From: Acidicapsa ligni
GTDB lineage: Bacteria; Acidobacteriota; Terriglobia; Terriglobales; Acidobacteriaceae
DNA length: 64,000 bases
Direction of reading: 5' to 3'
NCBI RefSeq assembly: GCF_025685655.1
Contig: NZ_JAGSYG010000007.1
Coordinates: 186,001-250,000 of the forward strand
The stretch's first letter is position 1. The number at the start of each line of letters is the position of its first letter. Both the position numbers and the translations under genes were made by a program. The notes beneath the pieces were generated by a model that was not told the origin of the DNA, made no database searches, and was given only the letters and a program-made list of their open reading frames with translations. Below, piece by piece: positions 1 to 64,000 of the stretch.

Positions 1-1587
1 GAGCCCCAACCCGGCGTCTTCGACTTCACAGGTCAAAACGACATAGCAGCCTTTGTTCGCATCGCGCAGCAAGAGGGGCTGAACGTCATCGTGCGCCCCG
101 GACCCTACGTCTGCGCAGAGTGGGAAGCAGGCGGATACCCCGCATGGCTCTTCGCCAACCCAAACATAAAAGTCCGAACCAAAGATCCCAAATTCCTCGC
201 CCTGGCCGATCGCTATCTAGCCCGGGTTGGCAAAGAACTGGCCCCGCTCCAGGCCACGCACGGCGGCCCGATTATCGCTGTTCAGATTGAGAACGAATAC
301 GGCTCCTTCGGCAGCGATCGCGAATACATGGAAGACATCCATCAGTCGCTCATCCGCGCCGGACTTGGTGATTCCCTCTTCTACACCTCAGACGGCGTCG
401 ACGAGTTGCATAACGATGCCATGCCCGGCATTCTCGCCGTCATCAACTTCGGTCCCGGAGAAGCCAAAGGAGAGTTTGCCAAGCTCATCAAGCTCCGTCC
501 CGACGGACCAAAGATGACCGGCGAGTACTGGGATGGCTGGTTCGACGCCTGGGGCGATAAACAACACGTACACACCGACTCCCAGCAGCAGGCCAACGAG
601 ATCGATTGGATGCTAAGCCAGGGCTACTCCTTTAACCTTTATATGTTTCACGGGGGCACCAGTTTCGGCTTCATGAATGGCGCCAACCTCCAGGCCGATG
701 CAGACGGACATTACGCTCCACAAACCACCAGTTATGACTACGATGCCGCACTCGATGAAGGCGGTCGCCCCACAAAGAAATTCTTCCTCCTTCGCGACAT
801 AATCCAGAAACATACCGGCATCACTCCTCCGCCATTGCCTGCGCCTCTACCCATTGCCGCAGTGCCCGAGTTTCAGCTCAAAGAGTCAGCCAGTCTCTGG
901 AGCAATCTGCCAACATCCATCGAATCTGCAAACCCAAACCCGATGGAAAGCTTTGGCCAGGCCTACGGATACATCCTCTACCGCACAGAACTGACGCAAC
1001 CGAAATCCGGTGAGCTAAAGATTGACGAACCCCGTGACTACGCCGCTGTCTACATCAATCAGAAGCTAGTCGGCACCCTGGATCATCGGCTCAAGCAGAC
1101 AACTCTCAACCTGAACCTGCCCTCAGGCCACGCCACGCTCGACATCCTTGTTGAAAACACAGGTCGCGTGAACTATGGTCCGCATCTTTCAGATGGCCGT
1201 GCAGGAATCGTCGGTTCAGTCACCCTCGCTGGCCAACCCCTCACCGGTTGGAAGATCTTTCCGCTGCCCATGTCCGATTCCGGCAGCATTCAACATTGGA
1301 GCGACACCTCCGTCCCGGGCCCTGCCTTTCATCGCGGCTCCTTCAGCCTCACGACCATCGCCGACACCTATCTGGATACCAGCAAATTAGGTAAAGGATT
1401 CGTCTGGGGCAACGGCCACAATCTCGGTCGCGTATGGGACATCGGACCTCAAAAATCGCTCTACCTACCCGCTCCCTGGCTCAAGTCCGGCACCAACGAA
1501 GTCGTGGTCTTCGACTTCACCAGTCTGGACAATCCAGCACTTCGTGGATCGCCAGATCCCGTCTGGTCGCAGACGGCAAAAGAGTAG
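1..1587 (+). CDS. Beta-galactosidase, glycoside hydrolase family 35 (5' truncated by window edge)
   Basis: The reading frame is open from base 1, so the true start lies upstream. GH35 enzymes remove terminal beta-linked galactose from oligo- and polysaccharides, often outside the cytoplasm. The sequence begins in the TIM barrel (EPQPGVFDF, then RPGPYVCAEWEAGGYPAW). The predicted acid/base Glu is in QIENEYGS (codon at 295-297) and the predicted nucleophile Glu is in TGEYWDGWFDAWG (codon at 523-525). The rest is the beta-rich C-terminal part, with a jelly-roll-like end (GFVWGNGHNLGRVWDIGPQ) typical of the family. No terminator is visible before the BlaI gene 109 bases downstream. The family is secure; the substrate (galactan side chains or other galactosides) is not determined. 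Confidence 0.93.
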   Translation, partial: EPQPGVFDFTGQNDIAAFVRIAQQEGLNVIVRPGPYVCAEWEAGGYPAWLFANPNIKVRTKDPKFLALADRYLARVGKELAPLQATHGGPIIAVQIENEYGSFGSDREYMEDIHQSLIRAGLGDSLFYTSDGVDELHNDAMPGILAVINFGPGEAKGEFAKLIKLRPDGPKMTGEYWDGWFDAWGDKQHVHTDSQQQANEIDWMLSQGYSFNLYMFHGGTSFGFMNGANLQADADGHYAPQTTSYDYDAALDEGGRPTKKFFLLRDIIQKHTGITPPPLPAPLPIAAVPEFQLKESASLWSNLPTSIESANPNPMESFGQAYGYILYRTELTQPKSGELKIDEPRDYAAVYINQKLVGTLDHRLKQTTLNLNLPSGHATLDILVENTGRVNYGPHLSDGRAGIVGSVTLAGQPLTGWKIFPLPMSDSGSIQHWSDTSVPGPAFHRGSFSLTTIADTYLDTSKLGKGFVWGNGHNLGRVWDIGPQKSLYLPAPWLKSGTNEVVVFDFTSLDNPALRGSPDPVWSQTAKE

Positions 1588-1696
1588 AGCCTCCAGAAAA
1601 TTCCCCGCCCAACATGCAAACTAATCCTTTAGTTGATCGTCTATAAATATAAGCACGCACCTTGGCCGTCTTTCCAGCCAAGGCGAACGGATTCGG

Positions 1697-2167
1697 ATGC
1701 CACCTAAAAAGTCCATCACGTTGACAGAAGCCGAGTTAAGGCTAATGAAAATTCTCTGGCGTCGCGGCGAATCCGGCGTCAGCGATATGGTTGCTGCCAT
1801 GCCCGAAGGAGAAACCCTCGCCTATAACTCCGTTCTAACCACGATCCGCATCCTCGAACAAAAAGGCTACGTCCAGCACCGTCAGGAAGGCCGGGCATTC
1901 CTCTACAGCACCAGCGTAGCGGAGCATGAAGCAGGCAAATCCGAAGTTCGCCACGTCCTCAGCCGCTTCTTCGGCAACTCCCGCGAACGCCTCCTGCTTT
2001 CTCTGATCGGCGACGACGAAATCACCCCGGAAGAACTGCAACGCCTCAAAGAAGCAATCCAGAATGCCTCGGAAGATCCCGCAACTGGCGACCCAGAGCA
2101 GACCCCACTGGATCATGTAATACCGGAGCACACAGTACCAAAGCACGCAGTACAGGAGAAGAAATAG
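1697..2167 (+). CDS. BlaI/MecI/CopY-family transcriptional repressor
   Basis: This 156-residue protein has the N-terminal winged helix of the BlaI family (residues about 8-80): LTEAELRLMKILWRRGESGVSDM, then a recognition-helix region with YNSVLTTIRILEQKGYV. Family members bind DNA as dimers through the wHTH and are inactivated by proteolysis triggered by a BlaR1-type sensor. The next gene, 3 bases downstream, encodes such a sensor, so the two form a regulator pair. The C-terminal extension is rich in repeated His/Val/Pro (HVIPEHTVPKHAVQ) and is not part of the usual fold. Target genes are unknown; in related bacteria such pairs are often unconnected with beta-lactam resistance. Confidence 0.9.
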   Translation: MPPKKSITLTEAELRLMKILWRRGESGVSDMVAAMPEGETLAYNSVLTTIRILEQKGYVQHRQEGRAFLYSTSVAEHEAGKSEVRHVLSRFFGNSRERLLLSLIGDDEITPEELQRLKEAIQNASEDPATGDPEQTPLDHVIPEHTVPKHAVQEKK

Positions 2168-2170
2168 CCC

Positions 2171-3736
2171 ATGGGACACATCGAACATATGCTATTTACA
2201 TCCCTGCCAACACTGACCCAGAGCGCAGCTACCATTCTTGTAGCCACTCTATGGCAGGGCGCTCTTCTGGCCGCTTTCGTCTGGATCTGCCTCAAACTTG
2301 CTCCGCGCACAACGGCAGCCCTGCGCTTCAGCATCTGGAGCGCCTCTTTCGGGGTTGTAGTTATTCTTCCCCTGCTTCACCTTCATCGGACGTCAGTTTC
2401 CGGCGTATCTCCCTCCGGAACCGCCATAGCGAATCATCCCTGGTTTCAGCTCGATGCCCGTTGGAGCCTGCTGATTACCGCACTCTGGGCCGCAGCATCT
2501 CTCTATCGGGCCGTGGATTTGACCTCGCACAGCATTCGCCTTCGCAGATTATGGACGAACGCCACCCCCGTCCCAACCTCCGCATCGCAACTGTCTGCGA
2601 TCAGGCAATCCAAAATCGGCAGACAGGCCCAACTATGCACCACATCGGATCTCGATCGGCCCAGCGTCATCGGCTTCTTCAAGCCACGAATCCTGATCCC
2701 CGAGTGGCTCTTCGCCAATTTATCCCAGTCCGAGCTCGAACAAATCCTCCTTCATGAACACCAGCATCTCGGTCGCGGTGACGATTGGACCAACCTTCTC
2801 CAAAAAATCAGCCTGATCTTGTTTCCGGTCAATCCCGCCCTGCTTTGGATCGAACGCCGCCTCTGCTTCGAGCGTGAGATGGCCTGTGATGAAGGCGTCA
2901 TTCAGATTACCCACGCGCCCCGAGCCTACGCCACATGCCTCACGCGTCTCGCAGAGCATCGCTTGCAGCGTCACTCCGAAGTCCTCTCTCTAGGCACATG
3001 GCACCGCCGATCAGAGCTGGTCCACCGCGTTCACAGTATCCTGGCCAGCAAGCAATTCCTTGGCCCCGTGGCTGCACGTGCGCTTTCCATCACTCTGATT
3101 GCAGGGCTGGCGATCGGTTCGCTGGAACTCTCGCGTTGCCCGCAACTCATCGCCTTCGTGCCGGTTGCGAATGTACACCAACGTTCCATTGCACAAACAT
3201 TCGGAAATACACCGAATCCCGAAGCTTTTCACACCGTCTCGGCACGTAATTCTGCAAGGCCTCATCTCGTGGAATTAACCGCAACCATGCCTCCCCGAGA
3301 TACAAATTCAGTCATCAATCCTCGTGCGCTGAGAACCACCCCCAGGCCGTTCGATGCGAAGCAAATCATCCAAAAGCGTGCACAGCTCAACATCGGCATC
3401 CAACAGCGATCTACGCAAGCACACGCACTGACACAACCGCAGGCACCGACGCCAAACTCCTTGGTAGCAGAAACCAATTTCCCTGCTCTCCCCACCGACA
3501 CAACCTTCGCGATCAATGAGACCTACTCAGTTCAGCAGGAAAGCCTGGTCGTCTTCGCAACCTGGCAGGAATACACCACACATATTCCCTCCTCTCAAAC
3601 GGCGCATCCCTCTTCTCGTACAGGCACTCAGCCAATCCCCAAACCCGTAGTCTTTCAAGTCGGACCTCCAAATTCTTCCTCACCGACCTTTGCAGCCGTG
3701 CCCTTCCGCAGCGGCTGGCTCGTAATCCAACTCTAA
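2171..3736 (+). CDS. M56-family (BlaR1-like) membrane metallopeptidase
   Basis: This 521-residue membrane protein has several N-terminal hydrophobic segments and a cytoplasmic zinc-protease domain with the motif H195-EHQ-H199 followed by GRGDDW. The downstream FEREMACDEGVI carries the expected third-ligand Glu region. A final transmembrane stretch near residue 300 (SITLIAGLAIGSLE) precedes a 200-residue tail rich in Pro, Thr, Ser and Gln. Classical BlaR1 has a penicillin-binding sensor domain there; this protein has none that I recognise, so its signal is unknown. It lies 3 bases after the BlaI-like repressor, which is its probable cleavage target. ATG at 2171 is used here; ATG at 2189 is an alternative. 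Confidence 0.85.
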   Translation: MGHIEHMLFTSLPTLTQSAATILVATLWQGALLAAFVWICLKLAPRTTAALRFSIWSASFGVVVILPLLHLHRTSVSGVSPSGTAIANHPWFQLDARWSLLITALWAAASLYRAVDLTSHSIRLRRLWTNATPVPTSASQLSAIRQSKIGRQAQLCTTSDLDRPSVIGFFKPRILIPEWLFANLSQSELEQILLHEHQHLGRGDDWTNLLQKISLILFPVNPALLWIERRLCFEREMACDEGVIQITHAPRAYATCLTRLAEHRLQRHSEVLSLGTWHRRSELVHRVHSILASKQFLGPVAARALSITLIAGLAIGSLELSRCPQLIAFVPVANVHQRSIAQTFGNTPNPEAFHTVSARNSARPHLVELTATMPPRDTNSVINPRALRTTPRPFDAKQIIQKRAQLNIGIQQRSTQAHALTQPQAPTPNSLVAETNFPALPTDTTFAINETYSVQQESLVVFATWQEYTTHIPSSQTAHPSSRTGTQPIPKPVVFQVGPPNSSSPTFAAVPFRSGWLVIQL

Positions 3737-3767
3737 CCGCCAACGAAATTTAATTCAGAGGAAACCC

Positions 3768-5345
3768 ATGACTTCACCAACTAATTCATTAGTCGCTAAG
3801 GCAAAGAAACTCGCAGTCCCCGTCGGCACTGCAGCAACTCTTCTTCTGGCTACAGCCTTTTTCTTTGGACACAATCAGGTGCATGCCGCCAGCACAGCAT
3901 CGCCTTTGGATGACCACAGCGTAGCCGCTCTCACCGCGCTCGATGACGCTGTCGAATCCGTCGCAGCCCGCGTCACGCCCGCCGTCGTCAACGTCGCAGT
4001 CACCTCTCATGGAGACTCGGAAGCCGCTGCCAACGACGATGGCCAGGACTCCGGAATTCCACCGGCATTTCAATGGTTCTTCGGTCCTCAAGGCCCACAA
4101 GGACACGGCCAGCACGGTCAGCGTATGCAGCCTCCGGCGCAACAGTTGCAGCATGGCATCGGCAGCGGCATCATCATCTCCCCCGACGGGTACATCGTCA
4201 CCAACAACCACGTGATCGACGGAGCCGTGCAGATTCGCGTCACCCTCAATGATCGTCGTGTTCTGCCTGCCAAACTCATCGGTGCGGATAAGCTCACCGA
4301 TCTCGCCGTAATCAAGGTTGATGCCAAAAACCTTCCCAACATTCCCTGGGGAGACTCCACCAAGCTGCGCCCAGGTCAAACAGTTCTGGCATTCGGCAGC
4401 CCCTTTGGCTATTTCCAGTTCTCCGTCACACGTGGAATCGTAAGCGCAGTAAACCGTCCCAACCCCTACCGGGATGACGCCCGCAAGCCCGGCGGATTTA
4501 TTCAAACGGACGCCGCCATCAATCCCGGCAACTCCGGTGGAGCGCTCGTCGATGCACACGGCGAGCTGGTCGGCATCAACACCTTCATCATCTCTGACAG
4601 CGGATCGTTCGCCGGTGCCGGATTCGCTATTCCATCCCAGATCGCTCGTTCCACAGCCGACGCTCTCATTAAGAATGGCGTTGTTCACCACGGCTACCTC
4701 GGCATCAGCATGAACGATGTCACCCCGGAAAACGCCAGCTTCTTCAACCTTCCCGATACCAACGGAGCACTCGTCAGCCAGGTGAGCCCAGACTCTCCAG
4801 CCGTACAGGCCGGCCTCAAGGGCGGCGATGTCTTGCGCAGTCTCAACGGCAGCGAAATCATAAACAGCGGTGCCCTTCAGGTTGCCGTAAGTCAGATCTC
4901 GCCCGGCACCACCATCGCTCTCGGCATCCTTCGCGATGGCAAACCAGAAACCATTAAGCTGACGGTCGGCGAATTTCATGCCAGCACTGAAGAAGCCGAT
5001 GCATCCGATTCACCAGCACAGCATGGAGGCAGACTCGGCCTCGCCGTCAACGATCTAACCCCTGACATCCGTCAGCAGTTGAACATCCCCACGCAGGTCA
5101 ACGGAGTTGCCGTAGAAAGCGTCCGCCCCGCAAGCCCTGCCGAAGATGCAGGTCTAACCCCCGGCGACGTGATTCTCGAAGTCAATCGCCATCCTCTTCA
5201 GTCTGCGGACACCTTCGTCAGCGAAGTACATTCCACGCCGACTGGCAAAGATATTCTGTTGCTGGTCTGGTCCAGAGGGGGCGCCACCTACCGCGTCATC
5301 CACCCGGACTCAAGTTCCAATAATGAAAAGCGAAACGGTATGTAA
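3768..5345 (+). CDS. Periplasmic serine protease, HtrA/DegP (Do) family, two PDZ domains
   Basis: This 525-residue protein has an N-terminal signal or anchor (LAVPVGTAATLLLATAFFF, possible cleavage after VHA near residue 40). The chymotrypsin-like domain has the complete triad: His148 (NNHVIDGA), Asp178 (LTDLAVIKV) and Ser256 (NPGNSGGALV). Two PDZ domains follow: about residues 305-410 (GYLGISMNDVTPE) and 420-515 (LGLAVNDLTPD). It should degrade or refold damaged envelope proteins. A Gln/His/Gly-rich loop precedes the His motif, like the flexible loop of DegP. The start is supported by AGAGGAAA eight bases upstream. It lies 31 bases after the M56 gene, so it may be co-transcribed and serve envelope-stress output. 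Confidence 0.95.
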   Translation: MTSPTNSLVAKAKKLAVPVGTAATLLLATAFFFGHNQVHAASTASPLDDHSVAALTALDDAVESVAARVTPAVVNVAVTSHGDSEAAANDDGQDSGIPPAFQWFFGPQGPQGHGQHGQRMQPPAQQLQHGIGSGIIISPDGYIVTNNHVIDGAVQIRVTLNDRRVLPAKLIGADKLTDLAVIKVDAKNLPNIPWGDSTKLRPGQTVLAFGSPFGYFQFSVTRGIVSAVNRPNPYRDDARKPGGFIQTDAAINPGNSGGALVDAHGELVGINTFIISDSGSFAGAGFAIPSQIARSTADALIKNGVVHHGYLGISMNDVTPENASFFNLPDTNGALVSQVSPDSPAVQAGLKGGDVLRSLNGSEIINSGALQVAVSQISPGTTIALGILRDGKPETIKLTVGEFHASTEEADASDSPAQHGGRLGLAVNDLTPDIRQQLNIPTQVNGVAVESVRPASPAEDAGLTPGDVILEVNRHPLQSADTFVSEVHSTPTGKDILLLVWSRGGATYRVIHPDSSSNNEKRNGM

Positions 5346-5402
5346 GTAAGCCAAGGAAACGGAAGATAAGGTAACAAGGCCACCAGTAGTAAGTCTGTTA
5401 CA

Positions 5403-5431
5403 CGAGAACGAAGTTCAGAACTTCGTTCTCG
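5403..5431. terminator. Perfect 13-bp hairpin after htrA-like gene
   Basis: CGAGAACGAAGTT (5403-5415) pairs perfectly with 5419-5431 across a 3-base loop (CAG). It lies 57 bases past the protease stop codon. There is no run of T on either side, so it may act as an mRNA 3' end stabiliser rather than an intrinsic terminator. Confidence 0.55.
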
Positions 5432-5462
5432 CCCTTAGCCTTTGCCCTTCCTTTTCCGGCCG

Positions 5463-5543
5463 TCATTCCCGAAAGGAATCTGCTGTTAGCCGTTGCCTTA
5501 GCACTTGCCTTTCTGGCTGTCATTCCCGAAGGGAATCTGCTTC
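5463..5543. repeat. Dispersed hairpin repeat, paired copies (locus 1)
   Basis: Two copies of the unit TCATTCCCGAA(G/A)GGAATCTGCT begin at 5463 and 5519. The core ATTCCC-GAA-GGGAAT forms a 6-bp hairpin with a GAA loop; the first copy has one G-to-A change. The copies are 57 bases apart, separated by pyrimidine-rich DNA of the pattern GCCNTT. The same unit recurs near 55.6 kb and 63.1 kb in this window, always intergenic and in the same orientation. Confidence 0.8.
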
Positions 5544-5585
5544 TCCCATCCCTAAAAAGAACAATCATCCCAAACGAACCAACAC

Positions 5586-5616
5586 CGGGTCGCCGAACTT
5601 AAAATCCGGCGACCCG
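5586..5616. terminator. Perfect 10-bp GC-rich hairpin between convergent genes
   Basis: CGGGTCGCCG (5586-5595) pairs perfectly with CGGCGACCCG (5607-5616) across an 11-base loop. It lies between the end of the HtrA-like gene and the end of the leftward membrane-protein gene at 5678, so it could stop transcription from both sides. No strong T-tract is present. Confidence 0.5.
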
Positions 5617-5677
5617 ATAATCAGATACCCCACAATAAAAGAACAACCCTCATCACCCAGATTTCCACTGCACATAA

Positions 5678-6112
5678 TTAATCCGGATTTACATTTCCAT
5701 TCCGCTGAGTCCACGCCGCCTTGATCCCCTCATATTTTGCCTGCAATTCATCCAGCTCAATATCCGTAAGATTTTCGATATCGATCATCTGATCACGAGC
5801 TTTATCGATTGCACGTATCAATTCATTCAACTTCAAATTGATAGCGCGTGCATCGCGGTTTTGCGTGTTTTGAATAAGGAACACCATTAAAAAAGTAACG
5901 ATAGTCGTCCCGGTATTGATCACAAGCTGCCACGTATCGCTGAAGTGAAAGAGTGGCCCGGTAAGTGCCCAGATAACAATTACGAGACCTGCTCCCGCAA
6001 ATGCCCACTTAGATCCAAGCCAGTTAGAAGCAACTGCCGCAAACTTGGCGAACCTGTCGATAGAAGGAGGATTAGAAGGAGCGTTAGAGGCTATTGGCAC
6101 GGTGTTTTTCAC
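5678..6112 (-). CDS. Low-affinity iron permease family membrane protein
   Basis: This product of about 144 residues resembles the small low-affinity Fe/Cu permease family, which has two membrane segments. It starts with DRFAKFAAVASNWLGSKWAF, has a first segment AFAGAGLVIVIWALTG and a second LVINTGTTIVTFLMVFLIQ. The conserved NTQNRDARAINLKLNELI and an acidic ELDELQAKYEGI tail follow. The open frame extends up to TTG at 6256, but those 48 extra residues (with CYC) do not look like the family. The GTG at 6112 is therefore chosen, with an AAGG sequence about 14 bases upstream. The function is by family name only; metal transport has not been shown for most members. Confidence 0.75.
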   Translation of the reverse strand: MKNTVPIASNAPSNPPSIDRFAKFAAVASNWLGSKWAFAGAGLVIVIWALTGPLFHFSDTWQLVINTGTTIVTFLMVFLIQNTQNRDARAINLKLNELIRAIDKARDQMIDIENLTDIELDELQAKYEGIKAAWTQRNGNVNPD

Positions 6113-6470
6113 GGTCAGGGCTTGTACCTTTCTTGCCTTTTCGACATCGGAATAAATCCGACTGCTATGCCGGTTGGATGCATTATCCAGAACATAAGCA
6201 TTCCCGTCAGTAGCAGATGACACAACAATCTCACCGCAATAGCAACTTCCAGACAAATTAAAGATCTGAATTTCATGCTGACCCAGCCGTCGCGGTCACC
6301 GCATCGGGGGAGCTAGAGAGGCAAAAGAAATAAACCCGCTGGAAAGCCCTCATAGCTCAAGCGCGAAACGCATACGATTCCGGCACTCAAATAGCTAAAA
6401 CTTGTACCAGCCGCCGGACTGAAAACTGATAGTTCAGCCCGGCGATCATTTTAGAAAATAATTTTAATAT

Positions 6471-7469
6471 TTAAATCTCGTTCATCCCCAGCAAACAGGC
6501 CCCGAGCAAACCAGCATCCGTGCCAAGCTTGGCAGGCAACACCTGTGTGCCTCCAAAAGAAAACGCACTTCCGACAGCGCTTCCCGGCTCCGTGAGCCGA
6601 TATACATAGCTCCGAGCTCGCAGCTCTTTGAGAGCAAACGGAGCAAATAATTCCCACGCTGCAACTAATCCGCCACCAATCACATACAAGGGCAGATTGA
6701 GAGTATTCACGAGTTCCGCAAGCCCAATTCCAATAGATCGCCCCACAGTCTCGAAAATTCGCTGTGCATCTACGTCGCCACCTTTGGCAGCTTCAGCAAC
6801 TGTTCGTGCGCTGAACTGCCCACCATCAATATCGTGCAGACGCCCAAGTCCCTCAGCACCCTTTGAGATTGCCTCTCTTGCCATTCGCACTACCCCTGTA
6901 GCCGATGCAAATACCTCCAGGCATCCGGTATTCTTGCAACCACAAACCGGTCCATCAGGATCGATTGTCAAATGGCCAGCTTCACCGGCCATACCCATCG
7001 CACCGTGATACACCTTTCCATCAAGCACAATGCCATTCCCTATCCCAGTACCCAGGGTCAGCATACAAAGTGAAGAAACACCCATCTCGAAACCAAGCCC
7101 CAGCCCAGCCTCCGCTAACGCAGCCAGATTTGCGTCTTTATCGATTGCCACATGTCGCCCAATCCGTGCTTCTACCTCGCGACGAAATTCAAATTGATCC
7201 CAGCCCGGAAGATTCGGTGGGCTGTGAACGCGTCCAGCCGGCAGTTCCAACGGCCCTGGAAGTCCAATTCCGATTCCCGACAACTCATATTCATCTGAAT
7301 GCCGTGCTATCAATGCCTGAACGCCATCGCATAAATCGTCAACAACAGCAAGGCTCCCCGAAGCCAGACGTGTCGGCAGCGAGATCACCTCAAGCACCCC
7401 TGATGCAGGGGAGTACGCAGCTATTCGAAGGTTTGTCCCCCCAAGGTCAACCCCAATGCTGAAATCCAT
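6471..7469 (-). CDS. ROK-family sugar kinase (glucokinase/fructokinase-like)
   Basis: This 332-residue protein has the N-terminal phosphate loop D8-LGGTN, the catalytic-Asp region DKDANLAALAE (near Asp112) and the ROK zinc site: His166, Cys176, Cys178 and Cys183 (CGCKNTGC). It lacks an N-terminal helix-turn-helix, so it should be a kinase rather than a ROK repressor. It would phosphorylate a hexose or amino sugar with ATP in the cytoplasm. It starts at ATG with TAGGA just upstream. A LacI-type operator overlaps its predicted promoter and the LacI gene lies directly upstream on the same strand, so it is very likely regulated by that protein. The sugar specificity is not visible. Confidence 0.92.
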   Translation of the reverse strand: MDFSIGVDLGGTNLRIAAYSPASGVLEVISLPTRLASGSLAVVDDLCDGVQALIARHSDEYELSGIGIGLPGPLELPAGRVHSPPNLPGWDQFEFRREVEARIGRHVAIDKDANLAALAEAGLGLGFEMGVSSLCMLTLGTGIGNGIVLDGKVYHGAMGMAGEAGHLTIDPDGPVCGCKNTGCLEVFASATGVVRMAREAISKGAEGLGRLHDIDGGQFSARTVAEAAKGGDVDAQRIFETVGRSIGIGLAELVNTLNLPLYVIGGGLVAAWELFAPFALKELRARSYVYRLTEPGSAVGSAFSFGGTQVLPAKLGTDAGLLGACLLGMNEI

Positions 7470-7550
7470 ATCCTAATAACTCCCTATCCCGGAATGTTCA
7501 TCCATAGGACGATTGATTGGCCGTCACACAGCAGCCACCCATCTACACAT

Positions 7551-7594
7551 CCTGTATACAGGAAAAATTCATAAATGGAAACGATACCATTTAT
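7551..7594 (-). promoter_or_regulatory. Promoter of the ROK kinase gene with LacI-type operator
   Basis: Positions 7571-7594 form a 24-base dyad, ATAAATGGAAAC and GATACCATTTAT, matching at 10 of 12 paired positions with the central CG typical of LacI-family operators. Read leftward, a -35-like TTTCCA (complement of 7576-7581) lies inside the operator and a -10-like TATACA (complement of 7553-7558) follows after 17 bases. The -10 is embedded in a perfect palindrome, CCTGTATACAGG (7551-7562). Repressor bound here would block polymerase. The assignment to the neighbouring LacI protein is inference. Confidence 0.65.
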
Positions 7595-7623
7595 ACAGCA
7601 AAAAAATACTCCCTGTCCCGGTA

Positions 7624-8658
7624 TCAGATTCCCCTGGGATTACAGCCGCAGGAACTACGCACAATCAGGCGTGTATCGAGCTTTACCTGTTCCGTGCTCC
7701 TGCCTGCTCCACGCGGCTGCTGTGCCATAACGGCAAACAGCATTTCCGCCGCAATCCTGCCCAGATCTGAAATCGGTTGCTGCACCACCGTGATCGATGG
7801 ACGCAACGACGACGCTAGTTCAAAGTCATCGTATCCAAGCAGAGCCACTTGTTTTGGCACACTGATACGAAACTTCTGAAGCACCTCAAATGTATCTATC
7901 GTGGTCTCATTCTTTAATGTAAGAATCGCGTCCGGGGGAGTCGTCCCACCCATATGCGCCTCAAGCGCCTGCTCGGTACTCTTATAATCCTTCGCAGACA
8001 TATCGATAAGCGCCACCAGCTTCGCGTCCTTCATCGCCCGGCTATATCCGCGAATTCGTTCATGGATCGTATACAGATTCGCTTCCCCACCCAGGCACAG
8101 GATTCGCTTATAACCATGATCGACAAGATGCTTCGTAGCATCCCGCGCAGCCTGAAAGTTCTTCGTCACCACGCTCGAAAATGGAGCATTCTCCAATGGC
8201 CGATCCAGGCATATTACCGGAACGCCCATCCGCTGCAATAAAGCAGGAAGCGTGCGACTCTGATGGTTCGCCGGCACCACCAACAATCCATCTGTCCGGT
8301 GCTGCACCAGCGTTTCGAGATTCTCAACCTCGGCTCTCGGATCGTTATTCGTGACCGTCACAATCAGAAGAGAATCCTGGGCCCGTGCGATCACCTGCAC
8401 CGCCTCCGCACACTGCGCAAAAAACGGATCCGCAATACTTGGAATCACAAGACTGATCGTCTTGGCCCGATTACCCTTCAGTATCCGAGCCGCCTGATTT
8501 GGGCGAAATCCCAGTTCAGCGATCACTGCCTGTACGCGGCTTAAAGTCTCCGGACTGACCCGCTCGCCGCCGTTAATAACACGCGACACAGTCGTCGTCC
8601 CGACACCCGCTTTACGCGCAACATCGGTCAAAGTGGGCGGGTTGGAAAATCTGGTCAT
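7624..8658 (-). CDS. LacI-family transcriptional regulator
   Basis: This 344-residue protein has the LacI helix-turn-helix and hinge (residues about 8-60: LTDVARKAGVGTTTVSRVIN, RPNQAARIL). A periplasmic-binding-protein-like sugar-sensing domain follows (SLVIPSIADPFFAQ, IPVI.LDRP, GYKRILCLGG, LLGYDDFELASSLRPSITVVQQP). ATG at 8658 places the HTH at the expected distance from the N-terminus; a TTG at 8673 is possible. A LacI-type operator lies downstream, in front of the ROK kinase. A small inverted repeat, ATCGTT-TATC-AACGAT (8692-8707), lies just upstream of its own gene and may matter for autoregulation. The effector is probably a sugar or sugar phosphate. Confidence 0.93.
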   Translation of the reverse strand: MTRFSNPPTLTDVARKAGVGTTTVSRVINGGERVSPETLSRVQAVIAELGFRPNQAARILKGNRAKTISLVIPSIADPFFAQCAEAVQVIARAQDSLLIVTVTNNDPRAEVENLETLVQHRTDGLLVVPANHQSRTLPALLQRMGVPVICLDRPLENAPFSSVVTKNFQAARDATKHLVDHGYKRILCLGGEANLYTIHERIRGYSRAMKDAKLVALIDMSAKDYKSTEQALEAHMGGTTPPDAILTLKNETTIDTFEVLQKFRISVPKQVALLGYDDFELASSLRPSITVVQQPISDLGRIAAEMLFAVMAQQPRGAGRSTEQVKLDTRLIVRSSCGCNPRGI

Positions 8659-8714
8659 TAAACGTAAGCCCAAGTATACATAGCCAGATCAATCGTTTAT
8701 CAACGATAGCTGCA

Positions 8715-10001
8715 TCAACCATTCCACGTAAGCGCTGCTGCCAGTAAGACCTCTGCCGTCCTCAACACCGAGCCGAACTCCACATACTCATCCACATTAT
8801 GAGCACCGGCACCGCACGGACCAAACAAAAGCGTTGGAATCCCAAAATCGCGGTGAATCAACCCGGCATCGCATGGATACGGAGCCGCTGTAACGACCGG
8901 CTTCCTCTGCAATACCGCACCTGCGCTCTCCGCCATACAACGAGTCAACGGATGATCCAATGCAAGCTCGTGCCCATACAAAGGCCCGCCAAGCAGGGGC
9001 ACCCATTGAATCGGATACTTCTGAAAGAATTTATCTGCCTTTGAAAACTCGACCAGATCGGCATGAATTCCATCGATCACAGTATCCACATCTTCCTCCG
9101 GCAAAAACTGGAAATAGACGCGAACCGTAGCCCTTGACGGCACACTCAAAGGAATCTCCCGACCCAGCCCATTCGCCTCGATCGCCAATACCTGGACAGG
9201 AACAGGATCGGAAAAAGTCTTATACGCCCCGGTAGATTTGAGCCTGGCACGCCGCTTTGCGCAACGATCTACCCAACCCAGCAAACGCCCAATGGCTATC
9301 GCAGGACTTACGACTTCAGACTTGGAAAAGTAGCCCGAAGTATCTCCCGCATCTACAATCAGGTCGACAGTAAACCCTCCACGCGTGGCCCGGTAAATCT
9401 CGAGTTGCGTACCCTCAGAGATCACGCACGCATCGGCAGAGCCTGATCGCAGGCGAGCAGCAATCGTTCCGCCGCCGCCGCCCCATTCCTCATCGACCAC
9501 CGACTCAAATAAAACATCTCCACTCGGTCGTATCCCTGCGCGAACCAAAGCACAAAGCACCGCTGCATTTGCTACGACCCCACCCTTCATATCGAAGGCG
9601 CCTAATCCATGAATCCTTCCATCCCCAGACTGACCCGACCACGGGGATCGGCTCCACGCAGAGACTCCAGGAGGCACCGTATCCATATGCCCATTCAGCA
9701 GCAGGCTCTTTCCCCGCCCAGTACCACTCACATGAGCATGCAGGTTTTTCCTGCCTCGATAGCGCCTGTTCTTCCGCACCAACGCATTCCCGGATTTTTC
9801 AATGAAAGCTGTGTCATACAGAACAGACTTCACCCCATGCTCGCGAAAAAAAACCTGCAAAACTTGCTGCGCAGGAGTCTCATTTCCGTCCGGTGGCGAC
9901 GCCACACTGTTCGTTCGAACAAGCTCCTGCAACAACCGTTTAAGATCTGCCTGCAAAGGCCGAATCAGCTTCCGCACCTCCGCCCCAACTCCATCCATCA
10001 T
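8715..10001 (-). CDS. M20-family metallopeptidase (ArgE/DapE/CPG2-like)
   Basis: This 428-residue zinc hydrolase has the expected landmarks: LLNGHMDTVPPG with His105 and Asp107, GLGAFDMKGG with the bridging Asp137, DEEWGGGG with the catalytic Glu near 171-172, and a C-terminal GAHNVDEYVE that supplies the last His ligand. A dimerisation domain lies in the middle (about residues 205-325). The start has a good AAAGGA about 11 bases upstream. Family members cleave amide bonds such as N-acetylornithine, succinyl-diaminopimelate or dipeptides. The neighbours do not fix the substrate; arginine or lysine biosynthesis genes are not next to it, so a catabolic role is possible. Confidence 0.88.
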   Translation of the reverse strand: MMDGVGAEVRKLIRPLQADLKRLLQELVRTNSVASPPDGNETPAQQVLQVFFREHGVKSVLYDTAFIEKSGNALVRKNRRYRGRKNLHAHVSGTGRGKSLLLNGHMDTVPPGVSAWSRSPWSGQSGDGRIHGLGAFDMKGGVVANAAVLCALVRAGIRPSGDVLFESVVDEEWGGGGGTIAARLRSGSADACVISEGTQLEIYRATRGGFTVDLIVDAGDTSGYFSKSEVVSPAIAIGRLLGWVDRCAKRRARLKSTGAYKTFSDPVPVQVLAIEANGLGREIPLSVPSRATVRVYFQFLPEEDVDTVIDGIHADLVEFSKADKFFQKYPIQWVPLLGGPLYGHELALDHPLTRCMAESAGAVLQRKPVVTAAPYPCDAGLIHRDFGIPTLLFGPCGAGAHNVDEYVEFGSVLRTAEVLLAAALTWNG

Positions 10002-10146
10002 CCCAGCCGATCCTTTCTCATGCGCTATTCAATCACCTAACACGCATAACCATGCAAACAATTCACGACCGCCAGTTCCCTTTTCTTCAGGCAGAGCAAA
10101 GGCAATCATTCAGACGCAGACGAACCACGCCATTTATCATTCAAAT

Positions 10147-10731
10147 ATGTCGAACACCACTCCCGCATCGTCTGTATCTCCAGAAGTACTGGCCCGCGCC
10201 CGAAAGATCAAACTCTTCCTCATGGATGTAGATGGAACGATCACCGACGGCGGCGTCTGCCTCATCTCCTCGACCTCGGCAAGCGGTGACGGCAGCTCAA
10301 CCGTTTCAGAGATGAAGGTCTTCAATGCACAAGATGGTCAGGGGCTGTCTCTTGCGCATACGATGGGCATTCAAACCGGCTTCATCACAGGCCGCCGCTC
10401 TCCAGCCGTTGCCAAACGCGCCGAAGAACTCAAGGTCCGTTTTGTATACCTGGGTCAGGCTAAAAAGATGCAGGCCTTTGAAGAGTGCATGAAACAAGCC
10501 GGCGTAACCGAAGACGAAGTCGCTTACATGGGGGACGATCTCCCTGACATTCCTCTCGCCATGCGCGCAGGCCTGGCAGTCTGCGTTGCTGACGGTGTAC
10601 CCGAATTAAAAGCTGTATCGCATTACATCACCGTGCGAACAGGTGGTCGCGGAACCGCCCGCGAAGTAATAGAACTCATCCTGAAAGCCCAAGGTCGCTG
10701 GGAAGAAGCCGTACCTCTCGCCTTGGCATAG
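10147..10731 (+). CDS. kdsC: HAD-IIIA phosphatase, KdsC family
   Basis: This 194-residue protein has the HAD nucleophile motif FLMDVDGTITDGG, KVFNAQDGQGL, ITGRRSPAVAKRAEEL, the motif-III Lys in LGQAKKMQAF and the Mg-binding YMGDDLPDIP. This is the KdsC (3-deoxy-D-manno-octulosonate 8-phosphate phosphatase) pattern, a step in making Kdo for lipopolysaccharide. The open frame reaches 9802, but ATG at 10147 fits the family length and avoids overlap with the divergent M20 gene. No kdsA, kdsB or kdsD is adjacent, so assignment to this exact step rests on motifs. A strong terminator follows 20 bases after the stop. Confidence 0.85.
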   Translation: MSNTTPASSVSPEVLARARKIKLFLMDVDGTITDGGVCLISSTSASGDGSSTVSEMKVFNAQDGQGLSLAHTMGIQTGFITGRRSPAVAKRAEELKVRFVYLGQAKKMQAFEECMKQAGVTEDEVAYMGDDLPDIPLAMRAGLAVCVADGVPELKAVSHYITVRTGGRGTAREVIELILKAQGRWEEAVPLALA

Positions 10732-10753
10732 TAGTTAAATTAACCGTTCAAAT

Positions 10754-10793
10754 AAAAATAGAAGTTATCTCCCTGGAGATAACTTCTATTTTT
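10754..10793. terminator. Strong bidirectional intrinsic terminator
   Basis: An 18-bp perfect stem (10754-10771 with 10776-10793) has a 4-base loop, with A-rich DNA on the left and a T-run on the right. It therefore works in both directions: for kdsC from the left and for the exported-protein gene ending at 10848 from the right. Confidence 0.9.
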
Positions 10794-10847
10794 TATTACT
10801 TCGGCAGTAACCTTCCAACACCCTCAGTTTAGGCTCAGAAATCGACT

Positions 10848-11243
10848 CTACCGGCCGTGACCGGTCTGTACGCGCACGGAATCAGCTTCCTTCCGTTGCT
10901 TGTCGAGCGGGGGAGTCGAGAGCTGTCCATATTGAAGCGATCTAAGAGAATGCTCCTCGCCTGCCTGGTCAAATTTCAGAACCACTTTGGAGCTGGATTG
11001 AACATCGGTTCCTGGGCCGAGTATCCATGTAAAGGCCCTCGCCGTGTCTTTGTTCTGCAGCGTCACCACGCCTCGAAAAGCGTCTTTGTTCACCGTATAG
11101 ATGCCAGCAGGGCAGTCCTTGCCATCAACCTTGAAGTTGAAAGGCACCTTGACTGTTACCTCCGCCTTCGCCGTGTTTGTCGCCACAACTGCTGCCGCCA
11201 TTACCACTGGCGCCAGAATAAGATTACGAAGAATGGATCGCAT
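10848..11243 (-). CDS. Small exported protein of unknown function
   Basis: This 131-residue protein has a clear signal peptide (MRSILRNLILAPVVMAAAVV, probable cleavage after TAKA). The mature part begins EVTVKVPFNFKVDGKDCPAGIYTV and is predicted to be beta-rich, ending in a charged tail. The VPF.F.V..K..PAG.Y pattern is familiar from small exported acidobacterial proteins, but I know no function. GGAGGACACACC before the ATG is a very good ribosome binding site, suggesting high expression. It is a single gene with a terminator at its 3' side and no obvious operon partner. Confidence 0.8.
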   Translation of the reverse strand: MRSILRNLILAPVVMAAAVVATNTAKAEVTVKVPFNFKVDGKDCPAGIYTVNKDAFRGVVTLQNKDTARAFTWILGPGTDVQSSSKVVLKFDQAGEEHSLRSLQYGQLSTPPLDKQRKEADSVRVQTGHGR

Positions 11244-11320
11244 TGGTGTGTCCTCCTGCCTACCTGAGCAACACTAGCGATTCTCAAAAATAAATACGTC
11301 AAGTTCCCGTCCAGAAATCG

Positions 11321-13156
11321 TCAAACTTTTGTCATTGTCACCCGTTCGTGTACATCCGCTCTGGCCAGCGATTCATGCGCCTTTGCCAGTTCGCCGCAGA
11401 TTTCCTGGGTAGCCACGGCACACTCTGTCTCATTCAGGTTTTCCGCAAGTCGCCGCGCGTGCTCCAGCAGTTGAACAGCCTCTACATGAGCCCCTCGCTT
11501 CTCTGCATATTTCGCAGCCGCAAGCAGAGCCTTTGCAGCGCGTTGCCAGCTTCCGGCGGCTTCATAGTGCATGGCAATCTCGCGGGCAACGTTGGCTTCA
11601 CGCCCAACAAATAGCTCGCCCAATCTCTCCGCGATACGAATATGCCTTTGCGAGCGCCGAGCCGAAACCTGCCGTTGATACAGCACTTCACGATAGAGCC
11701 CATGAGCAAACACATAAAACGCCGAACTCGTCCCATCAGGCAGCTCATCCTGCCCGGCACGCTCCAAAAAGTAGAGCCTGCGCGCCAACGCATCACATGC
11801 TTCCTCTGTCTCTGCTGGATCTTTACCCAATGCCGCCGCGACTGCCCATGCAGGAAACGCAACGCTAATCAGGCTTCCAGCCTCAAGCAGACTTTTCTCA
11901 TCCGCATTCAGGCGATCAATTTTCAACTCAATCATCTGTGCGAGTCCATCAGGCACACCCGCTTCCATCTCCTGGAACGGCGCACGCTGTTCCCATAGAG
12001 TAGCGTCGCCCCTACAAGCACGTACCAGAAAATGCTGAGCTATCAGATGCTCCAGAATGGCTATCACGAAGAGCGGATTGCCCTCCGAATGTTTATGTAC
12101 AAAGCTGGCCAGTCCCTGGGGCAATTCCTCCTGCTTCAATTCCCTGCTCAGCAGTTCCTTCACCGCGATCTTGGCAAGTGGAGGCAACGGAATCTCCGCA
12201 CATAACCGGCGCATCAGTAAATCCTGCTTCACACCTTTCAACCGATGTTCGATCGCCATATCATGAGGCCTGTACGTTACCAGCACCATCAACTTTGCCT
12301 GTGCGCGACGCCGCGCCAAAGCCGATATGAGATGAACCGTAGAATCATCGGCCCAATGCAAATCTTCAAAGATGAGTATCAGAGATTTTTCTGCTGCAAG
12401 CTCCTCAAGCGCGCCGCAAAGATCTCCTGGCATCCGCTCATCAGATGCGTTCCGTGTATCCGCAATGCCATCTTCTCTGCCATGCGCCGCCAGCCATGCA
12501 GGCGCCATCCTGGATAAAGTTCGACACGCTCGCTCTCCGTCTGGCGATGAGCAGAGTTGTCCAAGCGCCTCCATCACCGGGTAATACTCTTCCTTGCCGC
12601 CAAATCCCTCCACGCATTGTCCGCGAGCCACACTCACGCGTGAAATAACCTCCGCCTGCTGGCAAAAAGCATCCACAAGCGCAGTCTTCCCAATCCCCGC
12701 CTCACCCGTAATGAACACCGCGCAACGCTGCCCTTTGAGCAGTTGTTCGACATGCGTTTTAAGGTGGCCAAGTTCCGCTTCACGGCCCACGATCCCCGCA
12801 GGCTTTATATCCAGAGCAGCAGTCGCAACGGACCCATGCTTCAATTCATTCCGATCTGTCACCTGCGCCACAAAACAATAACCACGTTTAGGCAATGTCT
12901 GAATAAACCGCGGCTGCCCCGCATCATCGCCAAGGATTTTGCGCAACTCCAACACATACGTTCTCAAAACCTGGGGCTGCACATAAGTCTCAGGCCACAG
13001 AGCATCCAGCAATTCATCATGCGTAATAAGCCGCCCCGGATTCTCTACCAGATAGCGGAGTACCGCAAACGGCTTGGGCGGCAGAGCAAGCTTCGTCCCT
13101 TCGCGCCACAGGCACTCATTGGACGTATCCAGCCCAAACGACTCGAATTGCTTCAT
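11321..13156 (-). CDS. Transcriptional regulator: OmpR-type winged helix fused to AAA ATPase
   Basis: This 611-residue protein starts with an OmpR/CadC-type winged helix (residues 1-97: VLRYLVENPGRLITHDELLD, LRTYVLELRKILGDD, IQTLPKRGYCF). After a short linker comes a STAND-like ATPase module (VGREAELGHL at 123) with Walker A GEAGIGKT (151-158) and Walker B LILIFED (259-265) followed by LHWADD. The C-terminal third is alpha-helical, with TPR-like repeats near the end (ALLAAAKYAEKRGAHVEAVQLLEHARRL). The layout is like LAL/MalT regulators, but the DNA-binding domain is N-terminal and of the OmpR class. No receiver domain is present. The ligand and targets are unknown. Confidence 0.88.
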   Translation of the reverse strand: MKQFESFGLDTSNECLWREGTKLALPPKPFAVLRYLVENPGRLITHDELLDALWPETYVQPQVLRTYVLELRKILGDDAGQPRFIQTLPKRGYCFVAQVTDRNELKHGSVATAALDIKPAGIVGREAELGHLKTHVEQLLKGQRCAVFITGEAGIGKTALVDAFCQQAEVISRVSVARGQCVEGFGGKEEYYPVMEALGQLCSSPDGERACRTLSRMAPAWLAAHGREDGIADTRNASDERMPGDLCGALEELAAEKSLILIFEDLHWADDSTVHLISALARRRAQAKLMVLVTYRPHDMAIEHRLKGVKQDLLMRRLCAEIPLPPLAKIAVKELLSRELKQEELPQGLASFVHKHSEGNPLFVIAILEHLIAQHFLVRACRGDATLWEQRAPFQEMEAGVPDGLAQMIELKIDRLNADEKSLLEAGSLISVAFPAWAVAAALGKDPAETEEACDALARRLYFLERAGQDELPDGTSSAFYVFAHGLYREVLYQRQVSARRSQRHIRIAERLGELFVGREANVAREIAMHYEAAGSWQRAAKALLAAAKYAEKRGAHVEAVQLLEHARRLAENLNETECAVATQEICGELAKAHESLARADVHERVTMTKV

Positions 13157-13595
13157 TGACTAACCTTTTCCAAACTCACTTCTCAGTTTCTCTTAGCAAT
13201 CAGCGCCCCACAACTGCGCCATGCAAGATCACCTGCATCGTCAGTCTCTTACTCTAAATAAATACGATGGGATACACATAAATCAGCCAGCTCAACGTCC
13301 ATCTTCGGACAAGCATGTCCAGCAGCGGACACACAGGTAAACCTGCCCAGCGCATGAAGGCCTAAGCAAAAACGCCAAGCCTGCTACAACTTGTACCTTG
13401 AGATTCATCAATATCTATATGTGCAAATAGCGCAAAACTCTCACGACTTTAACAACGCGTTCAATACCGGAGCATCAGCCATCGTCCTCATTCCAATTGT
13501 AGATACAGAGGGGCCAACAGGTTCGCCTGGCAATGTGCAGTGCATCGAAATTAAATCTTTATTTCATAAACATATGTGCTATACACGGCGAGTGC
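13157..13595. other. Intergenic region without a supportable gene
   Basis: This 439-base stretch lies upstream of the leftward wHTH-ATPase gene and past the end of the leftward TetR gene. It is more AT-rich than its surroundings near 13380-13450. I see no convincing coding frame, RNA gene or strong hairpin in it; it presumably holds the promoter of the regulator. Confidence 0.5.
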
Positions 13596-14294
13596 TTATT
13601 CCATTGGTTCTATTGATTCAATTGGTTCAATCTCTTTTTCGTTCTTCACCTCTGGTATTCCGCATAACATTTCCCGCAGGCACAGCTTGAGGTAACGCGC
13701 AACCTCCCGATTGTCAAAAGCATCCGGATCGAAGAGGTGATTGAGAGCAAGCCCATCAATAATTCCACCAATCGTAAGAGAATCTCCCAACTCTTCACTG
13801 GTGTTCCGTGTGGCCAATTGTGGAAGTAATCGATCCAGCTCTGGAACTGAATTACGAAGACACATGACAGAGTGCAACTCAGCAAGCCGCTTGCGCTTTC
13901 GTGGATGGCGCACCGCATAAAGTTTAAATTCGAGATTGAGCAATATCCTCTGGCGATCTTTACTAAGTTCACCTAAATATTCGCCTAATGCATCGATGCG
14001 TTGCTCATTTGTAGGTAAACTAACGAGCAACGGACAAAGTTCAGCCATATCCCGCTGCTTGTCTTCTTCAAAGATGGCAAAAAACACATCTTCCTTGTTT
14101 TTGAAATTCGCGTAAAAAGCCCCCCGCGTCTTTCCTGCGTTCGATGCGATATCCTCAAGGCGAGCGTGTTCAAACCCGTCCCGCGCGAAGATAACCCTAG
14201 CCGAACGAATAAGCTCACGCCGGGTAAGAAGTGCACGCTTCTGCTTGAAAAGCTTTGCATCCTGTTGCTCGTTTTGATTTTTTGAATCGGTCAT
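13596..14294 (-). CDS. TetR/AcrR-family transcriptional regulator
   Basis: This 232-residue protein has the TetR helix-turn-helix at residues about 22-68 (TRRELIRSARVIFARDGFEH, LEDIASNAGKTRGAFYANF, KNKEDVFF), followed by a helical ligand-binding domain. ATG at 14294 is chosen because the domain then starts at the usual distance; a TTG at 14318 also exists. It is transcribed away from the RND efflux operon, with an AcrR-box-like palindrome between them. By analogy with AcrR it probably represses the pump and is released by a toxic compound. The tail is unusually rich in Glu, Ile and Pro (EIEPIESIEP). Confidence 0.92.
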   Translation of the reverse strand: MTDSKNQNEQQDAKLFKQKRALLTRRELIRSARVIFARDGFEHARLEDIASNAGKTRGAFYANFKNKEDVFFAIFEEDKQRDMAELCPLLVSLPTNEQRIDALGEYLGELSKDRQRILLNLEFKLYAVRHPRKRKRLAELHSVMCLRNSVPELDRLLPQLATRNTSEELGDSLTIGGIIDGLALNHLFDPDAFDNREVARYLKLCLREMLCGIPEVKNEKEIEPIESIEPME

Positions 14295-14320
14295 GCTTTT
14301 CACCGCGTCATATAACAAAC

Positions 14321-14334
14321 ATACATAGATGTAT
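14321..14334. promoter_or_regulatory. Candidate TetR/AcrR operator
   Basis: ATACAT-AG-ATGTAT is a perfect 6-bp dyad with a 2-base centre, in the 99-base space between the TetR gene and the efflux operon. With flanks it reads ACATACATAGATGTAT, close to half-sites of the known AcrR box (ACATACAT/ATGTATGT). Binding by the adjacent TetR protein is inference from position and symmetry. Confidence 0.55.
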
Positions 14335-14393
14335 TATTTTCAACAATAGGGCCTGAACGACAAGACAATGAAACTTTCTTACGGAGAATGAGC

Positions 14394-15647
14394 ATGAGCG
14401 AACAGTCTGGATATGCAGTAGAGATGAATACCTTCAACAGAGCTACATCCGCCGGGACTGCCGTAATACTTCTACTCGGCGCCGGATTGCTCGCAGGCTG
14501 TGGCCCCAAGAGTACCGCTCCAGCAGGGCCGCAAGGACCGATGCCCGTCACCGTAGTTCAGGTCACATCGACCAACGTGCCCCTCACCGGCGAATGGGTC
14601 GGAACACTCGACGGCTACGTGAACGCCCAGATCCAGCCCCAGGCTAGCGGTTATCTCGTCAAGCAGAACTACCGCGAAGGCGCCGAGGTATCGAAAGGGC
14701 AGGTTCTCTTTGAAATCGATCCTCGTCCGTTCCAGGCCGCGCTTGATCAGGCAACTGGACAACTCGGGCAGGCCAAGGCTCAGGTACAACAGGCCAAAGC
14801 GCAGCTTGGACTCGCTGATATCAACGTCAATCGTGATACCCCGCTCGCACAGGCACATGCCATTGCTCAGAGCCAACTCGATAACGACACCCAGCAGAAG
14901 GCCCAGAATGAAGCCGCAGTAAAATCGGCCGAGGCATCCGTTGCCACCGCTGAAGCCGCTGTCGCCAACGCAAAGCTCAACCTAGGATTCACCGAAGTTC
15001 GCTCGCTCATCGACGGAGTTGCAGGCCAGGCAACAACCCAGGTAGGCAACCTGGTAAACGGCCAGTCCGTTCTTACCTCCGTCTCGCAATTGAATCCGAT
15101 CAAGGTTTACTTCTCCATCAGCGACTCGGAATATCTCGCCCTGACACAGCGCGCGCGCGAAGGCGGCGGAGATCTCCTCAAGAATGCATCTGCCGTTCCC
15201 TTGACCCTTACACTCGCGAACGGAGAGCCCTTCCCTATCAAGGGACACATCGCTTTTGTTGATCGTCAGATGAACCCGCAGACTGGAGCCATCCGCATCG
15301 CCGCTGCCTTCCCCAACCCAGGGAATGTTCTGCGCCCCGGCCAGTTCGGACGCATCAAAGCTGAAACCGAGCTGCGGCACAATGGGCTGCTTATTCCCCA
15401 GATCGCCATTCAGGAACTCCAGGGACTGCAGCAAATCTACGTCGCAGGCAAAGACGGCAAAGCCCACCTGGTCACCGTCACGCTTGGACCTCAGATCGGT
15501 ACAGACTGGCTCGCCGAGAGCGGAGTCGCCGCCGGAGACCTGGTAATCGTCGACAATCTCCAAAAACTACGCGAAGGTGCACCCGTCGCACCGCATCAGA
15601 GCCCTGCTGCTCCTACCGCTACGTCCGTCAACCCGGCAGGAAGGTAA
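14394..15647 (+). CDS. RND efflux periplasmic adaptor (AcrA/MexA-type lipoprotein)
   Basis: This protein of about 417 residues has a lipoprotein signal with lipobox LLAGC (Cys36). The barrel-sandwich hybrid follows (GYLVKQNYREGAEVSKGQVLFEIDPRPF), then a long Ala/Gln-rich coiled-coil hairpin (LGQAKAQVQQAKAQLGLADIN to the repeat AEASVATAEAAVANAKLNL). The second lipoyl half, beta-barrel and membrane-proximal domain complete it. It links the inner-membrane pump to the outer-membrane channel. GGAG lies 7 bases before ATG 14394, which is preferred over ATG 14388. It is the first gene of a three-gene operon, 3 bases before the pump gene. Confidence 0.93.
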   Translation: MSEQSGYAVEMNTFNRATSAGTAVILLLGAGLLAGCGPKSTAPAGPQGPMPVTVVQVTSTNVPLTGEWVGTLDGYVNAQIQPQASGYLVKQNYREGAEVSKGQVLFEIDPRPFQAALDQATGQLGQAKAQVQQAKAQLGLADINVNRDTPLAQAHAIAQSQLDNDTQQKAQNEAAVKSAEASVATAEAAVANAKLNLGFTEVRSLIDGVAGQATTQVGNLVNGQSVLTSVSQLNPIKVYFSISDSEYLALTQRAREGGGDLLKNASAVPLTLTLANGEPFPIKGHIAFVDRQMNPQTGAIRIAAAFPNPGNVLRPGQFGRIKAETELRHNGLLIPQIAIQELQGLQQIYVAGKDGKAHLVTVTLGPQIGTDWLAESGVAAGDLVIVDNLQKLREGAPVAPHQSPAAPTATSVNPAGR

Positions 15648-15650
15648 TCG

Positions 15651-18600
15651 ATGTCAAAATTCTTTATTCGTCGGCCCATTGTGGCCATTGTTATCGCTAT
15701 CCTCACTGTGATTGTCGGCGTCGTTACACTGCTTACGCTGCCGACTTCGCAGTTCCCGGACATCGTTCCGCCAGAAATTCTCGTCACCGCGACCTATCCC
15801 GGTGCCGATGCCAAAACCGTCGCCCAGGCCGTCTCGACTCCGATCGAACAGCAGATGAACGGCGTCGACAACATGATCTACATGAACTCCGTCAGCGCCA
15901 ATAACGGCGTAGTTCAGCTCTTTGTCGATTTCGATGTCAAGACCGATCCCAATATCGATCAGGTCCTCGCCCAACTCCGCGTTGACCAGGCACAGTCTCA
16001 GCTTCCTGCCCAGGTAACCACCGCTGGCCTCACTGTTCAGAAGGCTCTCACTTCACCCCTCATGCTTGTCGCGATTAACTCCAAGGGTGGCAAGCTGAGC
16101 CAGGACTTCCTCACCAACTACGCCATCATTAACCTTCAGGACCAGATCTCTCGCGTCAAAGGCGTCTCCCGCGTTCAGACCTTCGGCGGCCAGTACGCCC
16201 TGCGAGTCTGGGTCCAACCGGACAAACTCGCCAAACTGGGCATCACCGCGCCCGACGTTATCAGCGCCATTCAAGCCCAGAACAACGTGAATCCAGCCGG
16301 TCAGATCGGCGCCGAGCCAATCCCTAAAGGCCAGCAATTCACCTACACCGTTCGAACCCAGGGCCGTCTCGTTACACCGGAAGAGTTCGGTAAGATCATT
16401 CTCCGTGCAAACCCCGATGGATCGATCGTGCTCCTGAGCGATGTTGCTCGTATCGAACTTGGAGATCAGGCATACGGCATCTCAGGCCGTTATAACCAGG
16501 CCCCTTCTGGCGTAATGGCGATCTATCAGCTTCCCGGCTCCAACGCCGTCCAAACCGCTGCATCCGTCAACGCCCGCATGAAGGAGCTATCAGCGACCTT
16601 CCCAACCGGGATCACTTACGACGTCCCTCTGGACACCACCAAGGCCGTCACTGCCGGTATCCACGAGATCGTCCTCACGCTTGTTGAGGCGCTCGTTCTC
16701 GTCGTCATCGTCGTCTTCATCTTTCTTCAGGGATGGCGTGCCACCCTCATCCCATTGCTGGCTGTTCCTGTCTCACTCATCGGAACCTTCATCATCTTCC
16801 CCGCACTCGGCTTCTCCATCAATACTCTTTCACTCTTCGGCCTCGTCCTCGCCATCGGTCTCGTTGTCGACGATGCCATCATCGTCGTTGAAGCCGTCGA
16901 GCATCACATCGAAGAGGGAATGGAGCCGAAGGCCGCAACCGAACAGGCGATGAAAGAAGTCGGCGGCCCAGTCGTTGCTATTGCCCTTATTCTCGCCGCG
17001 GTGTTCATCCCTACTGCCTTCATCCCAGGCATCACCGGACGTCTATACCAGCAGTTCGCCGTTACCATCGCGATCTCGGTACTCATCTCCGCATTCAATG
17101 CGCTCACATTATCCCCAGCGCTCGCCTCTCTTCTACTCAAGCCAAAGCAGGAAGGTGCCAGCAAAGGTCCTCTCGCCAAAGGCTTCGCGCTCTTCAATAA
17201 GTTCTTTGGCCGCACCACGGAAAGCTTCGTTTCCACCTCCAATGTACTTATCCATAAATCTGGCCTGGCCATGCTTGGCATTCTCGTCATCGGTATTCTG
17301 GCGATCTTTCTCGGCAAATCCCTTCCCAGCGGATTTATCCCGACAGAAGACCAGGGCTATATGTTCCTAGCCCTGCAGCTTCCCGACGGTGCATCGGCGC
17401 AGCGCACCGATGCCGCACAGCAGAAGATCACCGCTGCCCTGCTGAAAACCCCAGGCATTGAAGGCGTAATCGCCGTCACCAACTTCTCGCTGCTTACCCA
17501 GGTGCAAAGTACCAACGCTGGCTTCTTCTTCGTCTCCCTCAAACCATGGGAGGTTCGTAAGAGCAAGCAGGAACAGCTTGAGTACATTCAGGCCAATCTG
17601 CAGAAGCAGCTCTTCGCTGATCCGGACGGCATCGCCTTCGCCTTCCCGCCTCCTTCAATTCCAGGCATCGGAACCTCCGGCGGCGTAACCATGGTGATCG
17701 AAGATCGCTCCGGCTCTGACGACCCCACAACCCTGACCAAGAATGTGATGGGCTTCCTCGGCGCACTCTCCAAACGTCCCGAGATCGGAGCAGCCATCCC
17801 GTCCTATCAACCCGCCGTGCCGCAGCTCTACGCCGATGTAGATCGCGAAAAAGCGCTCCAGCAGCAGGTTGACCTTTCAAACATTTACACCACCATGCAA
17901 ACCTTCATGGGTGGCTATCTCGTCAACTACTTCAACCGCTTTGGCCGCCAGTGGCAGACCTACGTCGAGGCGGAAGGCACATCCCGCACCAGCATTGCGA
18001 ATATCAATCAGTTCTATGTTCGCAGCGCCAACGGCAGCCAGGTCCCGCTCGGCTCACTCGTTCATGTGAAACAGATCACCGGGCCTGAATTCATCTTCCG
18101 CTTCAACGAATTCAACGCCGCACAGCTCAACATCACAGGTGCTCCCGGCTACAGCTCCGGCCAGATACGGGCCGCGCTTGAGGACACCTTCAAGAAGACC
18201 ATGCCCCCAGGCGCCGGCTTTGATTACTCCGGCATGTCCTACCAGGAGCAGCAGGCAGAAAAGGGCGTTCCGTCCTGGGCCGTATTCGGACTCTCCCTGC
18301 TCTTCGTCTTCCTCATCCTTGCAGCTCTTTACGAGAGTTGGACTCTGCCCTTCAGCGTTCTTCTCAGCACGCCTGTCGCTATCCTTGGCGCGTATATCGC
18401 ACTACACATACGCTCTTTTGAAAACGACATCTTCGCCACCATCGGGCTCGTCATGCTGATCGGTCTGTCGGCGAAGAACGCCATCCTCATCGTTGAGTTC
18501 GCAAAACTCAATTACGACAGTGGCCAAAGCATCTGCGAATCCGCTCTCAACGCTGCGCGTCTCCGCTTCAGACCAATTGTCATGACGGCTCTCGCCTTCA

Positions 18601-18875
18601 TCTTTGGCTGCTTGCCTCTCTGGACCGCCAGCGGCTCCGGCGCTGTCTCTCGGCGCATTCTCGGCACTGTCGTTATCGGCGGCATGACACTCTCAACCGC
18701 AATCGGACTCATCTTCATCCCGGTCACATTTGCTGTTGTTGAGTTCCTCTCGCATCGCTATGTAAGAGGCGGCAAAGGCACAACGATGGACTGCAAGCCA
18801 AGAACCAAATTGCCCCCCGGCGGAGGCGCTCAATCTACTACGACTCACTCCACGACAGAAGGAGGTCAGGCATGA
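15651..18875 (+). CDS. RND multidrug efflux permease (HAE1/AcrB family)
   Basis: This 1074-residue protein has full family length. It has the N-terminal FFIRRPIVAIVIAI, VSTPIEQQMNGVDNMIYM in the porter domain, and the proton-relay pair D407-D408 in GLVVDDAIIVVEAVEHH at the same numbering as AcrB. Further conserved stretches are FIPTAFIPGITGRLYQQFA and the C-terminal LIGLSAKNAILIVEFAK with the relay Lys. It exports hydrophobic compounds using proton motive force as a homotrimer in the inner membrane. Its last codons overlap the start of the outer-membrane factor gene by four bases (ATGA), so translation is coupled. The substrate range is unknown. Confidence 0.96.
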   Translation: MSKFFIRRPIVAIVIAILTVIVGVVTLLTLPTSQFPDIVPPEILVTATYPGADAKTVAQAVSTPIEQQMNGVDNMIYMNSVSANNGVVQLFVDFDVKTDPNIDQVLAQLRVDQAQSQLPAQVTTAGLTVQKALTSPLMLVAINSKGGKLSQDFLTNYAIINLQDQISRVKGVSRVQTFGGQYALRVWVQPDKLAKLGITAPDVISAIQAQNNVNPAGQIGAEPIPKGQQFTYTVRTQGRLVTPEEFGKIILRANPDGSIVLLSDVARIELGDQAYGISGRYNQAPSGVMAIYQLPGSNAVQTAASVNARMKELSATFPTGITYDVPLDTTKAVTAGIHEIVLTLVEALVLVVIVVFIFLQGWRATLIPLLAVPVSLIGTFIIFPALGFSINTLSLFGLVLAIGLVVDDAIIVVEAVEHHIEEGMEPKAATEQAMKEVGGPVVAIALILAAVFIPTAFIPGITGRLYQQFAVTIAISVLISAFNALTLSPALASLLLKPKQEGASKGPLAKGFALFNKFFGRTTESFVSTSNVLIHKSGLAMLGILVIGILAIFLGKSLPSGFIPTEDQGYMFLALQLPDGASAQRTDAAQQKITAALLKTPGIEGVIAVTNFSLLTQVQSTNAGFFFVSLKPWEVRKSKQEQLEYIQANLQKQLFADPDGIAFAFPPPSIPGIGTSGGVTMVIEDRSGSDDPTTLTKNVMGFLGALSKRPEIGAAIPSYQPAVPQLYADVDREKALQQQVDLSNIYTTMQTFMGGYLVNYFNRFGRQWQTYVEAEGTSRTSIANINQFYVRSANGSQVPLGSLVHVKQITGPEFIFRFNEFNAAQLNITGAPGYSSGQIRAALEDTFKKTMPPGAGFDYSGMSYQEQQAEKGVPSWAVFGLSLLFVFLILAALYESWTLPFSVLLSTPVAILGAYIALHIRSFENDIFATIGLVMLIGLSAKNAILIVEFAKLNYDSGQSICESALNAARLRFRPIVMTALAFIFGCLPLWTASGSGAVSRRILGTVVIGGMTLSTAIGLIFIPVTFAVVEFLSHRYVRGGKGTTMDCKPRTKLPPGGGAQSTTTHSTTEGGQA

Positions 18876-20308
18876 TTCGTTCTTCCGTAACGTCCTCATC
18901 GCCCCTGAAGAACGTCAATATGCTCGCCCTCGCAGCTATCGGCATCAGCTTTCTGGCCGGCTGCAACGTGGGGCCCAAATACAAGAGGCCCGCTTCATCT
19001 GCGCCGCCCGCATTCCGCGGAGCAGATGAAGCTCCCGTCACCAGCGACGCCAAGAGTTCTCTCGGTGACGAAAAATGGTCGGCCGTCTACCAGGAACCGG
19101 AACTCCAGGAACTCATCCGCAAAGCGCTCGCCAACAACTACGATCTGCGTATCGCTGCCCAGCACATTCTGGAACAGCAGGCACAGGTAAAGATCACCCG
19201 TTCGCAGGAGCTACCGACGCTCTCCGTTGGCGGCACAGGAATTGGCGCTACCCTGCCATCCTCCCTTGGGACTCAGATCGGCAGTCCGCTCGTGGATGGC
19301 TCTTTCAATCTATCCGCCGCATGGACGCCTGATTTCTGGGGCCTCTATCGTAAACAAACAGAAAGCGCTCGCGCACAATTGCTCGCGCAGACCTGGGCCC
19401 AGCGCGCTGTTCAAATGACGCTTGTGCAGCAGGTAGCGACGGCCTATTTGCAAATTCGCGCTCTCGACCGCCAGCTTGAAATCACCAGGGACACCCTCAA
19501 GGCGCGTCAGAACTCCGTCGACCTGACCACAACTCTGGAAAGCGGAGGTTCTGTTCCGCTCTCAGATGTCCGTCAGGCCGAACAACTTCTCTACGCCGCC
19601 ACCTCCGAGATTCCTCAACTTGAGCAACAGATTCAGCAGCAGGAAAACGCAATCGCTTTCCTGCTCGGCGAAAACCCCGGCCCAATCGCACACAAAGATC
19701 CCAATGCCTTGACGCCTCCGCCGCAGAATCTGCCTACCGGCCTGCCCTCCGAATTGCTGGAGCGCCGTCCCGACATCCAGCAAGCCGAGGCAACGCTCAT
19801 TTCTGCCAATGCACAGATCGGCGTTGCGCGTGCGCAATTCTTTCCCAGTCTCTCGATCAGCGCCTCAGGTGGCGTCGGCGGAGACGCACTGAACAACATC
19901 TTCGACCCCGCCGGCAAAACTATCTACGGCCTCGGCAGCCTCGCTCAACCGCTCTTTGAAGGCGGTAAACTTCGCGGCCAACTCCATCTCTCTCAGGAAA
20001 CTGAAAAAGAGATGGTGATCAGCTATCAGAAAACCATCGCAGGCGCCTTCCGCGACGTCTCCAATGCCCTCATCGCATTGAACAAACAACGCGCCTACCG
20101 CGAGCAGCAGGAAAAGCTCGTAGCCGCAGCGCAGGACTCAACGCGTCTGGCACGCATGCGTTACAAAGGCGGCGCTACCAGCTACCTCGAAGTACTAACC
20201 ACCGACACCAATCTCTTCACCGCTCAACTAAACCTCGTAAGCGCTCAACAAGGCGAAGCACTCACCCTCGTGCAACTCTATAGCGCTCTCGGCGGCGGCT
20301 GGCAGTAG
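18872..20308 (+). CDS. Outer-membrane efflux factor lipoprotein (NodT/OprM-type)
   Basis: This 478-residue protein has a lipoprotein signal with lipobox SFLAGC (Cys31), then the family signature NVGPKYKRP. Two OEP repeats follow (ELIRKALANNYDLRIAAQHI; LLERRPDIQQAEATLISANAQIGVARAQFFPSLSISASGG), ending with ATSYLEVLTTDTNLFTAQLN. It forms the trimeric outer-membrane and periplasmic tunnel of the pump. The start codon overlaps the pump stop codon. A 13-bp hairpin 19 bases after its stop closes the operon. Confidence 0.95.
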   Translation: MIRSSVTSSSPLKNVNMLALAAIGISFLAGCNVGPKYKRPASSAPPAFRGADEAPVTSDAKSSLGDEKWSAVYQEPELQELIRKALANNYDLRIAAQHILEQQAQVKITRSQELPTLSVGGTGIGATLPSSLGTQIGSPLVDGSFNLSAAWTPDFWGLYRKQTESARAQLLAQTWAQRAVQMTLVQQVATAYLQIRALDRQLEITRDTLKARQNSVDLTTTLESGGSVPLSDVRQAEQLLYAATSEIPQLEQQIQQQENAIAFLLGENPGPIAHKDPNALTPPPQNLPTGLPSELLERRPDIQQAEATLISANAQIGVARAQFFPSLSISASGGVGGDALNNIFDPAGKTIYGLGSLAQPLFEGGKLRGQLHLSQETEKEMVISYQKTIAGAFRDVSNALIALNKQRAYREQQEKLVAAAQDSTRLARMRYKGGATSYLEVLTTDTNLFTAQLNLVSAQQGEALTLVQLYSALGGGWQ

Positions 20309-20327
20309 CCACCGCAACTTAACCCAG

Positions 20328-20362
20328 CCCATCCTTGTGCAGTCTCATCGCACAAGGATGGG
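20328..20362 (+). terminator. Hairpin closing the RND operon
   Basis: CCCATCCTTGTGC (20328-20340) pairs perfectly with 20350-20362 across a 9-base loop. It has no strong T-tract downstream, so stop efficiency is uncertain. Confidence 0.6.
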
Positions 20363-20434
20363 AGAAACCAGTCCCTTCCCCATATTCACAACATTCATAA
20401 AACAATCCACCCACAAAATTCCTCGCAACCTCAC

Positions 20435-20498
20435 CCGCATTCTTAGCCGACTCACACACTCCACTAACATAGAGTGTGTGAGTTGGCTAAGAATGTGG
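20435..20498. repeat. Long inverted repeat upstream of the ion-channel gene
   Basis: A 23-base arm (20438-20460) pairs with 20473-20495 with a single G-T wobble across a 12-base loop. Pairing continues outward through 20435/20498 with one more wobble, giving 26 paired positions. It ends 28 bases before the GTG start of the potassium-channel-like gene. It could be a terminator of upstream transcription, an mRNA structure in the leader or a protein-binding site. Confidence 0.75.
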
Positions 20499-20526
20499 CT
20501 GGGGTAATCCAGGGAAAGAGGACTAA

Positions 20527-21714
20527 GTGCGAATATTCATATTGCTTATAGGCATCGTTTGTCTATTCGCCGTGCTGATCGATGCCTTCCAGACCATCAT
20601 TTTGCCGCGCCGCGCATCCGGCCGCTTTCGCCTCACACGCATTTTCTATCTTGCTACATGGACCCCCTGGAGCTTCTTTACCCAACGCATGAGCGATCCT
20701 CGTAAGCGAGAATCCGCCCTCAGCTATTTCGGTCCCTTGTCCTTGATCATTCTTTTAGTGGTGTGGGCAAGTGCAATGGTCTTCGGATTTGCGCTTATCT
20801 TCTACGGGCTAGGAAGCCCTTTCAACGACATGACGCAGAAGCCGGGCTTACGATCCGACCTGTACGTGAGCGGAACCACGATATTCACCCTGGGGTTAGG
20901 AGACGTGACCCCGCGCAGTGCCTGGGCTCGCGAACTTGTAATTCTTGAGGCCGGTACCGGGTTTGGCTTTTTAGCCGTCGTCATGGGATATTTCCCTGTT
21001 CTCTATAGCGCTTTTTCACGACGCGAAGTGAACATCTCTCTACTGGATGCCAGGGCTGGATCCCCGCCAACCGCCGCTGAATTGATGCGTCGCCACTCCT
21101 ACCTCGGCGCAGACCGTGCTCTCACACTACTGCTGGAGGAGTGGGAGCGGTGGTCAGCAGAGCTATTGGAGAGTCATATCTCCTACCCGCTCCTTTGTTA
21201 TTTTCGTTCGCAACACAACAATCAGAGTTGGATCAGCGCTCTGACAGCCATCCTCGATACGTCGGCGTTGCTGATTGCCGGGGTGCAGGGACATGAGGCG
21301 CGTCAGGCACAACTGACCTTTGCTATGGCGCGTCATGCGATGGTAGACCTCGCGCAGATCTTCGCTCTTACCCCAATCAAGAATGCCCCTGACCGACTCT
21401 CTTACGAGCGCTACGAACAGCTCTACAGCCTGCTTTGTCAAAGCGGTGTAAGTGTCTGCCGCGACGGTCAATCCTTCGCACGTCTTCGCGAGATGCGCGC
21501 CCTCTACGAGGGTTACGCCGAGGCTCTTGGGGACTATCTTTGCATGCCGCTTCCTCCGTGGATCGCTGACAAGCCGCATAAGGACAACTGGCTGTCTGTA
21601 GCCAGATTGCGAGCCAATGCCGAGGCAGCTAATTCAACCCCCAATGAAGAAACGCAGCCCACCACGGGTACCCAATCCATCGCATTTCAATTGGATGACC
21701 ATCACGATTTTTAG
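20527..21714 (+). CDS. Potassium-channel-like membrane protein (ion channel pore domain)
   Basis: This 395-residue protein has an N-terminal membrane segment (residues 2-25), a second one (LSLIILLVVWASAMVFGFAL, about 71-92), and a pore loop with filter TTIFTLGLGDV, matching the TxGxGD potassium signature. A further segment follows (FGFLAVVMGYFPVLYSAF). The C-terminal half (about 230 residues) is cytoplasmic and helical. It shows no RCK/TrkA-N dinucleotide-binding GxGxxG, so gating is unclear. The start is GTG, with GAGG about 7 bases upstream. A 26-bp inverted repeat lies just upstream. It faces the MFS gene, whose stop is only 3 bases away. Ion selectivity is inferred from the filter. Confidence 0.85.
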   Translation: MRIFILLIGIVCLFAVLIDAFQTIILPRRASGRFRLTRIFYLATWTPWSFFTQRMSDPRKRESALSYFGPLSLIILLVVWASAMVFGFALIFYGLGSPFNDMTQKPGLRSDLYVSGTTIFTLGLGDVTPRSAWARELVILEAGTGFGFLAVVMGYFPVLYSAFSRREVNISLLDARAGSPPTAAELMRRHSYLGADRALTLLLEEWERWSAELLESHISYPLLCYFRSQHNNQSWISALTAILDTSALLIAGVQGHEARQAQLTFAMARHAMVDLAQIFALTPIKNAPDRLSYERYEQLYSLLCQSGVSVCRDGQSFARLREMRALYEGYAEALGDYLCMPLPPWIADKPHKDNWLSVARLRANAEAANSTPNEETQPTTGTQSIAFQLDDHHDF

Positions 21715-21717
21715 CTC

Positions 21718-23037
21718 TTAACTCACACCCTCAAGCTGCTTCTTTTCTCCTATAACGATTGGGTCTTTCACAATCAGGAGATAAGAGAGTGCGCCCAAAA
21801 ACGAGACCATCGCACAGATCACCAGTGTGAGATGAAAAGAATGTGTACGGTCAAGCAGAAAGCCCGTGATGATCGGCGCAAAAGACGCACAGATGAAGCT
21901 TCCAAAGTTTTGTATCGCACCAACCGAAGCCACAATTTCCGCTGGAGCGATGGACTGCACCAATCCCCATCCCGAGTTCCCAGCGAGATACGTAAAAAAG
22001 AGCGCCAGCCCGATGCCAAACGCAGCGCCCATTGCCCCCGGAATATAAGGCACCAGCAAAGTACAGATTGCAGAACACGTCAACCCCGTAACCAGCAGAG
22101 TTCGATGAGTCTTGATCGGCGCACTTCCACGACGTACCCAGAAATCTGCAATGATCCCGCTGATCAACATGCCGACAGTCCCAAAGGCAAAAGGAATAAC
22201 GGCAATCATCCCGGTAGCCGCGATACTTACATGATGTTCTGCCTCAAAGTAATTCGGCATCCAGCTCATATAAAGCCATACCGTGTAGTTGATACCGCCA
22301 AAGCCCAGCATCATCCCCCACATAGTGCGCATGCGAAAGAGCCCAAGCCATTGAGCGGAAGAAATGCGCGTTCGATCATTCCTCAGATCACTCTTCTGCC
22401 CAGATGTATCCAGATACTCCATCTCGTGATCGCTCAATGAAACAGCCCTGCGATCGCGGTAGAAAACATACCAGACAACCGAGAGAATCAACCCAGGGAT
22501 GCCGATCAGCATAAACATCCCCCTCCAGCCAAATGCCATCATCGTCACCGTAAGAATCGGTGGTGCAATAGCCTGCCCCATCGTTGTTGCGGAGTTGACT
22601 ATCCCCATCGGCGTAGCACGATCACGAACATCGAACCAGTCGTTCACCGTCTTGACTGCCGAGATGACAAATGGTGATTCCCCTACGGCCAAACCTACTC
22701 GTGCAGCAAAGAACGAGGTAAAGCCACTCACCATACCCGTCGCTGCCTGCGTTACAGACCATAGAAACATCCCTGCGCCCAGAACCAGGCGTTCTCCGAA
22801 GCGATCCAGAAGTATTCCCATCGGAAGTTGGAAAATAGCGTAGGCCAACGAAAAAATCGAAAGCAGAATCCCCATCTGCGTGGCGGAGATGCCAAGATCA
22901 GCTCGAATTGTCGTATTGGCAATCGCCAGGGAGCCGCGATCGATGTAATTAATAATCCCCGCGACTGAAAGAGTCGAAATCGCGAAGACCTGGATTCTAG
23001 CGATGCGCCGTGATTTGTGGGGCCTGGAAATAGCCAC
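21718..23037 (-). CDS. MFS transporter, anion:cation symporter (ACS) type
   Basis: This 439-residue protein has about 12 hydrophobic segments. Hallmarks are INYIDRGSLAIA in TM1, MGILLSIFSLAYAIFQLPMGILLDRFGER in the TM2-3 region and GESPFVISAVKTVNDWF in TM4. These resemble ACS-family sugar-acid carriers (hexuronate, glucarate, galactonate). It probably imports an organic or sugar acid with protons or sodium. The start is GTG at 23037 with GGGA upstream. No matching sugar-acid catabolic genes are nearby, so the substrate remains open. Confidence 0.9.
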   Translation of the reverse strand: MAISRPHKSRRIARIQVFAISTLSVAGIINYIDRGSLAIANTTIRADLGISATQMGILLSIFSLAYAIFQLPMGILLDRFGERLVLGAGMFLWSVTQAATGMVSGFTSFFAARVGLAVGESPFVISAVKTVNDWFDVRDRATPMGIVNSATTMGQAIAPPILTVTMMAFGWRGMFMLIGIPGLILSVVWYVFYRDRRAVSLSDHEMEYLDTSGQKSDLRNDRTRISSAQWLGLFRMRTMWGMMLGFGGINYTVWLYMSWMPNYFEAEHHVSIAATGMIAVIPFAFGTVGMLISGIIADFWVRRGSAPIKTHRTLLVTGLTCSAICTLLVPYIPGAMGAAFGIGLALFFTYLAGNSGWGLVQSIAPAEIVASVGAIQNFGSFICASFAPIITGFLLDRTHSFHLTLVICAMVSFLGALSYLLIVKDPIVIGEKKQLEGVS

Positions 23038-23272
23038 ATGGATCCCAGAATTGCGAACGCTACCAGCCGGTCCTCTGATATTAATGCTGATACGACTGCC
23101 GAGGAATAAAATAAAACACTAAAATCACAGCCGCATCCGCCCCTCTTCCGGTGCCTTCAATCTCGCACAATAAGCGACTCTTCCTCTATCTCATTTATGC
23201 TGATAGTAACGGAAAGTCGCTCAGAAAAATCAGCCTGCGAAACCTCCAATCGAGTTCGAGGAATTGTCTAAA

Positions 23273-23387
23273 TTTACGACTAAAGCCCTCAAGCTATAAT
23301 TCCGCATGAATCTGCTCGTCCCCACGAGCACCTGAAAGGTCATCATCCACCGGCCTTCGAGTAGTTCGTACACTGAGGTCGGTTTTT
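23273..23387 (+). promoter_or_regulatory. Promoter and structured leader before the acyl-reductase gene
   Basis: A perfect -10 TATAAT (23295-23300) with a -35-like TTTACG (23273-23278, spacing 16) predicts a transcript start near 23307. The roughly 84-base leader holds three hairpins: TGCTCGT-CCCC-ACGAGCA (23313-23330), ACCT-GAA-AGGT (23330-23340, sharing one base) and ACCGGCCT/AGGTCGGT (23349-23356 with 23376-23383) followed directly by a T-run. The last hairpin looks like an intrinsic terminator. It contains the only Shine-Dalgarno-like GAGG and ends just before the ATG at 23391. I do not recognise a known riboswitch class. Confidence 0.55.
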
Positions 23388-23390
23388 AGA

Positions 23391-24497
23391 ATGAAGAACG
23401 AAGAACTCATCTTTGTCACCGGCGCGACCGGATTTCTGGGCTCGCAGCTGGTTCACGAACTGCTGGACCGCCATCCACAGGCTACTCTGGCGCTGCTGAT
23501 TCGAGATAGATCCAATCAATCCGCCCAGCAACGCGCCGATTTGATCGTGTCTCCAGCCGATCGCAAACGCATACAGGTGTACTCAGGGGATGTAGGCCTG
23601 CCCAACTGCGGCCTCGACGCCTGTGCCAGGCAATATCTTTCCTCTGAGACAACCCGCGTGATTCACTGCGCCGCCACCGTCCGCTTTGATCACTCGCTGG
23701 AGGAGGCCCGCCGTATCAACGTCGAGGGCACCCAGCGCATACTGGATTTCGCAGCCACAGCGCCACAACTTCGCAGCCTCGCCTACGTGGGTACAGCCTA
23801 TGTCGCCGGCGAACGCACCGGCCCAGTCCTCGAAAGTGAATTGATATTAGGGCAAAGCTATCGCAACACCTACGAACAAACCAAAGCAGAGGCCGAGGCG
23901 CTCGTGCGCTCACATCTTGGCTCCATCCCGGGAGTCATCCTGCGCCCCAGCATCATCGTGGGCGACTCCCAGACCGGCGCGACCTCCAGCTTCAAAATGA
24001 TGTACTGGCCTTTAAAGATTTACTCCCGCCGCCTCTGGCGCACAATACCCGGCTTTCCCGACGCAGTATTGGATATCGTGCCGGTCGACTACGTTGCCAA
24101 CGCAGTCGCACTACTGGCCTTTGACGAGGCAGCGTTGGGCAGCACAGTTCATCTCTGCGCCGGACCACGCGGCAGCGCCACCATCCAGCAAATCGCCCAG
24201 CGTGCATCGGAATATTTCCATGTGCCCGAGCCGCGCTACGTCGATCCAAAGTTCTTCTTCGCTGCACTGCGACCGCTGCTGTATCTATCCCTATGGGGAC
24301 GCAAGCGCAAAGTGCTCCGCGATGGCCGCGCCTATCGCGATTACTTCTCCATGCGCATGCAGTTCGATACCACCAATGCCGAGCGCCTGTTGGCGCCATC
24401 TGGACTACGGCCGCCACCCGTCCTTGAGTATCTCAATAGCCTGTTCGATTACTGCGTAGCCAGCGAATGGGGACGCAAGACGGTCTCTCCTCAATGA
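23391..24497 (+). CDS. NAD(P)-dependent acyl/thioester reductase-like extended SDR
   Basis: This 368-residue protein has the nucleotide-binding TGATGFLG (residues 10-17) and the SDR catalytic Tyr161-x3-Lys165 (YEQTK). The layout is of the NAD_binding_4 or thioester-reductase type (RVIHCAATVRFDHSLEEARRIN, then GVILRPSIIVGDSQTG). Such proteins reduce acyl-CoA or carrier-bound acyl groups to aldehydes or alcohols, or reduce ketones as OleD does. The ATG at 23391 has no ideal Shine-Dalgarno site; the closest GAGG is inside a terminator-like hairpin. The stop overlaps the start of the ligase gene (ATGA), so the two products probably act in one pathway. Confidence 0.8.
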   Translation: MKNEELIFVTGATGFLGSQLVHELLDRHPQATLALLIRDRSNQSAQQRADLIVSPADRKRIQVYSGDVGLPNCGLDACARQYLSSETTRVIHCAATVRFDHSLEEARRINVEGTQRILDFAATAPQLRSLAYVGTAYVAGERTGPVLESELILGQSYRNTYEQTKAEAEALVRSHLGSIPGVILRPSIIVGDSQTGATSSFKMMYWPLKIYSRRLWRTIPGFPDAVLDIVPVDYVANAVALLAFDEAALGSTVHLCAGPRGSATIQQIAQRASEYFHVPEPRYVDPKFFFAALRPLLYLSLWGRKRKVLRDGRAYRDYFSMRMQFDTTNAERLLAPSGLRPPPVLEYLNSLFDYCVASEWGRKTVSPQ

Positions 24498-26119
24498 ATA
24501 TCCAGGAGCAGCTTCGGCTCTCACGCGATCCCAACGTCACCGTCGCCAATCTCGTCGACGAGCTGCTGCAACACAAAGGAGATTGCGAAGTCGGCGTCGA
24601 GGAGGATGGTCCCTGGCGCCTCGCCGAGCTGCACGCAGAGGTTTGCCTGATCGACGCCTTTCTTCGTCGCACAATCGGACTCCGCCCCGGTCAACCCGTA
24701 GCCATTTATCGCACCAATGATCGGCGGTGTTTCCGCTGGTTCCTGGCGATTGTCCGCGCTGGAGGCATCGCAGTTCCCTTGAACCCGATGCTTTCGCTGT
24801 CCGAGGTACGGCGAATTCTGGCCAGCAGCGGCACAGAGATTCTGGTGACCGACAAGGCAGTCTTTGAACACAGCATCAAGCAGCGTTCCGAGTTGAATGT
24901 CCGCACCTGGATTCAAGCTGACAGCGAAGAGGCAGAGCTTCTCGACGGATTCATACGCATTGTCGATGGCGATACCCAATCTCCGCTCCCTCCCGTAGTC
25001 GTCGATCCATCCGCGACAGTAGCCGTATTCCACACCTCCGGCACCAGCGGATTTCCCAAAGGCGCCGCGCTTTCAAGCAATGCCCTGCTCGGTGCGCGCG
25101 CGTCCACAGTGTTTGCCGGACTATTTCTGGGGCCAAAAGATCTCGCTCTCATAGCCCTGCCCTGGTCACATATCATGGCCGTCAGCATCGCACTCTATGG
25201 CCTCATGGCTGGCATCCGCGGCTGCTTCCTCGATCGCTTTGACGTAACCCGCGCAATAGACCTTGTCGAACGCTTCGGCATCACCGCTTTCGTCGGTGTG
25301 CCCGCAATGTTTGCGCGACTGGTCAACAGCAATCCTGAACCTGCAAGGCTCGCCAGTGTGCGCGTCTGGCTCTCGGCCAGCGATCACCTACCTTCTCAAG
25401 TAAGGCAGCGCCTGCGACAATATGGCGCTCTGATCCGACTGCCGGGTGGCCGGCGCATTCCGCCCGTACTCATCAACGGCTACGGCATGGTAGAACTCGG
25501 CGGCCTCGCCATGATGGGCATCGAGTTTTCGCTTCTCCCCGGCAGTGGAGATCTCTGTTTCCCCGTGCCGCCTTTTCACATCCGCGTCGCCGACGAGAAC
25601 GGAAACGCTCTGCCCGCTGGCTCTACCGGCGAATGTCAGATTCGCCGTCGCGGCCTCATTCCGCATTATTGGAGCGATGAGAAAAAGCACGATGATTCAG
25701 CCACAAATGACCTGCTTACCTCCGATGGCTGGCTGCGCACCGGAGACCTCGCAAAGCGAAATCGCCTCGGCATGATCCGCCTCGTTGGCCGCATGAAAGA
25801 CGTGATCAAGTCCGGCGGTTATTCCGTCTATGTCCGTGAACTGGAAGAGACCCTGGTAACCCATCCCGCAGTAGCGCGAGCCGCCGCTTTCGGCCTGCCG
25901 CATCAAGAGAAAGGCGAGATTCCCGCCGCAGCAGTCGAACTGAACAACAACTCCACCGCAAGCGAAAGCGACCTGCTCGCCTGGTGCCGGGAGAATCTCG
26001 CAGCCTATAAATCCCCACGCAAAATCTGGATTCTTCCAGCAGGCGACTTACCGCAAAATCACACCGGCAAGATACTTCGACGAGTCCTGCAGGAGCGGTT
26101 TTCACAAGAGATCCATTAA
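24494..26119 (+). CDS. AMP-forming acyl-CoA synthetase / ligase family enzyme
   Basis: This 541-residue adenylate-forming enzyme has the P-loop TSGTSGFPKG (181-190), the GYGMVELGG adenine-site motif, TGDLAKRNRLGMIRLVGRMKD in the hinge region and the catalytic Lys in TGKILRR close to the C-terminus. It should activate a carboxylic acid with ATP and pass it to CoA or a carrier. ATG 24494 overlaps the reductase stop codon; the longer TTG/ATG frame from 24467 is less likely. No carrier protein gene is visible nearby. Possible roles are fatty-acid activation for the adjacent reductase, or a beta-lactone synthetase-like (OleC) activity; the sequence does not decide. Confidence 0.85.
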   Translation: MNIQEQLRLSRDPNVTVANLVDELLQHKGDCEVGVEEDGPWRLAELHAEVCLIDAFLRRTIGLRPGQPVAIYRTNDRRCFRWFLAIVRAGGIAVPLNPMLSLSEVRRILASSGTEILVTDKAVFEHSIKQRSELNVRTWIQADSEEAELLDGFIRIVDGDTQSPLPPVVVDPSATVAVFHTSGTSGFPKGAALSSNALLGARASTVFAGLFLGPKDLALIALPWSHIMAVSIALYGLMAGIRGCFLDRFDVTRAIDLVERFGITAFVGVPAMFARLVNSNPEPARLASVRVWLSASDHLPSQVRQRLRQYGALIRLPGGRRIPPVLINGYGMVELGGLAMMGIEFSLLPGSGDLCFPVPPFHIRVADENGNALPAGSTGECQIRRRGLIPHYWSDEKKHDDSATNDLLTSDGWLRTGDLAKRNRLGMIRLVGRMKDVIKSGGYSVYVRELEETLVTHPAVARAAAFGLPHQEKGEIPAAAVELNNNSTASESDLLAWCRENLAAYKSPRKIWILPAGDLPQNHTGKILRRVLQERFSQEIH

Positions 26120-26358
26120 AAAACCGGTTTCCAGTGAAGAGACATCTTAAAACCACAATAAAGGGATAGACTTGTCACGTTGATGCAAACACCTTCGTTT
26201 TGCAAGAGCGCGGCTTTACCCGCCGAGGATGTTTTCCATCTCAAAATGAATTTGCCCGCACTCTGAGACGTCTCACTCCATAGTGCCTGTCAGTTGCTCA
26301 TCTACCCGGTAGCTCTCGCCCTTTGTAAAAGCGAACCAATGCAAGGAGAAACAGAATC

Positions 26359-27375
26359 TTGTCTACCGCCCAGGAAGAGAAGATCGAAGACCGCCTTGCG
26401 TTTCTGAATGAGCGAAAGCTGCCTGCAATGATCACCCCGATCGCAGGCGAATCGCTGCATACTCTGCTCAGGGATGCACGCGATTCGCTGACCGCGATAA
26501 GGCAAAAGTACGGCGCAATTCTCTTTCGCGGCTTTGATCTCAGCACTCCCGAGGATTTCCGCGCCGCTGCAGCCCTGGCCTTTGAGAACAGCCTTCGGAA
26601 CTACGTTGGCGGCGTAAGTCCGCGTGGGCAAGTCATGTCCGGCGTCTACGAATCCACTCGCTTCCCAGCTCATCTCCGCATCCCGCAACACAACGAAATG
26701 GCGTACCTTCCCGACCCACCCCGCGAGCTCGCATTCTTCTGCGAAATCGAACCGCAGCACGGCGGCGAAACTCCGCTGGCCGATTCGCGTGTGATCTACG
26801 ACCTCGTGCCCGCGGAGATTCGCGATGTTTTCGAAAGGGTAGGCATCTCCTACCATCGCTATTTGAATGGCCCACGCATGACGCTCCATCACCGCAACCG
26901 TCATCGCATAGCGAAACTGCATACCTCGTGGATGGCCGCCTTCTCCACCGAAGACCCCGCAGTAGTAGAGCAATCCTGCGCTGAGAATGGTGGAACAGTA
27001 CGATGGGATCGAGAAGAAGGGGCAAAGATCAACAACGTCCTGCCCGCCATCCGAAGACATCCAGACACGAACGAGGTGCTCTGGTTTAACCAGGTAGCGA
27101 CCTTCCTCAGCTCGCCGCGATCCACCGGTCTCATGCGCTGGCTTCTATATCAGGCCGCGTTTCCAGATCCATTTGTGCGGCCTTTTCACGCGACGTTTGG
27201 AAACGGGTACCCGATCAGCGTTCAACAACTAAACGCCATTCATCACGCGATTGATACCGCAACAATTCGGTTTCGCTGGCAGCGTGGCGATCTGCTGGTT
27301 GTCGACAACTTCCTCGTTACACACGGCCGAATGCCGTATCGAGGAGATCGACGTATCCTCGTTGCCATCCACTAA
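26359..27375 (+). CDS. TauD/TfdA-family (SyrP-like) Fe(II)/2-oxoglutarate dioxygenase
   Basis: This 338-residue protein has the HxD/E iron motif H111-N-E113 (QHNEMAYLPDP), the family pattern LAFFCEIEPQHGGETPLADSR, a distal His near 322 and the oxoglutarate-binding Arg region (LVTHGRMPYRGDRR). Using Glu as the acidic iron ligand is normal for the SyrP-like branch. It would hydroxylate or desaturate a small acid or an activated acyl or amino acid. The start is TTG, backed by a strong AAGGAG ten bases upstream. It follows the ligase by 239 bases. Its end overlaps the convergent DUF962 gene by four bases. Confidence 0.85.
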   Translation: MSTAQEEKIEDRLAFLNERKLPAMITPIAGESLHTLLRDARDSLTAIRQKYGAILFRGFDLSTPEDFRAAAALAFENSLRNYVGGVSPRGQVMSGVYESTRFPAHLRIPQHNEMAYLPDPPRELAFFCEIEPQHGGETPLADSRVIYDLVPAEIRDVFERVGISYHRYLNGPRMTLHHRNRHRIAKLHTSWMAAFSTEDPAVVEQSCAENGGTVRWDREEGAKINNVLPAIRRHPDTNEVLWFNQVATFLSSPRSTGLMRWLLYQAAFPDPFVRPFHATFGNGYPISVQQLNAIHHAIDTATIRFRWQRGDLLVVDNFLVTHGRMPYRGDRRILVAIH

Positions 27376-27701
27376 ACCTTCCCTCGCATCTTCGCTGCCC
27401 ACCAGCGCGTCCCAACCAGTAAAAATCGCCAGTCACTCAGGAACTCAGGTGGCTTTCCCTCAATAGCGTGGCCTAGAAACTGCAATGCCCATCCCACCAC
27501 AAAAAGGCCGATCCCGACCCAAAGCACCGGTCTCCAAAAGATCCCCGCAATCATCATCGGCAGTGAAACCAGGATCATCGGAATACCAAAAGTATGCGTC
27601 AACTGATTCAGCGGATGCTGATGGCTCTCCGAGTAACGCGTGATCCAACTATCCCAACTCCGATTTCCAAGCATGCCTGCAGCATACTCCATCCATGCCA
27701 T
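27372..27701 (-). CDS. DUF962 / Mpo1-like small membrane protein
   Basis: This 109-residue protein has the DUF962 pattern: SHQHPLNQLTHTFGIP with spaced His residues, then two or three hydrophobic segments (MILVSLPMMIAGIFW, VLWVGIGLFVVGWALQFLGH) and GHAIEGKPPEF. The yeast member Mpo1 is an Fe(II)-dependent dioxygenase of 2-hydroxy fatty acids in alpha-oxidation, using these conserved His residues. The bacterial role is unproven. It faces the TauD-like gene and could act on related lipids, although it is not in the same operon. Confidence 0.85.
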   Translation of the reverse strand: MAWMEYAAGMLGNRSWDSWITRYSESHQHPLNQLTHTFGIPMILVSLPMMIAGIFWRPVLWVGIGLFVVGWALQFLGHAIEGKPPEFLSDWRFLLVGTRWWAAKMRGKV

Positions 27702-27801
27702 CTCTCATAACGAGGATTGGATCTCATGTTGTACAACATCTACAGGAACATCGCGCATCATCCGCAAAACAAACAACCTCGCAAATCAGGACAGCAGAGA
27801 A

Positions 27802-28419
27802 ATGACACTCAGTATTCAGCAACAATTCGGACAGATTGATATCTATGTATTCGACCAGATCCTGCGAGGAAATATCACCGCAGATATGCGTGTACTCGAC
27901 GCAGGATGCGGATACGGACGCAATCTCGTATATCTATTGCGTGAACGATGCCAGATATTCGCACTCGACGCCAACGCCGACGCTGTTGAACACGTTCGAC
28001 GATTATCCGGCTCGCTCATGACCGGATTACCTCCCGAAAACTTCCAGGTCGAAGTCATCGAGCACATGCAATTTCCAGATGATTTCGCAGATGTAGTCCT
28101 CTGCAACTCGGTACTCCATTTCGCACGCGATGAAGACCACTTCCAAAAGATGTTGTCCGAACTCTGGCGAGTCGTAAAACCAGGAGGTATGTTATTTTGC
28201 CGCCTCGGTTCAAAAATTGGAATGGACTTCCCGCCACTGGGAAACAATCGATTCCTCATCGGCGATGGTTCGGAGTGGTTTCTCGTAGAAGAAGAAATGC
28301 TCCTCAAGTTAACCCGGCAGATGCACGGAACACTCGTTGATCCATTAAAAACAACCATCGTCCAAAATCATCGCTGCATGACAACCTGGATAGTACGAAA
28401 GAGTCCAAAGCCTCTATAA
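27802..28419 (+). CDS. SAM-dependent class I methyltransferase
   Basis: This 205-residue protein has motif I VLDAGCGYGR (31-40), an acidic end of strand 2 (FALDANADAV) and motif IV/post-I DDFADVVLCNSVLHFARDEDHF. The central WRVVKPGGMLFCRLGS is typical of methyltransf_11/25 proteins. The open frame reaches back to 27640, but ATG at 27802 starts just before the fold and avoids overlapping the opposite gene. The substrate is unknown. It may be a single gene or belong with the lipid-type genes upstream. Confidence 0.82.
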   Translation: MTLSIQQQFGQIDIYVFDQILRGNITADMRVLDAGCGYGRNLVYLLRERCQIFALDANADAVEHVRRLSGSLMTGLPPENFQVEVIEHMQFPDDFADVVLCNSVLHFARDEDHFQKMLSELWRVVKPGGMLFCRLGSKIGMDFPPLGNNRFLIGDGSEWFLVEEEMLLKLTRQMHGTLVDPLKTTIVQNHRCMTTWIVRKSPKPL

Positions 28420-28512
28420 CAACTCATAACTTGATATCTTCATGGTGAATCAGAAGCCATACAATTGCGGTTGTAATCTCCGATCCTGAAAAACCGGACG
28501 AGGCTCGCATCG

Positions 28513-29529
28513 GTGAATCGCGCTATCGCTCTTTTGCTTGTCATGCTCGCCGCGATCATTGCATTGATTACGTGGCAACGGAGTGCGCAGCCACACCTCG
28601 CGATCTCCCCTCGAGAACTCACCCTGCCCGCGGATGGCGCTCCACATCGCGCTGCGCAAATAAGGCTGTCACAAAACAAACAGATCGAAAGTAATAACAT
28701 CACGATCACTGGACACGCCCCTGCGCGCATCCTTCCCGCCACCAGGGACGCCGCCGCTGCCTTGGAGATTCAGTCCCCGGTCAACCCGGCAACCGAGCGG
28801 TTCATCCTCAAGTACCGCGGTGCTCCCGTTACCCTGGTAGCGCATTTCATCTCCGATAACAACGATCGCTTCAGCGACGGCACTCCCGACTTTCTCCGTC
28901 TACACACCACAGAAGATCGTTCAGCCTTCCGCCGCTGGTTCACAACAATGGCCGATATCACCGCCACACTTCCAACCGAACACCTGCCGCACGAGATTGA
29001 TGACTGCGCCGCCCTGCTGCGATGGTGCTACCGCAACGCCCTGCACTCTCACGATGAAACATGGCTGGCAACCATGCCCATGGAAACTCTGCCGCCCATC
29101 CCATCCATTACGCAGTATGCGTACCCCTTCACACCACTGGGCTCAAACCTTTTCCGCGTAACGTCTGGAGCCTATGCTTCGGACGACGTTTCCAATGGCA
29201 GTTTTACGCAGTTCGCCGACGCCAAAACCCTTTGGCAGCACAACACTTTCTTCGTCACCAGGGATGTGCGTACAGCTCAGCCAGGAGACCTGCTTTTTTA
29301 TCGCCAGTTAGAACAAAACTCCCCGTTTCACTCAATGATTCTGACCGGCCCTACTCACAATTGGGTGGTCTATCACACCGGACCAATCGGTACCGGACCA
29401 GGAGAGATACGGCGAGTTACATTGAACGATTTACTTCATCATCCGGATACACGTTGGCGGCCAGTTCCGGAAAATAATAACTTCCTGGGTGTCTACCGTT
29501 GGAATATACTTCGCGAGGAGCCTCGATGA
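28513..29529 (+). CDS. DUF1175 (YfaT-like) protein, NlpC/P60-like fold
   Basis: This 338-residue protein starts at GTG with an N-terminal membrane anchor or signal (IALLLVMLAAIIALITW). The C-terminal two thirds carry DDCAALLRWCYRNAL with Cys165, AQPGDLLFYRQ, FHSMILTG with His273 and WVVYHTGP with His288. That is the order of catalytic elements in NlpC/P60 peptidases, suggesting a peptidoglycan endopeptidase or amidase; the catalytic reading is inference. In E. coli the DUF1175 gene yfaT neighbours the alpha-2-macroglobulin yfaS, and the same pairing is seen here: its stop overlaps the macroglobulin start (ATGA). Confidence 0.82.
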   Translation: MNRAIALLLVMLAAIIALITWQRSAQPHLAISPRELTLPADGAPHRAAQIRLSQNKQIESNNITITGHAPARILPATRDAAAALEIQSPVNPATERFILKYRGAPVTLVAHFISDNNDRFSDGTPDFLRLHTTEDRSAFRRWFTTMADITATLPTEHLPHEIDDCAALLRWCYRNALHSHDETWLATMPMETLPPIPSITQYAYPFTPLGSNLFRVTSGAYASDDVSNGSFTQFADAKTLWQHNTFFVTRDVRTAQPGDLLFYRQLEQNSPFHSMILTGPTHNWVVYHTGPIGTGPGEIRRVTLNDLLHHPDTRWRPVPENNNFLGVYRWNILREEPR

Positions 29530-32500
29530 GACTGCGCGCTGTTTCGTTCCTTGCCTTGCTTCTCTTTGCCCATCCTGCCGCCCATGCACAGGACCGTGCA
29601 GTCTCGTTCAATCTGAGCACCAGCAAGACATTTGCTCCCGGCGAGCAACCTAAAATCCATCTCTACACGCACAACGTAGATGCCCTCGAATTTCGCGTCT
29701 ATCGTATAAATGATCCCGTAAAGTTCATGGAGAATCTGCGGGAGCTGCATTCCTTCGGGCCAGAAGCAGGCCTGCTCGGCAAAGAACAAATCGACAAACG
29801 GACCTTGCTGGAGAAGTTCCACGACTGGAAAGCAGGTCTCTGGAGCAGCATTCGCAATTTCTTCCGGCAACAGTTTTCGCAGGAAGCACGCAGCGCGCTG
29901 CGTGATCATCAAAGCGCAATCACCCATCACAGCCGCATCGTTAGCGAAGCCGAGTTCGCACAGATTCCCATCCTCAACCAGGGGCAACTCGTGTCGCGCT
30001 GGCGACAACTCGTACCGTCTACGTACATCTCCGATGCGAATGACCTAGCCGTACCCAAGTTGTCCGCCGGACTATATCTCCTGGAGGCGACCGACGGACG
30101 ATACAAGGCCTACACGCTGCTGATGATGACGCAGATGGCCCTCGTAACGCGGACCACCTCCGGCAATGTCGTAGCCTATGTTGTCGATCGCACAACCGGT
30201 CAGCCAATCCCCAACGTAAAGGTGGACGCAGGTTTTGGTCAGAAGGCAGTAGCCACAGCCACCACCGATGCCAAGGGAATAGTTCAACTTGCCATTCCCA
30301 TTGATAAGTCTTCGCCGGATAACTTCTGGGTGGTTGCAGGCAAAGGAAATGAATTCGCAGCTTCCACCCCAGGTAGCTGGGCACTGAACCTCTCTTCAAG
30401 CGGCAAGTTCGCAGGCTATGTCTTCACCGAACGACCGGTTTATCGACCAACTCATACCGTTCATTGGAAGGGGATACTCCGCGAACACAACGGCAATGCA
30501 TTGGCGCTCCCAAAAGCAGGCAGCGTTCACGTAATCATCTCCGATGGGGAGAGCAAAAAGGTCTTTGATCGGCAGATGCCTCTTCCCGCAACCGGCGAAA
30601 TTACCGGCGACTTCGATCTTCCCAAAGATGCCTCGCTGGGCTACTACTCTCTACAAATAGGCGATAAGCAGGAAGATCTCATCTCCAGCGGCTTTCATGT
30701 CGAGGACTACCGCAAGCCCGAGTATCGCGTACAGGTAACAGCAGCGCAGAAACGAGTACTTGAAGGCGCAACAATGCCGGTCACGATCGATTCTCGCTAC
30801 TTCTTCGGCGAGCCTGTGGCCAATGCAAAGGTTAAGTATCGCGTGTATCACAGCCGTCATTACTGGTGGGGAGAGCAGGATGACGATAGCTCCGGCGGCG
30901 ATGAAAGCGCCGATGCAGATGCAGAAAATCAATCCACAGAAAATCAAACCGGTTACGCCGGTGACGAGGAAGCCGAGCAGACCGGCAAGCTGAATGCAAA
31001 CGGAATCCTCGTCATCCAGGTTCCAACCCGCGTCGACTCCCAGGGCCACGCACATCCAGATCTGGACTACACAGTAGAAGCTGGCGTAACCGACGCAGCC
31101 AACCGCGAGATCACAGGCCGCGGCCGCTTCCTCGCAACCTACGGAACATTCCGCGTGAATATCGAACCTGTAAGTTACGCGGTACGCCCCGGCGAACAGG
31201 CAAAATTCCGCGTGACCACGGTGGACTATGACAATAAACCTGTCAGCACCCGCGTCCACGTTCAGCTTGTCTTCCGACATTATGAAAGCGGAAAGACAGA
31301 AACCACGCTCGGCGCAACAGTCGATGTAACCACCGACGCAACAGGCAAAGCCACAGGCGAAGTACCCATCGGCCAGCCAAAGTACAGTAGCGCCAGCCTT
31401 CAGGTAACTGCCGCTGCAGTTGTGCCAGGAACACGCGACCCGGTAAACGATAGTTATCTGTGGATCATGGGCGCAGGAGAGACAAGCTGGGATAGCAGCA
31501 CCCAGGCCACGCAGATCGTGGCCGACAAGAAAACCTACGCCCCCGGCGATACCGCACATCTAAGCATCGTCTCGCAGACAGGCGGCTTCTATGCACTGGT
31601 AATCGCACAGGGCTACACAACACAAATGCGCGAAGTGATGCATACCGACGGCAACACGCTTTCGTTCGATCTGCCCATTACTTCCGACTCGCAGCCCAAC
31701 ATCTCGGTGAATGCATACTTCATCAAGGACAACACTCTTTACCAGGCCAGCAAAATTCTGAAAGTCCCGCCCGTTCAGCAGCAACTGAATGTAGAGATCA
31801 CCCCAGGAAAAGAAGTTTTTCAACCGCAGCAGAGCGCTACTTATGATGTCGTCACGCGGGATTATGCAAGCAAACCCGTCAGTGCAGATTTAAGTTTCGG
31901 TGTAGTGGATGAAGCTATCTACTCTCTCTATCCAGACAGTAGTGGAGATATGGTCGCAAGGCTGTATCCACAGCGCTTCGCTGAGTCTCAGGTTGACTCT
32001 TCCCTCGATTACTACTTCAGTGGTGAGGCTGGCAGCAAGTCGCCGTTATTGGCCATGCGCGACGCCCGCTATCGTCCCCAACTCGCTCAGGTCAAGCCGG
32101 GCAATGAGCAAAAGCCGCGCATCCGCAAGGCCTTCCCCGACACAGCATTCTGGGCGCCTATCGTCCATACAGACGCAAGCGGACACGCCCATGTGTCACT
32201 CACCTTTCCAGATTCGCTCACGACCTGGCGAGCCACAGTACACGCTATAACGCCGGATTCGAAAGCCGGCTCCGCCATCAGCCGTGTTCTCGTGCGCAAG
32301 AATGTGCTGGTACGCATGGGCACACCGCGCTTCATGTTAAAAGGCGACGAAATCACGCTGCCAGTGATCGTGCATAACTACCTCGACACAGCAAAACAAG
32401 CAACCGTCTCGCTCAAAGTCGAAGGGCTCGATACACTCAGCGGAGCACAAAAGAGCGTCACAATCCCCAGCAAAGGCGAGGCCACCGTATTGTGGCGCTT

Positions 32501-34256
32501 GCGAGCCACACAAGTCGGCAAAGCAAACCTTACCGCCTCCGCCATAACAGATACCGAGTCTGACGCGCTTGAACTAACCTTCCCCGTCGAACCGGCGGGC
32601 GTCGCGCAAACCCTGTCGCAGAGCGGAGCGATCGCACAAAACGCTTCCCAGGTCACAGCAAACATAACCTATCCATCCAACACCGATCCGGCTGCGCACA
32701 CTCTCCATATCGAGGCAAGTTCGTCTATCGCTGGCTCGCTCTTCTCTGCTCTGAACTATCTCACGTCCTATCCCTACGGCTGCACCGAACAAACGATGTC
32801 GAGTTATCTGCCAAACGTAATTGTGGCCGAGACACTCAGTCGCCTCAAGGTAAATCGCCATATCGACGACGTGGATCTGCACGCCAAGATGCAAGCCGGC
32901 CTCGAACGTCTGAAGGATTATCAACATGACGACGGAGGCTGGGGCTGGTGGAAGGAAGACGATAGCCGCGTCTACATGACCGCATACGTCGTCAGTGGTA
33001 TCGGTCAGGGAGCCCAGTATGTCCCACTCTCAAACGACCAACAAGCAATGCTCAACCGCGGCATGGGTTATCTGCGCAGTGCTCTTGATCAGCATTCAAG
33101 CATGCGCCCCGACCTGCGAGCTGCGGTAGTTTACGCCCTTGCGGAAGCAGGCGACAAACGGCTTGGCACCGCCCTCGACGCTCAGTGGGCACAGCGCAAA
33201 GATCTGCAACCAGAGGCACTGGCCATGACCGGGCTCGCGATGTTGCAGATGCGCGATAAACGCGCCACAGAGATTGCCAATCTGCTCGCATCACAGGCCA
33301 TACATCAAGGCAATCTCGTCTCGTGGAAAGGATCTTATCTCCCCCTGCTTGATTACGACTACAACAACGATGCCGAAGCAACCGCATACGCAGTACGCCT
33401 GCTGGCGAAGGTTGATCCGAGCAACCCATTGTTGGGCGGCGCTGCGCAAGGTCTGATGTTAGCGCGCAACGGTAACGTCTGGTGGGATTCCACCGAACAG
33501 ACCGCAATGGTGCTCTTCGGACTAACCGACTATCTCGCCGCGTCGCAGGAGTTACAGTCAGACTTCACAGTAGACGTGCTCGTGAATGGCCACTCCGCCG
33601 GGCAACGACATTTCACCGCTGAAGATGCACTCAACGGCGCTTCTCTCACAATCGATCTCGACGCCGCACATCTACAGACCGCGGCAAACAATGTACAGAT
33701 AGTCCGAACCAGCGGCAGTGGACGCATATATTGGTCTGTCCGCGGCGGCTACTACTCCACAGAAAAGAAAAACTACCAGGTCGGCACCATGTCTCTGAAT
33801 TTGACCCGCGATTACTACAAGCTGCAACCTATGCAGAAAGATGACAAAATACTGTATTCATTGCAGCCCATGAATGGCACAGCCCAGGTAGGAGACGTGC
33901 TCGCCGTACACGAAGCAATCAACGGCACGCCCGCCCGTTATCTCCTACTCGAAGATCCAATCCCCGCAGGCACAGAATTCGTTCAGAGTGAAGATAGCTA
34001 TCCCATCGATCACAAACCCGGTGGATGGTATGACTGGTTTACAAGACGAGAATTCCACGATGATCACGCCGCCTTCTTCGCCAGTGAATTCACCGGAAGA
34101 CAAGAGATTTTCTACCTGATCAGAGTAGTGAATCCTGGCACATTTCAAATCAGTCCCGCGCGCGTGGAGCCTATGTATCAGCAAGGCGTGCAAGCTACCA
34201 GCGATGCTCTGCAGCTACAGGTACCTGCACCAGCCCTGCCAGGAGGTCCGCAATGA
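29526..34256 (+). CDS. Bacterial alpha-2-macroglobulin family protein with CTEQ thioester motif
   Basis: This 1576-residue exported protein has a signal peptide (LRAVSFLALLLFAHPAAHAQ, no lipobox). MG-type beta domains follow (YVVDRTTGQPIPNVKVDAG; GYVFTERPVYRPTHTVHWKGIL), then a central FGVVDEAIYSL and the macroglobulin region AFWAPIVHTDASGHAHVSLTFPDSLTTWR. The thioester motif is C1086-TEQ in YPYGCTEQTMSSYLP, inside an alpha/alpha toroid (DGGWGWWK). It should trap proteases that enter the periplasm. The start has GAGGAG five bases upstream and overlaps the DUF1175 stop. An acidic low-complexity insert rich in Asp/Glu lies near residue 460. The thioester together with a DUF1175 partner mixes features of the two E. 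coli types. Confidence 0.94.
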   Translation: MRLRAVSFLALLLFAHPAAHAQDRAVSFNLSTSKTFAPGEQPKIHLYTHNVDALEFRVYRINDPVKFMENLRELHSFGPEAGLLGKEQIDKRTLLEKFHDWKAGLWSSIRNFFRQQFSQEARSALRDHQSAITHHSRIVSEAEFAQIPILNQGQLVSRWRQLVPSTYISDANDLAVPKLSAGLYLLEATDGRYKAYTLLMMTQMALVTRTTSGNVVAYVVDRTTGQPIPNVKVDAGFGQKAVATATTDAKGIVQLAIPIDKSSPDNFWVVAGKGNEFAASTPGSWALNLSSSGKFAGYVFTERPVYRPTHTVHWKGILREHNGNALALPKAGSVHVIISDGESKKVFDRQMPLPATGEITGDFDLPKDASLGYYSLQIGDKQEDLISSGFHVEDYRKPEYRVQVTAAQKRVLEGATMPVTIDSRYFFGEPVANAKVKYRVYHSRHYWWGEQDDDSSGGDESADADAENQSTENQTGYAGDEEAEQTGKLNANGILVIQVPTRVDSQGHAHPDLDYTVEAGVTDAANREITGRGRFLATYGTFRVNIEPVSYAVRPGEQAKFRVTTVDYDNKPVSTRVHVQLVFRHYESGKTETTLGATVDVTTDATGKATGEVPIGQPKYSSASLQVTAAAVVPGTRDPVNDSYLWIMGAGETSWDSSTQATQIVADKKTYAPGDTAHLSIVSQTGGFYALVIAQGYTTQMREVMHTDGNTLSFDLPITSDSQPNISVNAYFIKDNTLYQASKILKVPPVQQQLNVEITPGKEVFQPQQSATYDVVTRDYASKPVSADLSFGVVDEAIYSLYPDSSGDMVARLYPQRFAESQVDSSLDYYFSGEAGSKSPLLAMRDARYRPQLAQVKPGNEQKPRIRKAFPDTAFWAPIVHTDASGHAHVSLTFPDSLTTWRATVHAITPDSKAGSAISRVLVRKNVLVRMGTPRFMLKGDEITLPVIVHNYLDTAKQATVSLKVEGLDTLSGAQKSVTIPSKGEATVLWRLRATQVGKANLTASAITDTESDALELTFPVEPAGVAQTLSQSGAIAQNASQVTANITYPSNTDPAAHTLHIEASSSIAGSLFSALNYLTSYPYGCTEQTMSSYLPNVIVAETLSRLKVNRHIDDVDLHAKMQAGLERLKDYQHDDGGWGWWKEDDSRVYMTAYVVSGIGQGAQYVPLSNDQQAMLNRGMGYLRSALDQHSSMRPDLRAAVVYALAEAGDKRLGTALDAQWAQRKDLQPEALAMTGLAMLQMRDKRATEIANLLASQAIHQGNLVSWKGSYLPLLDYDYNNDAEATAYAVRLLAKVDPSNPLLGGAAQGLMLARNGNVWWDSTEQTAMVLFGLTDYLAASQELQSDFTVDVLVNGHSAGQRHFTAEDALNGASLTIDLDAAHLQTAANNVQIVRTSGSGRIYWSVRGGYYSTEKKNYQVGTMSLNLTRDYYKLQPMQKDDKILYSLQPMNGTAQVGDVLAVHEAINGTPARYLLLEDPIPAGTEFVQSEDSYPIDHKPGGWYDWFTRREFHDDHAAFFASEFTGRQEIFYLIRVVNPGTFQISPARVEPMYQQGVQATSDALQLQVPAPALPGGPQ

Positions 34257-35053
34257 CATCACACTCAACCTCGCCATTGCGTGGCGCTCTGGCTCTGCTC
34301 AACGTTCGTTTCATTTTGCAGCAGATCATCCTCGCACTGCTGGTCTTCGGACTTTCCGTTCTCTGGCTGCGCATCCCGGATGCAAGTGCAATCGATGTAA
34401 TTGGCTCGGTGTTGCTTGCTCTCATCGTGCTCGCAGTAGCAGGCATAGGGGAGTCTTCCCTCATCCTCCGTCTCTCCGGCCAACATCACACATTGAGCAA
34501 ACTCCTGCGCGGTGCTCTGTTGCTATTCATTGGAGCCGCACTCTGGCTTGGCTGGAGTGTACTGCTTCAACACTTGCATGGCGATGACTACCTTCGCGCC
34601 GGTTATCTGAATTCGCGATTTCCGCACTCGCTACGCAACCTGTTTTCCTTTGAACATATCCTGCTCTGCTTCGGATGGCTATGGGCAACACTGCGGTGGA
34701 TTATGGCTGGCATAATTGCCGTCTTCGTGTTCACCCTGACTGCGAGTATCCGGCCGCTTCGCGCCATAGTCCGCGCACTCAGCTCCCTCTCTTATTGGAG
34801 CGTACTTATCTTAGGAACGGCCAGCGCGATTGTCATCACAGGCTTGCTGCTAGAGTGGACGCCGGGCCAGGGCTTGACTATCGAGATGCTAAGTCTGGTG
34901 CTTCGTCTAAGCGTAGCAATGATCCTGGATGCCACCATTGCATGTTTCCTGCTTGCGATCCTGGCCGTATGCGAGCGGCAGACCGATGCGCTTTACCTCA
35001 CACCTGCCGGAACTCCAGACGAAAGCCATCCGCGTACAGAAGAAACTCCATAG
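34253..35053 (+). CDS. Multi-pass membrane protein of unknown function
   Basis: This 266-residue protein has about six or seven hydrophobic segments, for example ILALLVFGLSVLWL, IGSVLLALIVLAVAGIGE, LLFIGAALWLGWSVLL, GIIAVFVFTLTASI and WSVLILGTASAIVITGLL. I recognise no family motif. The start overlaps the macroglobulin stop (ATGA) with AGGAGG seven bases upstream, so it is translationally coupled and probably serves the same envelope function. The last 61 bases overlap the 3' end of the convergent SpoIID-like gene. Confidence 0.75.
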   Translation: MTSHSTSPLRGALALLNVRFILQQIILALLVFGLSVLWLRIPDASAIDVIGSVLLALIVLAVAGIGESSLILRLSGQHHTLSKLLRGALLLFIGAALWLGWSVLLQHLHGDDYLRAGYLNSRFPHSLRNLFSFEHILLCFGWLWATLRWIMAGIIAVFVFTLTASIRPLRAIVRALSSLSYWSVLILGTASAIVITGLLLEWTPGQGLTIEMLSLVLRLSVAMILDATIACFLLAILAVCERQTDALYLTPAGTPDESHPRTEETP

Positions 35054-36705
35054 CGTATAAGCAATGCATGCACCCGAGAAGCAGCAGCAAGATGCGCGCT
35101 CTCGCTGGCCCTCAACGAATCCGTATGCTGCAACGCGCTTTCGATCTCGTCGATAGACATCGTATGTGCGCTTTCAAAATGTTCCCCTGCCAACACCTCA
35201 ACCAGGCCCTCCCGTAACCAAAGCGGTGTGCGCTCGTTGGACTCAGACTCCACAAGAACATGAAGCATCTCGTGCATCAGCGTCTCCGAAGCAACTCGTC
35301 CACGCGCATGCAAAATTGCCTCCGGCTGTAAAACAATCGTGTCCCCTCGCGTACTCGCAAGTGCCCATCCAGGCTGCGTCGTAAGCTGACGAAACACCTC
35401 CGTCGTCGACGCAAAAATAATCTCAGGATGAATCTCTTGTTGAGGTGGAAACCGCTTCTCTGCATCACCCCACATCCGCTCGATCTCTGCCTGTTTCTCT
35501 GCAGAAAACACATGCGTAGCGCGTAGAGCAAGTGGACCGACGCGCGTCTCCTGCCACCCCATGTCCTCCGGCAAGATGCGTACCGTCGTCCCCGAAAAAT
35601 AGAAGGCAAGAATCTCTCGCGCATTCTTCCCCTCAGAAGCCATCTCCGTCGCGCCCACCTGGCAAAGACCAACTCCATGACCATGGCCACGGCCATCAAA
35701 GACAAGCTCGCCGTTGCGAACCCCAAGTTCGTATGCATCGCTACGAACACGATTCCATCCCATCGTTCGGCCAATCCCAAAGCGCAATGCACTTGCCGAA
35801 ACCATCGATGTCGCCCCATCCGCGCCAGTGAAAAGTACGCGCAACGCGCGCCGCGACGGACTTCGCTCCGCAACATGCGCTGTCACGATCCTTGCAGGCA
35901 AATGCCATCCTTCTTTTTGTGCGACCTCCAGCAGCGTACCCAGCGGAACATCCGCATGCCACGCTGCCGTATCACGCCGTCCGCAATATGGATCTCCGTG
36001 ACTGCGCAGATAAGGCGTACCACGAAGTTTGGGCCAGAGGATTCCAGCATCTTCTGTTAAACCGCCACAGTTCTGGCTAAAGAAAACCTCCACCTGATGC
36101 GGACCAAACCACAATGTCTCCCCTGCAGTTGCCCGCACTGCATCTTCGATAGCCAAAGACGCCGATCCAGGCAGCATCGCCTGACACGCAGTGCTATCGC
36201 ATAGATCCGCGCTCAGGTGACCATGTTGAGCAACGAAGTGGCTTCCATTCAACGCATACGTCCGCGCAAGAATAGCCAACGCACGCAAGGATTGCCCAGG
36301 TTCGTCATGTGCAGCCTCCGCGTTCAATACCGCAGCCACATAACGCTCGCTCGGCAGCGTAAGCACAACATCAACATTCTGCCTCCGAGCCTGTAGATGC
36401 CAAAGTCCCGTAGCGGTACGCATCTCACCTGTCGCATCGTCAGTAACACGCAGGGATCCACCAGCAAAGATCTCCTTAGGCGCAATAACATGAAGCGGCG
36501 CAGTCAACGGAGTGTGTATACATTTAGCGCATAGCGACGTCCATGCATGCGCGCCAATCGGCGTCACTGTCACAGTACGAAGACTTTGCGTGGAGAAAAG
36601 CGCCACCGATATATCCCGTCCACCGCTGCCGTCGCTCGTTGCTGCAACCGCTCCCAGACTCGCGAATAACATCACAAGCCAGGCAGCCCAACAGCAGCCC
36701 CTCAT
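34993..36705 (-). CDS. SpoIID/LytB-domain protein with C-terminal gluzincin peptidase domain
   Basis: This 570-residue exported protein has a signal (WAAWLVMLFASLGAVAA). The SpoIID domain has LPSERYVAAVLNAEA (Glu130, the likely catalytic Glu), AILARTYAL, EVFFSQNCGGLTED and GRGHGHGVGLCQVGATEMA. SpoIID proteins cut denuded peptidoglycan glycan strands or enhance amidases. A C-terminal domain has H478-EML-H482, then WLREGLVEVLAG with the expected third Glu, as in zinc peptidases of the MA clan. The fusion is unusual. The start overlaps the stop of the upstream transpeptidase gene by four bases, so the two are coupled. Its 3' end overlaps the facing membrane-protein gene by 61 bases. Confidence 0.88.
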   Translation of the reverse strand: MRGCCWAAWLVMLFASLGAVAATSDGSGGRDISVALFSTQSLRTVTVTPIGAHAWTSLCAKCIHTPLTAPLHVIAPKEIFAGGSLRVTDDATGEMRTATGLWHLQARRQNVDVVLTLPSERYVAAVLNAEAAHDEPGQSLRALAILARTYALNGSHFVAQHGHLSADLCDSTACQAMLPGSASLAIEDAVRATAGETLWFGPHQVEVFFSQNCGGLTEDAGILWPKLRGTPYLRSHGDPYCGRRDTAAWHADVPLGTLLEVAQKEGWHLPARIVTAHVAERSPSRRALRVLFTGADGATSMVSASALRFGIGRTMGWNRVRSDAYELGVRNGELVFDGRGHGHGVGLCQVGATEMASEGKNAREILAFYFSGTTVRILPEDMGWQETRVGPLALRATHVFSAEKQAEIERMWGDAEKRFPPQQEIHPEIIFASTTEVFRQLTTQPGWALASTRGDTIVLQPEAILHARGRVASETLMHEMLHVLVESESNERTPLWLREGLVEVLAGEHFESAHTMSIDEIESALQHTDSLRASESAHLAAASRVHALLIRYGVSSVRGWLSSGVPAGVR

Positions 36706-37544
36706 CGCGTTTGCCCTTCAGACGTAATATCTCGGAAGAATTTCTGCGCCAACCGTGCAGCAGTTCCACCATCGCCATGCGGCACATACACTACAAGCAC
36801 ATATCGACCAGGTATCGCGCCGACAAACCATCCATGAGTCCAGGCCTCTCCAGCATCACTCGCAGTCCCCGTCTTGCCGAGAATATCTACACCTTTAACA
36901 GCCGCCGGATCAGCCATGCCATAACTCACCGAATCCCTCAATCCACGCGCGATAACTCCATCCCGCGGCATTCTGCTTAATAGGTCACGATACGCTCGCC
37001 CCATTTCCAACGGAGACACAGACACTCCGTCAAGCCCCAGAACAGCCAGTTGGCGTTGCTCCACATTCACCAGATTCATAGACGCATGCTGCAAATGAAA
37101 CTCATGGAATGCCTCTTCTAATGCTGGTCCGGAAAAACGGCGCGCCATCTCTGCAAACCATGTATTACATGACTCAGCCAGTGCGCTCTCAGCAGTGAAT
37201 ACAGGATGGTCCGCCGGATGCGTGCATGGCAATGCCCTGCCCCCCACATGCAGATCACGTCGGCAGTAAACCTCCATCTCCGGACGTACAATACCATGCT
37301 CCAGCGCATACTCCAGCAGCAGCGGCTTGATCGCCGAGCCAGGCGATCCGCGGCGTTGTTTTCCCGCGGAAGCAAGCACCGCTCCCGTCCGCGGATCAAG
37401 CACTACTGCCGAGCCTTGCGTTCCTTGCAGAGCACGGAAAAGCGCGCGTTCTACCTCCTGCGCATGCGCCTGAATGAGGCTCGCAAAGAACAGCACAACT
37501 CCCAGCAACACCTTTATTTTCCTGCTAATCAAGCTACCTCGCAC
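36702..37544 (-). CDS. Stand-alone penicillin-binding transpeptidase domain protein
   Basis: This 280-residue exported protein has a signal peptide (VLLGVVLFFASLIQAHA) and all three penicillin-binding motifs: S70-AI-K73, S125-C-N127 and K224-T-G226. It is much shorter than class A or B PBPs; no glycosyltransferase or dimerisation domain is present. VVLDPRTGAVLASAGK is the typical entry to a transpeptidase domain. It could be a peptidoglycan D,D-transpeptidase or carboxypeptidase, or a BlaR-sensor/class D-like beta-lactam binder. Its stop overlaps the SpoIID gene start. The macroglobulin on the facing strand recalls the E. coli pairing of yfhM with pbpC. Confidence 0.87.
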   Translation of the reverse strand: MRGSLISRKIKVLLGVVLFFASLIQAHAQEVERALFRALQGTQGSAVVLDPRTGAVLASAGKQRRGSPGSAIKPLLLEYALEHGIVRPEMEVYCRRDLHVGGRALPCTHPADHPVFTAESALAESCNTWFAEMARRFSGPALEEAFHEFHLQHASMNLVNVEQRQLAVLGLDGVSVSPLEMGRAYRDLLSRMPRDGVIARGLRDSVSYGMADPAAVKGVDILGKTGTASDAGEAWTHGWFVGAIPGRYVLVVYVPHGDGGTAARLAQKFFRDITSEGQTR

Positions 37545-37768
37545 ATCTGCATTATCCAGCAGGCAACAGCAGAACGTCGATCACAGCCATATCCGCAAGA
37601 AACAAGTTGGCTCAGTCATCTATTAGTCAACTGTCCTCTGTCCATGCAACAAAAATTGCTATACGCAAGCGATTCCAGCGCATATATTGAACGTTAGCTC
37701 GCCACCTGACCTATTCTTTTAGACAACAACTCGACGTACCTCGATCTCATAGTGGAGCGCACTCTCAC

Positions 37769-39382
37769 TTGAAAGACGCCCAGTTCTCACAAACTCCAGC
37801 CGCGCAAACTCTTGGACGCATCGGCCTGCCAGCCTCCATCCAACAACTGGCATCGCAGCCGTGGGATGCAATCGTCGTAGGCGCAGGCCACAATGGCCTC
37901 GCATGCGCAGCCTATCTAGCTCGTGGCGGACAGCGGGTGCTGGTACTTGAGGCACGCGAACGCATCGGCGGCGCATGCACAGTAGAAGAAGCGTTCCCCG
38001 GCGTAAAGATGTCCCCATGCGCCTATCTTGCCGGCCTGCTCCATCCTCTTATCATCGACGAACTCGACCTTTCCTCTCGCGGATTCTCATGGACTCCGGC
38101 AACGAACGGACTCTTCGTTCCCTTCCTCGACGGACGCAGCATTCAGCTCTGGGATGACGACTCGCAATGTAATGCGGAGGTCCAGCGCTTTGCACCTGCA
38201 GATATTGAAGGCTTCCGCGCCATGGGCGATGTTATCCGCCGTCTCCGCGATGCACTCCGGCCACCTGGCGCGCGCGATACCTGGATAGGCGAAGCCCCCA
38301 CGCGTGACGAGATCGAGCAGCGTCTCGGCAATGACAAAGAGGCACTCGCAGTTCTCTTTGATTGGTCAATGGCCGAGTTCGTCGAGCACTATCTGCGCGA
38401 TGAACAGTTACAGGTTGCCTACCTCGGCCAGGGAGTCATCGGCACCAATGCCAGCCCCTTTGACAAGGGCACAGCGTCAGTCCGTTTTCATCACTCCTCA
38501 GGTCGTCTCGGCGGCATGCCCGGCATGTGGGGATATGTCAAAGGAGGCATGGGCATGGTCTCCTTCTACCTCTGCGACGCAGCACGTGAGGCAGGAGCCA
38601 CAATAGCCGCAGGCGTGCCCGTCGCACAGATTCTTCCCGGCGAAGGTGTCCTTCTCGAAAGCGGAGAAAAAATCTCCGCTCCCATCGTCATCTCGAACGC
38701 AGACCCAGTCGTTTCGCTTCGTCTGTTGGGTGCAAACGCCGACCACGCATGGAAGTCACAAGTCGAATCCATCCCCATTAAAGGCTGCACCGTCAAGCTG
38801 AACGTATTGCTTCGTGAGTTGCCCAACTTCAAATCGCGCCCCGGCACAAACCAACCTCATCACTACGGCCAGATCAATGCCCCTCTAACCAAAGAAGAAT
38901 GGAAACGCGGATTCGCCGCTGCCAGCGCAGGCCAACTCCCCGAGCATCTCTGGTGCGAACTTTATTTCCAAAGCGTGCATGACTCCAGCGTCGTCCCTGC
39001 CGGTCAACACACCATGAGCGTCTTCGCGCAATACGTTCCGCACACCTTTGCAGAAGGTACCTGGGACGATCACCGCGCAGCCGCACGAACGCTTGCTCTC
39101 AAGTCGATTGGCCGCTTTTGCAGCAACATCCCCAAGGCTGTCGAAGATGCGCAGGTACTCGGCCCTCCAGACATTGAAAAGAAGGTAGGCCTCACCGGCG
39201 GCCACATCTTTCAGGGCGAAATTCTCCCGCAGTTCATGTGGAGCAACCGCCTGCAAGCGCGCACCCCAATGCCCGGCTTCTATCTCTGCGGAGCATGCAC
39301 ACATCCCGGCGGCAGCGTCATCGGCATGAATGGTCGCAACGCAGCCATGGCCGTCCTGAAAGATACAGGAGTCAAAGTGTAA
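37769..39382 (+). CDS. Phytoene-dehydrogenase-like FAD oxidoreductase
   Basis: This 537-residue protein has the dinucleotide-binding motif VVGAGHNGLACAAYLA (glycines at 38, 40 and 43) and the FAD-ribose Glu in LVLEARERIGGACT. The C-terminal FAD-binding region PGFYLCGACTHPGGSVIGMNGRNAA is typical of the amine-oxidase/phytoene-desaturase superfamily. No carotenoid synthesis genes are nearby. The next genes are an amino-acid-type permease and a Rieske oxygenase, so an amine or amino-compound oxidase role is more likely. The start is TTG 37769, preceded by TGGAG about 12 bases upstream; the N-terminal 30 residues lie before the fold. Confidence 0.82.
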   Translation: MKDAQFSQTPAAQTLGRIGLPASIQQLASQPWDAIVVGAGHNGLACAAYLARGGQRVLVLEARERIGGACTVEEAFPGVKMSPCAYLAGLLHPLIIDELDLSSRGFSWTPATNGLFVPFLDGRSIQLWDDDSQCNAEVQRFAPADIEGFRAMGDVIRRLRDALRPPGARDTWIGEAPTRDEIEQRLGNDKEALAVLFDWSMAEFVEHYLRDEQLQVAYLGQGVIGTNASPFDKGTASVRFHHSSGRLGGMPGMWGYVKGGMGMVSFYLCDAAREAGATIAAGVPVAQILPGEGVLLESGEKISAPIVISNADPVVSLRLLGANADHAWKSQVESIPIKGCTVKLNVLLRELPNFKSRPGTNQPHHYGQINAPLTKEEWKRGFAAASAGQLPEHLWCELYFQSVHDSSVVPAGQHTMSVFAQYVPHTFAEGTWDDHRAAARTLALKSIGRFCSNIPKAVEDAQVLGPPDIEKKVGLTGGHIFQGEILPQFMWSNRLQARTPMPGFYLCGACTHPGGSVIGMNGRNAAMAVLKDTGVKV

Positions 39383-39461
39383 TCGTAGATGCATCCATAC
39401 CAGGTCAGCGAAGGCGGCAGATTTGCAACAGACAATCCATCCTCTTCCCAATAAACCTGAA

Positions 39462-40853
39462 ATGAAGCGCGAGATCGGCTTCCTCGATCTCACCCTCTTC
39501 TATGTAGTCAGCGGTCTAAGCCTTCGTTGGATCGCAACCGCGGCCGCCTCTGGCCCCAGTTCAATCGCCGTCTGGATCTTCGCCTGGATCGGCTTCTTTC
39601 TCCCACTCGCAGCCAGCGTATTGGAGCTCTCTTCCCGCTATCCGCAGGAGGGCGGCCTCTACGTCTGGGCGCGCGAAGAATATGGCAATTTCGCCGGCTT
39701 CATGGCCGCATGGACGTACTGGATGAGCAACCTTCCCTACTTCTCCGCCATACTCTATTTCGCAGCAGGAAGCGCTCTCTTTGCCGCCGGACCTCGCGGC
39801 GCAAGACTCGCCAGCCAGAGCGGCTATTACATGACATTCTCACTCGTTGCACTCGGCGGCATCACTCTCTTAAACATGCGCGGCGTCAAGCCCAGCAAAT
39901 GGCTCAACAACATCGGAGCCATTGGTATGGCCTTACCCGTAGCAGTTCTGATCATTCTCGGTTTCATCTCTTTCCTTCACTTCGGTAGCGCAACTCACTT
40001 CACTCTGGCCAGCTTGATACCGCACACCAGCATCAAGAACGCGATCTTCTGGTCCACCATCTTCTTCGCCTTTGGCGGCGTAGAATCCGGCTCCTTCATG
40101 GGAGAAGAAATCAAAAACACCCGCCGCACCGTCCCTCGGGCGCTTATCGCAGCAGGCCTGCTGATAACACTCGGCTACATCGGCGGAACCCTCGCCATGC
40201 TCGTCGCACTCCCCAGCGAACAGATCAGCGGACTAGGCGGCTTCATGACCGCCATCGTGCAGATGTGCCACAACCTCAACATCGATTGGATCGTCGTCTG
40301 CATCGCCCTCCTCGTCACACTCAGCAGCATAGGCGCAGCCGGAGCATACCTGGCCTCCTGCTCCCGCTTGCCCTTCGTCGCTGGTATCGACAACTACCTT
40401 CCCGCCGCATTCGGTCGCATCCACCCCAAATGGAACACACCCTACATCGCCGTCTTCTTTTATGGACTCGCAGGCATGCTCTTCGCCTTCCTCGGTCAGG
40501 CACAAACCTCCGTCAAAGGTGCGTACGACGTGCTCGTCAGCATGAGCATCATCACCTACTTCATTCCTTACTTATTCCTCTTCGCCTCCATGATTCGTGT
40601 ACAGAGCAAGCCCTCCGGAGAAGACATCATCCGCGTTCCCGGCGGGAGCCGCATAGCCATTGCACTCGGCATCCTCGGCCTGCTCACAACGACCATCACC
40701 ATCTGCCTTTCCGTACTGCCTTCAGACGACGAACCAAACAAGCCCCTCGCCATAATCAAAGTAGTCGGAATGACATTCATCCTCCTCGCAGCTGGCGTAA
40801 TCGTCTATACACTCGGCAAGCGCAGACAAGCAAGACTAACCGTGAACGCGTAA
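39462..40853 (+). CDS. APC-superfamily amino acid/amine permease
   Basis: This protein of about 463 residues has 12 hydrophobic segments. Hallmarks are FLDLTLFYVVSGLSLRWIA in TM1, YPQEGGLYVWAREEYGNFAGFMAAWTYW after TM2 and FFAFGGVESGSFMGEEIKNTRRTVPRAL in the TM6 region, typical of the amino acid-polyamine-organocation family. It should import an amino acid, amine or related compound. ATG 39462 is preferred over TTG 39423. It lies between the FAD oxidoreductase and the Rieske oxygenase on the same strand with gaps of 60-80 bases, so uptake and oxidation of one substrate is likely. Confidence 0.9.
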   Translation: MKREIGFLDLTLFYVVSGLSLRWIATAAASGPSSIAVWIFAWIGFFLPLAASVLELSSRYPQEGGLYVWAREEYGNFAGFMAAWTYWMSNLPYFSAILYFAAGSALFAAGPRGARLASQSGYYMTFSLVALGGITLLNMRGVKPSKWLNNIGAIGMALPVAVLIILGFISFLHFGSATHFTLASLIPHTSIKNAIFWSTIFFAFGGVESGSFMGEEIKNTRRTVPRALIAAGLLITLGYIGGTLAMLVALPSEQISGLGGFMTAIVQMCHNLNIDWIVVCIALLVTLSSIGAAGAYLASCSRLPFVAGIDNYLPAAFGRIHPKWNTPYIAVFFYGLAGMLFAFLGQAQTSVKGAYDVLVSMSIITYFIPYLFLFASMIRVQSKPSGEDIIRVPGGSRIAIALGILGLLTTTITICLSVLPSDDEPNKPLAIIKVVGMTFILLAAGVIVYTLGKRRQARLTVNA

Positions 40854-40913
40854 CGAACATGCGTCATCGCGCATAACTACGACAACAGCTCAAATCATCC
40901 GAGAGAATCGACC

Positions 40914-42026
40914 ATGAACCAGTCGCTCACAGCCATCCTTGGTCTCTACAACGACAAAGCGCCGCTCGAAGAAGCGCATACGATTCCCGCGCCCTGGTAT
41001 GTCGATCCCGCCATCGCTGCGCTGGAACAGCAGCAAGTCTTCGGCGGCACATGGCAGGCAATCGGTCGCATTGATCAGGTAGCAAAGCACGGTGATTACT
41101 TCACCACCGAACTCGCTGGCGAACCCATTCTCGCCGTGCGCGACGCCGACGGAGTACTCCGCGCCTTCTACAACGTATGCCGCCATCACGCCGCCGCTGT
41201 CGCCACGGCTCCCTGCGGACAAGCGCAGTCATTTCGTTGCCCATACCACGGTTGGAACTACGGCCTGGACGGCACACTCAAAGGCACGCCCGAGTTCACT
41301 GGCGTCTGCAACTTTGATCGCTCCAGCAACGGCCTCGTTCCTCTTGCAATCGATACATGGGAAAACTTCGTTTTCATCAACCTTACCCCCAACCCATCTT
41401 CCCTGCACCACTTCCTTGGCAACATGATGGAACGAGTAACACCACTCAATCTCAACTCTCTCCAATTTCACTCACAGCGAAGCTACACTCTCAATTGCAA
41501 CTGGAAGGTCTATGTAGATAACTATCTCGACGGTGGCTATCACGTACCCCATCTGCACAAGGGTCTGAACAGCGTACTCGACTACACCCGCTACACCATC
41601 GAAAACGGCGAACACTATTGTCTGCAATCCAGTCCAATGGTTGCCAGCGATAAAGATGCAGCAATTGCTACCACGCGCAAGGGCAACCGCGCCCATTACT
41701 TCTGGCTATACCCTAACTTCATGATCAACATCTATGAAGGCGTAACGGACACCAATCTCGTTCTTCCACTTGGCCCCGATAAGTGTCGCGTCGTCTTCGA
41801 TTTCTTCTTCACCCATATCGATGAGGAACATGAAGAGCACAATGCCGCCAGCATCGCCACCAGCGACAAAGTACAGGACGAAGACCTGGCCATCTGCGAG
41901 TCCGTGCAAAGAGGACTCACCTCGCGCGCCTACATCGCTGGCCGCTTATCAGTACGCCGTGAAGCAGGCGAACATCTCTTCCACCGCTTGCTGGCACATA
42001 GCCTCAAAAACGAATCAGCCAGCTAG
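40914..42026 (+). CDS. Rieske 2Fe-2S ring-hydroxylating / choline-monooxygenase-like oxygenase
   Basis: This 370-residue protein has a Rieske cluster C89-R-H91 and C109-PY-H112 (CPYHGWNYG). The mononuclear iron site region is N201-YLDGGYH208-VPHLH213. The C-terminal iron ligand is likely in the IATSDKVQDEDLAICESVQRG region. This layout fits the oxygenase component of quaternary-amine or aromatic-acid hydroxylases such as choline and carnitine monooxygenases (YeaW/CntA). No reductase partner is adjacent; it could use a reductase encoded elsewhere. Its 3' end overlaps the convergent aldo/keto reductase by 12 bases. Confidence 0.88.
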   Translation: MNQSLTAILGLYNDKAPLEEAHTIPAPWYVDPAIAALEQQQVFGGTWQAIGRIDQVAKHGDYFTTELAGEPILAVRDADGVLRAFYNVCRHHAAAVATAPCGQAQSFRCPYHGWNYGLDGTLKGTPEFTGVCNFDRSSNGLVPLAIDTWENFVFINLTPNPSSLHHFLGNMMERVTPLNLNSLQFHSQRSYTLNCNWKVYVDNYLDGGYHVPHLHKGLNSVLDYTRYTIENGEHYCLQSSPMVASDKDAAIATTRKGNRAHYFWLYPNFMINIYEGVTDTNLVLPLGPDKCRVVFDFFFTHIDEEHEEHNAASIATSDKVQDEDLAICESVQRGLTSRAYIAGRLSVRREAGEHLFHRLLAHSLKNESAS

Positions 42027-42851
42027 AGATTCGATAGCCCGTATCTCATCCTGCGAGAGCAACACCCGCTCACTCGCAAGATCCTCCAACATATGCGTCG
42101 AAGCCGACGTGCCGGTAAGCGGCAGCATACCCACACTCCGCGCAAAGCTAAATACCACCTGCGCAGTCGTCGCACGATGACGCATAGCCGTCTTCCGCAA
42201 ATAAGGGTCGCCCAGCACATCCGCATTCACAGTTAACAGCGAAAAGCCCTGGTAAACAATGCCGTGCGCATTACACAGGGCCCGCACTTCCCTGTCCCAG
42301 CCAAGTCGCGCATAGCAACGATTCTGCACAAACGCCGGCGCATCCCTATGCGTGGCAATCATCTGCTCCAGTTGTTCCAGCGAGATGTTACTGACCCCGA
42401 GTAATCGTGCTCGCCCAGCATCCCGCTCCCGCTGCATAGCCGCCCAAACCTCAGCATCTGCATCTGCCCAGGCGTAACCAGAGGCCGGCCCGTGGAGCAT
42501 ATAACTATCGACGTAATCAGTGCCAAGGTGCTCAAGCGAACTCGCCATCGACTGCGCAACCTGCACAGATGGACTTGCTACAGCATCGTAGGGCAGCCGA
42601 TGATCCTGCCCGCGTACATAAGTAAATTTAGTTTGTAAAAAAAGATCGTCGCGCGTTACCAGGTCGTCAGCACAGGCCGCCGCAATTCCTTCACCTACAC
42701 CTGCTTCAAAATAATGCTTCCGCTGATTCGCCGTATCAATGGCACGAAACCCGTTGCGAATCGCAGCTTCCGTGAGCCCCGCCGTTCGTTCTTCTTTCCA
42801 TGCTGTGCCGTAGAGAAATGTTGGAATAGGCTTGTTCGTAATCAAAGACAT
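42015..42851 (-). CDS. Aldo/keto reductase
   Basis: This 278-residue NADPH-dependent oxidoreductase has the family start (IPTFLYGTAW) and the catalytic elements Asp in GFRAIDTANQRKHY with Tyr nearby, Lys in FLQTKFTYVRG and His in DSYMLHGPASGYAW. The C-terminal VVFSFARSVGMLPLTGTSASTHMLEDL belongs to the cofactor-binding end. It reduces aldehydes or ketones, substrate unknown. It faces the Rieske oxygenase gene. The alpha-L-rhamnosidase gene ends 40 bases upstream on the same strand, so read-through from the rhamnose operon is possible. Confidence 0.92.
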   Translation of the reverse strand: MSLITNKPIPTFLYGTAWKEERTAGLTEAAIRNGFRAIDTANQRKHYFEAGVGEGIAAACADDLVTRDDLFLQTKFTYVRGQDHRLPYDAVASPSVQVAQSMASSLEHLGTDYVDSYMLHGPASGYAWADADAEVWAAMQRERDAGRARLLGVSNISLEQLEQMIATHRDAPAFVQNRCYARLGWDREVRALCNAHGIVYQGFSLLTVNADVLGDPYLRKTAMRHRATTAQVVFSFARSVGMLPLTGTSASTHMLEDLASERVLLSQDEIRAIESLAG

Positions 42852-42890
42852 ACCCTATTCTGCCATGCATGCAAGCCCAGGCCCTGACCT

Positions 42891-45800
42891 CTATCGAACG
42901 CCACTCACCACGAAGCTGTAGTTTCCTGCAGGTAATACGTAGCCCGCCTTTGAATCTCGCGAAACAGCCTGCACCAGTTTGCTCGAAGCCAGCGCCTGTC
43001 CGTCCAACTTGTACTCGCCAGCCTCTGCATCACTCAACGGCAACCAACCCGAAGCATTCGCAGGAATCGTCAGTTGCCAATGCGCAGTCCCATCCTTCAC
43101 CGACCACGCAGAATGTATCTCACCGTACGGAGATGGATAGCTGAAATCGATGCTGCCCAGCTGCGCATCAAAAGCCGGATGCAGATACACAGTATGAAAT
43201 CCAGCATCCATCGGCGTAGCATCCACACCCGCGGCGTAACGATAGATCCAATCCGCAACCGCGCCATACGCATAGTGGTTGTACGAATTCATGCTTGGAT
43301 CATCCTTCATCTTGTCGCCATTCCAACGCTCCCACATCGTCGTCGCGCCATGATCTACAAGATATCCCCACGAAGGATAAGTCGTATTCAATAACAAGTG
43401 ATATGCCAGATCGCGATGTCCAGTCTCAGTTAGAACAGCCAATAGATACGGCGTTCCCAGGAATCCCGTTCCCAGCAATCCATGATTGGCCTCAATCTTA
43501 TCGACAAGCTTTTGTGCAACGGCACCGCGCAGATTCTCAGGAACAAGATTCACCTGCAACGCAAGCACATAGCCCGTTTGTGTATCGCCGGTTTTAGCCT
43601 TCGCATCTGGATTGTTCTCCGCATGAGACGGCTCTTGATGGTCCGCACCTTCAACGAACCCGTCCGCGTGTACAAACTCCTTCTCGAAAGAAGCCTTGAT
43701 CTCCTCAAACAGCGCCGCATACTTGGCTTCGTCCTGTGTCTTCCCCAGCGCATGAGCCATCTGCTTCATGAGCGTAATGTCATAGGCCCAGGAAGCCGTC
43801 GCCACCAACGGATAATACGTCGGTCCCTCAGGCGAAAGCCAGTCACCAAATCCGATGCCCGCATTCTTCTTCCATAGGTGATCGGGATTGGAAACCTCAA
43901 TAGCAGCGAGGTATTTCGTCATCGCGTTCCAGTTCTGCTGCACCACCGTCGTATCACCGTTCTGCATCCACGAAGTCCACGGAATGATCACGCCTGCATC
44001 ACTCCAGCCCGCACCAGAATCAGACGAAGTTGTGCTGATACCCGGTGCGTAAATTCCAAACATCGCACCCTCCGCCTGCGTTCCGGAGGCGCTTCCCACC
44101 TGCGTCCCACGCATATCGGCAGAATACTTCCTTGAGAACGCCGCCAGGTCCATGTTGTAAGTCGCCGTACGCCAAAAGACCTGGGCATCCGCCATCCAAC
44201 CCAACCGCTCATCGCGTTGCGGACAATCCGTCGGCACACCGACAAAGTTCGATCGTTGTCCCCAGAGAATATTGCTCCACAAGCTATTGATCATCCCGCT
44301 GCCCGTCTTCAATTGAGCAGTGAATGCAGCATCCGTATGAAAGACAACACCCGTCACAGTACTTAGACTTGGCTTCCTCACCACGCCCGTCAACTCCAGA
44401 TAACGGAAGCCATGAAAAGTAAACTGAGGTTGAAACTCTTCCTCGCCTTTGCCCGCAAGAATGAAGTGATCTGTAGAAAGCGCCGTCCTTAAATTATCCG
44501 TATACAGCGTTCCATCCGCATTCAAAATTTCACCGGTGCGCACTTGAACATCCGTGCCTGCTGGTCCCTTCAAATGCAACTTCTCCACACCGGAAAAATT
44601 CTGTCCCATGTCGTAAATAAACACGCCAGGTCTCGGCTCTGTCAGAGCTTTTGGCGTCAGCGTACGCTCCACGCGAATCGGCTGAAAGTCCTGTCCATCA
44701 ATCGCAATCCGTGGTCCTGCATGCACCTCTACCGGCTTCCACTTCGACGCATCAAAATGCGCAGCATTCCATCCCGTCTGAATCAGCCGCGCATCCTGCG
44801 TCTCGCCGTCATAAATCTCCGCCTTCAAAATTGACGAAGCATCGGCCTTCCAATTCGCATCGCTCACAATCCAATCCACACTTCCGTCTGCGTATTGAAT
44901 GCGCAACTGCACCATCAGCGAAGGCGGATCCACCCCATAAACATTCGGCTGTTGAAACCACTCCAATGGCGTCGAATACCACCCCGGAGCCACAAGCGCC
45001 GCAAGCGCATTCCGGCCCTGCGCCACCTCTTTCGTCACATCATAAGTCTGATACTTCAACCGCAATCTGTAATCAGTCCATCCCGGCGCAAGCACATCAT
45101 CCGCAGTCCGCTTGCCATTCAAAAAAACCTCATACGCTCCCAATGCAGTCGCATACAACCGCGCCGAAGCGATCTGCTTACGCACAACAAACTCATGCCG
45201 CAAACTCTTCACTGTCTGCGCAGGCCACGGATTTCCAGGAGATCCTGAATCAACACCGTTCGCTGTATATCGAATCACCAGCGGCTTCCACGATGCATCT
45301 TCATCGCCACCGCGAGTCCATCCCTCCGCCGGATGAACCGATGTCTTCCATGCCGAGTCCATTCCAGTCGCAAAGCTCGCCGTCGAACCATCTGTAAGCT
45401 CCGCCACCAGCGTAGCGTTCATCATCGGCGTATCGCGACCCGCAAATCCATTCGAATTCTCACCATAATGCGTAGTCTCGATCGCGAGAAGATTCGCACC
45501 GCTCTTCACCTGCGATGTCACCTCAATCTGCACATACTTCTTCCACGGAAACTGCTTATACGGCGGCAACGAAGCACCCTTTGCCACCTGCGCTCCATTC
45601 ACCCACGCGGATGCCACATCCTGCCCCGTCACGAACAACACCGCGCGGCGCACAGACGCATTCAGCGTAAACGGCAATCGGTATCCAATCTTCTGTTCAG
45701 GCGCCTTGCCATCCAGCGCAGCTCCATCCGGACTCGTCACCCACGCAGCCTTCGCTTCGCGTACCGCAGCCTCTTCCCATGTTTCGTAACCGATCCATTG

Positions 45801-46262
45801 CGCATGCCAATTCTGCTGATCGAGCAACCCCGTTTCCCACCAGCTCGTCTCGCTCACCGGATACGCATCGCCATCCTTATCCCATGCCATCACCCGCCAG
45901 AAGTACCGCGTACTCGGCATCAAAGCAGGGCCCGCAAACGTCACGTTCACAGACTGTCCTGAATGAATTCTTCCACTATCCCAAACATCGGCCTTGTTCG
46001 AAACGAGCAACTCTCCACGCGTCGCCACTTGAATCGAATACGAGGTCTGCATTGCTCCACGCGTGACATCTCGCAACACCCACGAAAAATGCGGCGCGTG
46101 ATCGTCCAGTCCCAATGGCGTGACCAGATCATCCACGCGCAGTTTCGTTGGAGATTCTTTCTCATTTGAAGCAGCCGAAGCAGTCGACGAAACACCCAAT
46201 AAAACGGCACTCAACGCAACAGCGGTCACAACAGAATCAATCCAACGGGATGACGACGACAT
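42891..46262 (-). CDS. Alpha-L-rhamnosidase, glycoside hydrolase family 78
   Basis: This 1123-residue exported enzyme has a signal peptide (VVTAVALSAVLLGVSSTASA). The N-terminal domain has LRVDDLVTPLGLDDHAPHFSW, followed by DxR-type beta domains. The catalytic (alpha/alpha)6 barrel carries GVPTDCPQRDERLGWMADAQVFWRTA, where the Glu of RDERLGW is the expected general acid. C-terminal MWERWNGD and FNSYNHYAYGAVADW-like motifs complete the family pattern. It releases L-rhamnose from glycosides or pectin side chains. ATG 46262 has GAGG eight bases upstream; the frame extends to a TTG at 46286. It lies downstream of RhaI in the same direction, so extracellular release and intracellular use of rhamnose are linked. 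Confidence 0.95.
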   Translation of the reverse strand: MSSSSRWIDSVVTAVALSAVLLGVSSTASAASNEKESPTKLRVDDLVTPLGLDDHAPHFSWVLRDVTRGAMQTSYSIQVATRGELLVSNKADVWDSGRIHSGQSVNVTFAGPALMPSTRYFWRVMAWDKDGDAYPVSETSWWETGLLDQQNWHAQWIGYETWEEAAVREAKAAWVTSPDGAALDGKAPEQKIGYRLPFTLNASVRRAVLFVTGQDVASAWVNGAQVAKGASLPPYKQFPWKKYVQIEVTSQVKSGANLLAIETTHYGENSNGFAGRDTPMMNATLVAELTDGSTASFATGMDSAWKTSVHPAEGWTRGGDEDASWKPLVIRYTANGVDSGSPGNPWPAQTVKSLRHEFVVRKQIASARLYATALGAYEVFLNGKRTADDVLAPGWTDYRLRLKYQTYDVTKEVAQGRNALAALVAPGWYSTPLEWFQQPNVYGVDPPSLMVQLRIQYADGSVDWIVSDANWKADASSILKAEIYDGETQDARLIQTGWNAAHFDASKWKPVEVHAGPRIAIDGQDFQPIRVERTLTPKALTEPRPGVFIYDMGQNFSGVEKLHLKGPAGTDVQVRTGEILNADGTLYTDNLRTALSTDHFILAGKGEEEFQPQFTFHGFRYLELTGVVRKPSLSTVTGVVFHTDAAFTAQLKTGSGMINSLWSNILWGQRSNFVGVPTDCPQRDERLGWMADAQVFWRTATYNMDLAAFSRKYSADMRGTQVGSASGTQAEGAMFGIYAPGISTTSSDSGAGWSDAGVIIPWTSWMQNGDTTVVQQNWNAMTKYLAAIEVSNPDHLWKKNAGIGFGDWLSPEGPTYYPLVATASWAYDITLMKQMAHALGKTQDEAKYAALFEEIKASFEKEFVHADGFVEGADHQEPSHAENNPDAKAKTGDTQTGYVLALQVNLVPENLRGAVAQKLVDKIEANHGLLGTGFLGTPYLLAVLTETGHRDLAYHLLLNTTYPSWGYLVDHGATTMWERWNGDKMKDDPSMNSYNHYAYGAVADWIYRYAAGVDATPMDAGFHTVYLHPAFDAQLGSIDFSYPSPYGEIHSAWSVKDGTAHWQLTIPANASGWLPLSDAEAGEYKLDGQALASSKLVQAVSRDSKAGYVLPAGNYSFVVSGVR

Positions 46263-46353
46263 TCCACTTACCTCAATTCCAAACAATCAACGTGTACAGC
46301 GGATAGTATGTAACCCTATTTCCAATATCAACCGAAGCGCACCTTCAGAGGAG

Positions 46354-47559
46354 TTATGCGTAGCTCCCGCCGACAGACTGCTTGCCTCCACGCTCCTTCG
46401 TGATCCGCTCAACGTAGCCGCATTCGCGCAATGCAGCCAGAGGATCGATAGGCAACTCCCGCGCCGCACGCCACTCCGCCACCAGCGGCCGCACGTCCGT
46501 CCAGAACGCTCCACGAAACAACTCCTCCGCCTCAACAAGTCTGCATTCATCCTGCAAGTTGGACAGATGCTCGCGATCCACCAACGCAGCCTTCAGCCAC
46601 AACTCCTGAGCGGCAACAACGGTCTGCACCATAGCTTCCATCTTGTCCTTCAGGTTATGACTCTGATCGATCATGAAGGCTACATCCAACTCCATGCCAT
46701 CGCCCTTCGCAGCACGTACTTCATGCAAATGTATTTCATGAAAGATGCGAAATACCTGGTAAGGATCAATCGATCCAAGCGTCAGATCGTCATCCGCATA
46801 TCGCCGGTCATTAAAGTGAAACCCACCTAGCATCCCCGTATGCAACAGCCACGCCACAATCTGCTCGATGTTCTGTCCTGCATAGTGATGCCCAAGATCC
46901 ACCAGCACCTTCGCCTGCGGCCCGGCAGCCTTTGCCAGATGCAACGCCATGCCCCAGTCCGCAATATCCGTGTGATAAAAGGCTGGCTCAAATGGCTTGT
47001 ACTCCACCAGCAACCGCTGTCCCGGCTGCATCGCCGCGTGAGCTTTTTGGAGCGCCTCTTCCAGCCACACAATCCGCTTCCGAATACTTTGCGTACCCGG
47101 ATAGTTCGACCCATCAGCAACCCACATCGAGATATCGCGTGAGCCCAGTTCCACACCTATCTGAATCGACGTCAGCACATGCTCAACGGCCTCGTCACGA
47201 ATAACCGCCGAAGGATTGCACAGCGAGCCAAACTTGTACTGCTGACTTTGAAATAGATTGGGATTGATCGATCCAGCCCGAATCCCGAACTGCCTCTCAA
47301 GCGCTCTAACCCTATCGACATCTGCCACACCGTTCGGAAAATCCCACAACACATGCAGAGCCATCGTCGGCGTAGCGCCCGTCAAATGATTCACCTCAGC
47401 CGCATCGCTGAACTTCTCTTCGATCGTCGTCGCAGCCGCGGCCTGTACATACTTTCCAAAGCGCGTTCCCGTATTCGCAAATCCCCACGACGGTATCTCC
47501 ACTGCAAACGCGTCCAGTGCTTGAACTGCCCTCTCTGAGACCTTCGAACTAAAGCCCAT
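46354..47559 (-). CDS. rhaI: L-rhamnose isomerase (RhaI-type TIM-barrel sugar isomerase)
   Basis: This 401-residue protein resembles the L-rhamnose isomerases of the Pseudomonas/Bacillus type rather than E. coli RhaA. Metal-site candidates are Glu in LLVEYKPFEPAFY, Asp and His in VLVDLGHHYAGQN, and GFHFNDRRYADDDLTLGSIDPYQ. It converts L-rhamnose to L-rhamnulose in the cytoplasm. ATG 47559 is chosen because GGGGAAGAG lies just upstream; the open frame reaches 47607. It is transcribed divergently from the RhaD-SDR and RhaB genes, and the GH78 gene follows downstream. Confidence 0.92.
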   Translation of the reverse strand: MGFSSKVSERAVQALDAFAVEIPSWGFANTGTRFGKYVQAAAATTIEEKFSDAAEVNHLTGATPTMALHVLWDFPNGVADVDRVRALERQFGIRAGSINPNLFQSQQYKFGSLCNPSAVIRDEAVEHVLTSIQIGVELGSRDISMWVADGSNYPGTQSIRKRIVWLEEALQKAHAAMQPGQRLLVEYKPFEPAFYHTDIADWGMALHLAKAAGPQAKVLVDLGHHYAGQNIEQIVAWLLHTGMLGGFHFNDRRYADDDLTLGSIDPYQVFRIFHEIHLHEVRAAKGDGMELDVAFMIDQSHNLKDKMEAMVQTVVAAQELWLKAALVDREHLSNLQDECRLVEAEELFRGAFWTDVRPLVAEWRAARELPIDPLAALRECGYVERITKERGGKQSVGGSYA

Positions 47560-47828
47560 ACTCTTCCCCTGTCGATCGTTAATTATGTTCAAGAGCCAAC
47601 CAAACACGAACGTCTCAAAGATTCTGTAAAGATATAGATTATCTATTGCATCGCGTCAACCAGAGTTTCGGCTGCTGCCTTAATTTGAATTAATTTGTAA
47701 CAGCCTTTGAAACGCTTTAGTTTTACATACGAAACACTTCCCCTATTGTTTTACGCATGCTATCGTTGTAGGGTTTGAAATTTCCAGCCCTAAAAGTTCG
47801 TGAATCAAAACGATTGAGGATCAAAACG
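47560..47828. promoter_or_regulatory. Divergent regulatory region of the rhamnose locus
   Basis: This 269-base region separates rhaI and rhaD and must hold both promoters. It is AT-rich in the middle. A perfect 6-bp dyad ATAGAT-T-ATCTAT (47634-47646) and a LacI-like half-symmetric sequence TTTGAAACGCTTTAG (47706-47720) stand out as possible regulator sites. No regulator gene for this locus is visible in the window. Confidence 0.45.
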
Positions 47829-50060
47829 ATGCAGTCCCCTATTCCCTCCGCACCGCCACTCAAATACCTCAAAGATTTATGGGATGAACAGCTCGCCAGC
47901 ACTTTAGATGAGCCGGAGCTGCTCCGCTATCGCTCCAACCTCCTTGGCTCCGATCTGCGCATTACCAACTTCGGCGGAGGCAACACCAGCTCCAAAATCA
48001 TCGAAACCGATCCCCTCACCGGCGAGCCCTCCACCATACTCTGGGTCAAAGGCAGCGGCGGCGACCTCGGCAGCATCAAGCGCTCCGGCTTCGCCACTTT
48101 GTATCTGGATAAAGTCCTGTCCCTTGAAAAGAGTTATCGCGGAGTAACTCACGAAGACGCCATCGTCAGCATGTATCCAATGGCTGCCTTCCGCGCCAAT
48201 CCTGTCGCGGCATCCATCGACACACCACTCCACGGCTTCCTGCCCTTTCCGCACGTGGATCATCTCCATCCCGACTGGGGCATCGCCCTCGCCGCCGCCG
48301 CCAACGGCCACACCAAAATGGCTGAATTCAACGCCGAGTTCAACCACAAGCTCGTCTGGCTTCCCTGGCAACGTCCCGGCTTCGAACTAGCCATGATGCT
48401 CAAGCGTGCAGTTGCGGATAACCCCGGCTGCGATGGCATCGTCCTCGGCGGCCACGGCCTCTTCACCTGGGGCAACACCCAGCGCGAATCCTACCGAAAC
48501 ACCATCACCATCATCGATCAATTAGGCCAGTTCCTCAGCCGTCATGGCGAAAAGCTTGGCTCCAATCTCTTCGGCGGACAAATCCAACCCGTTCGCGAAG
48601 ATCGCAAAGCCATCGCCACCGCCCTCCTGCCTTTCCTTCGCGGCCGTCTCGGCGCAAATCGCCGCTCCATCGCCACCTTTTCCGATGACGAAGATGTTCT
48701 CGGATTCGTCAACTCCGCCGACGCCCAGCGCCTCGCATTCCTCGGCACCAGTTGCCCCGACCACTTCGTTCGCACCAAAATTCGGCCAATGTTCGTTCCC
48801 TGGTCCGAAACTGGAACCATCGCCGAACTCAAATCTCAAGTCGAAGCCTCACTTAAAACCTATCGCGCAGATTACGCCAGCTACTACCATGCCCACGCCC
48901 TGCCCGACAGCCCCGCCCTGCGCGATGCCAGTCCCACCGTCGTCCTCATCCCCGGCGTAGGCATGTTCAGCTTCGGCAAAAACAAGACGGAATCCCGCAT
49001 CACCGGCGAGTTCTACACCAACGCCATCCACGTCATGGAAGGTGCCAGCGCCCTCGGCCACGGCCTGCCTGCGATCAACTCCGGCGACTTTGTCCCGCAA
49101 TCAGGGGTCGCAGCAGCAGCAGCCGAATTTTCCGTCTGCACAAACTATGTAGCCCTGCCACCCTCCGAAGCCTTCCGCATCGAGTACTGGGCGCTCGAAG
49201 AAGCAAAAATCCGACGCCAGCCGCCAGAAAAAGAACTTAGCCGCAAGATCGTCCTTGTCCTCGGCGGAGGCAGCGGCATTGGCCGCGAAGTAGCCCGTCT
49301 TGCCTCCGAGCGCGGCGCTCACGTTATCGTCGCCGATCGCGACACAGCAGGAGCCGAGCGCGTTACAGGCGAACTGAAACAATTCGCTCCTGCCGAATTC
49401 AGCGCCTGGACCTCAGTCGACATTCGCAATCGCGAAACCATCCAATCCGCACTCAAAGTCGCCACCGACACCTTCGGTGGAGTCGACATCCTCATCAACA
49501 CCGCCGCGCTCTTCCCCTCATCGCCCGACGGCACTGTTTCCGACGCCATGTGGGCCACCACGCTCGACATCAACGTCACCGCCAACTATCTGCTTGCCGA
49601 TGAAGCCGCAAAGCTCTTCAGGGAACAAGACCTCGACGTCTCCATCATCCTCACCAGTTCGGCCAACGCCGTAGTTCCCAAACGCGGCAGCGAAGTTTAC
49701 GACATCAGCAAAGCTGCCCTAAGCCATCTCGTCCGCGAACTCGCCGTCGGCCTCGCACCCAAAGTTCGCGTGAACGGAATCAGCCCCGCAACCGTCGTCA
49801 AAGGCTCAACAATGTTTCCCCGCGACCGCGTCCGCGCCTCACTTACGAAGTACAACATAGCCTTTGAAGACTCCCTTTCCGACGAAGAACTCCGCACCCT
49901 CCTCGCCAATTTCTACGCCCGACGCACCTTGACCCATACCCCCATCGACCCCATCGACTGCGCCGAAGCCATCCTCTTCCTCGCCGGAGATCGCAGCCGT
50001 TGTACCTCCGGCCATCTCATCCCCGTCGACGGTGGACTACCCGAGGCATTCCTGAGGTGA
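47829..50060 (+). CDS. rhaD: Bifunctional L-rhamnulose-1-phosphate aldolase / L-lactaldehyde dehydrogenase (SDR)
   Basis: This 743-residue protein is a fusion. Residues about 1-400 form a class II aldolase (LRITNFGGGNTSSKI, DPLTGEPSTILWVKGSGGDLG, HTPL-like IDTPLHGFLPFPHVDHLHPD with zinc-binding His residues). Residues about 465-740 form a short-chain dehydrogenase (LVLGGGSGIGREVARLA, catalytic Tyr-x3-Lys in YDISKAALSHL). The aldolase splits rhamnulose-1-phosphate into dihydroxyacetone phosphate and L-lactaldehyde; the SDR half is thought to oxidise lactaldehyde to lactate. ATG 47829 has TGAGGA eight bases upstream. Its stop overlaps the GTG start of RhaB, giving translational coupling. Confidence 0.94.
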   Translation: MQSPIPSAPPLKYLKDLWDEQLASTLDEPELLRYRSNLLGSDLRITNFGGGNTSSKIIETDPLTGEPSTILWVKGSGGDLGSIKRSGFATLYLDKVLSLEKSYRGVTHEDAIVSMYPMAAFRANPVAASIDTPLHGFLPFPHVDHLHPDWGIALAAAANGHTKMAEFNAEFNHKLVWLPWQRPGFELAMMLKRAVADNPGCDGIVLGGHGLFTWGNTQRESYRNTITIIDQLGQFLSRHGEKLGSNLFGGQIQPVREDRKAIATALLPFLRGRLGANRRSIATFSDDEDVLGFVNSADAQRLAFLGTSCPDHFVRTKIRPMFVPWSETGTIAELKSQVEASLKTYRADYASYYHAHALPDSPALRDASPTVVLIPGVGMFSFGKNKTESRITGEFYTNAIHVMEGASALGHGLPAINSGDFVPQSGVAAAAAEFSVCTNYVALPPSEAFRIEYWALEEAKIRRQPPEKELSRKIVLVLGGGSGIGREVARLASERGAHVIVADRDTAGAERVTGELKQFAPAEFSAWTSVDIRNRETIQSALKVATDTFGGVDILINTAALFPSSPDGTVSDAMWATTLDINVTANYLLADEAAKLFREQDLDVSIILTSSANAVVPKRGSEVYDISKAALSHLVRELAVGLAPKVRVNGISPATVVKGSTMFPRDRVRASLTKYNIAFEDSLSDEELRTLLANFYARRTLTHTPIDPIDCAEAILFLAGDRSRCTSGHLIPVDGGLPEAFLR

Positions 50061-51586
50061 GCGGTACGTCTCACCCTCAGGATCGTCCCGCGCCCGACCC
50101 GCGAGCCCCAGTCGCACGAGCCTTGGTTGCCATAGACTTAGGCGCCGAGAGCTGCCGCATCTCCCTGCTCCGCTGGCACGAAGATCGGCCAGAAATCCAG
50201 CTCCTCCACCGCATCGCCAACGGTCCAGTGCAGGCCGGTCCATCCCTGCACTGGCCGCTCGATCGCATCCTCATCGGAGTCGAAGAAGGCCTGCGCAAAG
50301 CCGCCGCATCCGCACCCGAAGGCATCCGCTCCATAGCCGTCGACGGCTGGGCCGTAGATTACGTCCGCCTCAGCCCCGATGGAAACCCGCTCCACACCCC
50401 CTATTGCTATCGCGACGAACGCACCAACGCTGCCAAGGCTGCCGCCGACACACGCATCTCCCCTGAAGAACTCTTCGCCCAGACCGGCGCGCAACCGCTA
50501 CGCATTAACACCGCCTACCAACTCTTCGCCGATAACCGGATTGGCAACCACGCCGGCATCGATGCCCAGACACCCTGGCTCCTGCTCCCCGAATACATCC
50601 TGCATTGGCTCGGGGGCCGCCGCATCGCCGAATACACCAACGCCACCCACACCGGTCTGGTCGATATTCAAACCAAAGACTGGTCCCGCCCAATCTTCGC
50701 GCGCCTTGGTCTATCCATCGAAGCGGCACCGCCCATCGTCTGCTCCGGCAGCTCCGTAGGCAAACTCACCGGCCCACTCGCCAAACTTCCCGCCTTCGCC
50801 GACACCGAACTCATCGCCCCAGCCTGCCACGACACAGCCTCAGCCATCGCAGCAATCAATTCCGGCTCTCACACCGGCATGGAACACACCGCCTACATCG
50901 TCTCCGGCACCTGGTCCCTCGTCGGCACCATCCTTGATTCCCCCATCACCAGCCCCGCAGCACGACACGCCGGATTCACCAATCAGGGCTCTGCAACCGG
51001 AGGCTATTGCTTCCACTCCAACGTCAACGGCATGTGGATACTGAAGCAATGCCTCGACCACTGGGCCCAGGAAGGCCGCATTCTCGATCTACCAACCCTC
51101 ATCGCCGAAGCCGCACAAATAAACTCAATCCCCGGCATTCTCAACGTAGACGCGCCTGAACTCCTGCTCGCAGGCGAAATGCCCGCCAGAATCAACCACG
51201 AACTCACTTCCAGCAGCCTCGCCGCCATCCCCGCTACCGTGCCCGATATCCCCGGCAACGAGCCCATCTTTGCCCGACTCATCTTCGCCAGCCTCGCCGC
51301 CCGCTACGCCGTTGTCCTCAACAATCTCCAGAACCTGACCGGTCGCACCTTCCACCAGATCACCATCCTCGGTGGAGGCAGCCGCAACGCCCTGCTCAGC
51401 CAACTCACATCTGTCAGCACCGGCTTGCCCGTCATCACCGGCGAAATCGAAGGCTCAACCATCGGCAACTTCGCCGTCCAGTTGGCAGCCAAGGATCCCA
51501 CCCATATTCCCGGCCAACCGCCCTCGCCACAACTCATCCACAAGTGGGCAAACCGCCTCGCCCAAAAATCCAACCCCACAACTTAA
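50057..51586 (+). CDS. rhaB: L-rhamnulokinase (FGGY family)
   Basis: This 509-residue kinase has the ATP-binding start VAIDLGAESCRISL (Asp27), SIAVDGWAVDYVRL, the substrate region YCYRDERT and ELFAQTGAQPLRINTAYQLFA, and late motifs YIVSGTWSLVGT and ITILGGGSRNALLSQLTS. These match RhaB. It phosphorylates L-rhamnulose with ATP. The GTG at 50057 overlaps the rhaD stop codon, with GAGG ten bases upstream; the longer frame from 50000 lies inside rhaD and is unlikely. Together with rhaI and rhaD it completes the rhamnose pathway. A rhamnose transporter is not seen in the window. Confidence 0.94.
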   Translation: MSGTSHPQDRPAPDPRAPVARALVAIDLGAESCRISLLRWHEDRPEIQLLHRIANGPVQAGPSLHWPLDRILIGVEEGLRKAAASAPEGIRSIAVDGWAVDYVRLSPDGNPLHTPYCYRDERTNAAKAAADTRISPEELFAQTGAQPLRINTAYQLFADNRIGNHAGIDAQTPWLLLPEYILHWLGGRRIAEYTNATHTGLVDIQTKDWSRPIFARLGLSIEAAPPIVCSGSSVGKLTGPLAKLPAFADTELIAPACHDTASAIAAINSGSHTGMEHTAYIVSGTWSLVGTILDSPITSPAARHAGFTNQGSATGGYCFHSNVNGMWILKQCLDHWAQEGRILDLPTLIAEAAQINSIPGILNVDAPELLLAGEMPARINHELTSSSLAAIPATVPDIPGNEPIFARLIFASLAARYAVVLNNLQNLTGRTFHQITILGGGSRNALLSQLTSVSTGLPVITGEIEGSTIGNFAVQLAAKDPTHIPGQPPSPQLIHKWANRLAQKSNPTT

Positions 51587-51635
51587 CTGCTGCCTGAATT
51601 AGCCGCTGCCTGAATCCGTTATTTATCATTCCAGC

Positions 51636-52337
51636 ATGCCCATTCTTGAAGGCCAGACTCTCTTAATCGACGCCGACGACACCCTCTGGGAAAACAACAT
51701 CTACTTCGAACGCGCCATTGCCGCCTTCATCACCTATCTCGATCACCAGAGCCACACCCCCGCCGAAGTTCGCCACGCCCTGAACCAGGCCGAGCGCGAA
51801 ACCATCCTGTCGCACGGTTACGGCCTCACCAGCTTCACTCAATCCCTCATCACCTGCTTCGATCGCCTCACCGAAACACCCATCACCGACCATCAGCACG
51901 TCCAAATCCGCAGCTTCGCTCAAAGCATCGCTGACCAGGAAATCGAACTCTTACCCGGCGTCGCGGAACTGCTCCCCAACCTCGCCGAGCGCCATCGCCT
52001 CATCCTCATGACCAAAGGCAGTCAGGCCGAACAAGCCGACAAACTCAGCCGCTCCGGCCTCGCTCCATATTTCTCCGCTGTAGAGATAGTCGCCGAAAAG
52101 AACCCTGTAACGTACAGAGAAGTAACTCGTCGCAATCAGTGCATTCCCAATACGACGTGGATGATCGGCAACAGTCCCAAATCGGATATCAATCCCGCGC
52201 TCGCCGCAGGCCTCCACACCGTCTTCATCTTTCACAAAGACACATGGATCCTCGAACACGCCGAGATCGCCGCCGCTCCCCAAGGTCAGCAACTCATCGA
52301 AGTAGACTCATTCATTCGATTAGCAGAGATTTTCTAA
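51636..52337 (+). CDS. HAD-superfamily hydrolase
   Basis: This 233-residue protein has the nucleophile motif D12-AD-DT (LLIDADDTLWENN), motif II Thr in LILMTKGSQAEQ, the motif-III Lys in VAEKNPVTY and the acidic WMIGNSPKSDINPA. A helical cap (residues about 20-95) is inserted after motif I. It is a cytoplasmic phosphatase of the YjjG/haloacid type. It follows rhaB by 49 bases on the same strand. A role in clearing sugar phosphates of the rhamnose pathway is possible but only suggested by position. Confidence 0.88.
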   Translation: MPILEGQTLLIDADDTLWENNIYFERAIAAFITYLDHQSHTPAEVRHALNQAERETILSHGYGLTSFTQSLITCFDRLTETPITDHQHVQIRSFAQSIADQEIELLPGVAELLPNLAERHRLILMTKGSQAEQADKLSRSGLAPYFSAVEIVAEKNPVTYREVTRRNQCIPNTTWMIGNSPKSDINPALAAGLHTVFIFHKDTWILEHAEIAAAPQGQQLIEVDSFIRLAEIF

Positions 52338-52360
52338 TTCGGCTGGCAACCAATAAATCC

Positions 52361-52402
52361 AAAAAGAAAAGCCAGCGCACTCCTCCACAGGAATACGCTG
52401 GC
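52361..52402 (-). terminator. Intrinsic terminator for the leftward exported-protein genes
   Basis: Read on the minus strand, GCCAGCG (complement of 52396-52402) pairs with CGCTGGC (complement of 52371-52377) across 18 bases and is followed by TTTTCTTTTT. It lies 22 bases past the stop codon of the gene at 52424. The rightward HAD gene ends just before it. Confidence 0.75.
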
Positions 52403-52423
52403 CCGTCATCCGATTGACTCTAC

Positions 52424-54202
52424 TTACTCGACGTCGCTAACCTTACCACTCTTGAAGATCACCTTCATGCCGTCATAGTAGTAAATCTGTTTCGCGCCCA
52501 GATCGGCAGTCTTCGTCGGATTTCCCAGAATCGCCTTGACCTGATCCGGAGTCTGACCGAGGGCAACACTTGCCGTAGGGGCAGGACTGGCAACCGACCC
52601 AATTGGCGATCCATTTTCCTGTCCAGCTTCCTTGGCAACATCCGTTTCGGCCTGATCTGCTTCCTTGGTCTCTGCCTGGATATCGGCAGCATCCTTCGGA
52701 TCCGGAGGAGGTGCAATCGCTGCATACTCCGTCTGCGTCGGCTTGGCCTGGGCTGACGGCGGCGCTTGTGGCAATCCGCCCTTGCCCTGCTTAGCCTGCA
52801 AATCCTGCAGTCCCTGGTCGATCGTCTCGCGCATATGATTCTGCATTTCCTGCAGATCGGTCAGAGCAACCGAAACAGTGCTCGTCCGCGCGCACTCCTT
52901 GCCGCCCTTGCTCGCAAGCACCACCAAATCCGCCGACGTCGCATCTGCGGGTGGCGGAGCCGCCAACTGCAATGCGTCTCCCTCACTGACCGCACATTCC
53001 TGGCCAGTCGAATCAGTCAGGTCAAGCCCGCCGCCCACAACGAATACATGCGAGTGACCATCGGCCAGCAAACGCGCGATCCCGCTCGAAGCCGGATCCA
53101 CATCCTGCTTCTGACCAGCCTGTTGCGCTTCGGAGTTTTCAAGGGCTAACTGCCCCTTCACCTCGTCGGCAATCATCTGCTTCACATCAGGTGACAGCGC
53201 CGGAGGCCCACCTGCCGCCTCAGCCTCTCCAGCAGCAACCGCAGCATCCTGCCGTGCAGCATAAGCAGCCTGCAGATCCTGCGAAATAATGTAATCCGTC
53301 AGCCAGAATGCAGCGCTCGGATACACAGCATATGGCGAGAAATAGCCGCCATAAAAACCTAACCACGGACTACCCGCCCATCCCCAGCCGAATGCAATCG
53401 GAGCCGCCCACGGGTTATAAGCCCATCCATAAAAACCCGGTCCATAGTAATAACCCGGCGCATACACATTGAGATACACGCCACGGTATCCATAACCTCG
53501 GTAATAGCGGTCATATTCGCGACCGTGATAGTAGTACGAGCGTCTCCCGAAGTCGTGCCCGTGATAGCCATAACCTCGCTGAACATAACCTCGGCGGCCA
53601 CGCTCTGCATACAGGCGTCCATGTCCGGGGCGATCCATCGAAACACGCCGTCCGCCATCCAGACCGTGATGAATATCCATACCGCGCCTGGCGTCATGAA
53701 CATCGCTGACTCTGCCATCCGCGCGCGTACGCACCGCATTGCCCGATCTTGTAGTGTGTTCGGAAGTCCCTCTCGGAACAGGAGAATGAATCGCCGATTT
53801 ACTCGCAGTTGTGCCCCGAGGAGTGCTCGTCGAGCCGCCTCCGGCCCGTGCTCCCGCTCCCTCCGCATGACCGGCCGTTGTAGCTCCAGCCCTGCTTGCG
53901 CCGCCTCCGTTTGCAGTTGGTCCGTGGCTGGCTCCATTCGCCGTGGGACCATGAGCAGTTCCACCCGCGGTTGCACCATGCGAAGCAGCACCACCTGCCG
54001 CTCCATGCGCCGCTCCCGCCGTCGCAGGCTTAGCTCCTGCCGCTGGTCTTGCAGGAGCAGCCTTCGGAGCAGCTTTGGGAGCAGGTGCAGCTTTTTTATT
54101 ATCTGCAGCCGCACTCGCCACACAACTCACACCGACCAAAAGGGCCAGTACAAAAGCAGCAGAACTCTTCCTGCTCTTCTTGAAAATCGTCTCCACTTTC
54201 AT
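52424..54202 (-). CDS. Exported low-complexity protein with BamE-like C-terminal tail
   Basis: This 592-residue protein has a signal peptide (SAAFVLALLVGVSCVASAAA). Next comes an Ala/Pro/Gly/His-rich stretch (residues about 30-150, with repeated ATAGAAHG-type units), then a Tyr/Gly/Arg-rich segment (about 180-260, with HGREYDRYYRGYGYRG and YYYGPGFYGWAYNPW). The middle part resembles a sensor or scaffold, and a 50-residue tail ends it: VALGQTPDQVKAILGNP ... YYYDGMKVIFKSGKVSDVE. The tail resembles SmpA/BamE-type lipid-binding modules and is repeated in the next gene. ATG 54202 has AGAGGA six bases upstream. The function is unknown; a surface or envelope role is likely. Confidence 0.75.
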   Translation of the reverse strand: MKVETIFKKSRKSSAAFVLALLVGVSCVASAAADNKKAAPAPKAAPKAAPARPAAGAKPATAGAAHGAAGGAASHGATAGGTAHGPTANGASHGPTANGGGASRAGATTAGHAEGAGARAGGGSTSTPRGTTASKSAIHSPVPRGTSEHTTRSGNAVRTRADGRVSDVHDARRGMDIHHGLDGGRRVSMDRPGHGRLYAERGRRGYVQRGYGYHGHDFGRRSYYYHGREYDRYYRGYGYRGVYLNVYAPGYYYGPGFYGWAYNPWAAPIAFGWGWAGSPWLGFYGGYFSPYAVYPSAAFWLTDYIISQDLQAAYAARQDAAVAAGEAEAAGGPPALSPDVKQMIADEVKGQLALENSEAQQAGQKQDVDPASSGIARLLADGHSHVFVVGGGLDLTDSTGQECAVSEGDALQLAAPPPADATSADLVVLASKGGKECARTSTVSVALTDLQEMQNHMRETIDQGLQDLQAKQGKGGLPQAPPSAQAKPTQTEYAAIAPPPDPKDAADIQAETKEADQAETDVAKEAGQENGSPIGSVASPAPTASVALGQTPDQVKAILGNPTKTADLGAKQIYYYDGMKVIFKSGKVSDVE

Positions 54203-54295
54203 GGAATCCTCTTTCTCGGTTCGCATCACGGCTCTTAGTCTCTATTCCGGAGAATGCAGGAACGCCGAAAGACGGCATTCTTACTGTCCCATTCC

Positions 54296-55138
54296 CTACT
54301 CAACGTTGGTTACTTTTCCGTTTGTAAAGGTGACCTTCATATCCTTGTAGAAATAAATCTCCTTGGTCCCTGCCAGTTTCGCCGTCCTGACCGGCTGCCC
54401 AAACCCAGTCGTCACTTGATCTTTCGTCTGACCAATGGCAATCGTAGGAGGCGGCGCATCAGCCGGTGGTGGCGGCGGCGCAATCACCGCCAGAGGAGCG
54501 GCTGGCGCGGCTGGAGCCGCAGCAGCCGGAGCAGCGGCTTGATTATTCTGAGCGCCTTTGTCCTTATCGTCCGCGGGCTGAACAGTCATCACTTCATCGA
54601 CCGTCTTCAAAAAGGCGTCCACCGGAGGCACCGATCCCTTTTGAAACGGAAACTTGATATCTCCGTAGTAGCGCGTGTCGTTGTACGGATCGCTGAATAC
54701 ATCGACAAGGATGCCATCCTTCTGGATCGAGACACCCGTCACCCAGAACTTCTCTCCGGCTACAAACTTACGCTGCGTGCAACCATTTTTTGCAGCATCC
54801 GTGAGACTGGTCTGCCCCAGCCCATGCAGCCATTTGCTTGCCGAATCCTTGATGCGGTTCTGTTGATTCAAAACCAGAACTCCGCCACTGTAGATATTCA
54901 TCGCCGGAAAAGAAGATGCAGAGCTGCACATGATCAAACCGTCTTTGTGCAGGACCACCACATCGCCGGCTGTCACGATATCCGTATGATCCGCTGCGGT
55001 CTTAGTCAGCTTGATCTCCGAGACTAACTTCTCCTGATCCAACGTCGCCGGATCGCCTACTTGAGCCTGTGCTCCACAGATGAGAATCGCCGACACCATG
55101 GCGAACCCCAATGCACCTAACCTCTGCATCTGAGTCAT
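54296..55138 (-). CDS. Exported protein of unknown function with BamE-like C-terminal tail
   Basis: This 280-residue protein has a signal peptide (RLGALGFAMVSAILICGAQAQ). A folded region (about 25-185) with conserved-looking VVLHKDGLIMCSSASSF and KFVAGEKFWVTGVSIQKDGILVDVFSD follows. Then comes an Ala/Pro/Asp linker and a tail IAIGQTKDQVTTGFGQP ... YFYKDMKVTFTNGKVTNVE. The tail matches that of the downstream gene at 52424 almost position by position, so the two are paralogous there. ATG 55138 has GGAAG eight bases upstream. The gap to the next gene is 93 bases, so co-transcription is plausible. I do not recognise a function. Confidence 0.78.
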   Translation of the reverse strand: MTQMQRLGALGFAMVSAILICGAQAQVGDPATLDQEKLVSEIKLTKTAADHTDIVTAGDVVVLHKDGLIMCSSASSFPAMNIYSGGVLVLNQQNRIKDSASKWLHGLGQTSLTDAAKNGCTQRKFVAGEKFWVTGVSIQKDGILVDVFSDPYNDTRYYGDIKFPFQKGSVPPVDAFLKTVDEVMTVQPADDKDKGAQNNQAAAPAAAAPAAPAAPLAVIAPPPPPADAPPPTIAIGQTKDQVTTGFGQPVRTAKLAGTKEIYFYKDMKVTFTNGKVTNVE

Positions 55139-55140
55139 GG

Positions 55141-55731
55141 TCCACTTCCATTCCTGAGTTATTGGGGGAGTCCCTACCTATAGGACATCCAGAAATTACA
55201 CTACGGCATTTGCCAAGTCAAGAAAGAACGCACGAGAGTACGGAAGATAGTGCACAGAACCCTCTTCCGTTACAAACGGATTAACCAAAAACTTCCCTGC
55301 AATAAGCTTTCTTTACCAACTCTTACTACCCAAACCAATCGCAAGATACAAACCAATAAACCACCGATGTAAATTCGGCCAAAAAATCGATATCCCAATC
55401 CTGAAAAAATGTCCTGCGAGAATGTATCTCGATAGGTTGATAGATTGAATAAATTGATAAGTTGCGTTCTCTAATCCACCTGGAACTTACATACACACCA
55501 AAATCTCCCTCGCCTGTCTTTCCTTCGGATAAGCAGTCAGCCCGCACACAACATTACAGTTATGAACTTTATTCTTGTCCTTAGCCATCGCCGTCGCCTT
55601 AGCCTTTGCCTTAGCCCTTGCCCTTGCCGTTCTGTCTGTCATTCCCGAAGGGAATCTGCTTCTGTCTTTTAGCCTTTAGCCCTTGCCCTTCCATCCATCA
55701 TTCCCAAAAAAATCCGCTCCCCCAAATCCGC
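55141..55731. other. Gene-free region upstream of the ilvA leader
   Basis: About 590 bases without a supportable gene. A 73-codon leftward frame at 55326-55547 has no family features. The left part should hold the promoter of the leftward exported-protein genes. The right part carries pyrimidine-rich GCCTTT/GCCCTT tandem-like DNA and the dispersed hairpin repeat described separately. Confidence 0.6.
55632..55718. repeat. Dispersed hairpin repeat, paired copies (locus 2)
   Basis: An intact copy of CTGTCATTCCCGAAGGGAATCTGCTTCT lies at about 55636-55663. A decayed copy (TCATTCCCAAAAAAATCCGCT) lies at 55698-55718, 59 bases further on. The spacing and orientation match the pairs near 5.5 kb and 63.1 kb. 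The second copy has lost the inverted half of the hairpin. Confidence 0.75.
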
Positions 55732-55761
55732 TTGACTCCATCCCACAACCTCTGCTCTACT
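55732..55761 (+). promoter_or_regulatory. Predicted promoter of the ilvA leader
   Basis: TTGACT (55732-55737) and TCTACT (55756-55761) with 18-base spacing resemble a sigma-70-type promoter. Transcription would start near 55768, only a few bases before the leader-peptide ATG at 55773, so the leader could be almost leaderless. This is an inference from consensus matching only. Confidence 0.45.
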
Positions 55762-55772
55762 TCACTGAAGTC

Positions 55773-55862
55773 ATGCCATCGACAAACATCATCGCGATCC
55801 TCATTCGAATTAGCGGCCCCAACCCAATTCAGGGCGCGCGCGGGACTCGACGCCTGACCTAA
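55773..55862 (+). CDS. Isoleucine-rich leader peptide of the ilvA attenuator
   Basis: This 29-codon frame (ATG 55773, TAA 55860-55862) encodes a peptide starting MPSTNIIAILIRISGPNPIQ. Six of 29 residues are Ile (codons 6, 7, 9, 11, 13 and 19), with no Val and only two Leu. It is followed 30 bases later by a terminator hairpin and 106 bases later by the threonine deaminase gene, whose product feeds isoleucine synthesis. This is the arrangement of ribosome-mediated attenuation: ribosome stalling at Ile codons when Ile-tRNA is scarce would change downstream RNA pairing. Six bases GCGGGA in the end of the frame (55840-55845) are perfectly complementary to TCCCGC (55898-55903) in the terminator, offering an antiterminator. 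Confidence 0.75.
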   Translation: MPSTNIIAILIRISGPNPIQGARGTRRLT

Positions 55863-55892
55863 GATTCAAGCAACTCCGGCAAGTAACAAACG

Positions 55893-55922
55893 CCACCTCC
55901 CGCAAAGCGGCAGGTGGTTTTT
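55893..55922 (+). terminator. Attenuator terminator in the ilvA leader
   Basis: CCACCT (55893-55898) pairs with AGGTGG (55912-55917) and, past one mismatch, CCGC (55900-55903) pairs with GCGG (55907-55910) around an AAA loop; TTTTT follows at 55918-55922. It sits between the leader peptide stop and the ilvA start at 55969, so it can only control entry into ilvA. Confidence 0.8.
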
Positions 55923-55968
55923 CACGTTCAGGACTGAAACATAGGCGCAGTCATACAGGAGAAGTATC

Positions 55969-57183
55969 TTGGAACCCGTAACCCTATCCAGCATTCAGGA
56001 CGCGCGCACCCGCATCGGCGACGCCATCCATTTCTCTCCCTGCCAGCTCTCGCACCATCTCTCCGAACGCATCGGCATCCCCCTCTATCTCAAGCTGGAA
56101 AACCTCCAGCGCACCGGCTCCTTCAAAGAGCGCGGAGCACTCAACAAGCTCCTCACCCTCACCGAAGAAGAGCGCCGGCGCGGAGTCATCGCCGCCTCCG
56201 CCGGTAATCACGCCCAGGGAGTCGCCTACCACTCCGCAAGACTCGGCCTACGCGCCCAGATCGTCATGCCCCAGGCCACCCCGCTCGTGAAAGTCGTCTC
56301 CACCCGCGGCTTCGGCGCTGAAGTCATCCTCCACGGTGCCAACTACGATGAGGCCTGCGAAGAAGCCCTCCGTCGCTGCGCCGAACAAGGCCTGACCTTC
56401 ATTCATCCCTTCGACGATCCAGTCGTCATCAGCGGTCAGGGCACCATCGGTCTCGAACTCCTCGATCAAGTCCCCGACCTCGAAGCCGTCGTCGTCCCCA
56501 TCGGCGGCGGAGGCCTCATCAGCGGCATCGCCTGCGCCCTCAAAGAGAGCAACCCAAGAATCCGTGTCATCGGCGTCGAGCCCGAAAAACTCCCCTCCAT
56601 GCTGCGCGCCCGCGAAGCAGGCCACCCCATCACGCTCTCCCCCGAAGCCACCATCGCCGACGGCATCGCCGTCCGTCGCGCCGGAGACGTCACCCTCCCC
56701 CTCGTCAGCCGCTACGTCGATGAAATCGTCACTGTAGACGATGAAGAAATCGCCAGCGCCATCCTCATGCTCCTCGAACAGGAAAAAACATTAGCCGAAG
56801 GCGCAGGAGCAGCCGCGCTCGCCAGCCTCCTCCAGGCCAAAACCAATCTGAAAAATCGCAAAACCGCTGTCCTCGTCTGCGGCGGCAACATTGACGTCAC
56901 TCTGCTCTCCAAAATCATCGAGCGCGGCCTCGTCAAAGACGGTCGCCTGTTGCGAATTCGCGTCTACCTCCTCGACCGCCCCGGCGCATTGCTCAATCTC
57001 ACCCAGATCCTAGCCAACGAGCGCGCCAACATCGTCGAAACCATCCACAACCGCGCCTACTACGGCGTAAGTCTCTCTGAAACTGTCATCGACGTCACCC
57101 TCGAAACCCGTGGCGCCACCCACATCACCGCCATCAGCCACGCCCTGCGCGAAGCCGGATTCCACATCGAAAGAATCCAGTAG
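55969..57183 (+). CDS. ilvA: Threonine ammonia-lyase (threonine deaminase), ACT-domain type
   Basis: This 404-residue PLP enzyme has LKLENLQRTGSFKERGALNKL with the PLP Lys53, ASAGNHAQGVAYHSARLG and the phosphate-binding VVVPIGGGGLISG. An ACT domain (residues about 330-404: RIRVYLLDRPGALLNLTQIL) ends the protein. It converts threonine to 2-oxobutyrate, the first step towards isoleucine. The length matches the shorter class with one C-terminal ACT domain, not the 500-residue E. coli IlvA. The start is TTG with AGGAG seven bases upstream. The upstream Ile-rich leader peptide and terminator indicate isoleucine-dependent attenuation, which argues for a biosynthetic rather than catabolic role. Confidence 0.93.
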   Translation: MEPVTLSSIQDARTRIGDAIHFSPCQLSHHLSERIGIPLYLKLENLQRTGSFKERGALNKLLTLTEEERRRGVIAASAGNHAQGVAYHSARLGLRAQIVMPQATPLVKVVSTRGFGAEVILHGANYDEACEEALRRCAEQGLTFIHPFDDPVVISGQGTIGLELLDQVPDLEAVVVPIGGGGLISGIACALKESNPRIRVIGVEPEKLPSMLRAREAGHPITLSPEATIADGIAVRRAGDVTLPLVSRYVDEIVTVDDEEIASAILMLLEQEKTLAEGAGAAALASLLQAKTNLKNRKTAVLVCGGNIDVTLLSKIIERGLVKDGRLLRIRVYLLDRPGALLNLTQILANERANIVETIHNRAYYGVSLSETVIDVTLETRGATHITAISHALREAGFHIERIQ

Positions 57184-57242
57184 AGCCACAATCATCCTGA
57201 ACTGCACACAACCGAGCAGCCGCTTGCTGTACAAATGAGGAC

Positions 57243-59123
57243 ATGTCCACCCCACCGCTCCCCGCGCCGCAGCCCGTTTCGCTCCTGCGCAGATTTCATT
57301 TCCAGCGAGCGCGTCTCATCTTCCTCGGTGTTCTCGTAGCCATCTTCGCACTCTGCATGGTCTTCATCTGGACCACCCGCGACGCCATGGTTCATCTCCC
57401 TTTCCTGTCCGTGCAAGGGCAGCGCATCTCAACCTCCAACGTTCGCAAATCCGTAGTCGATATCGGTCCCTGGGAAACCGCCGAAGCCCTCGCGCCCCTC
57501 GCTGTTACCTCTGAAGAAAGCACCTACGCCAACGAAGCGCAACGCCTCGCCGATCATGAAGTAGATCAGGCCTTCACCTTCGCTCTTCGCCAGCCGCCTT
57601 CAATCCAGTCCTCGACCCAGTCATCGCCCCAACCCTCGGCCCAGGGCAAACCGAGCAGCGAAGCCCAGGATCTCGCCCAAAAGGTCGCCCAGCTCAACCA
57701 GCAGATCAAAGACGATCAGGCGCAAATCAAGCTCCTCACGCCCAACGGAGTTCAGCCCGCCCCCAACAGCACCGAGGCCGACAATCTCGACATCCTGAAA
57801 GCGCAGCTAAGCCTCGATGGCGACGTCCTCAACGACGCTCAGGATCAGCTTGCCCGCGCCACCGGCGACCAGCGCCCGCAAATCCAACAGGAGCTGACCG
57901 CGCACGAAGCCGCAATGGCCAAGCTCGATGCCAAGGCCAAAAGAGGCGAAGTCGCCGTCATCTCCCTGCAACGCTACTCCACACTCGCCGGCCGCATCGA
58001 GGCGTGGCTCGCTCAAAACTCCCGCTATCAGCTCATCCAGCAGGCCAAAGATGAGGCGTGGGCCGATACCGCATCCCTCGAAGCCGATTACAACCGCCTC
58101 GAAGCCCAGGCTGGCAAATCCTCGCGGGACAATGCGCAAGCCAATGCCGCGCAGGACCACGCCACACGCCTCGCCGCCCTCAAGCAGCAAGGCCAGCTAC
58201 AACAGCTCATCGGCATCTGCAACGACCGCATCCACACGCAAAAACAACTCGCGAACCTCTACGACAAGTGGGCTATTCAGGTCCAGCTACAGCACCGCAT
58301 CGTCCTCCATCTCATCCTGCAATCCATCGCAATGATTGCCTTCATCCTCATCTGCGTCACGCTCTTCACCAGCATCATCCACCGCTGGATGGAGCGTCCC
58401 GGCCTCGATCCGCGCCGCACGCAGACCCTCCGCACCATCTTCCAGCTCAGCGTGCAGATCCTCGGCATCGTGATGATCATGTTCGTTGTCTTCGGCGTGC
58501 CCAAACAGGTTTCCACCGTCATCGGCCTGGCCACCGCCGGCCTCACCGTTGCCCTGCAGGACTTCATCATCGCCTTCCTCGGCTGGTTCGTTCTCATGGG
58601 CAAAAACGGCATCCGCCTCGGCGACTCAGTAGAGATCAACGGAGTCACCGGCGAAGTCATCGAACTCGGCCTCTTCCGCACCGCAATCCTCGAAACCGGC
58701 AACTCCACCGAAGAAGGTCACCCCACCGGCCGCCGCGTCGCCATCCTGAATAAGTTCGCCGTCAATGGTCAGTACTTCAACTTCTCCACCGCCAGCCAGT
58801 GGATGTGGGATGAAATTTCCGTCAACGTCCCCGAATCCGAAAACAGCTACACCATAATTGAGCAGATTCACAAAGCCATTCTCAAAGAAACGGATCAGGA
58901 CGCCCACAAAGCCGAGCAGGAATGGAAACGCTCTTCACGCTTGAACGGCCTAACCCAGTTCGGAGGCAGCGCCCAGGTCAATCTCCGCCCAGCGTCTCCC
59001 GGAATCAACGTGCTTGTCCGCTACGTAACCCGGGCTGCGGATCGCTTCGACCGTCGCAACCTCCTCTATCAAACCGTGATCGATGTCCTCCACAAACAGG
59101 CAGGAATCGTCCCGGCAAAATAG
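57243..59123 (+). CDS. MscS-family mechanosensitive channel with long coiled-coil N-terminal domain
   Basis: This 626-residue protein has an N-terminal membrane segment (LIFLGVLVAIFALCMVFIW), then about 270 residues of Gln/Ala-rich predicted coiled coil (KVAQLNQQIKDDQAQIKLL, ALKQQGQLQQLIGICND), probably periplasmic. Membrane helices follow (IAMIAFILICVTLFTSII, LGIVMIMFVVFGV). The pore-lining helix STVIGLATAGLTVALQDFIIAFLGWFVL and the beta domain IRLGDSVEINGVTGEVIELGLFRT are typical of MscS. The C-terminal part has an extra stretch around SRLNGLTQFGGSAQVNLRP. It should release solutes on osmotic downshock; the large extension may couple it to the cell wall. Confidence 0.9.
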   Translation: MSTPPLPAPQPVSLLRRFHFQRARLIFLGVLVAIFALCMVFIWTTRDAMVHLPFLSVQGQRISTSNVRKSVVDIGPWETAEALAPLAVTSEESTYANEAQRLADHEVDQAFTFALRQPPSIQSSTQSSPQPSAQGKPSSEAQDLAQKVAQLNQQIKDDQAQIKLLTPNGVQPAPNSTEADNLDILKAQLSLDGDVLNDAQDQLARATGDQRPQIQQELTAHEAAMAKLDAKAKRGEVAVISLQRYSTLAGRIEAWLAQNSRYQLIQQAKDEAWADTASLEADYNRLEAQAGKSSRDNAQANAAQDHATRLAALKQQGQLQQLIGICNDRIHTQKQLANLYDKWAIQVQLQHRIVLHLILQSIAMIAFILICVTLFTSIIHRWMERPGLDPRRTQTLRTIFQLSVQILGIVMIMFVVFGVPKQVSTVIGLATAGLTVALQDFIIAFLGWFVLMGKNGIRLGDSVEINGVTGEVIELGLFRTAILETGNSTEEGHPTGRRVAILNKFAVNGQYFNFSTASQWMWDEISVNVPESENSYTIIEQIHKAILKETDQDAHKAEQEWKRSSRLNGLTQFGGSAQVNLRPASPGINVLVRYVTRAADRFDRRNLLYQTVIDVLHKQAGIVPAK

Positions 59124-59203
59124 CAGCAAATCAAACTTGAACGTAATAATCCGTAATAATCCACAACAATCTCTGATTCAACACAACTCGGATGGCTGTC
59201 GTG

Positions 59204-59233
59204 TTCCCATGACCCTTCCACCTTTGATATACT
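59204..59233 (+). promoter_or_regulatory. Predicted promoter of tRNA-Leu
   Basis: TTCCCA (59204-59209) and TATACT (59228-59233) with 18-base spacing lie 17 bases before the tRNA. The -10 is a good match and the -35 is weak. Confidence 0.5.
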
Positions 59234-59250
59234 TCGATAGTTGTCCTAAA

Positions 59251-59335
59251 GCGGAAGTGGCGAAATTGGCAGACGCACAAGCTTGAGGTGCTTGCGCCGC
59301 AAGGTGTGGGGGTTCAAGTCCCCCCTTCCGCACCA
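59251..59335 (+). tRNA. tRNA-Leu (anticodon GAG)
   Basis: The acceptor stem GCGGAAG (59251-59257) pairs with CTTCCGC (59325-59331), followed by discriminator A and an encoded CCA (59333-59335). The anticodon arm is CAAGC-TTGAGGT-GCTTG, giving GAG, which reads CTC/CTT leucine codons. A long variable arm and a T arm with GGTTCAAGTCC make it a class II tRNA of 85 bases. CTC is a common leucine codon in the neighbouring genes. Confidence 0.97.
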
Positions 59336-59403
59336 AAATTCTCCCGTCCTGAGCGCGGCCGCAAGGCAAGTCAGTCGACGAGATTCAGGAAAGCAGTCAA
59401 CAC

Positions 59404-59721
59404 ATGCAATTTTTGCTGTATGCAACTATCGTTCTTCACGTGATCGTATGCCTCTTCCTCATCGGCGTCGTTCTGCTTCAGCAAGGTAAGAGCGCAGACC
59501 TCGCCGGCACCTTCGGCGGACAAGGTTCACAAACCGCCTTCGGTCCTCGTGCAGCAGCTAACTTGCTCACCAAGATGACCAGCTGGGCCGCCGCGCTCTT
59601 CATGATCACCTCGATTTCGTTGACCATCCTTTATCTCCGCTCTAACGGTTCCAGCTCCTCAGTGTTTTCCGGAATGAAGGGCACAGCCCCAGTCTCTGCC
59701 CCAGCCAAGCCCGGCAAATAA
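59404..59721 (+). CDS. secG: Protein-export membrane protein SecG
   Basis: This 105-residue protein has two hydrophobic helices ([25 protein letters not shown] and [21 protein letters not shown]) around the conserved [34 protein letters not shown] region (split here only by helix limits). SecG binds SecYE in the inner membrane and assists SecA-driven export. The C-terminal tail is short, rich in Ala, Pro and Ser. The ATG follows the tRNA-Leu by 68 bases, a common neighbour arrangement. A strong terminator follows. Confidence 0.95.
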
Positions 59722-59746
59722 TTCGGATCAGATTTCAGCAGCAAAC

Positions 59747-59780
59747 GAGGCGGACCTATTAGGTCCGCCTCAATCTTTTT
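59747..59780 (+). terminator. Intrinsic terminator after secG
   Basis: GAGGCGGACCT (59747-59757) pairs perfectly with AGGTCCGCCTC (59761-59771) around a 3-base loop, followed by AATCTTTTT. It lies 26 bases after the stop codon. Confidence 0.92.
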
Positions 59781-59813
59781 CCCCCACAAAATCCCCTCGA
59801 CTAAACTAAACCT

Positions 59814-60452
59814 ATGACCGTCGCCCCAATCATCGAAACCTTCCCCGTAGGCCCACTCCAATGCAACTGCACCATCCTGGGCGACCCTGCAACCGGCGAA
59901 GCCATCGTCATCGATCCCGGCGACGACATCACCCGCATCCATCGCCGCCTGACCGGCCAGAACCTCAAGCTCAAACAAATCTTGATCACCCACGCCCACA
60001 TCGACCACATCGGCGGAGCACTCAAGCTCAAACGCCTCACCGGAGCACCCATCCTCCTCAATGAAAACGACATCCCTCTCTTGCAGATGATGGAAGTTCA
60101 GGCCGGTTGGATAGGCATCGACACCCCGGAAACCGAGTCCCCCGACGCCAGCCTCAAGGACGGCCTCAAAGTCGGCTTGGACGCCTATCCAGCCCAGGTC
60201 ATTCACACCCCCGGCCACACCCAGGGCAGCGTCTGCCTGCACTTCGCTCCACTCAATTTGCTCGTCGCAGGCGATACCCTGTTCGCCCGCAGCATAGGCC
60301 GCACCGACCTGCCCGGCGGCAACGGTCGTCAGATCATCGACTCTATCAAAACTCGCCTGCTGGTTTTGCCAGAAGAGACCAAAGTCCTCCCAGGCCACGG
60401 CCCTGCCACCACCATAGGCCAGGAAAAGAACCGCAACCCATTCCTCATATAA
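59814..60452 (+). CDS. Metallo-beta-lactamase-fold hydrolase (glyoxalase II-like)
   Basis: This 212-residue protein has the zinc motif THAHIDHIGG (HxHxDH), later ligands in VIHTPGHTQGSVCLH and VAGDTLFARSIGRTDLPGG, and a final His in LPGHGPATTIGQEK. It resembles YcbL/GloB-type thioester hydrolases, such as S-lactoylglutathione hydrolases, but lacks the C-terminal glutathione-binding domain of true GloB. It is cytoplasmic, with no signal peptide. It is probably a stand-alone gene between two terminator-like elements. Confidence 0.9.
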   Translation: MTVAPIIETFPVGPLQCNCTILGDPATGEAIVIDPGDDITRIHRRLTGQNLKLKQILITHAHIDHIGGALKLKRLTGAPILLNENDIPLLQMMEVQAGWIGIDTPETESPDASLKDGLKVGLDAYPAQVIHTPGHTQGSVCLHFAPLNLLVAGDTLFARSIGRTDLPGGNGRQIIDSIKTRLLVLPEETKVLPGHGPATTIGQEKNRNPFLI

Positions 60453-60485
60453 ACAGAAAACAGGCCAACCGGCGACCATGGAACA

Positions 60486-60536
60486 TCTCTGCTTCAGAGA
60501 CGCTGCTTCAGAAACATCGAATTGCCTCTGAAGCAG
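60486..60536. terminator. Hairpin between convergent MBL and M28 genes
   Basis: CTGCTTCAGA (60503-60512) pairs perfectly with TCTGAAGCAG (60527-60536) across a 14-base loop. A second small hairpin, TCTCT-GCTTC-AGAGA (60486-60500), shares the CTGCTTCAGA sequence as a direct repeat. No clear T-tract is present, but the position suits a shared 3' end. Confidence 0.5.
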
Positions 60537-60584
60537 TACCCTCAAAAATCAGCCTGAACATCCTCAATCTGAATCTCGCAATAT

Positions 60585-62963
60585 CTACTTCCTGCCCAGG
60601 TTCCCACCCAGATTCCCGCCCGAGTTCTCAGGTCTGGATGCCCCAGCCGGCACCAGCGACTCCAACTTCTCCGTAGCCGCCTTGATCACCGCACTCTCAT
60701 TCCCCAACACCTTACCCACCGAAACAGTAGCCCCCTCGGCAACAGCCCACTTGCGCTGCTCAATCGCCTCACGAACCGCCGGCAGCGTCTTCACGCCATA
60801 CCCCGTATAGGCCCCGGGAGCATAAATCTGGTGCTTGAACCAGGAGCGCCCCGGCAGCCCAGCCGGATCGAAGAACGCCCGCTCCGTCTGTATCAACAAC
60901 TGGTTCACGGCATCGATCCCAGCTCCATCCAGCGCTGCCCCTCCATTCGCCTCAGCAGCCTTCACGGCCTCTTCGTACTCCCGCGCCGTGGACGTCAAGA
61001 CCGTCGCGCCATTCTCCAGCGGCGCAAAATTCAGAAATGGCGGCATCTCTTCTTTCTTGGGAGCAGCAAGCGGATTTTTCGGATCGTTCGTCGCCTCAAA
61101 GACTCCCTCGGCGATCTCCCTGTTCTTTTCCGCAATCTCATCCTGCTCGCTCTTCAGCAGGCTCTTCACTTCATCCACATACGTACCAATGGTTTCCGCA
61201 GTATTGTTAAAGTTATACGGAATCAATTGCGCATCTGCCATTCGCATCACGGCACTTCCCGCCGTCTGAGCCAGCGCTCGCCCATATACAAAATCTGTAT
61301 CGGCGAAATGCGTATACCAGTAAAAATCGTCATAAATCGAGTGATACTGGCTCCCGCGATCTTCGCCACCAAATCCTAAATCCAGCGCCGGAACCCCTGC
61401 AAAATCCAAAAAGGATGTGTAGTCCGAACCATCCCCGAGCGCCCCAATCCGCAAATCCGGCCTGCTCCGAGCCTCAGCGCGATCGCTTCCCTTAGCGCGC
61501 GAAATCTCCAGCTTCCGCGTCCGCTCCACAATCGAAATCTTCTTCTCCGGATCGATCACATCAGCCGCCACTCCATTGATAAAGTGCTCCAGCCCATGCG
61601 AACCCTCCATGAAGAAATAGCCCCTGCCCGTCGAGTCGCTATTCAAATACATCACTGCTTTCTGCTTCAGCTCGTCAATGTGCGTCTCCACCCATTCGGT
61701 CGACCCCAACAGCCCCGGCTCTTCACCATCCCACGCGCAATACACAATCGTCCGCCGTGGCCTCCACCCCTGCTTCACCAATTCACCGAGTGACCGCGCC
61801 TCCTCCAACTCCGCCGACATGCCAGAAATCGGATCGTCCGCGCCATTCACCCATGCATCGTGATGGTTCCCGCGAATCACCCATTCATCCGGTTCCACGC
61901 TTCCCGGAATCTTCGCAATCACGTCATACAGCGGCTTGATATCCCAGTTCGAAAACATCTTCAGATGCACCCGCGCCACACTCGGCGCCGACGCCGCATC
62001 CAGCCCTTGCCCCAGGTGATACGTCAGCGGCAAACCGCCACGCCACGCAGCCGGAGCCACTTTGCCCGTAATCGCCTGCAGCAGCGGAGTAGCATCCGCA
62101 TATGAGATCGGCAGCACCGGAATCTTCGTAATGATCGGCGTATCCTTCCGATCAAGCCGCTTCGCATCCTTCGTCGCACCCACACCCGGCGTCAGCGGAT
62201 CACCCGGAAAAGCCGTATCGTTCACACCGCCTCGCTGCACACCATCCTTGGGCCGCCCCGCGCCCGCAGGATACGAATCCGCAACCCCATATCCATCGTT
62301 TGCCGGGTCCGAATAAATGATGCACCCTACCGCTCCATGCTCCGCCGCGACCTTCGGCTTGATGCCTCGCCACGCACCGCCATAGCGTGCAATAACCACC
62401 GCGCCCTTGACCGAAATCCCCAGCCGGTCCAGCTCTTCATAATCCTCGCGCGCCCCGTAGTTCACATACACCAGCGGCCCCGTCACATCTCCGTCGCCTG
62501 AATACGCGTTGTACGTCGGCAACTGCTCATCCGTCTGCCCCGATGTCGGATCCTCCTTCACCGCTGGCTCCTTCAAGCTCGCAGTGAATTTCGTAGGCGC
62601 AACCAACTCCAGCAATCGCTCCTTCGGAGTAGGAAACAGCACATAAAAATTCTCGATCTGCGCATCCCATCCCCACTCCTTGAACCTCGCCAGCATCCAC
62701 TCCGCATTCGCCTTGTCATACGCAGAACCAACATGATGAGGACGCGCCGACAACTGCCGCATATTCTCCCTGATCGCATCCGGAACCGGCAGCGCACGAA
62801 ACTTCTCCTCCCACTGCTTCTCGCTATCCGAAGCAGTCTTCGAATACCCATCAAGCTGCGCAGCAACCTTCCCCTTGAACTCTTTCTGGGCAAATGCTGT
62901 GGGCGGAGGAACAATCAATGTAGGCAACAAAAACGCAGCGGCAAAAATCCGAATACGGGTCAT
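60585..62963 (-). CDS. M28-family zinc peptidase (glutamate carboxypeptidase II/transferrin-receptor-like)
   Basis: This 792-residue exported protein has a signal peptide (RIFAAAFLLPTLIVPPPTAFA). A protease-associated domain follows (GAVVIARYGGAWRGIKPKVAAEHGAVGCIIYSDP). The M28 catalytic domain has IRGNHHDAWVNGADDPISG (His and Asp zinc ligands), CAWDGEEPGLLGSTEW (catalytic Glu pair), GDGSDYTSFLDFAGVPALDLGF and a late His in QYHSIYDDFYW. A helical dimerisation-like domain ends it. It should cleave peptides outside the cytoplasm, probably as a carboxypeptidase or dipeptidase. ATG 62963 has TGGAG seven bases upstream; the longer TTG frame to 63041 would spoil the signal peptide. Confidence 0.94.
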   Translation of the reverse strand: MTRIRIFAAAFLLPTLIVPPPTAFAQKEFKGKVAAQLDGYSKTASDSEKQWEEKFRALPVPDAIRENMRQLSARPHHVGSAYDKANAEWMLARFKEWGWDAQIENFYVLFPTPKERLLELVAPTKFTASLKEPAVKEDPTSGQTDEQLPTYNAYSGDGDVTGPLVYVNYGAREDYEELDRLGISVKGAVVIARYGGAWRGIKPKVAAEHGAVGCIIYSDPANDGYGVADSYPAGAGRPKDGVQRGGVNDTAFPGDPLTPGVGATKDAKRLDRKDTPIITKIPVLPISYADATPLLQAITGKVAPAAWRGGLPLTYHLGQGLDAASAPSVARVHLKMFSNWDIKPLYDVIAKIPGSVEPDEWVIRGNHHDAWVNGADDPISGMSAELEEARSLGELVKQGWRPRRTIVYCAWDGEEPGLLGSTEWVETHIDELKQKAVMYLNSDSTGRGYFFMEGSHGLEHFINGVAADVIDPEKKISIVERTRKLEISRAKGSDRAEARSRPDLRIGALGDGSDYTSFLDFAGVPALDLGFGGEDRGSQYHSIYDDFYWYTHFADTDFVYGRALAQTAGSAVMRMADAQLIPYNFNNTAETIGTYVDEVKSLLKSEQDEIAEKNREIAEGVFEATNDPKNPLAAPKKEEMPPFLNFAPLENGATVLTSTAREYEEAVKAAEANGGAALDGAGIDAVNQLLIQTERAFFDPAGLPGRSWFKHQIYAPGAYTGYGVKTLPAVREAIEQRKWAVAEGATVSVGKVLGNESAVIKAATEKLESLVPAGASRPENSGGNLGGNLGRK

Positions 62964-63304
62964 CAAAACTCCAAAGTGAGAAGAGTTGCTTGCAGCAGAA
63001 AATAGAGTGGGCTTTTCAGCTATCCGCAAGTATAGCCTCAACCGGGCAGTGGGCCAGTTTGCATCCAGTATCGAACGTCAAGAACAACATTCTGCCCTCG
63101 CTTTTCTGGCTGTCATTCCCGAAGGGAATCTGCTGTTGGCCCTTGCCCCTTGCCTTTGCTTCTGCTCTTGCCCTTCTGGCTGTCATTCCCGAAGGGAATC
63201 TGCTTCTCCAACCCCAAATCGACCACCACCCTCACTAGCCCGGCAGTTCAACCGCGTCCATCCCGCAATGCGCGAAACACAGCACCGCAGTACCTCGTCT
63301 GCAA
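62964..63304. other. Gene-free region between M28 peptidase and flippase genes
   Basis: About 340 bases between divergent genes. The left end should carry the M28 promoter. The middle holds two intact copies of the dispersed hairpin repeat. A rightward 126-codon frame (62986-63366) runs through the repeats and has no family features; I do not consider it a gene. Confidence 0.55.
63106..63207. repeat. Dispersed hairpin repeat, paired copies (locus 3)
   Basis: Two intact copies of CTGGCTGTCATTCCCGAAGGGAATCTGCT begin at 63106 and 63176, 70 bases apart and in the same orientation. The DNA between them is built of GCCCTT/GCCTTT-like pyrimidine-rich units, as at the other two loci. Confidence 0.82.
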
Positions 63305-63334
63305 TTGGTTCATCACTGGTCAGCATGGTATACA
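63305..63334 (+). promoter_or_regulatory. Predicted promoter of the flippase gene
   Basis: TTGGTT (63305-63310) and TATACA (63329-63334) with 18-base spacing predict a transcript start near 63341. The Shine-Dalgarno-like AGGGAG (63347-63352) follows immediately, which supports a translation start near 63360. Confidence 0.5.
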
Positions 63335-63359
63335 ACAAGTATTCAGAGGGAGCAAAAGC

Positions 63360-64000
63360 CTGCTAGGACGCCATAAAGCCAGAACACGAGAGTGGAGCAA
63401 ATTAATCGGTATTACCGGCGGCGCCCAGCTCATTGTCCAAGCAATTGGATTTATCAGTGGCATCCTCATCATTCGCCGCCTGACCACTGCTGAATACGCC
63501 TACTACACCATCGCCACAGCCATGCTCAGTACCATGACCGCGCTCGCAGATGGCGGCATTGGCGCGGGCGTTATCTCCCAGGGCGGTAAAGTCTGGCAGG
63601 ATAAAGTACAGCTCGGCAAAGTCATCGTCACCGGACTGTCGCTCCGCCGGAAGTTCGCCATCATGAGTACCCTTGCTGCACCGGTACTCGTCTACTTCCT
63701 TCGGATTCACGGTGCCAGTTGGGCAGCAGCCTTGTTCGTACTCGCCTGTCTGGTTCCCACCTTCCTCGCGTCCCTGTCCGACAGTCTTCTCGAAATCGCA
63801 CCCAAGCTCCGCCAGGACATTCCACCGCTTCAAAAAAACCAGATTGTTGCCGCTGCCGGACGAGCCGTCCTCACTGTTCTCGCAATATTCACAGTGCCTC
63901 TCGCAGCCACCGCCGTGCTCGCTACCGGCATCTCCCGCACCTACGCCAACATTCGCCTTCGCACCATTTCGCGTAACTATGCGGACATGACCCAGAAGCC
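63360..64000 (+). CDS. Polysaccharide flippase (Wzx/MATE-like), 3' truncated by window edge, probable CTG start
   Basis: The frame is open to the window end. It encodes SKLIGITGGAQLIVQAIGFISG, ILIIRRLTTAEYAYYTIATAM and ALADGGIGAGVISQGG, then further membrane segments, the pattern of oligosaccharide flippases that move lipid-linked glycans across the inner membrane. No ATG, GTG or TTG occurs in this frame between 63147 and 63521. A CTG at 63360 is 7 bases after AGGGAG and gives a short basic N-terminus (LGRHKARTREW) before the first membrane helix, so it is the best start. The alternatives are a frameshift or a far upstream TTG at 63144. The family is likely; the start is uncertain. Confidence 0.75.
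   Translation, partial: MLGRHKARTREWSKLIGITGGAQLIVQAIGFISGILIIRRLTTAEYAYYTIATAMLSTMTALADGGIGAGVISQGGKVWQDKVQLGKVIVTGLSLRRKFAIMSTLAAPVLVYFLRIHGASWAAALFVLACLVPTFLASLSDSLLEIAPKLRQDIPPLQKNQIVAAAGRAVLTVLAIFTVPLAATAVLATGISRTYANIRLRTISRNYADMTQK

Follow-up and report, generated by a model that had tools for sequence, protein, structure and literature searches.

The window (the whole stretch of Acidicapsa ligni DNA that was analysed, 64,000 nucleotides) contains a locus of five genes. Genes for a DUF1175 protein, an alpha-2-macroglobulin (A2M) and a membrane protein lie on the forward strand, and genes for a penicillin-binding transpeptidase (PBP) and a SpoIID-HExxH protein on the reverse strand (Table 1). 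Start and stop codons overlap as ATGA at the DUF1175/A2M, A2M/membrane protein and PBP/SpoIID-HExxH junctions. The A2M start was placed at 29526 rather than at the mechanical 29499, because the ATG at that site overlaps the DUF1175 stop codon. ORF coordinates and ATGA junctions thus confirmed two coupled gene sets facing each other with a 61-base overlap, as originally predicted. A convergent overlap of equal length was present in two other genera of the same family (L024 and L026). Among the 21 wider-scan loci in which both genes were found face to face, nine had a convergent overlap, and the feature is therefore not generally conserved.

Table 1. Features of the macroglobulin locus, in window coordinates
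Feature	Position	Strand	Basis
DUF1175 / MagC-YfaT family protein (NlpC/P60-like)	28513..29529	+	Pfam DUF1175
Alpha-2-macroglobulin (A2M), bait region and thioester	29526..34256	+	Pfam domains
CTEQ thioester codons	32781..32792	+	residues 1086-1089 of the 1576-aa A2M; coordinates worked out by hand
Conserved membrane protein	34253..35053	+	hydrophobic stretches by eye; relatives by profile
Convergent 3' overlap, 61 bases	34993..35053	.	ORF coordinates
SpoIID-type peptidoglycan enzyme fused to gluzincin-type metallopeptidase	34993..36705	-	TIGR02669, fold match
HExxH = HEMLH, residues 478-482	35260..35274	-	invariant columns; coordinates worked out by hand
Stand-alone penicillin-binding transpeptidase domain (PBP)	36702..37544	-	Pfam Transpeptidase

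The Pfam DUF1175 domain covers residues 113–334 of the first protein (E = 4e-72), which also has an N-terminal membrane anchor (by eye) and about 110 additional residues. The family profile matched the sequence of the solved MagC structure 7bk8 at E = 1.3e-63. In 11 aligned rows, the Cys and one His of the predicted Cys-His-His set were invariant and the other His nearly so. The A2M contains the Pfam domains MG2, A2M_BRD (bait), A2M, TED and bMG10, and the expected CTEQ thioester motif was found within YPYGCTEQ. A signal peptide was recognised by eye; no lipobox was seen on inspection of the sequence, with no Cys among the first 30 residues. The membrane protein matched no Pfam or NCBIfam family, and profile searches placed its relatives near the A2M end in 34/50 scan loci. 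None of the five proteins matched the PADLOC models of known anti-phage defence at E ≤ 0.01.

The PBP (280 aa, Pfam Transpeptidase E = 1e-24) has a signal peptide or anchor at its N-terminus (by eye), and its motifs SxxK (S70), SCN (125–127) and KTG (224–226) were invariant in 21 rows. No glycosyltransferase match was obtained with Pfam or NCBIfam. Family scores (NCBIfam pbp2_mrdA 3e-21, PbpC 2.5e-6) and a fold search with the AF2 model (pLDDT 94.8, fold of PBP3/FtsI) place the protein nearer PBP2/FtsI than PbpC.

In Firmicutes, SpoIID is the glycan-cleaving enzyme of engulfment, and SpoIID/LytB proteins have a catalytic Glu and Cys/His zinc residues. The fold, the conserved Glu and the Cys and His motifs are all present in the predicted enzyme of the locus (residues about 27–382; TIGR02669 E = 2e-43; fold match to 5i1t, Z 27.8), which differs in carrying a gluzincin domain and in its association with an A2M. 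The label of SpoIID-protease given in the original prediction proved right: in the model, residues 377–570 align with gluzincin peptidases, with Z about 10–14.5 against collagenase peptidase and M1/LTA4H catalytic domains; the collagenase domains alone gave Z 11–14.5. The part shares their fold and an HExxH motif with a downstream Glu. In contrast to these families, it has no Pfam peptidase family above cut-off, and identity is about 10–14% in the collagenase and aminopeptidase rows. H478, E479, H482 and E499 are invariant columns in 23 rows, and Glu 499 is the likely third ligand of the site.

DUF1175 was found in 21/199 sampled Acidobacteriota genomes, and A2M adjoined it in all 21. Profiles detected PBP, SpoIID and HExxH domains (the trio) within the same 20-kb locus in 19 of these genomes; in G171 and G054 the trio lay on a different contig or roughly 26 kb off. 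The wider scan comprised 80 loci, of which the 50 with at least 4.5 kb after A2M were counted. The remaining 30 either had less than 4.5 kb there (26 loci) or no A2M (L065, L083 and L088, near contig ends, and L114 of the Deinococcales, which has DUF1175 but no A2M within 10 kb). All three domains were present in 41 of the 50 loci (PBP in 43, SpoIID in 43, HExxH in 45), and at least one was missing nearby in nine; in Meiothermus and Deinococcus loci the HExxH gene is the only part of the trio present, giving a minimal DUF1175-A2M-HExxH set. The scan loci and the 21 genomes partly overlap (for example L058 = G197, L062 = G075, L103 = G171) and were not summed. All counts were based on six-frame ORFs, as a simple gene caller chooses the wrong strand in G+C-rich loci.

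The trio occurred as PBP next to SpoIID-HExxH, as a PBP-SpoIID-HExxH fusion, as PBP next to HExxH-SpoIID and, in Spirochaetota and Myxococcota, as three separate genes. By single-sequence searches, the wall enzymes had seemed to be missing from ten f23-family genomes; this idea was dropped, because with wider-set profiles all ten showed PBP (E 1e-4 to 1e-7) and, within one protein, HExxH before SpoIID. For Myxococcota, 20 loci were hand-picked, and thus non-random, from 87 genomes with DUF1175: 11 of a full-length type and nine of a divergent type (a twelfth full-length locus, G201, was already included as L119). PBP and SpoIID were both present in 14/20. Two loci had neither (L151, L153), L158 had a PBP-like match alone, and L150, L155 and L162 are cut contigs. 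Additional forms in this phylum were PBP-SpoIID next to HExxH and HExxH-PBP-SpoIID; for the six divergent-type fusion proteins, HExxH was recognised from the motif, not the profile.

Could the neighbourhood be a chance juxtaposition of an A2M operon and an unrelated wall-remodelling operon? The two sets do lie on opposite strands, a PBP-SpoIID pair occurs without A2M in L054, and the trio is apart from A2M in 2/21 genomes. Genome-wide SpoIID match numbers, however, predict a SpoIID match in any given 20-kb stretch for about 0.23 of 21 genomes, against the 19 observed with the whole trio. The trio also follows A2M directly and co-directionally in Blastocatellia and Myxococcota, and E. coli YfaQ itself has a SpoIID domain. 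Chance is thereby largely refuted and can be given almost no weight. In Acidobacteriota and Myxococcota, DUF1175, A2M and the trio form a single evolutionary unit, of which Spirochaetota and other lineages provide more cases. The recurrence expected in the original prediction was thus found: the neighbourhood is conserved, and PBP and SpoIID accompany A2M instead of occurring independently of it.

The closest parallel is the Mag (yfaPQSTA) operon. As there, DUF1175 (MagC/YfaT) lies directly before A2M, and the A2M scored 133 bits against Citrobacter YfaS. DUF2135 (YfaP family) comes after A2M in trio-bearing loci of Myxococcota and Spirochaetota. The trio matches YfaQ (DUF2300) domain by domain, HExxH weakly. 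Pfam SpoIID was detected in E. coli YfaQ at 7e-6, above cut-off. Two YfaQ sequences (E. coli, Citrobacter) were then compared with deeper profiles that left out E. coli, Citrobacter, L048–L057 and L030; the domain alignments (80 loci plus 11 earlier) held 44, 45 and 48 segments that passed the length filter. The matches were collinear with the trio, with scores of 58.2 (PBP), 86.7 (SpoIID) and 26.0 (HExxH). Corresponding maxima were 17.8, 22.5 and 19.3 for 32 unrelated control proteins and 24.8, 19.2 and 19.3 for 40 shuffles; the HExxH match is weak taken alone (probability 7%, E = 0.0055). The PBP and SpoIID sites of YfaQ are degraded, the transpeptidase site reading SCG and KTW. YfaQ is best read, from these two sequences, as a degenerate fused trio, an interpretation of DUF2300 not found in the literature searched. 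Pseudomonas MagE would be its counterpart if gene order, by which rather than by sequence the two are equated, tells true.

The locus departs from Mag/yfaPQSTA in several respects. Its A2M has CTEQ, whereas Citrobacter YfaS (PYGGVINT at the corresponding place) is without a thioester and MagD is described as lacking one. The wall-enzyme sites are intact, the trio is divided over two convergent genes, an additional membrane protein is present, and DUF2138 (YfaA/MagB) and DUF2135 (YfaP/MagF) were absent from the 17 window proteins scanned. The Pfam-defined DUF2300 partner is missing, with a homologous domain set in its stead: the DUF2300 model had no match in the A. ligni genome; the 198 Acidobacteriota genomes gave none above cut-off and one below, and the 193 Myxococcota genomes none above it. 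No stretch in viral contigs fitted the YfaQ patterns, and the one plasmid YfaQ found outside E. coli came from Citrobacter. On sequence evidence, the locus is a relative of the Mag operon whose A2M bears a thioester.

The original prediction had instead seen a merger of the type I context (yfhM-pbpC) with that of type II (yfaS). Thioester (CxEQ) A2M and transpeptidase genes do lie close together in both the locus and the type I system, here alongside DUF1175, and pbpC adjoins yfhM in E. coli. The merger did not hold up: the 280-aa transpeptidase domain is unlike the bifunctional, 770-aa PbpC, and no PBP1C is adjacent; the A2M scored lower against YfhM (95 bits) than against YfaS; and a PBP-like domain is already contained in YfaQ, to which the trio corresponds in the yfaS operon. 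The locus also has DUF1175 and SpoIID, while no DUF1175, SpoIID or YfaQ gene is annotated beside yfhM. The N-terminal lipobox of type I A2Ms was not seen in the A2M of the locus. A fusion of contexts is considered highly improbable.

We favour, with a probability of about 0.6, a thioester-bearing, wall-linked Mag macroglobulin system that protects the envelope. According to the available text of PMC12663445, P. aeruginosa that has lost magD is more sensitive to VgrG3 and, in a limited degree, to Tae1, both peptidoglycan-attacking T6SS effectors. Since loss of magD sensitises cells to peptidoglycan effectors, envelope protection is likely. Against the favoured reading stand the finding that magD gave no protection against the wall effector TseH, and published work that places MagE in the cytoplasm without stable attachment to the complex and proposes a signal-peptide role for it. 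The A2M would be periplasmic, with the membrane protein and the wall-binding DUF1175 keeping it near the inner membrane and the wall. Cleavage of the bait region by an intruding or misplaced protease would couple the intruder covalently to the thioester, and the gluzincin may process or activate A2M or clear trapped protein. At the same site, glycan cleavage by SpoIID and cross-linking by the transpeptidase could edit and reseal the peptidoglycan; such cutting and resealing after a breach, as had been proposed, would agree with the enzymes present and with the phenotype known for Mag. The outcome would be protection against combined attack by proteases and wall hydrolases, T6SS effectors being one example. 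Enterobacteria would have lost the thioester and most wall-enzyme sites through decay and kept scaffold functions and the HExxH motif.

The same parts could form a complement-like cascade, a doubtful but not negligible reading. The PBP-like, SpoIID and DUF1175 parts would sense wall damage and release the gluzincin, acting as a convertase, onto the A2M bait region; the thioester would tag the intruder or the damaged wall, and the transpeptidase and SpoIID would reseal the spot. MagE/YfaQ would be a decayed descendant, with its HExxH site behind the altered MagD processing observed on magE deletion.

The catalytic residues bear on two further readings. SxxK was kept in 55/55, SxN in 55/55 and KTG in 53/55 PBP rows, a set that includes the PBP of L067, which lies 11 kb from the A2M end and is probably unrelated. 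Separately, the PBP motifs were kept in 9/9 aligned f23 rows and, save one KSG, in 15 Myxococcota rows. The Glu and both Cys of SpoIID were kept in 56/56 rows, and the metallopeptidase kept HExxH in 57/59 and the Glu in 59/59. If the A2M mainly restrained its own gluzincin and the PBP-SpoIID-HExxH machine served growth or morphogenesis rather than defence, such retention would be expected, and so would the presence of an HExxH gene near its possible inhibitor, which is seen in most loci and even in the minimal Meiothermus/Deinococcus set. The patchy distribution (21/199 Acidobacteriota genomes) is unlike that of a growth function, and the mag phenotype, in the available text, is resistance to attack; this explanation is unlikely. 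The PBP-like domain, DUF1175 and SpoIID might alternatively read the state of peptidoglycan, with catalysis secondary. Available text of PMC10318531, with MagC as the source, calls DUF1175 an inactive wall binder, and the transpeptidase site of YfaQ is degraded. The catalytic residues are nearly invariant in the members aligned from outside the enterobacteria, which argues against a pure sensor; this reading is rated as quite unlikely.

With a wall-linked Mag system as the preferred reading, uncharacterised partners in a complement-like system of bacteria gain a testable identity: YfaQ, and MagE with it if gene order is a true guide, would be a decayed transpeptidase-SpoIID-metallopeptidase. 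The locus also breaks the rule that pairs thioester A2Ms with PBP1C, and A2Ms lacking the thioester with Mag partners. The thioester was found in the Mag context across several phyla: 47 of the 62 full-length A2Ms in the scan fit YPxxCxEQ, and the remaining 15 carry CxEQ.

The original prediction of two translationally coupled gene sets facing each other was confirmed. Five genes (see table) form two convergent sets that overlap by 61 bases (34993-35053). In the forward set, ATGA overlaps link the DUF1175 and alpha-2-macroglobulin (A2M) genes and the A2M and membrane protein genes, and the penicillin-binding transpeptidase (PBP) and SpoIID genes of the reverse set are likewise coupled by ATGA. 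The A2M was the only one found in the genome with this A2M query.

Genes of the window (nucleotide positions) and profile-profile matches of two YfaQ sequences (residues)
Feature	Position	Strand	Matches
DUF1175	28513-29529	+	DUF1175 4e-72
A2M	29526 (best start)-34256	+	MG2, bait, A2M, TED and bMG10 domains
Membrane protein	34253-35053	+	without family
Transpeptidase (PBP), 280 aa	37544-36702	-	Transpeptidase 1e-24
SpoIID protein, 570 aa	36705-34993	-	SpoIID 4e-14; SpoIID_LytB 2e-43
YfaQ, PBP match	38-189		probability 93%, score 58.2
YfaQ, SpoIID match	301-407		probability 97%, score 86.7
YfaQ, HExxH match	502-545		probability 7%, score 26.0

This neighbourhood is conserved among the sampled Acidobacteriota genomes that carry DUF1175. 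DUF1175 was present in 21 of the 199 sampled genomes, A2M adjoined it in all 21, and PBP, SpoIID and HExxH peptidase parts (the trio) were all in the same locus in 19, counted with profiles built from a wider locus set (in L032 the PBP part lies just past the fetched stretch and is visible in L046). In the two exceptions, the trio was approximately 26 kb away (G054, L044) or on a separate contig (G171, L047). The number of SpoIID matches per genome implies that chance alone would place one in a particular 20-kb stretch in about 0.23 of 21 genomes; the comparison is rough, because the profiles behind the count of 19 were more sensitive. For a wider scan, a DUF1175 alignment was run against GTDB genomes, and the best 80 of 539 confirmed loci were analyzed: A2M was found in 76, at least 4.5 kb beyond A2M was available in 50 of these, and 41 of the 50 had all three trio domains. 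In the other nine (L087, L094, L101, L103, L111, L115, L116, L122, and L124), one domain was absent in some and all three in others. A Deinococcales DUF1175 gene (L114:9944-10660) had no A2M within 10 kb on either side. One PBP-SpoIID gene pair (L054:9441-11620) had no A2M, DUF1175 or HExxH profile match in a 20-kb stretch, so the pair also exists independently.

The order of the parts varied. PBP and SpoIID-HExxH were two genes convergent with the A2M set in the window, Acidobacteriaceae, Bryobacteraceae, and other Terriglobia; a fused PBP-SpoIID-HExxH gene was co-directional in Blastocatellia and Pyrinomonadaceae and convergent in, e.g., L127, L128, L130-L132, and L029; and the acidobacterial family f23 had a PBP gene and an HExxH-SpoIID gene. 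The trio was three separate genes in Spirochaetota and, in the order PBP, SpoIID, HExxH, in Myxococcota loci L144 and L148, a PBP-SpoIID gene plus an HExxH gene in L143, L146, L147, and L149, and, by motif order, a single HExxH-PBP-SpoIID protein in six Myxococcota loci. The minimal set at Meiothermus and Deinococcus loci was DUF1175-A2M-HExxH only. This constant membership despite the reshuffled order argues for a joint function. Minimal sets of this kind lie on Meiothermus and Deinococcus plasmids (L139:8899-14712, L140:2285-8673). Among Myxococcota genomes with DUF1175, 75 of 87 showed a divergent type only, and the six loci with a single HExxH-PBP-SpoIID protein, which follows A2M there, were among the nine divergent-type loci fetched (L154-L162). 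Several Myxococcota loci had a protein kinase gene between the A2M end and PBP, assigned by Pfam (L152:8214-9722) or by BLAST relatives (L144:5755-7317, L119:12761-14410).

The catalytic residues were almost fully conserved across aligned rows: SxxK and SxN in 55/55 and KTG in 53/55 PBPs, the Glu and each of two Cys in 56/56 SpoIID domains, and HExxH in 57/59 and Glu in 59/59 peptidases. In deeper alignments, PBP motifs were retained in 9/9 f23 rows and 15 Myxococcota rows (one with KSG replacing KTG), and f23 SpoIID domains kept both Cys, with GHNVG or GHNAG in place of GHGxG.

AlphaFold2 models were built from alignments of 23 (SpoIID protein) and 21 (PBP) sequences, with pLDDT of 89.0 and 94.8, respectively. 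In the SpoIID protein model, residues 27-382 matched C. difficile SpoIID (Z 27.8, rmsd 2.4, 267 aligned), and residues 377-570 matched the peptidase domains of collagenases (Z 11-14.5, rmsd 2.9-3.7), followed by aminopeptidases and LTA4H (Z about 10), all of them gluzincins. HExxH and the downstream Glu were kept in 23/23 alignment rows. The spore lytic transglycosylase SleC aligned with the model as well (Z 14.4, 166 aligned). The PBP model matched the transpeptidase domains of PBP3/FtsI and PBP2.

The E. coli K-12 gene order is yfaA (DUF2138), yfaT (DUF1175), yfaS (annotated pseudogene), yfaQ (DUF2300), and yfaP (DUF2135). SpoIID was matched in YfaQ at 7e-6, above the Pfam cut-off. Two YfaQ sequences were compared with trio profiles of 80-81 sequences each, enterobacterial ones excluded, and the matches were collinear. 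The top control scores for PBP, SpoIID, and HExxH were 17.8, 22.5, and 19.3 with 32 unrelated proteins and 24.8, 19.2, and 19.3 with 40 shuffles; a shallower comparison agreed (match scores 40.9, 74.8, and 27.3; 60 shuffles and 6 proteins as controls). The PBP and SpoIID matches are strong, and the putative HExxH match, weak by itself, is backed by its position and the motif HEYLH. Both YfaQ sequences kept SxxK and the SpoIID Glu, had SCG for SxN and KTW for KTG, and had lost the SpoIID Cys and GHGxG motifs. With GSLAK, SCN, and KTG, the short f23 PBPs (L035:15797-16627, L039:2971-3885) appear to bridge the window PBP and the N-terminal domain of YfaQ, whose motifs are degraded (GSLWK, SCG, KTW). 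Pfam DUF2300 covered two separate YfaQ parts, PBP-like residues 82-198 in Citrobacter and the C-terminal HExxH stretch (L138:8941-10587, L001:4149-5798), and the family model may be a composite. Searches of 198 Acidobacteriota and 193 Myxococcota genomes gave no DUF2300 match above the cut-off. No earlier statement of the link between YfaQ and the trio was found in the literature searched, the coverage of which was incomplete, and one may exist in print.

DUF1175, A2M, and DUF2135 are common to yfaPQSTA and the Myxococcota and Spirochaetota loci. In the latter, a DUF2135 protein (above the Pfam cut-off in 3/4 tested) follows A2M ahead of PBP-SpoIID-HExxH, whereas in E. coli it comes after yfaQ. 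A profile of seven such proteins matched E. coli YfaP at 5e-45 (two-sequence search). These three families are therefore shared, and the trio is present where YfaQ is missing. We estimate the probability of this identification of the module at about 0.85.

YPYxCxEQ was present in ten of ten compared A2Ms from DUF1175 loci outside Enterobacteria and absent from Citrobacter YfaS, and CxEQ was present in all 62 full-length A2Ms from the best 80 of 539 loci. The window A2M scored 133 bits against YfaS and 95 against the type I YfhM, and a Myxococcota A2M scored 246 and 129, which suggests that type II A2Ms may have derived from thioester-bearing forms like that of the window. A Myxococcota A2M next to DUF1175 (L151:11157-16468) lacked CxEQ, with no PBP or SpoIID found nearby, possibly an independent loss of thioester and trio.

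In published work on the P. aeruginosa counterpart, MagD traps a protease without a thioester and binds MagA, MagB, and MagF; magE deletion gave larger MagD forms, and MagE was judged cytoplasmic, with a proposed role in signal-peptide removal (PMC5764988). There, a figure legend reports no 100-kDa form without magB and magC, and the text no pronounced effect of magC deletion. MagE is equated with YfaQ by gene order. In other published work, magD is described as protecting against VgrG3, to a limited extent Tae1, and not TseH, by a mechanism stated as unknown (PMC12663445), and DUF1175 as an inactive, wall-binding NlpC/P60 relative (PMC10318531). A role of the module in envelope protection is somewhat favored. 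The A2M system would sit in the periplasm, judging by signal sequences identified by eye, and trap through the A2M thioester; the wall enzymes would edit peptidoglycan at the trapping site, and the gluzincin may process A2M. The boldest reading, in which the gluzincin acts as the convertase of a complement-like cascade, appears unlikely.

Elsewhere in the window, a fatty acyl-CoA reductase-like gene (NAD_binding_4) overlaps an AMP-binding ligase gene downstream of it (23391-26119), and an alpha-L-rhamnosidase matching five rhamnosidase domain families is encoded at 42891-46286.
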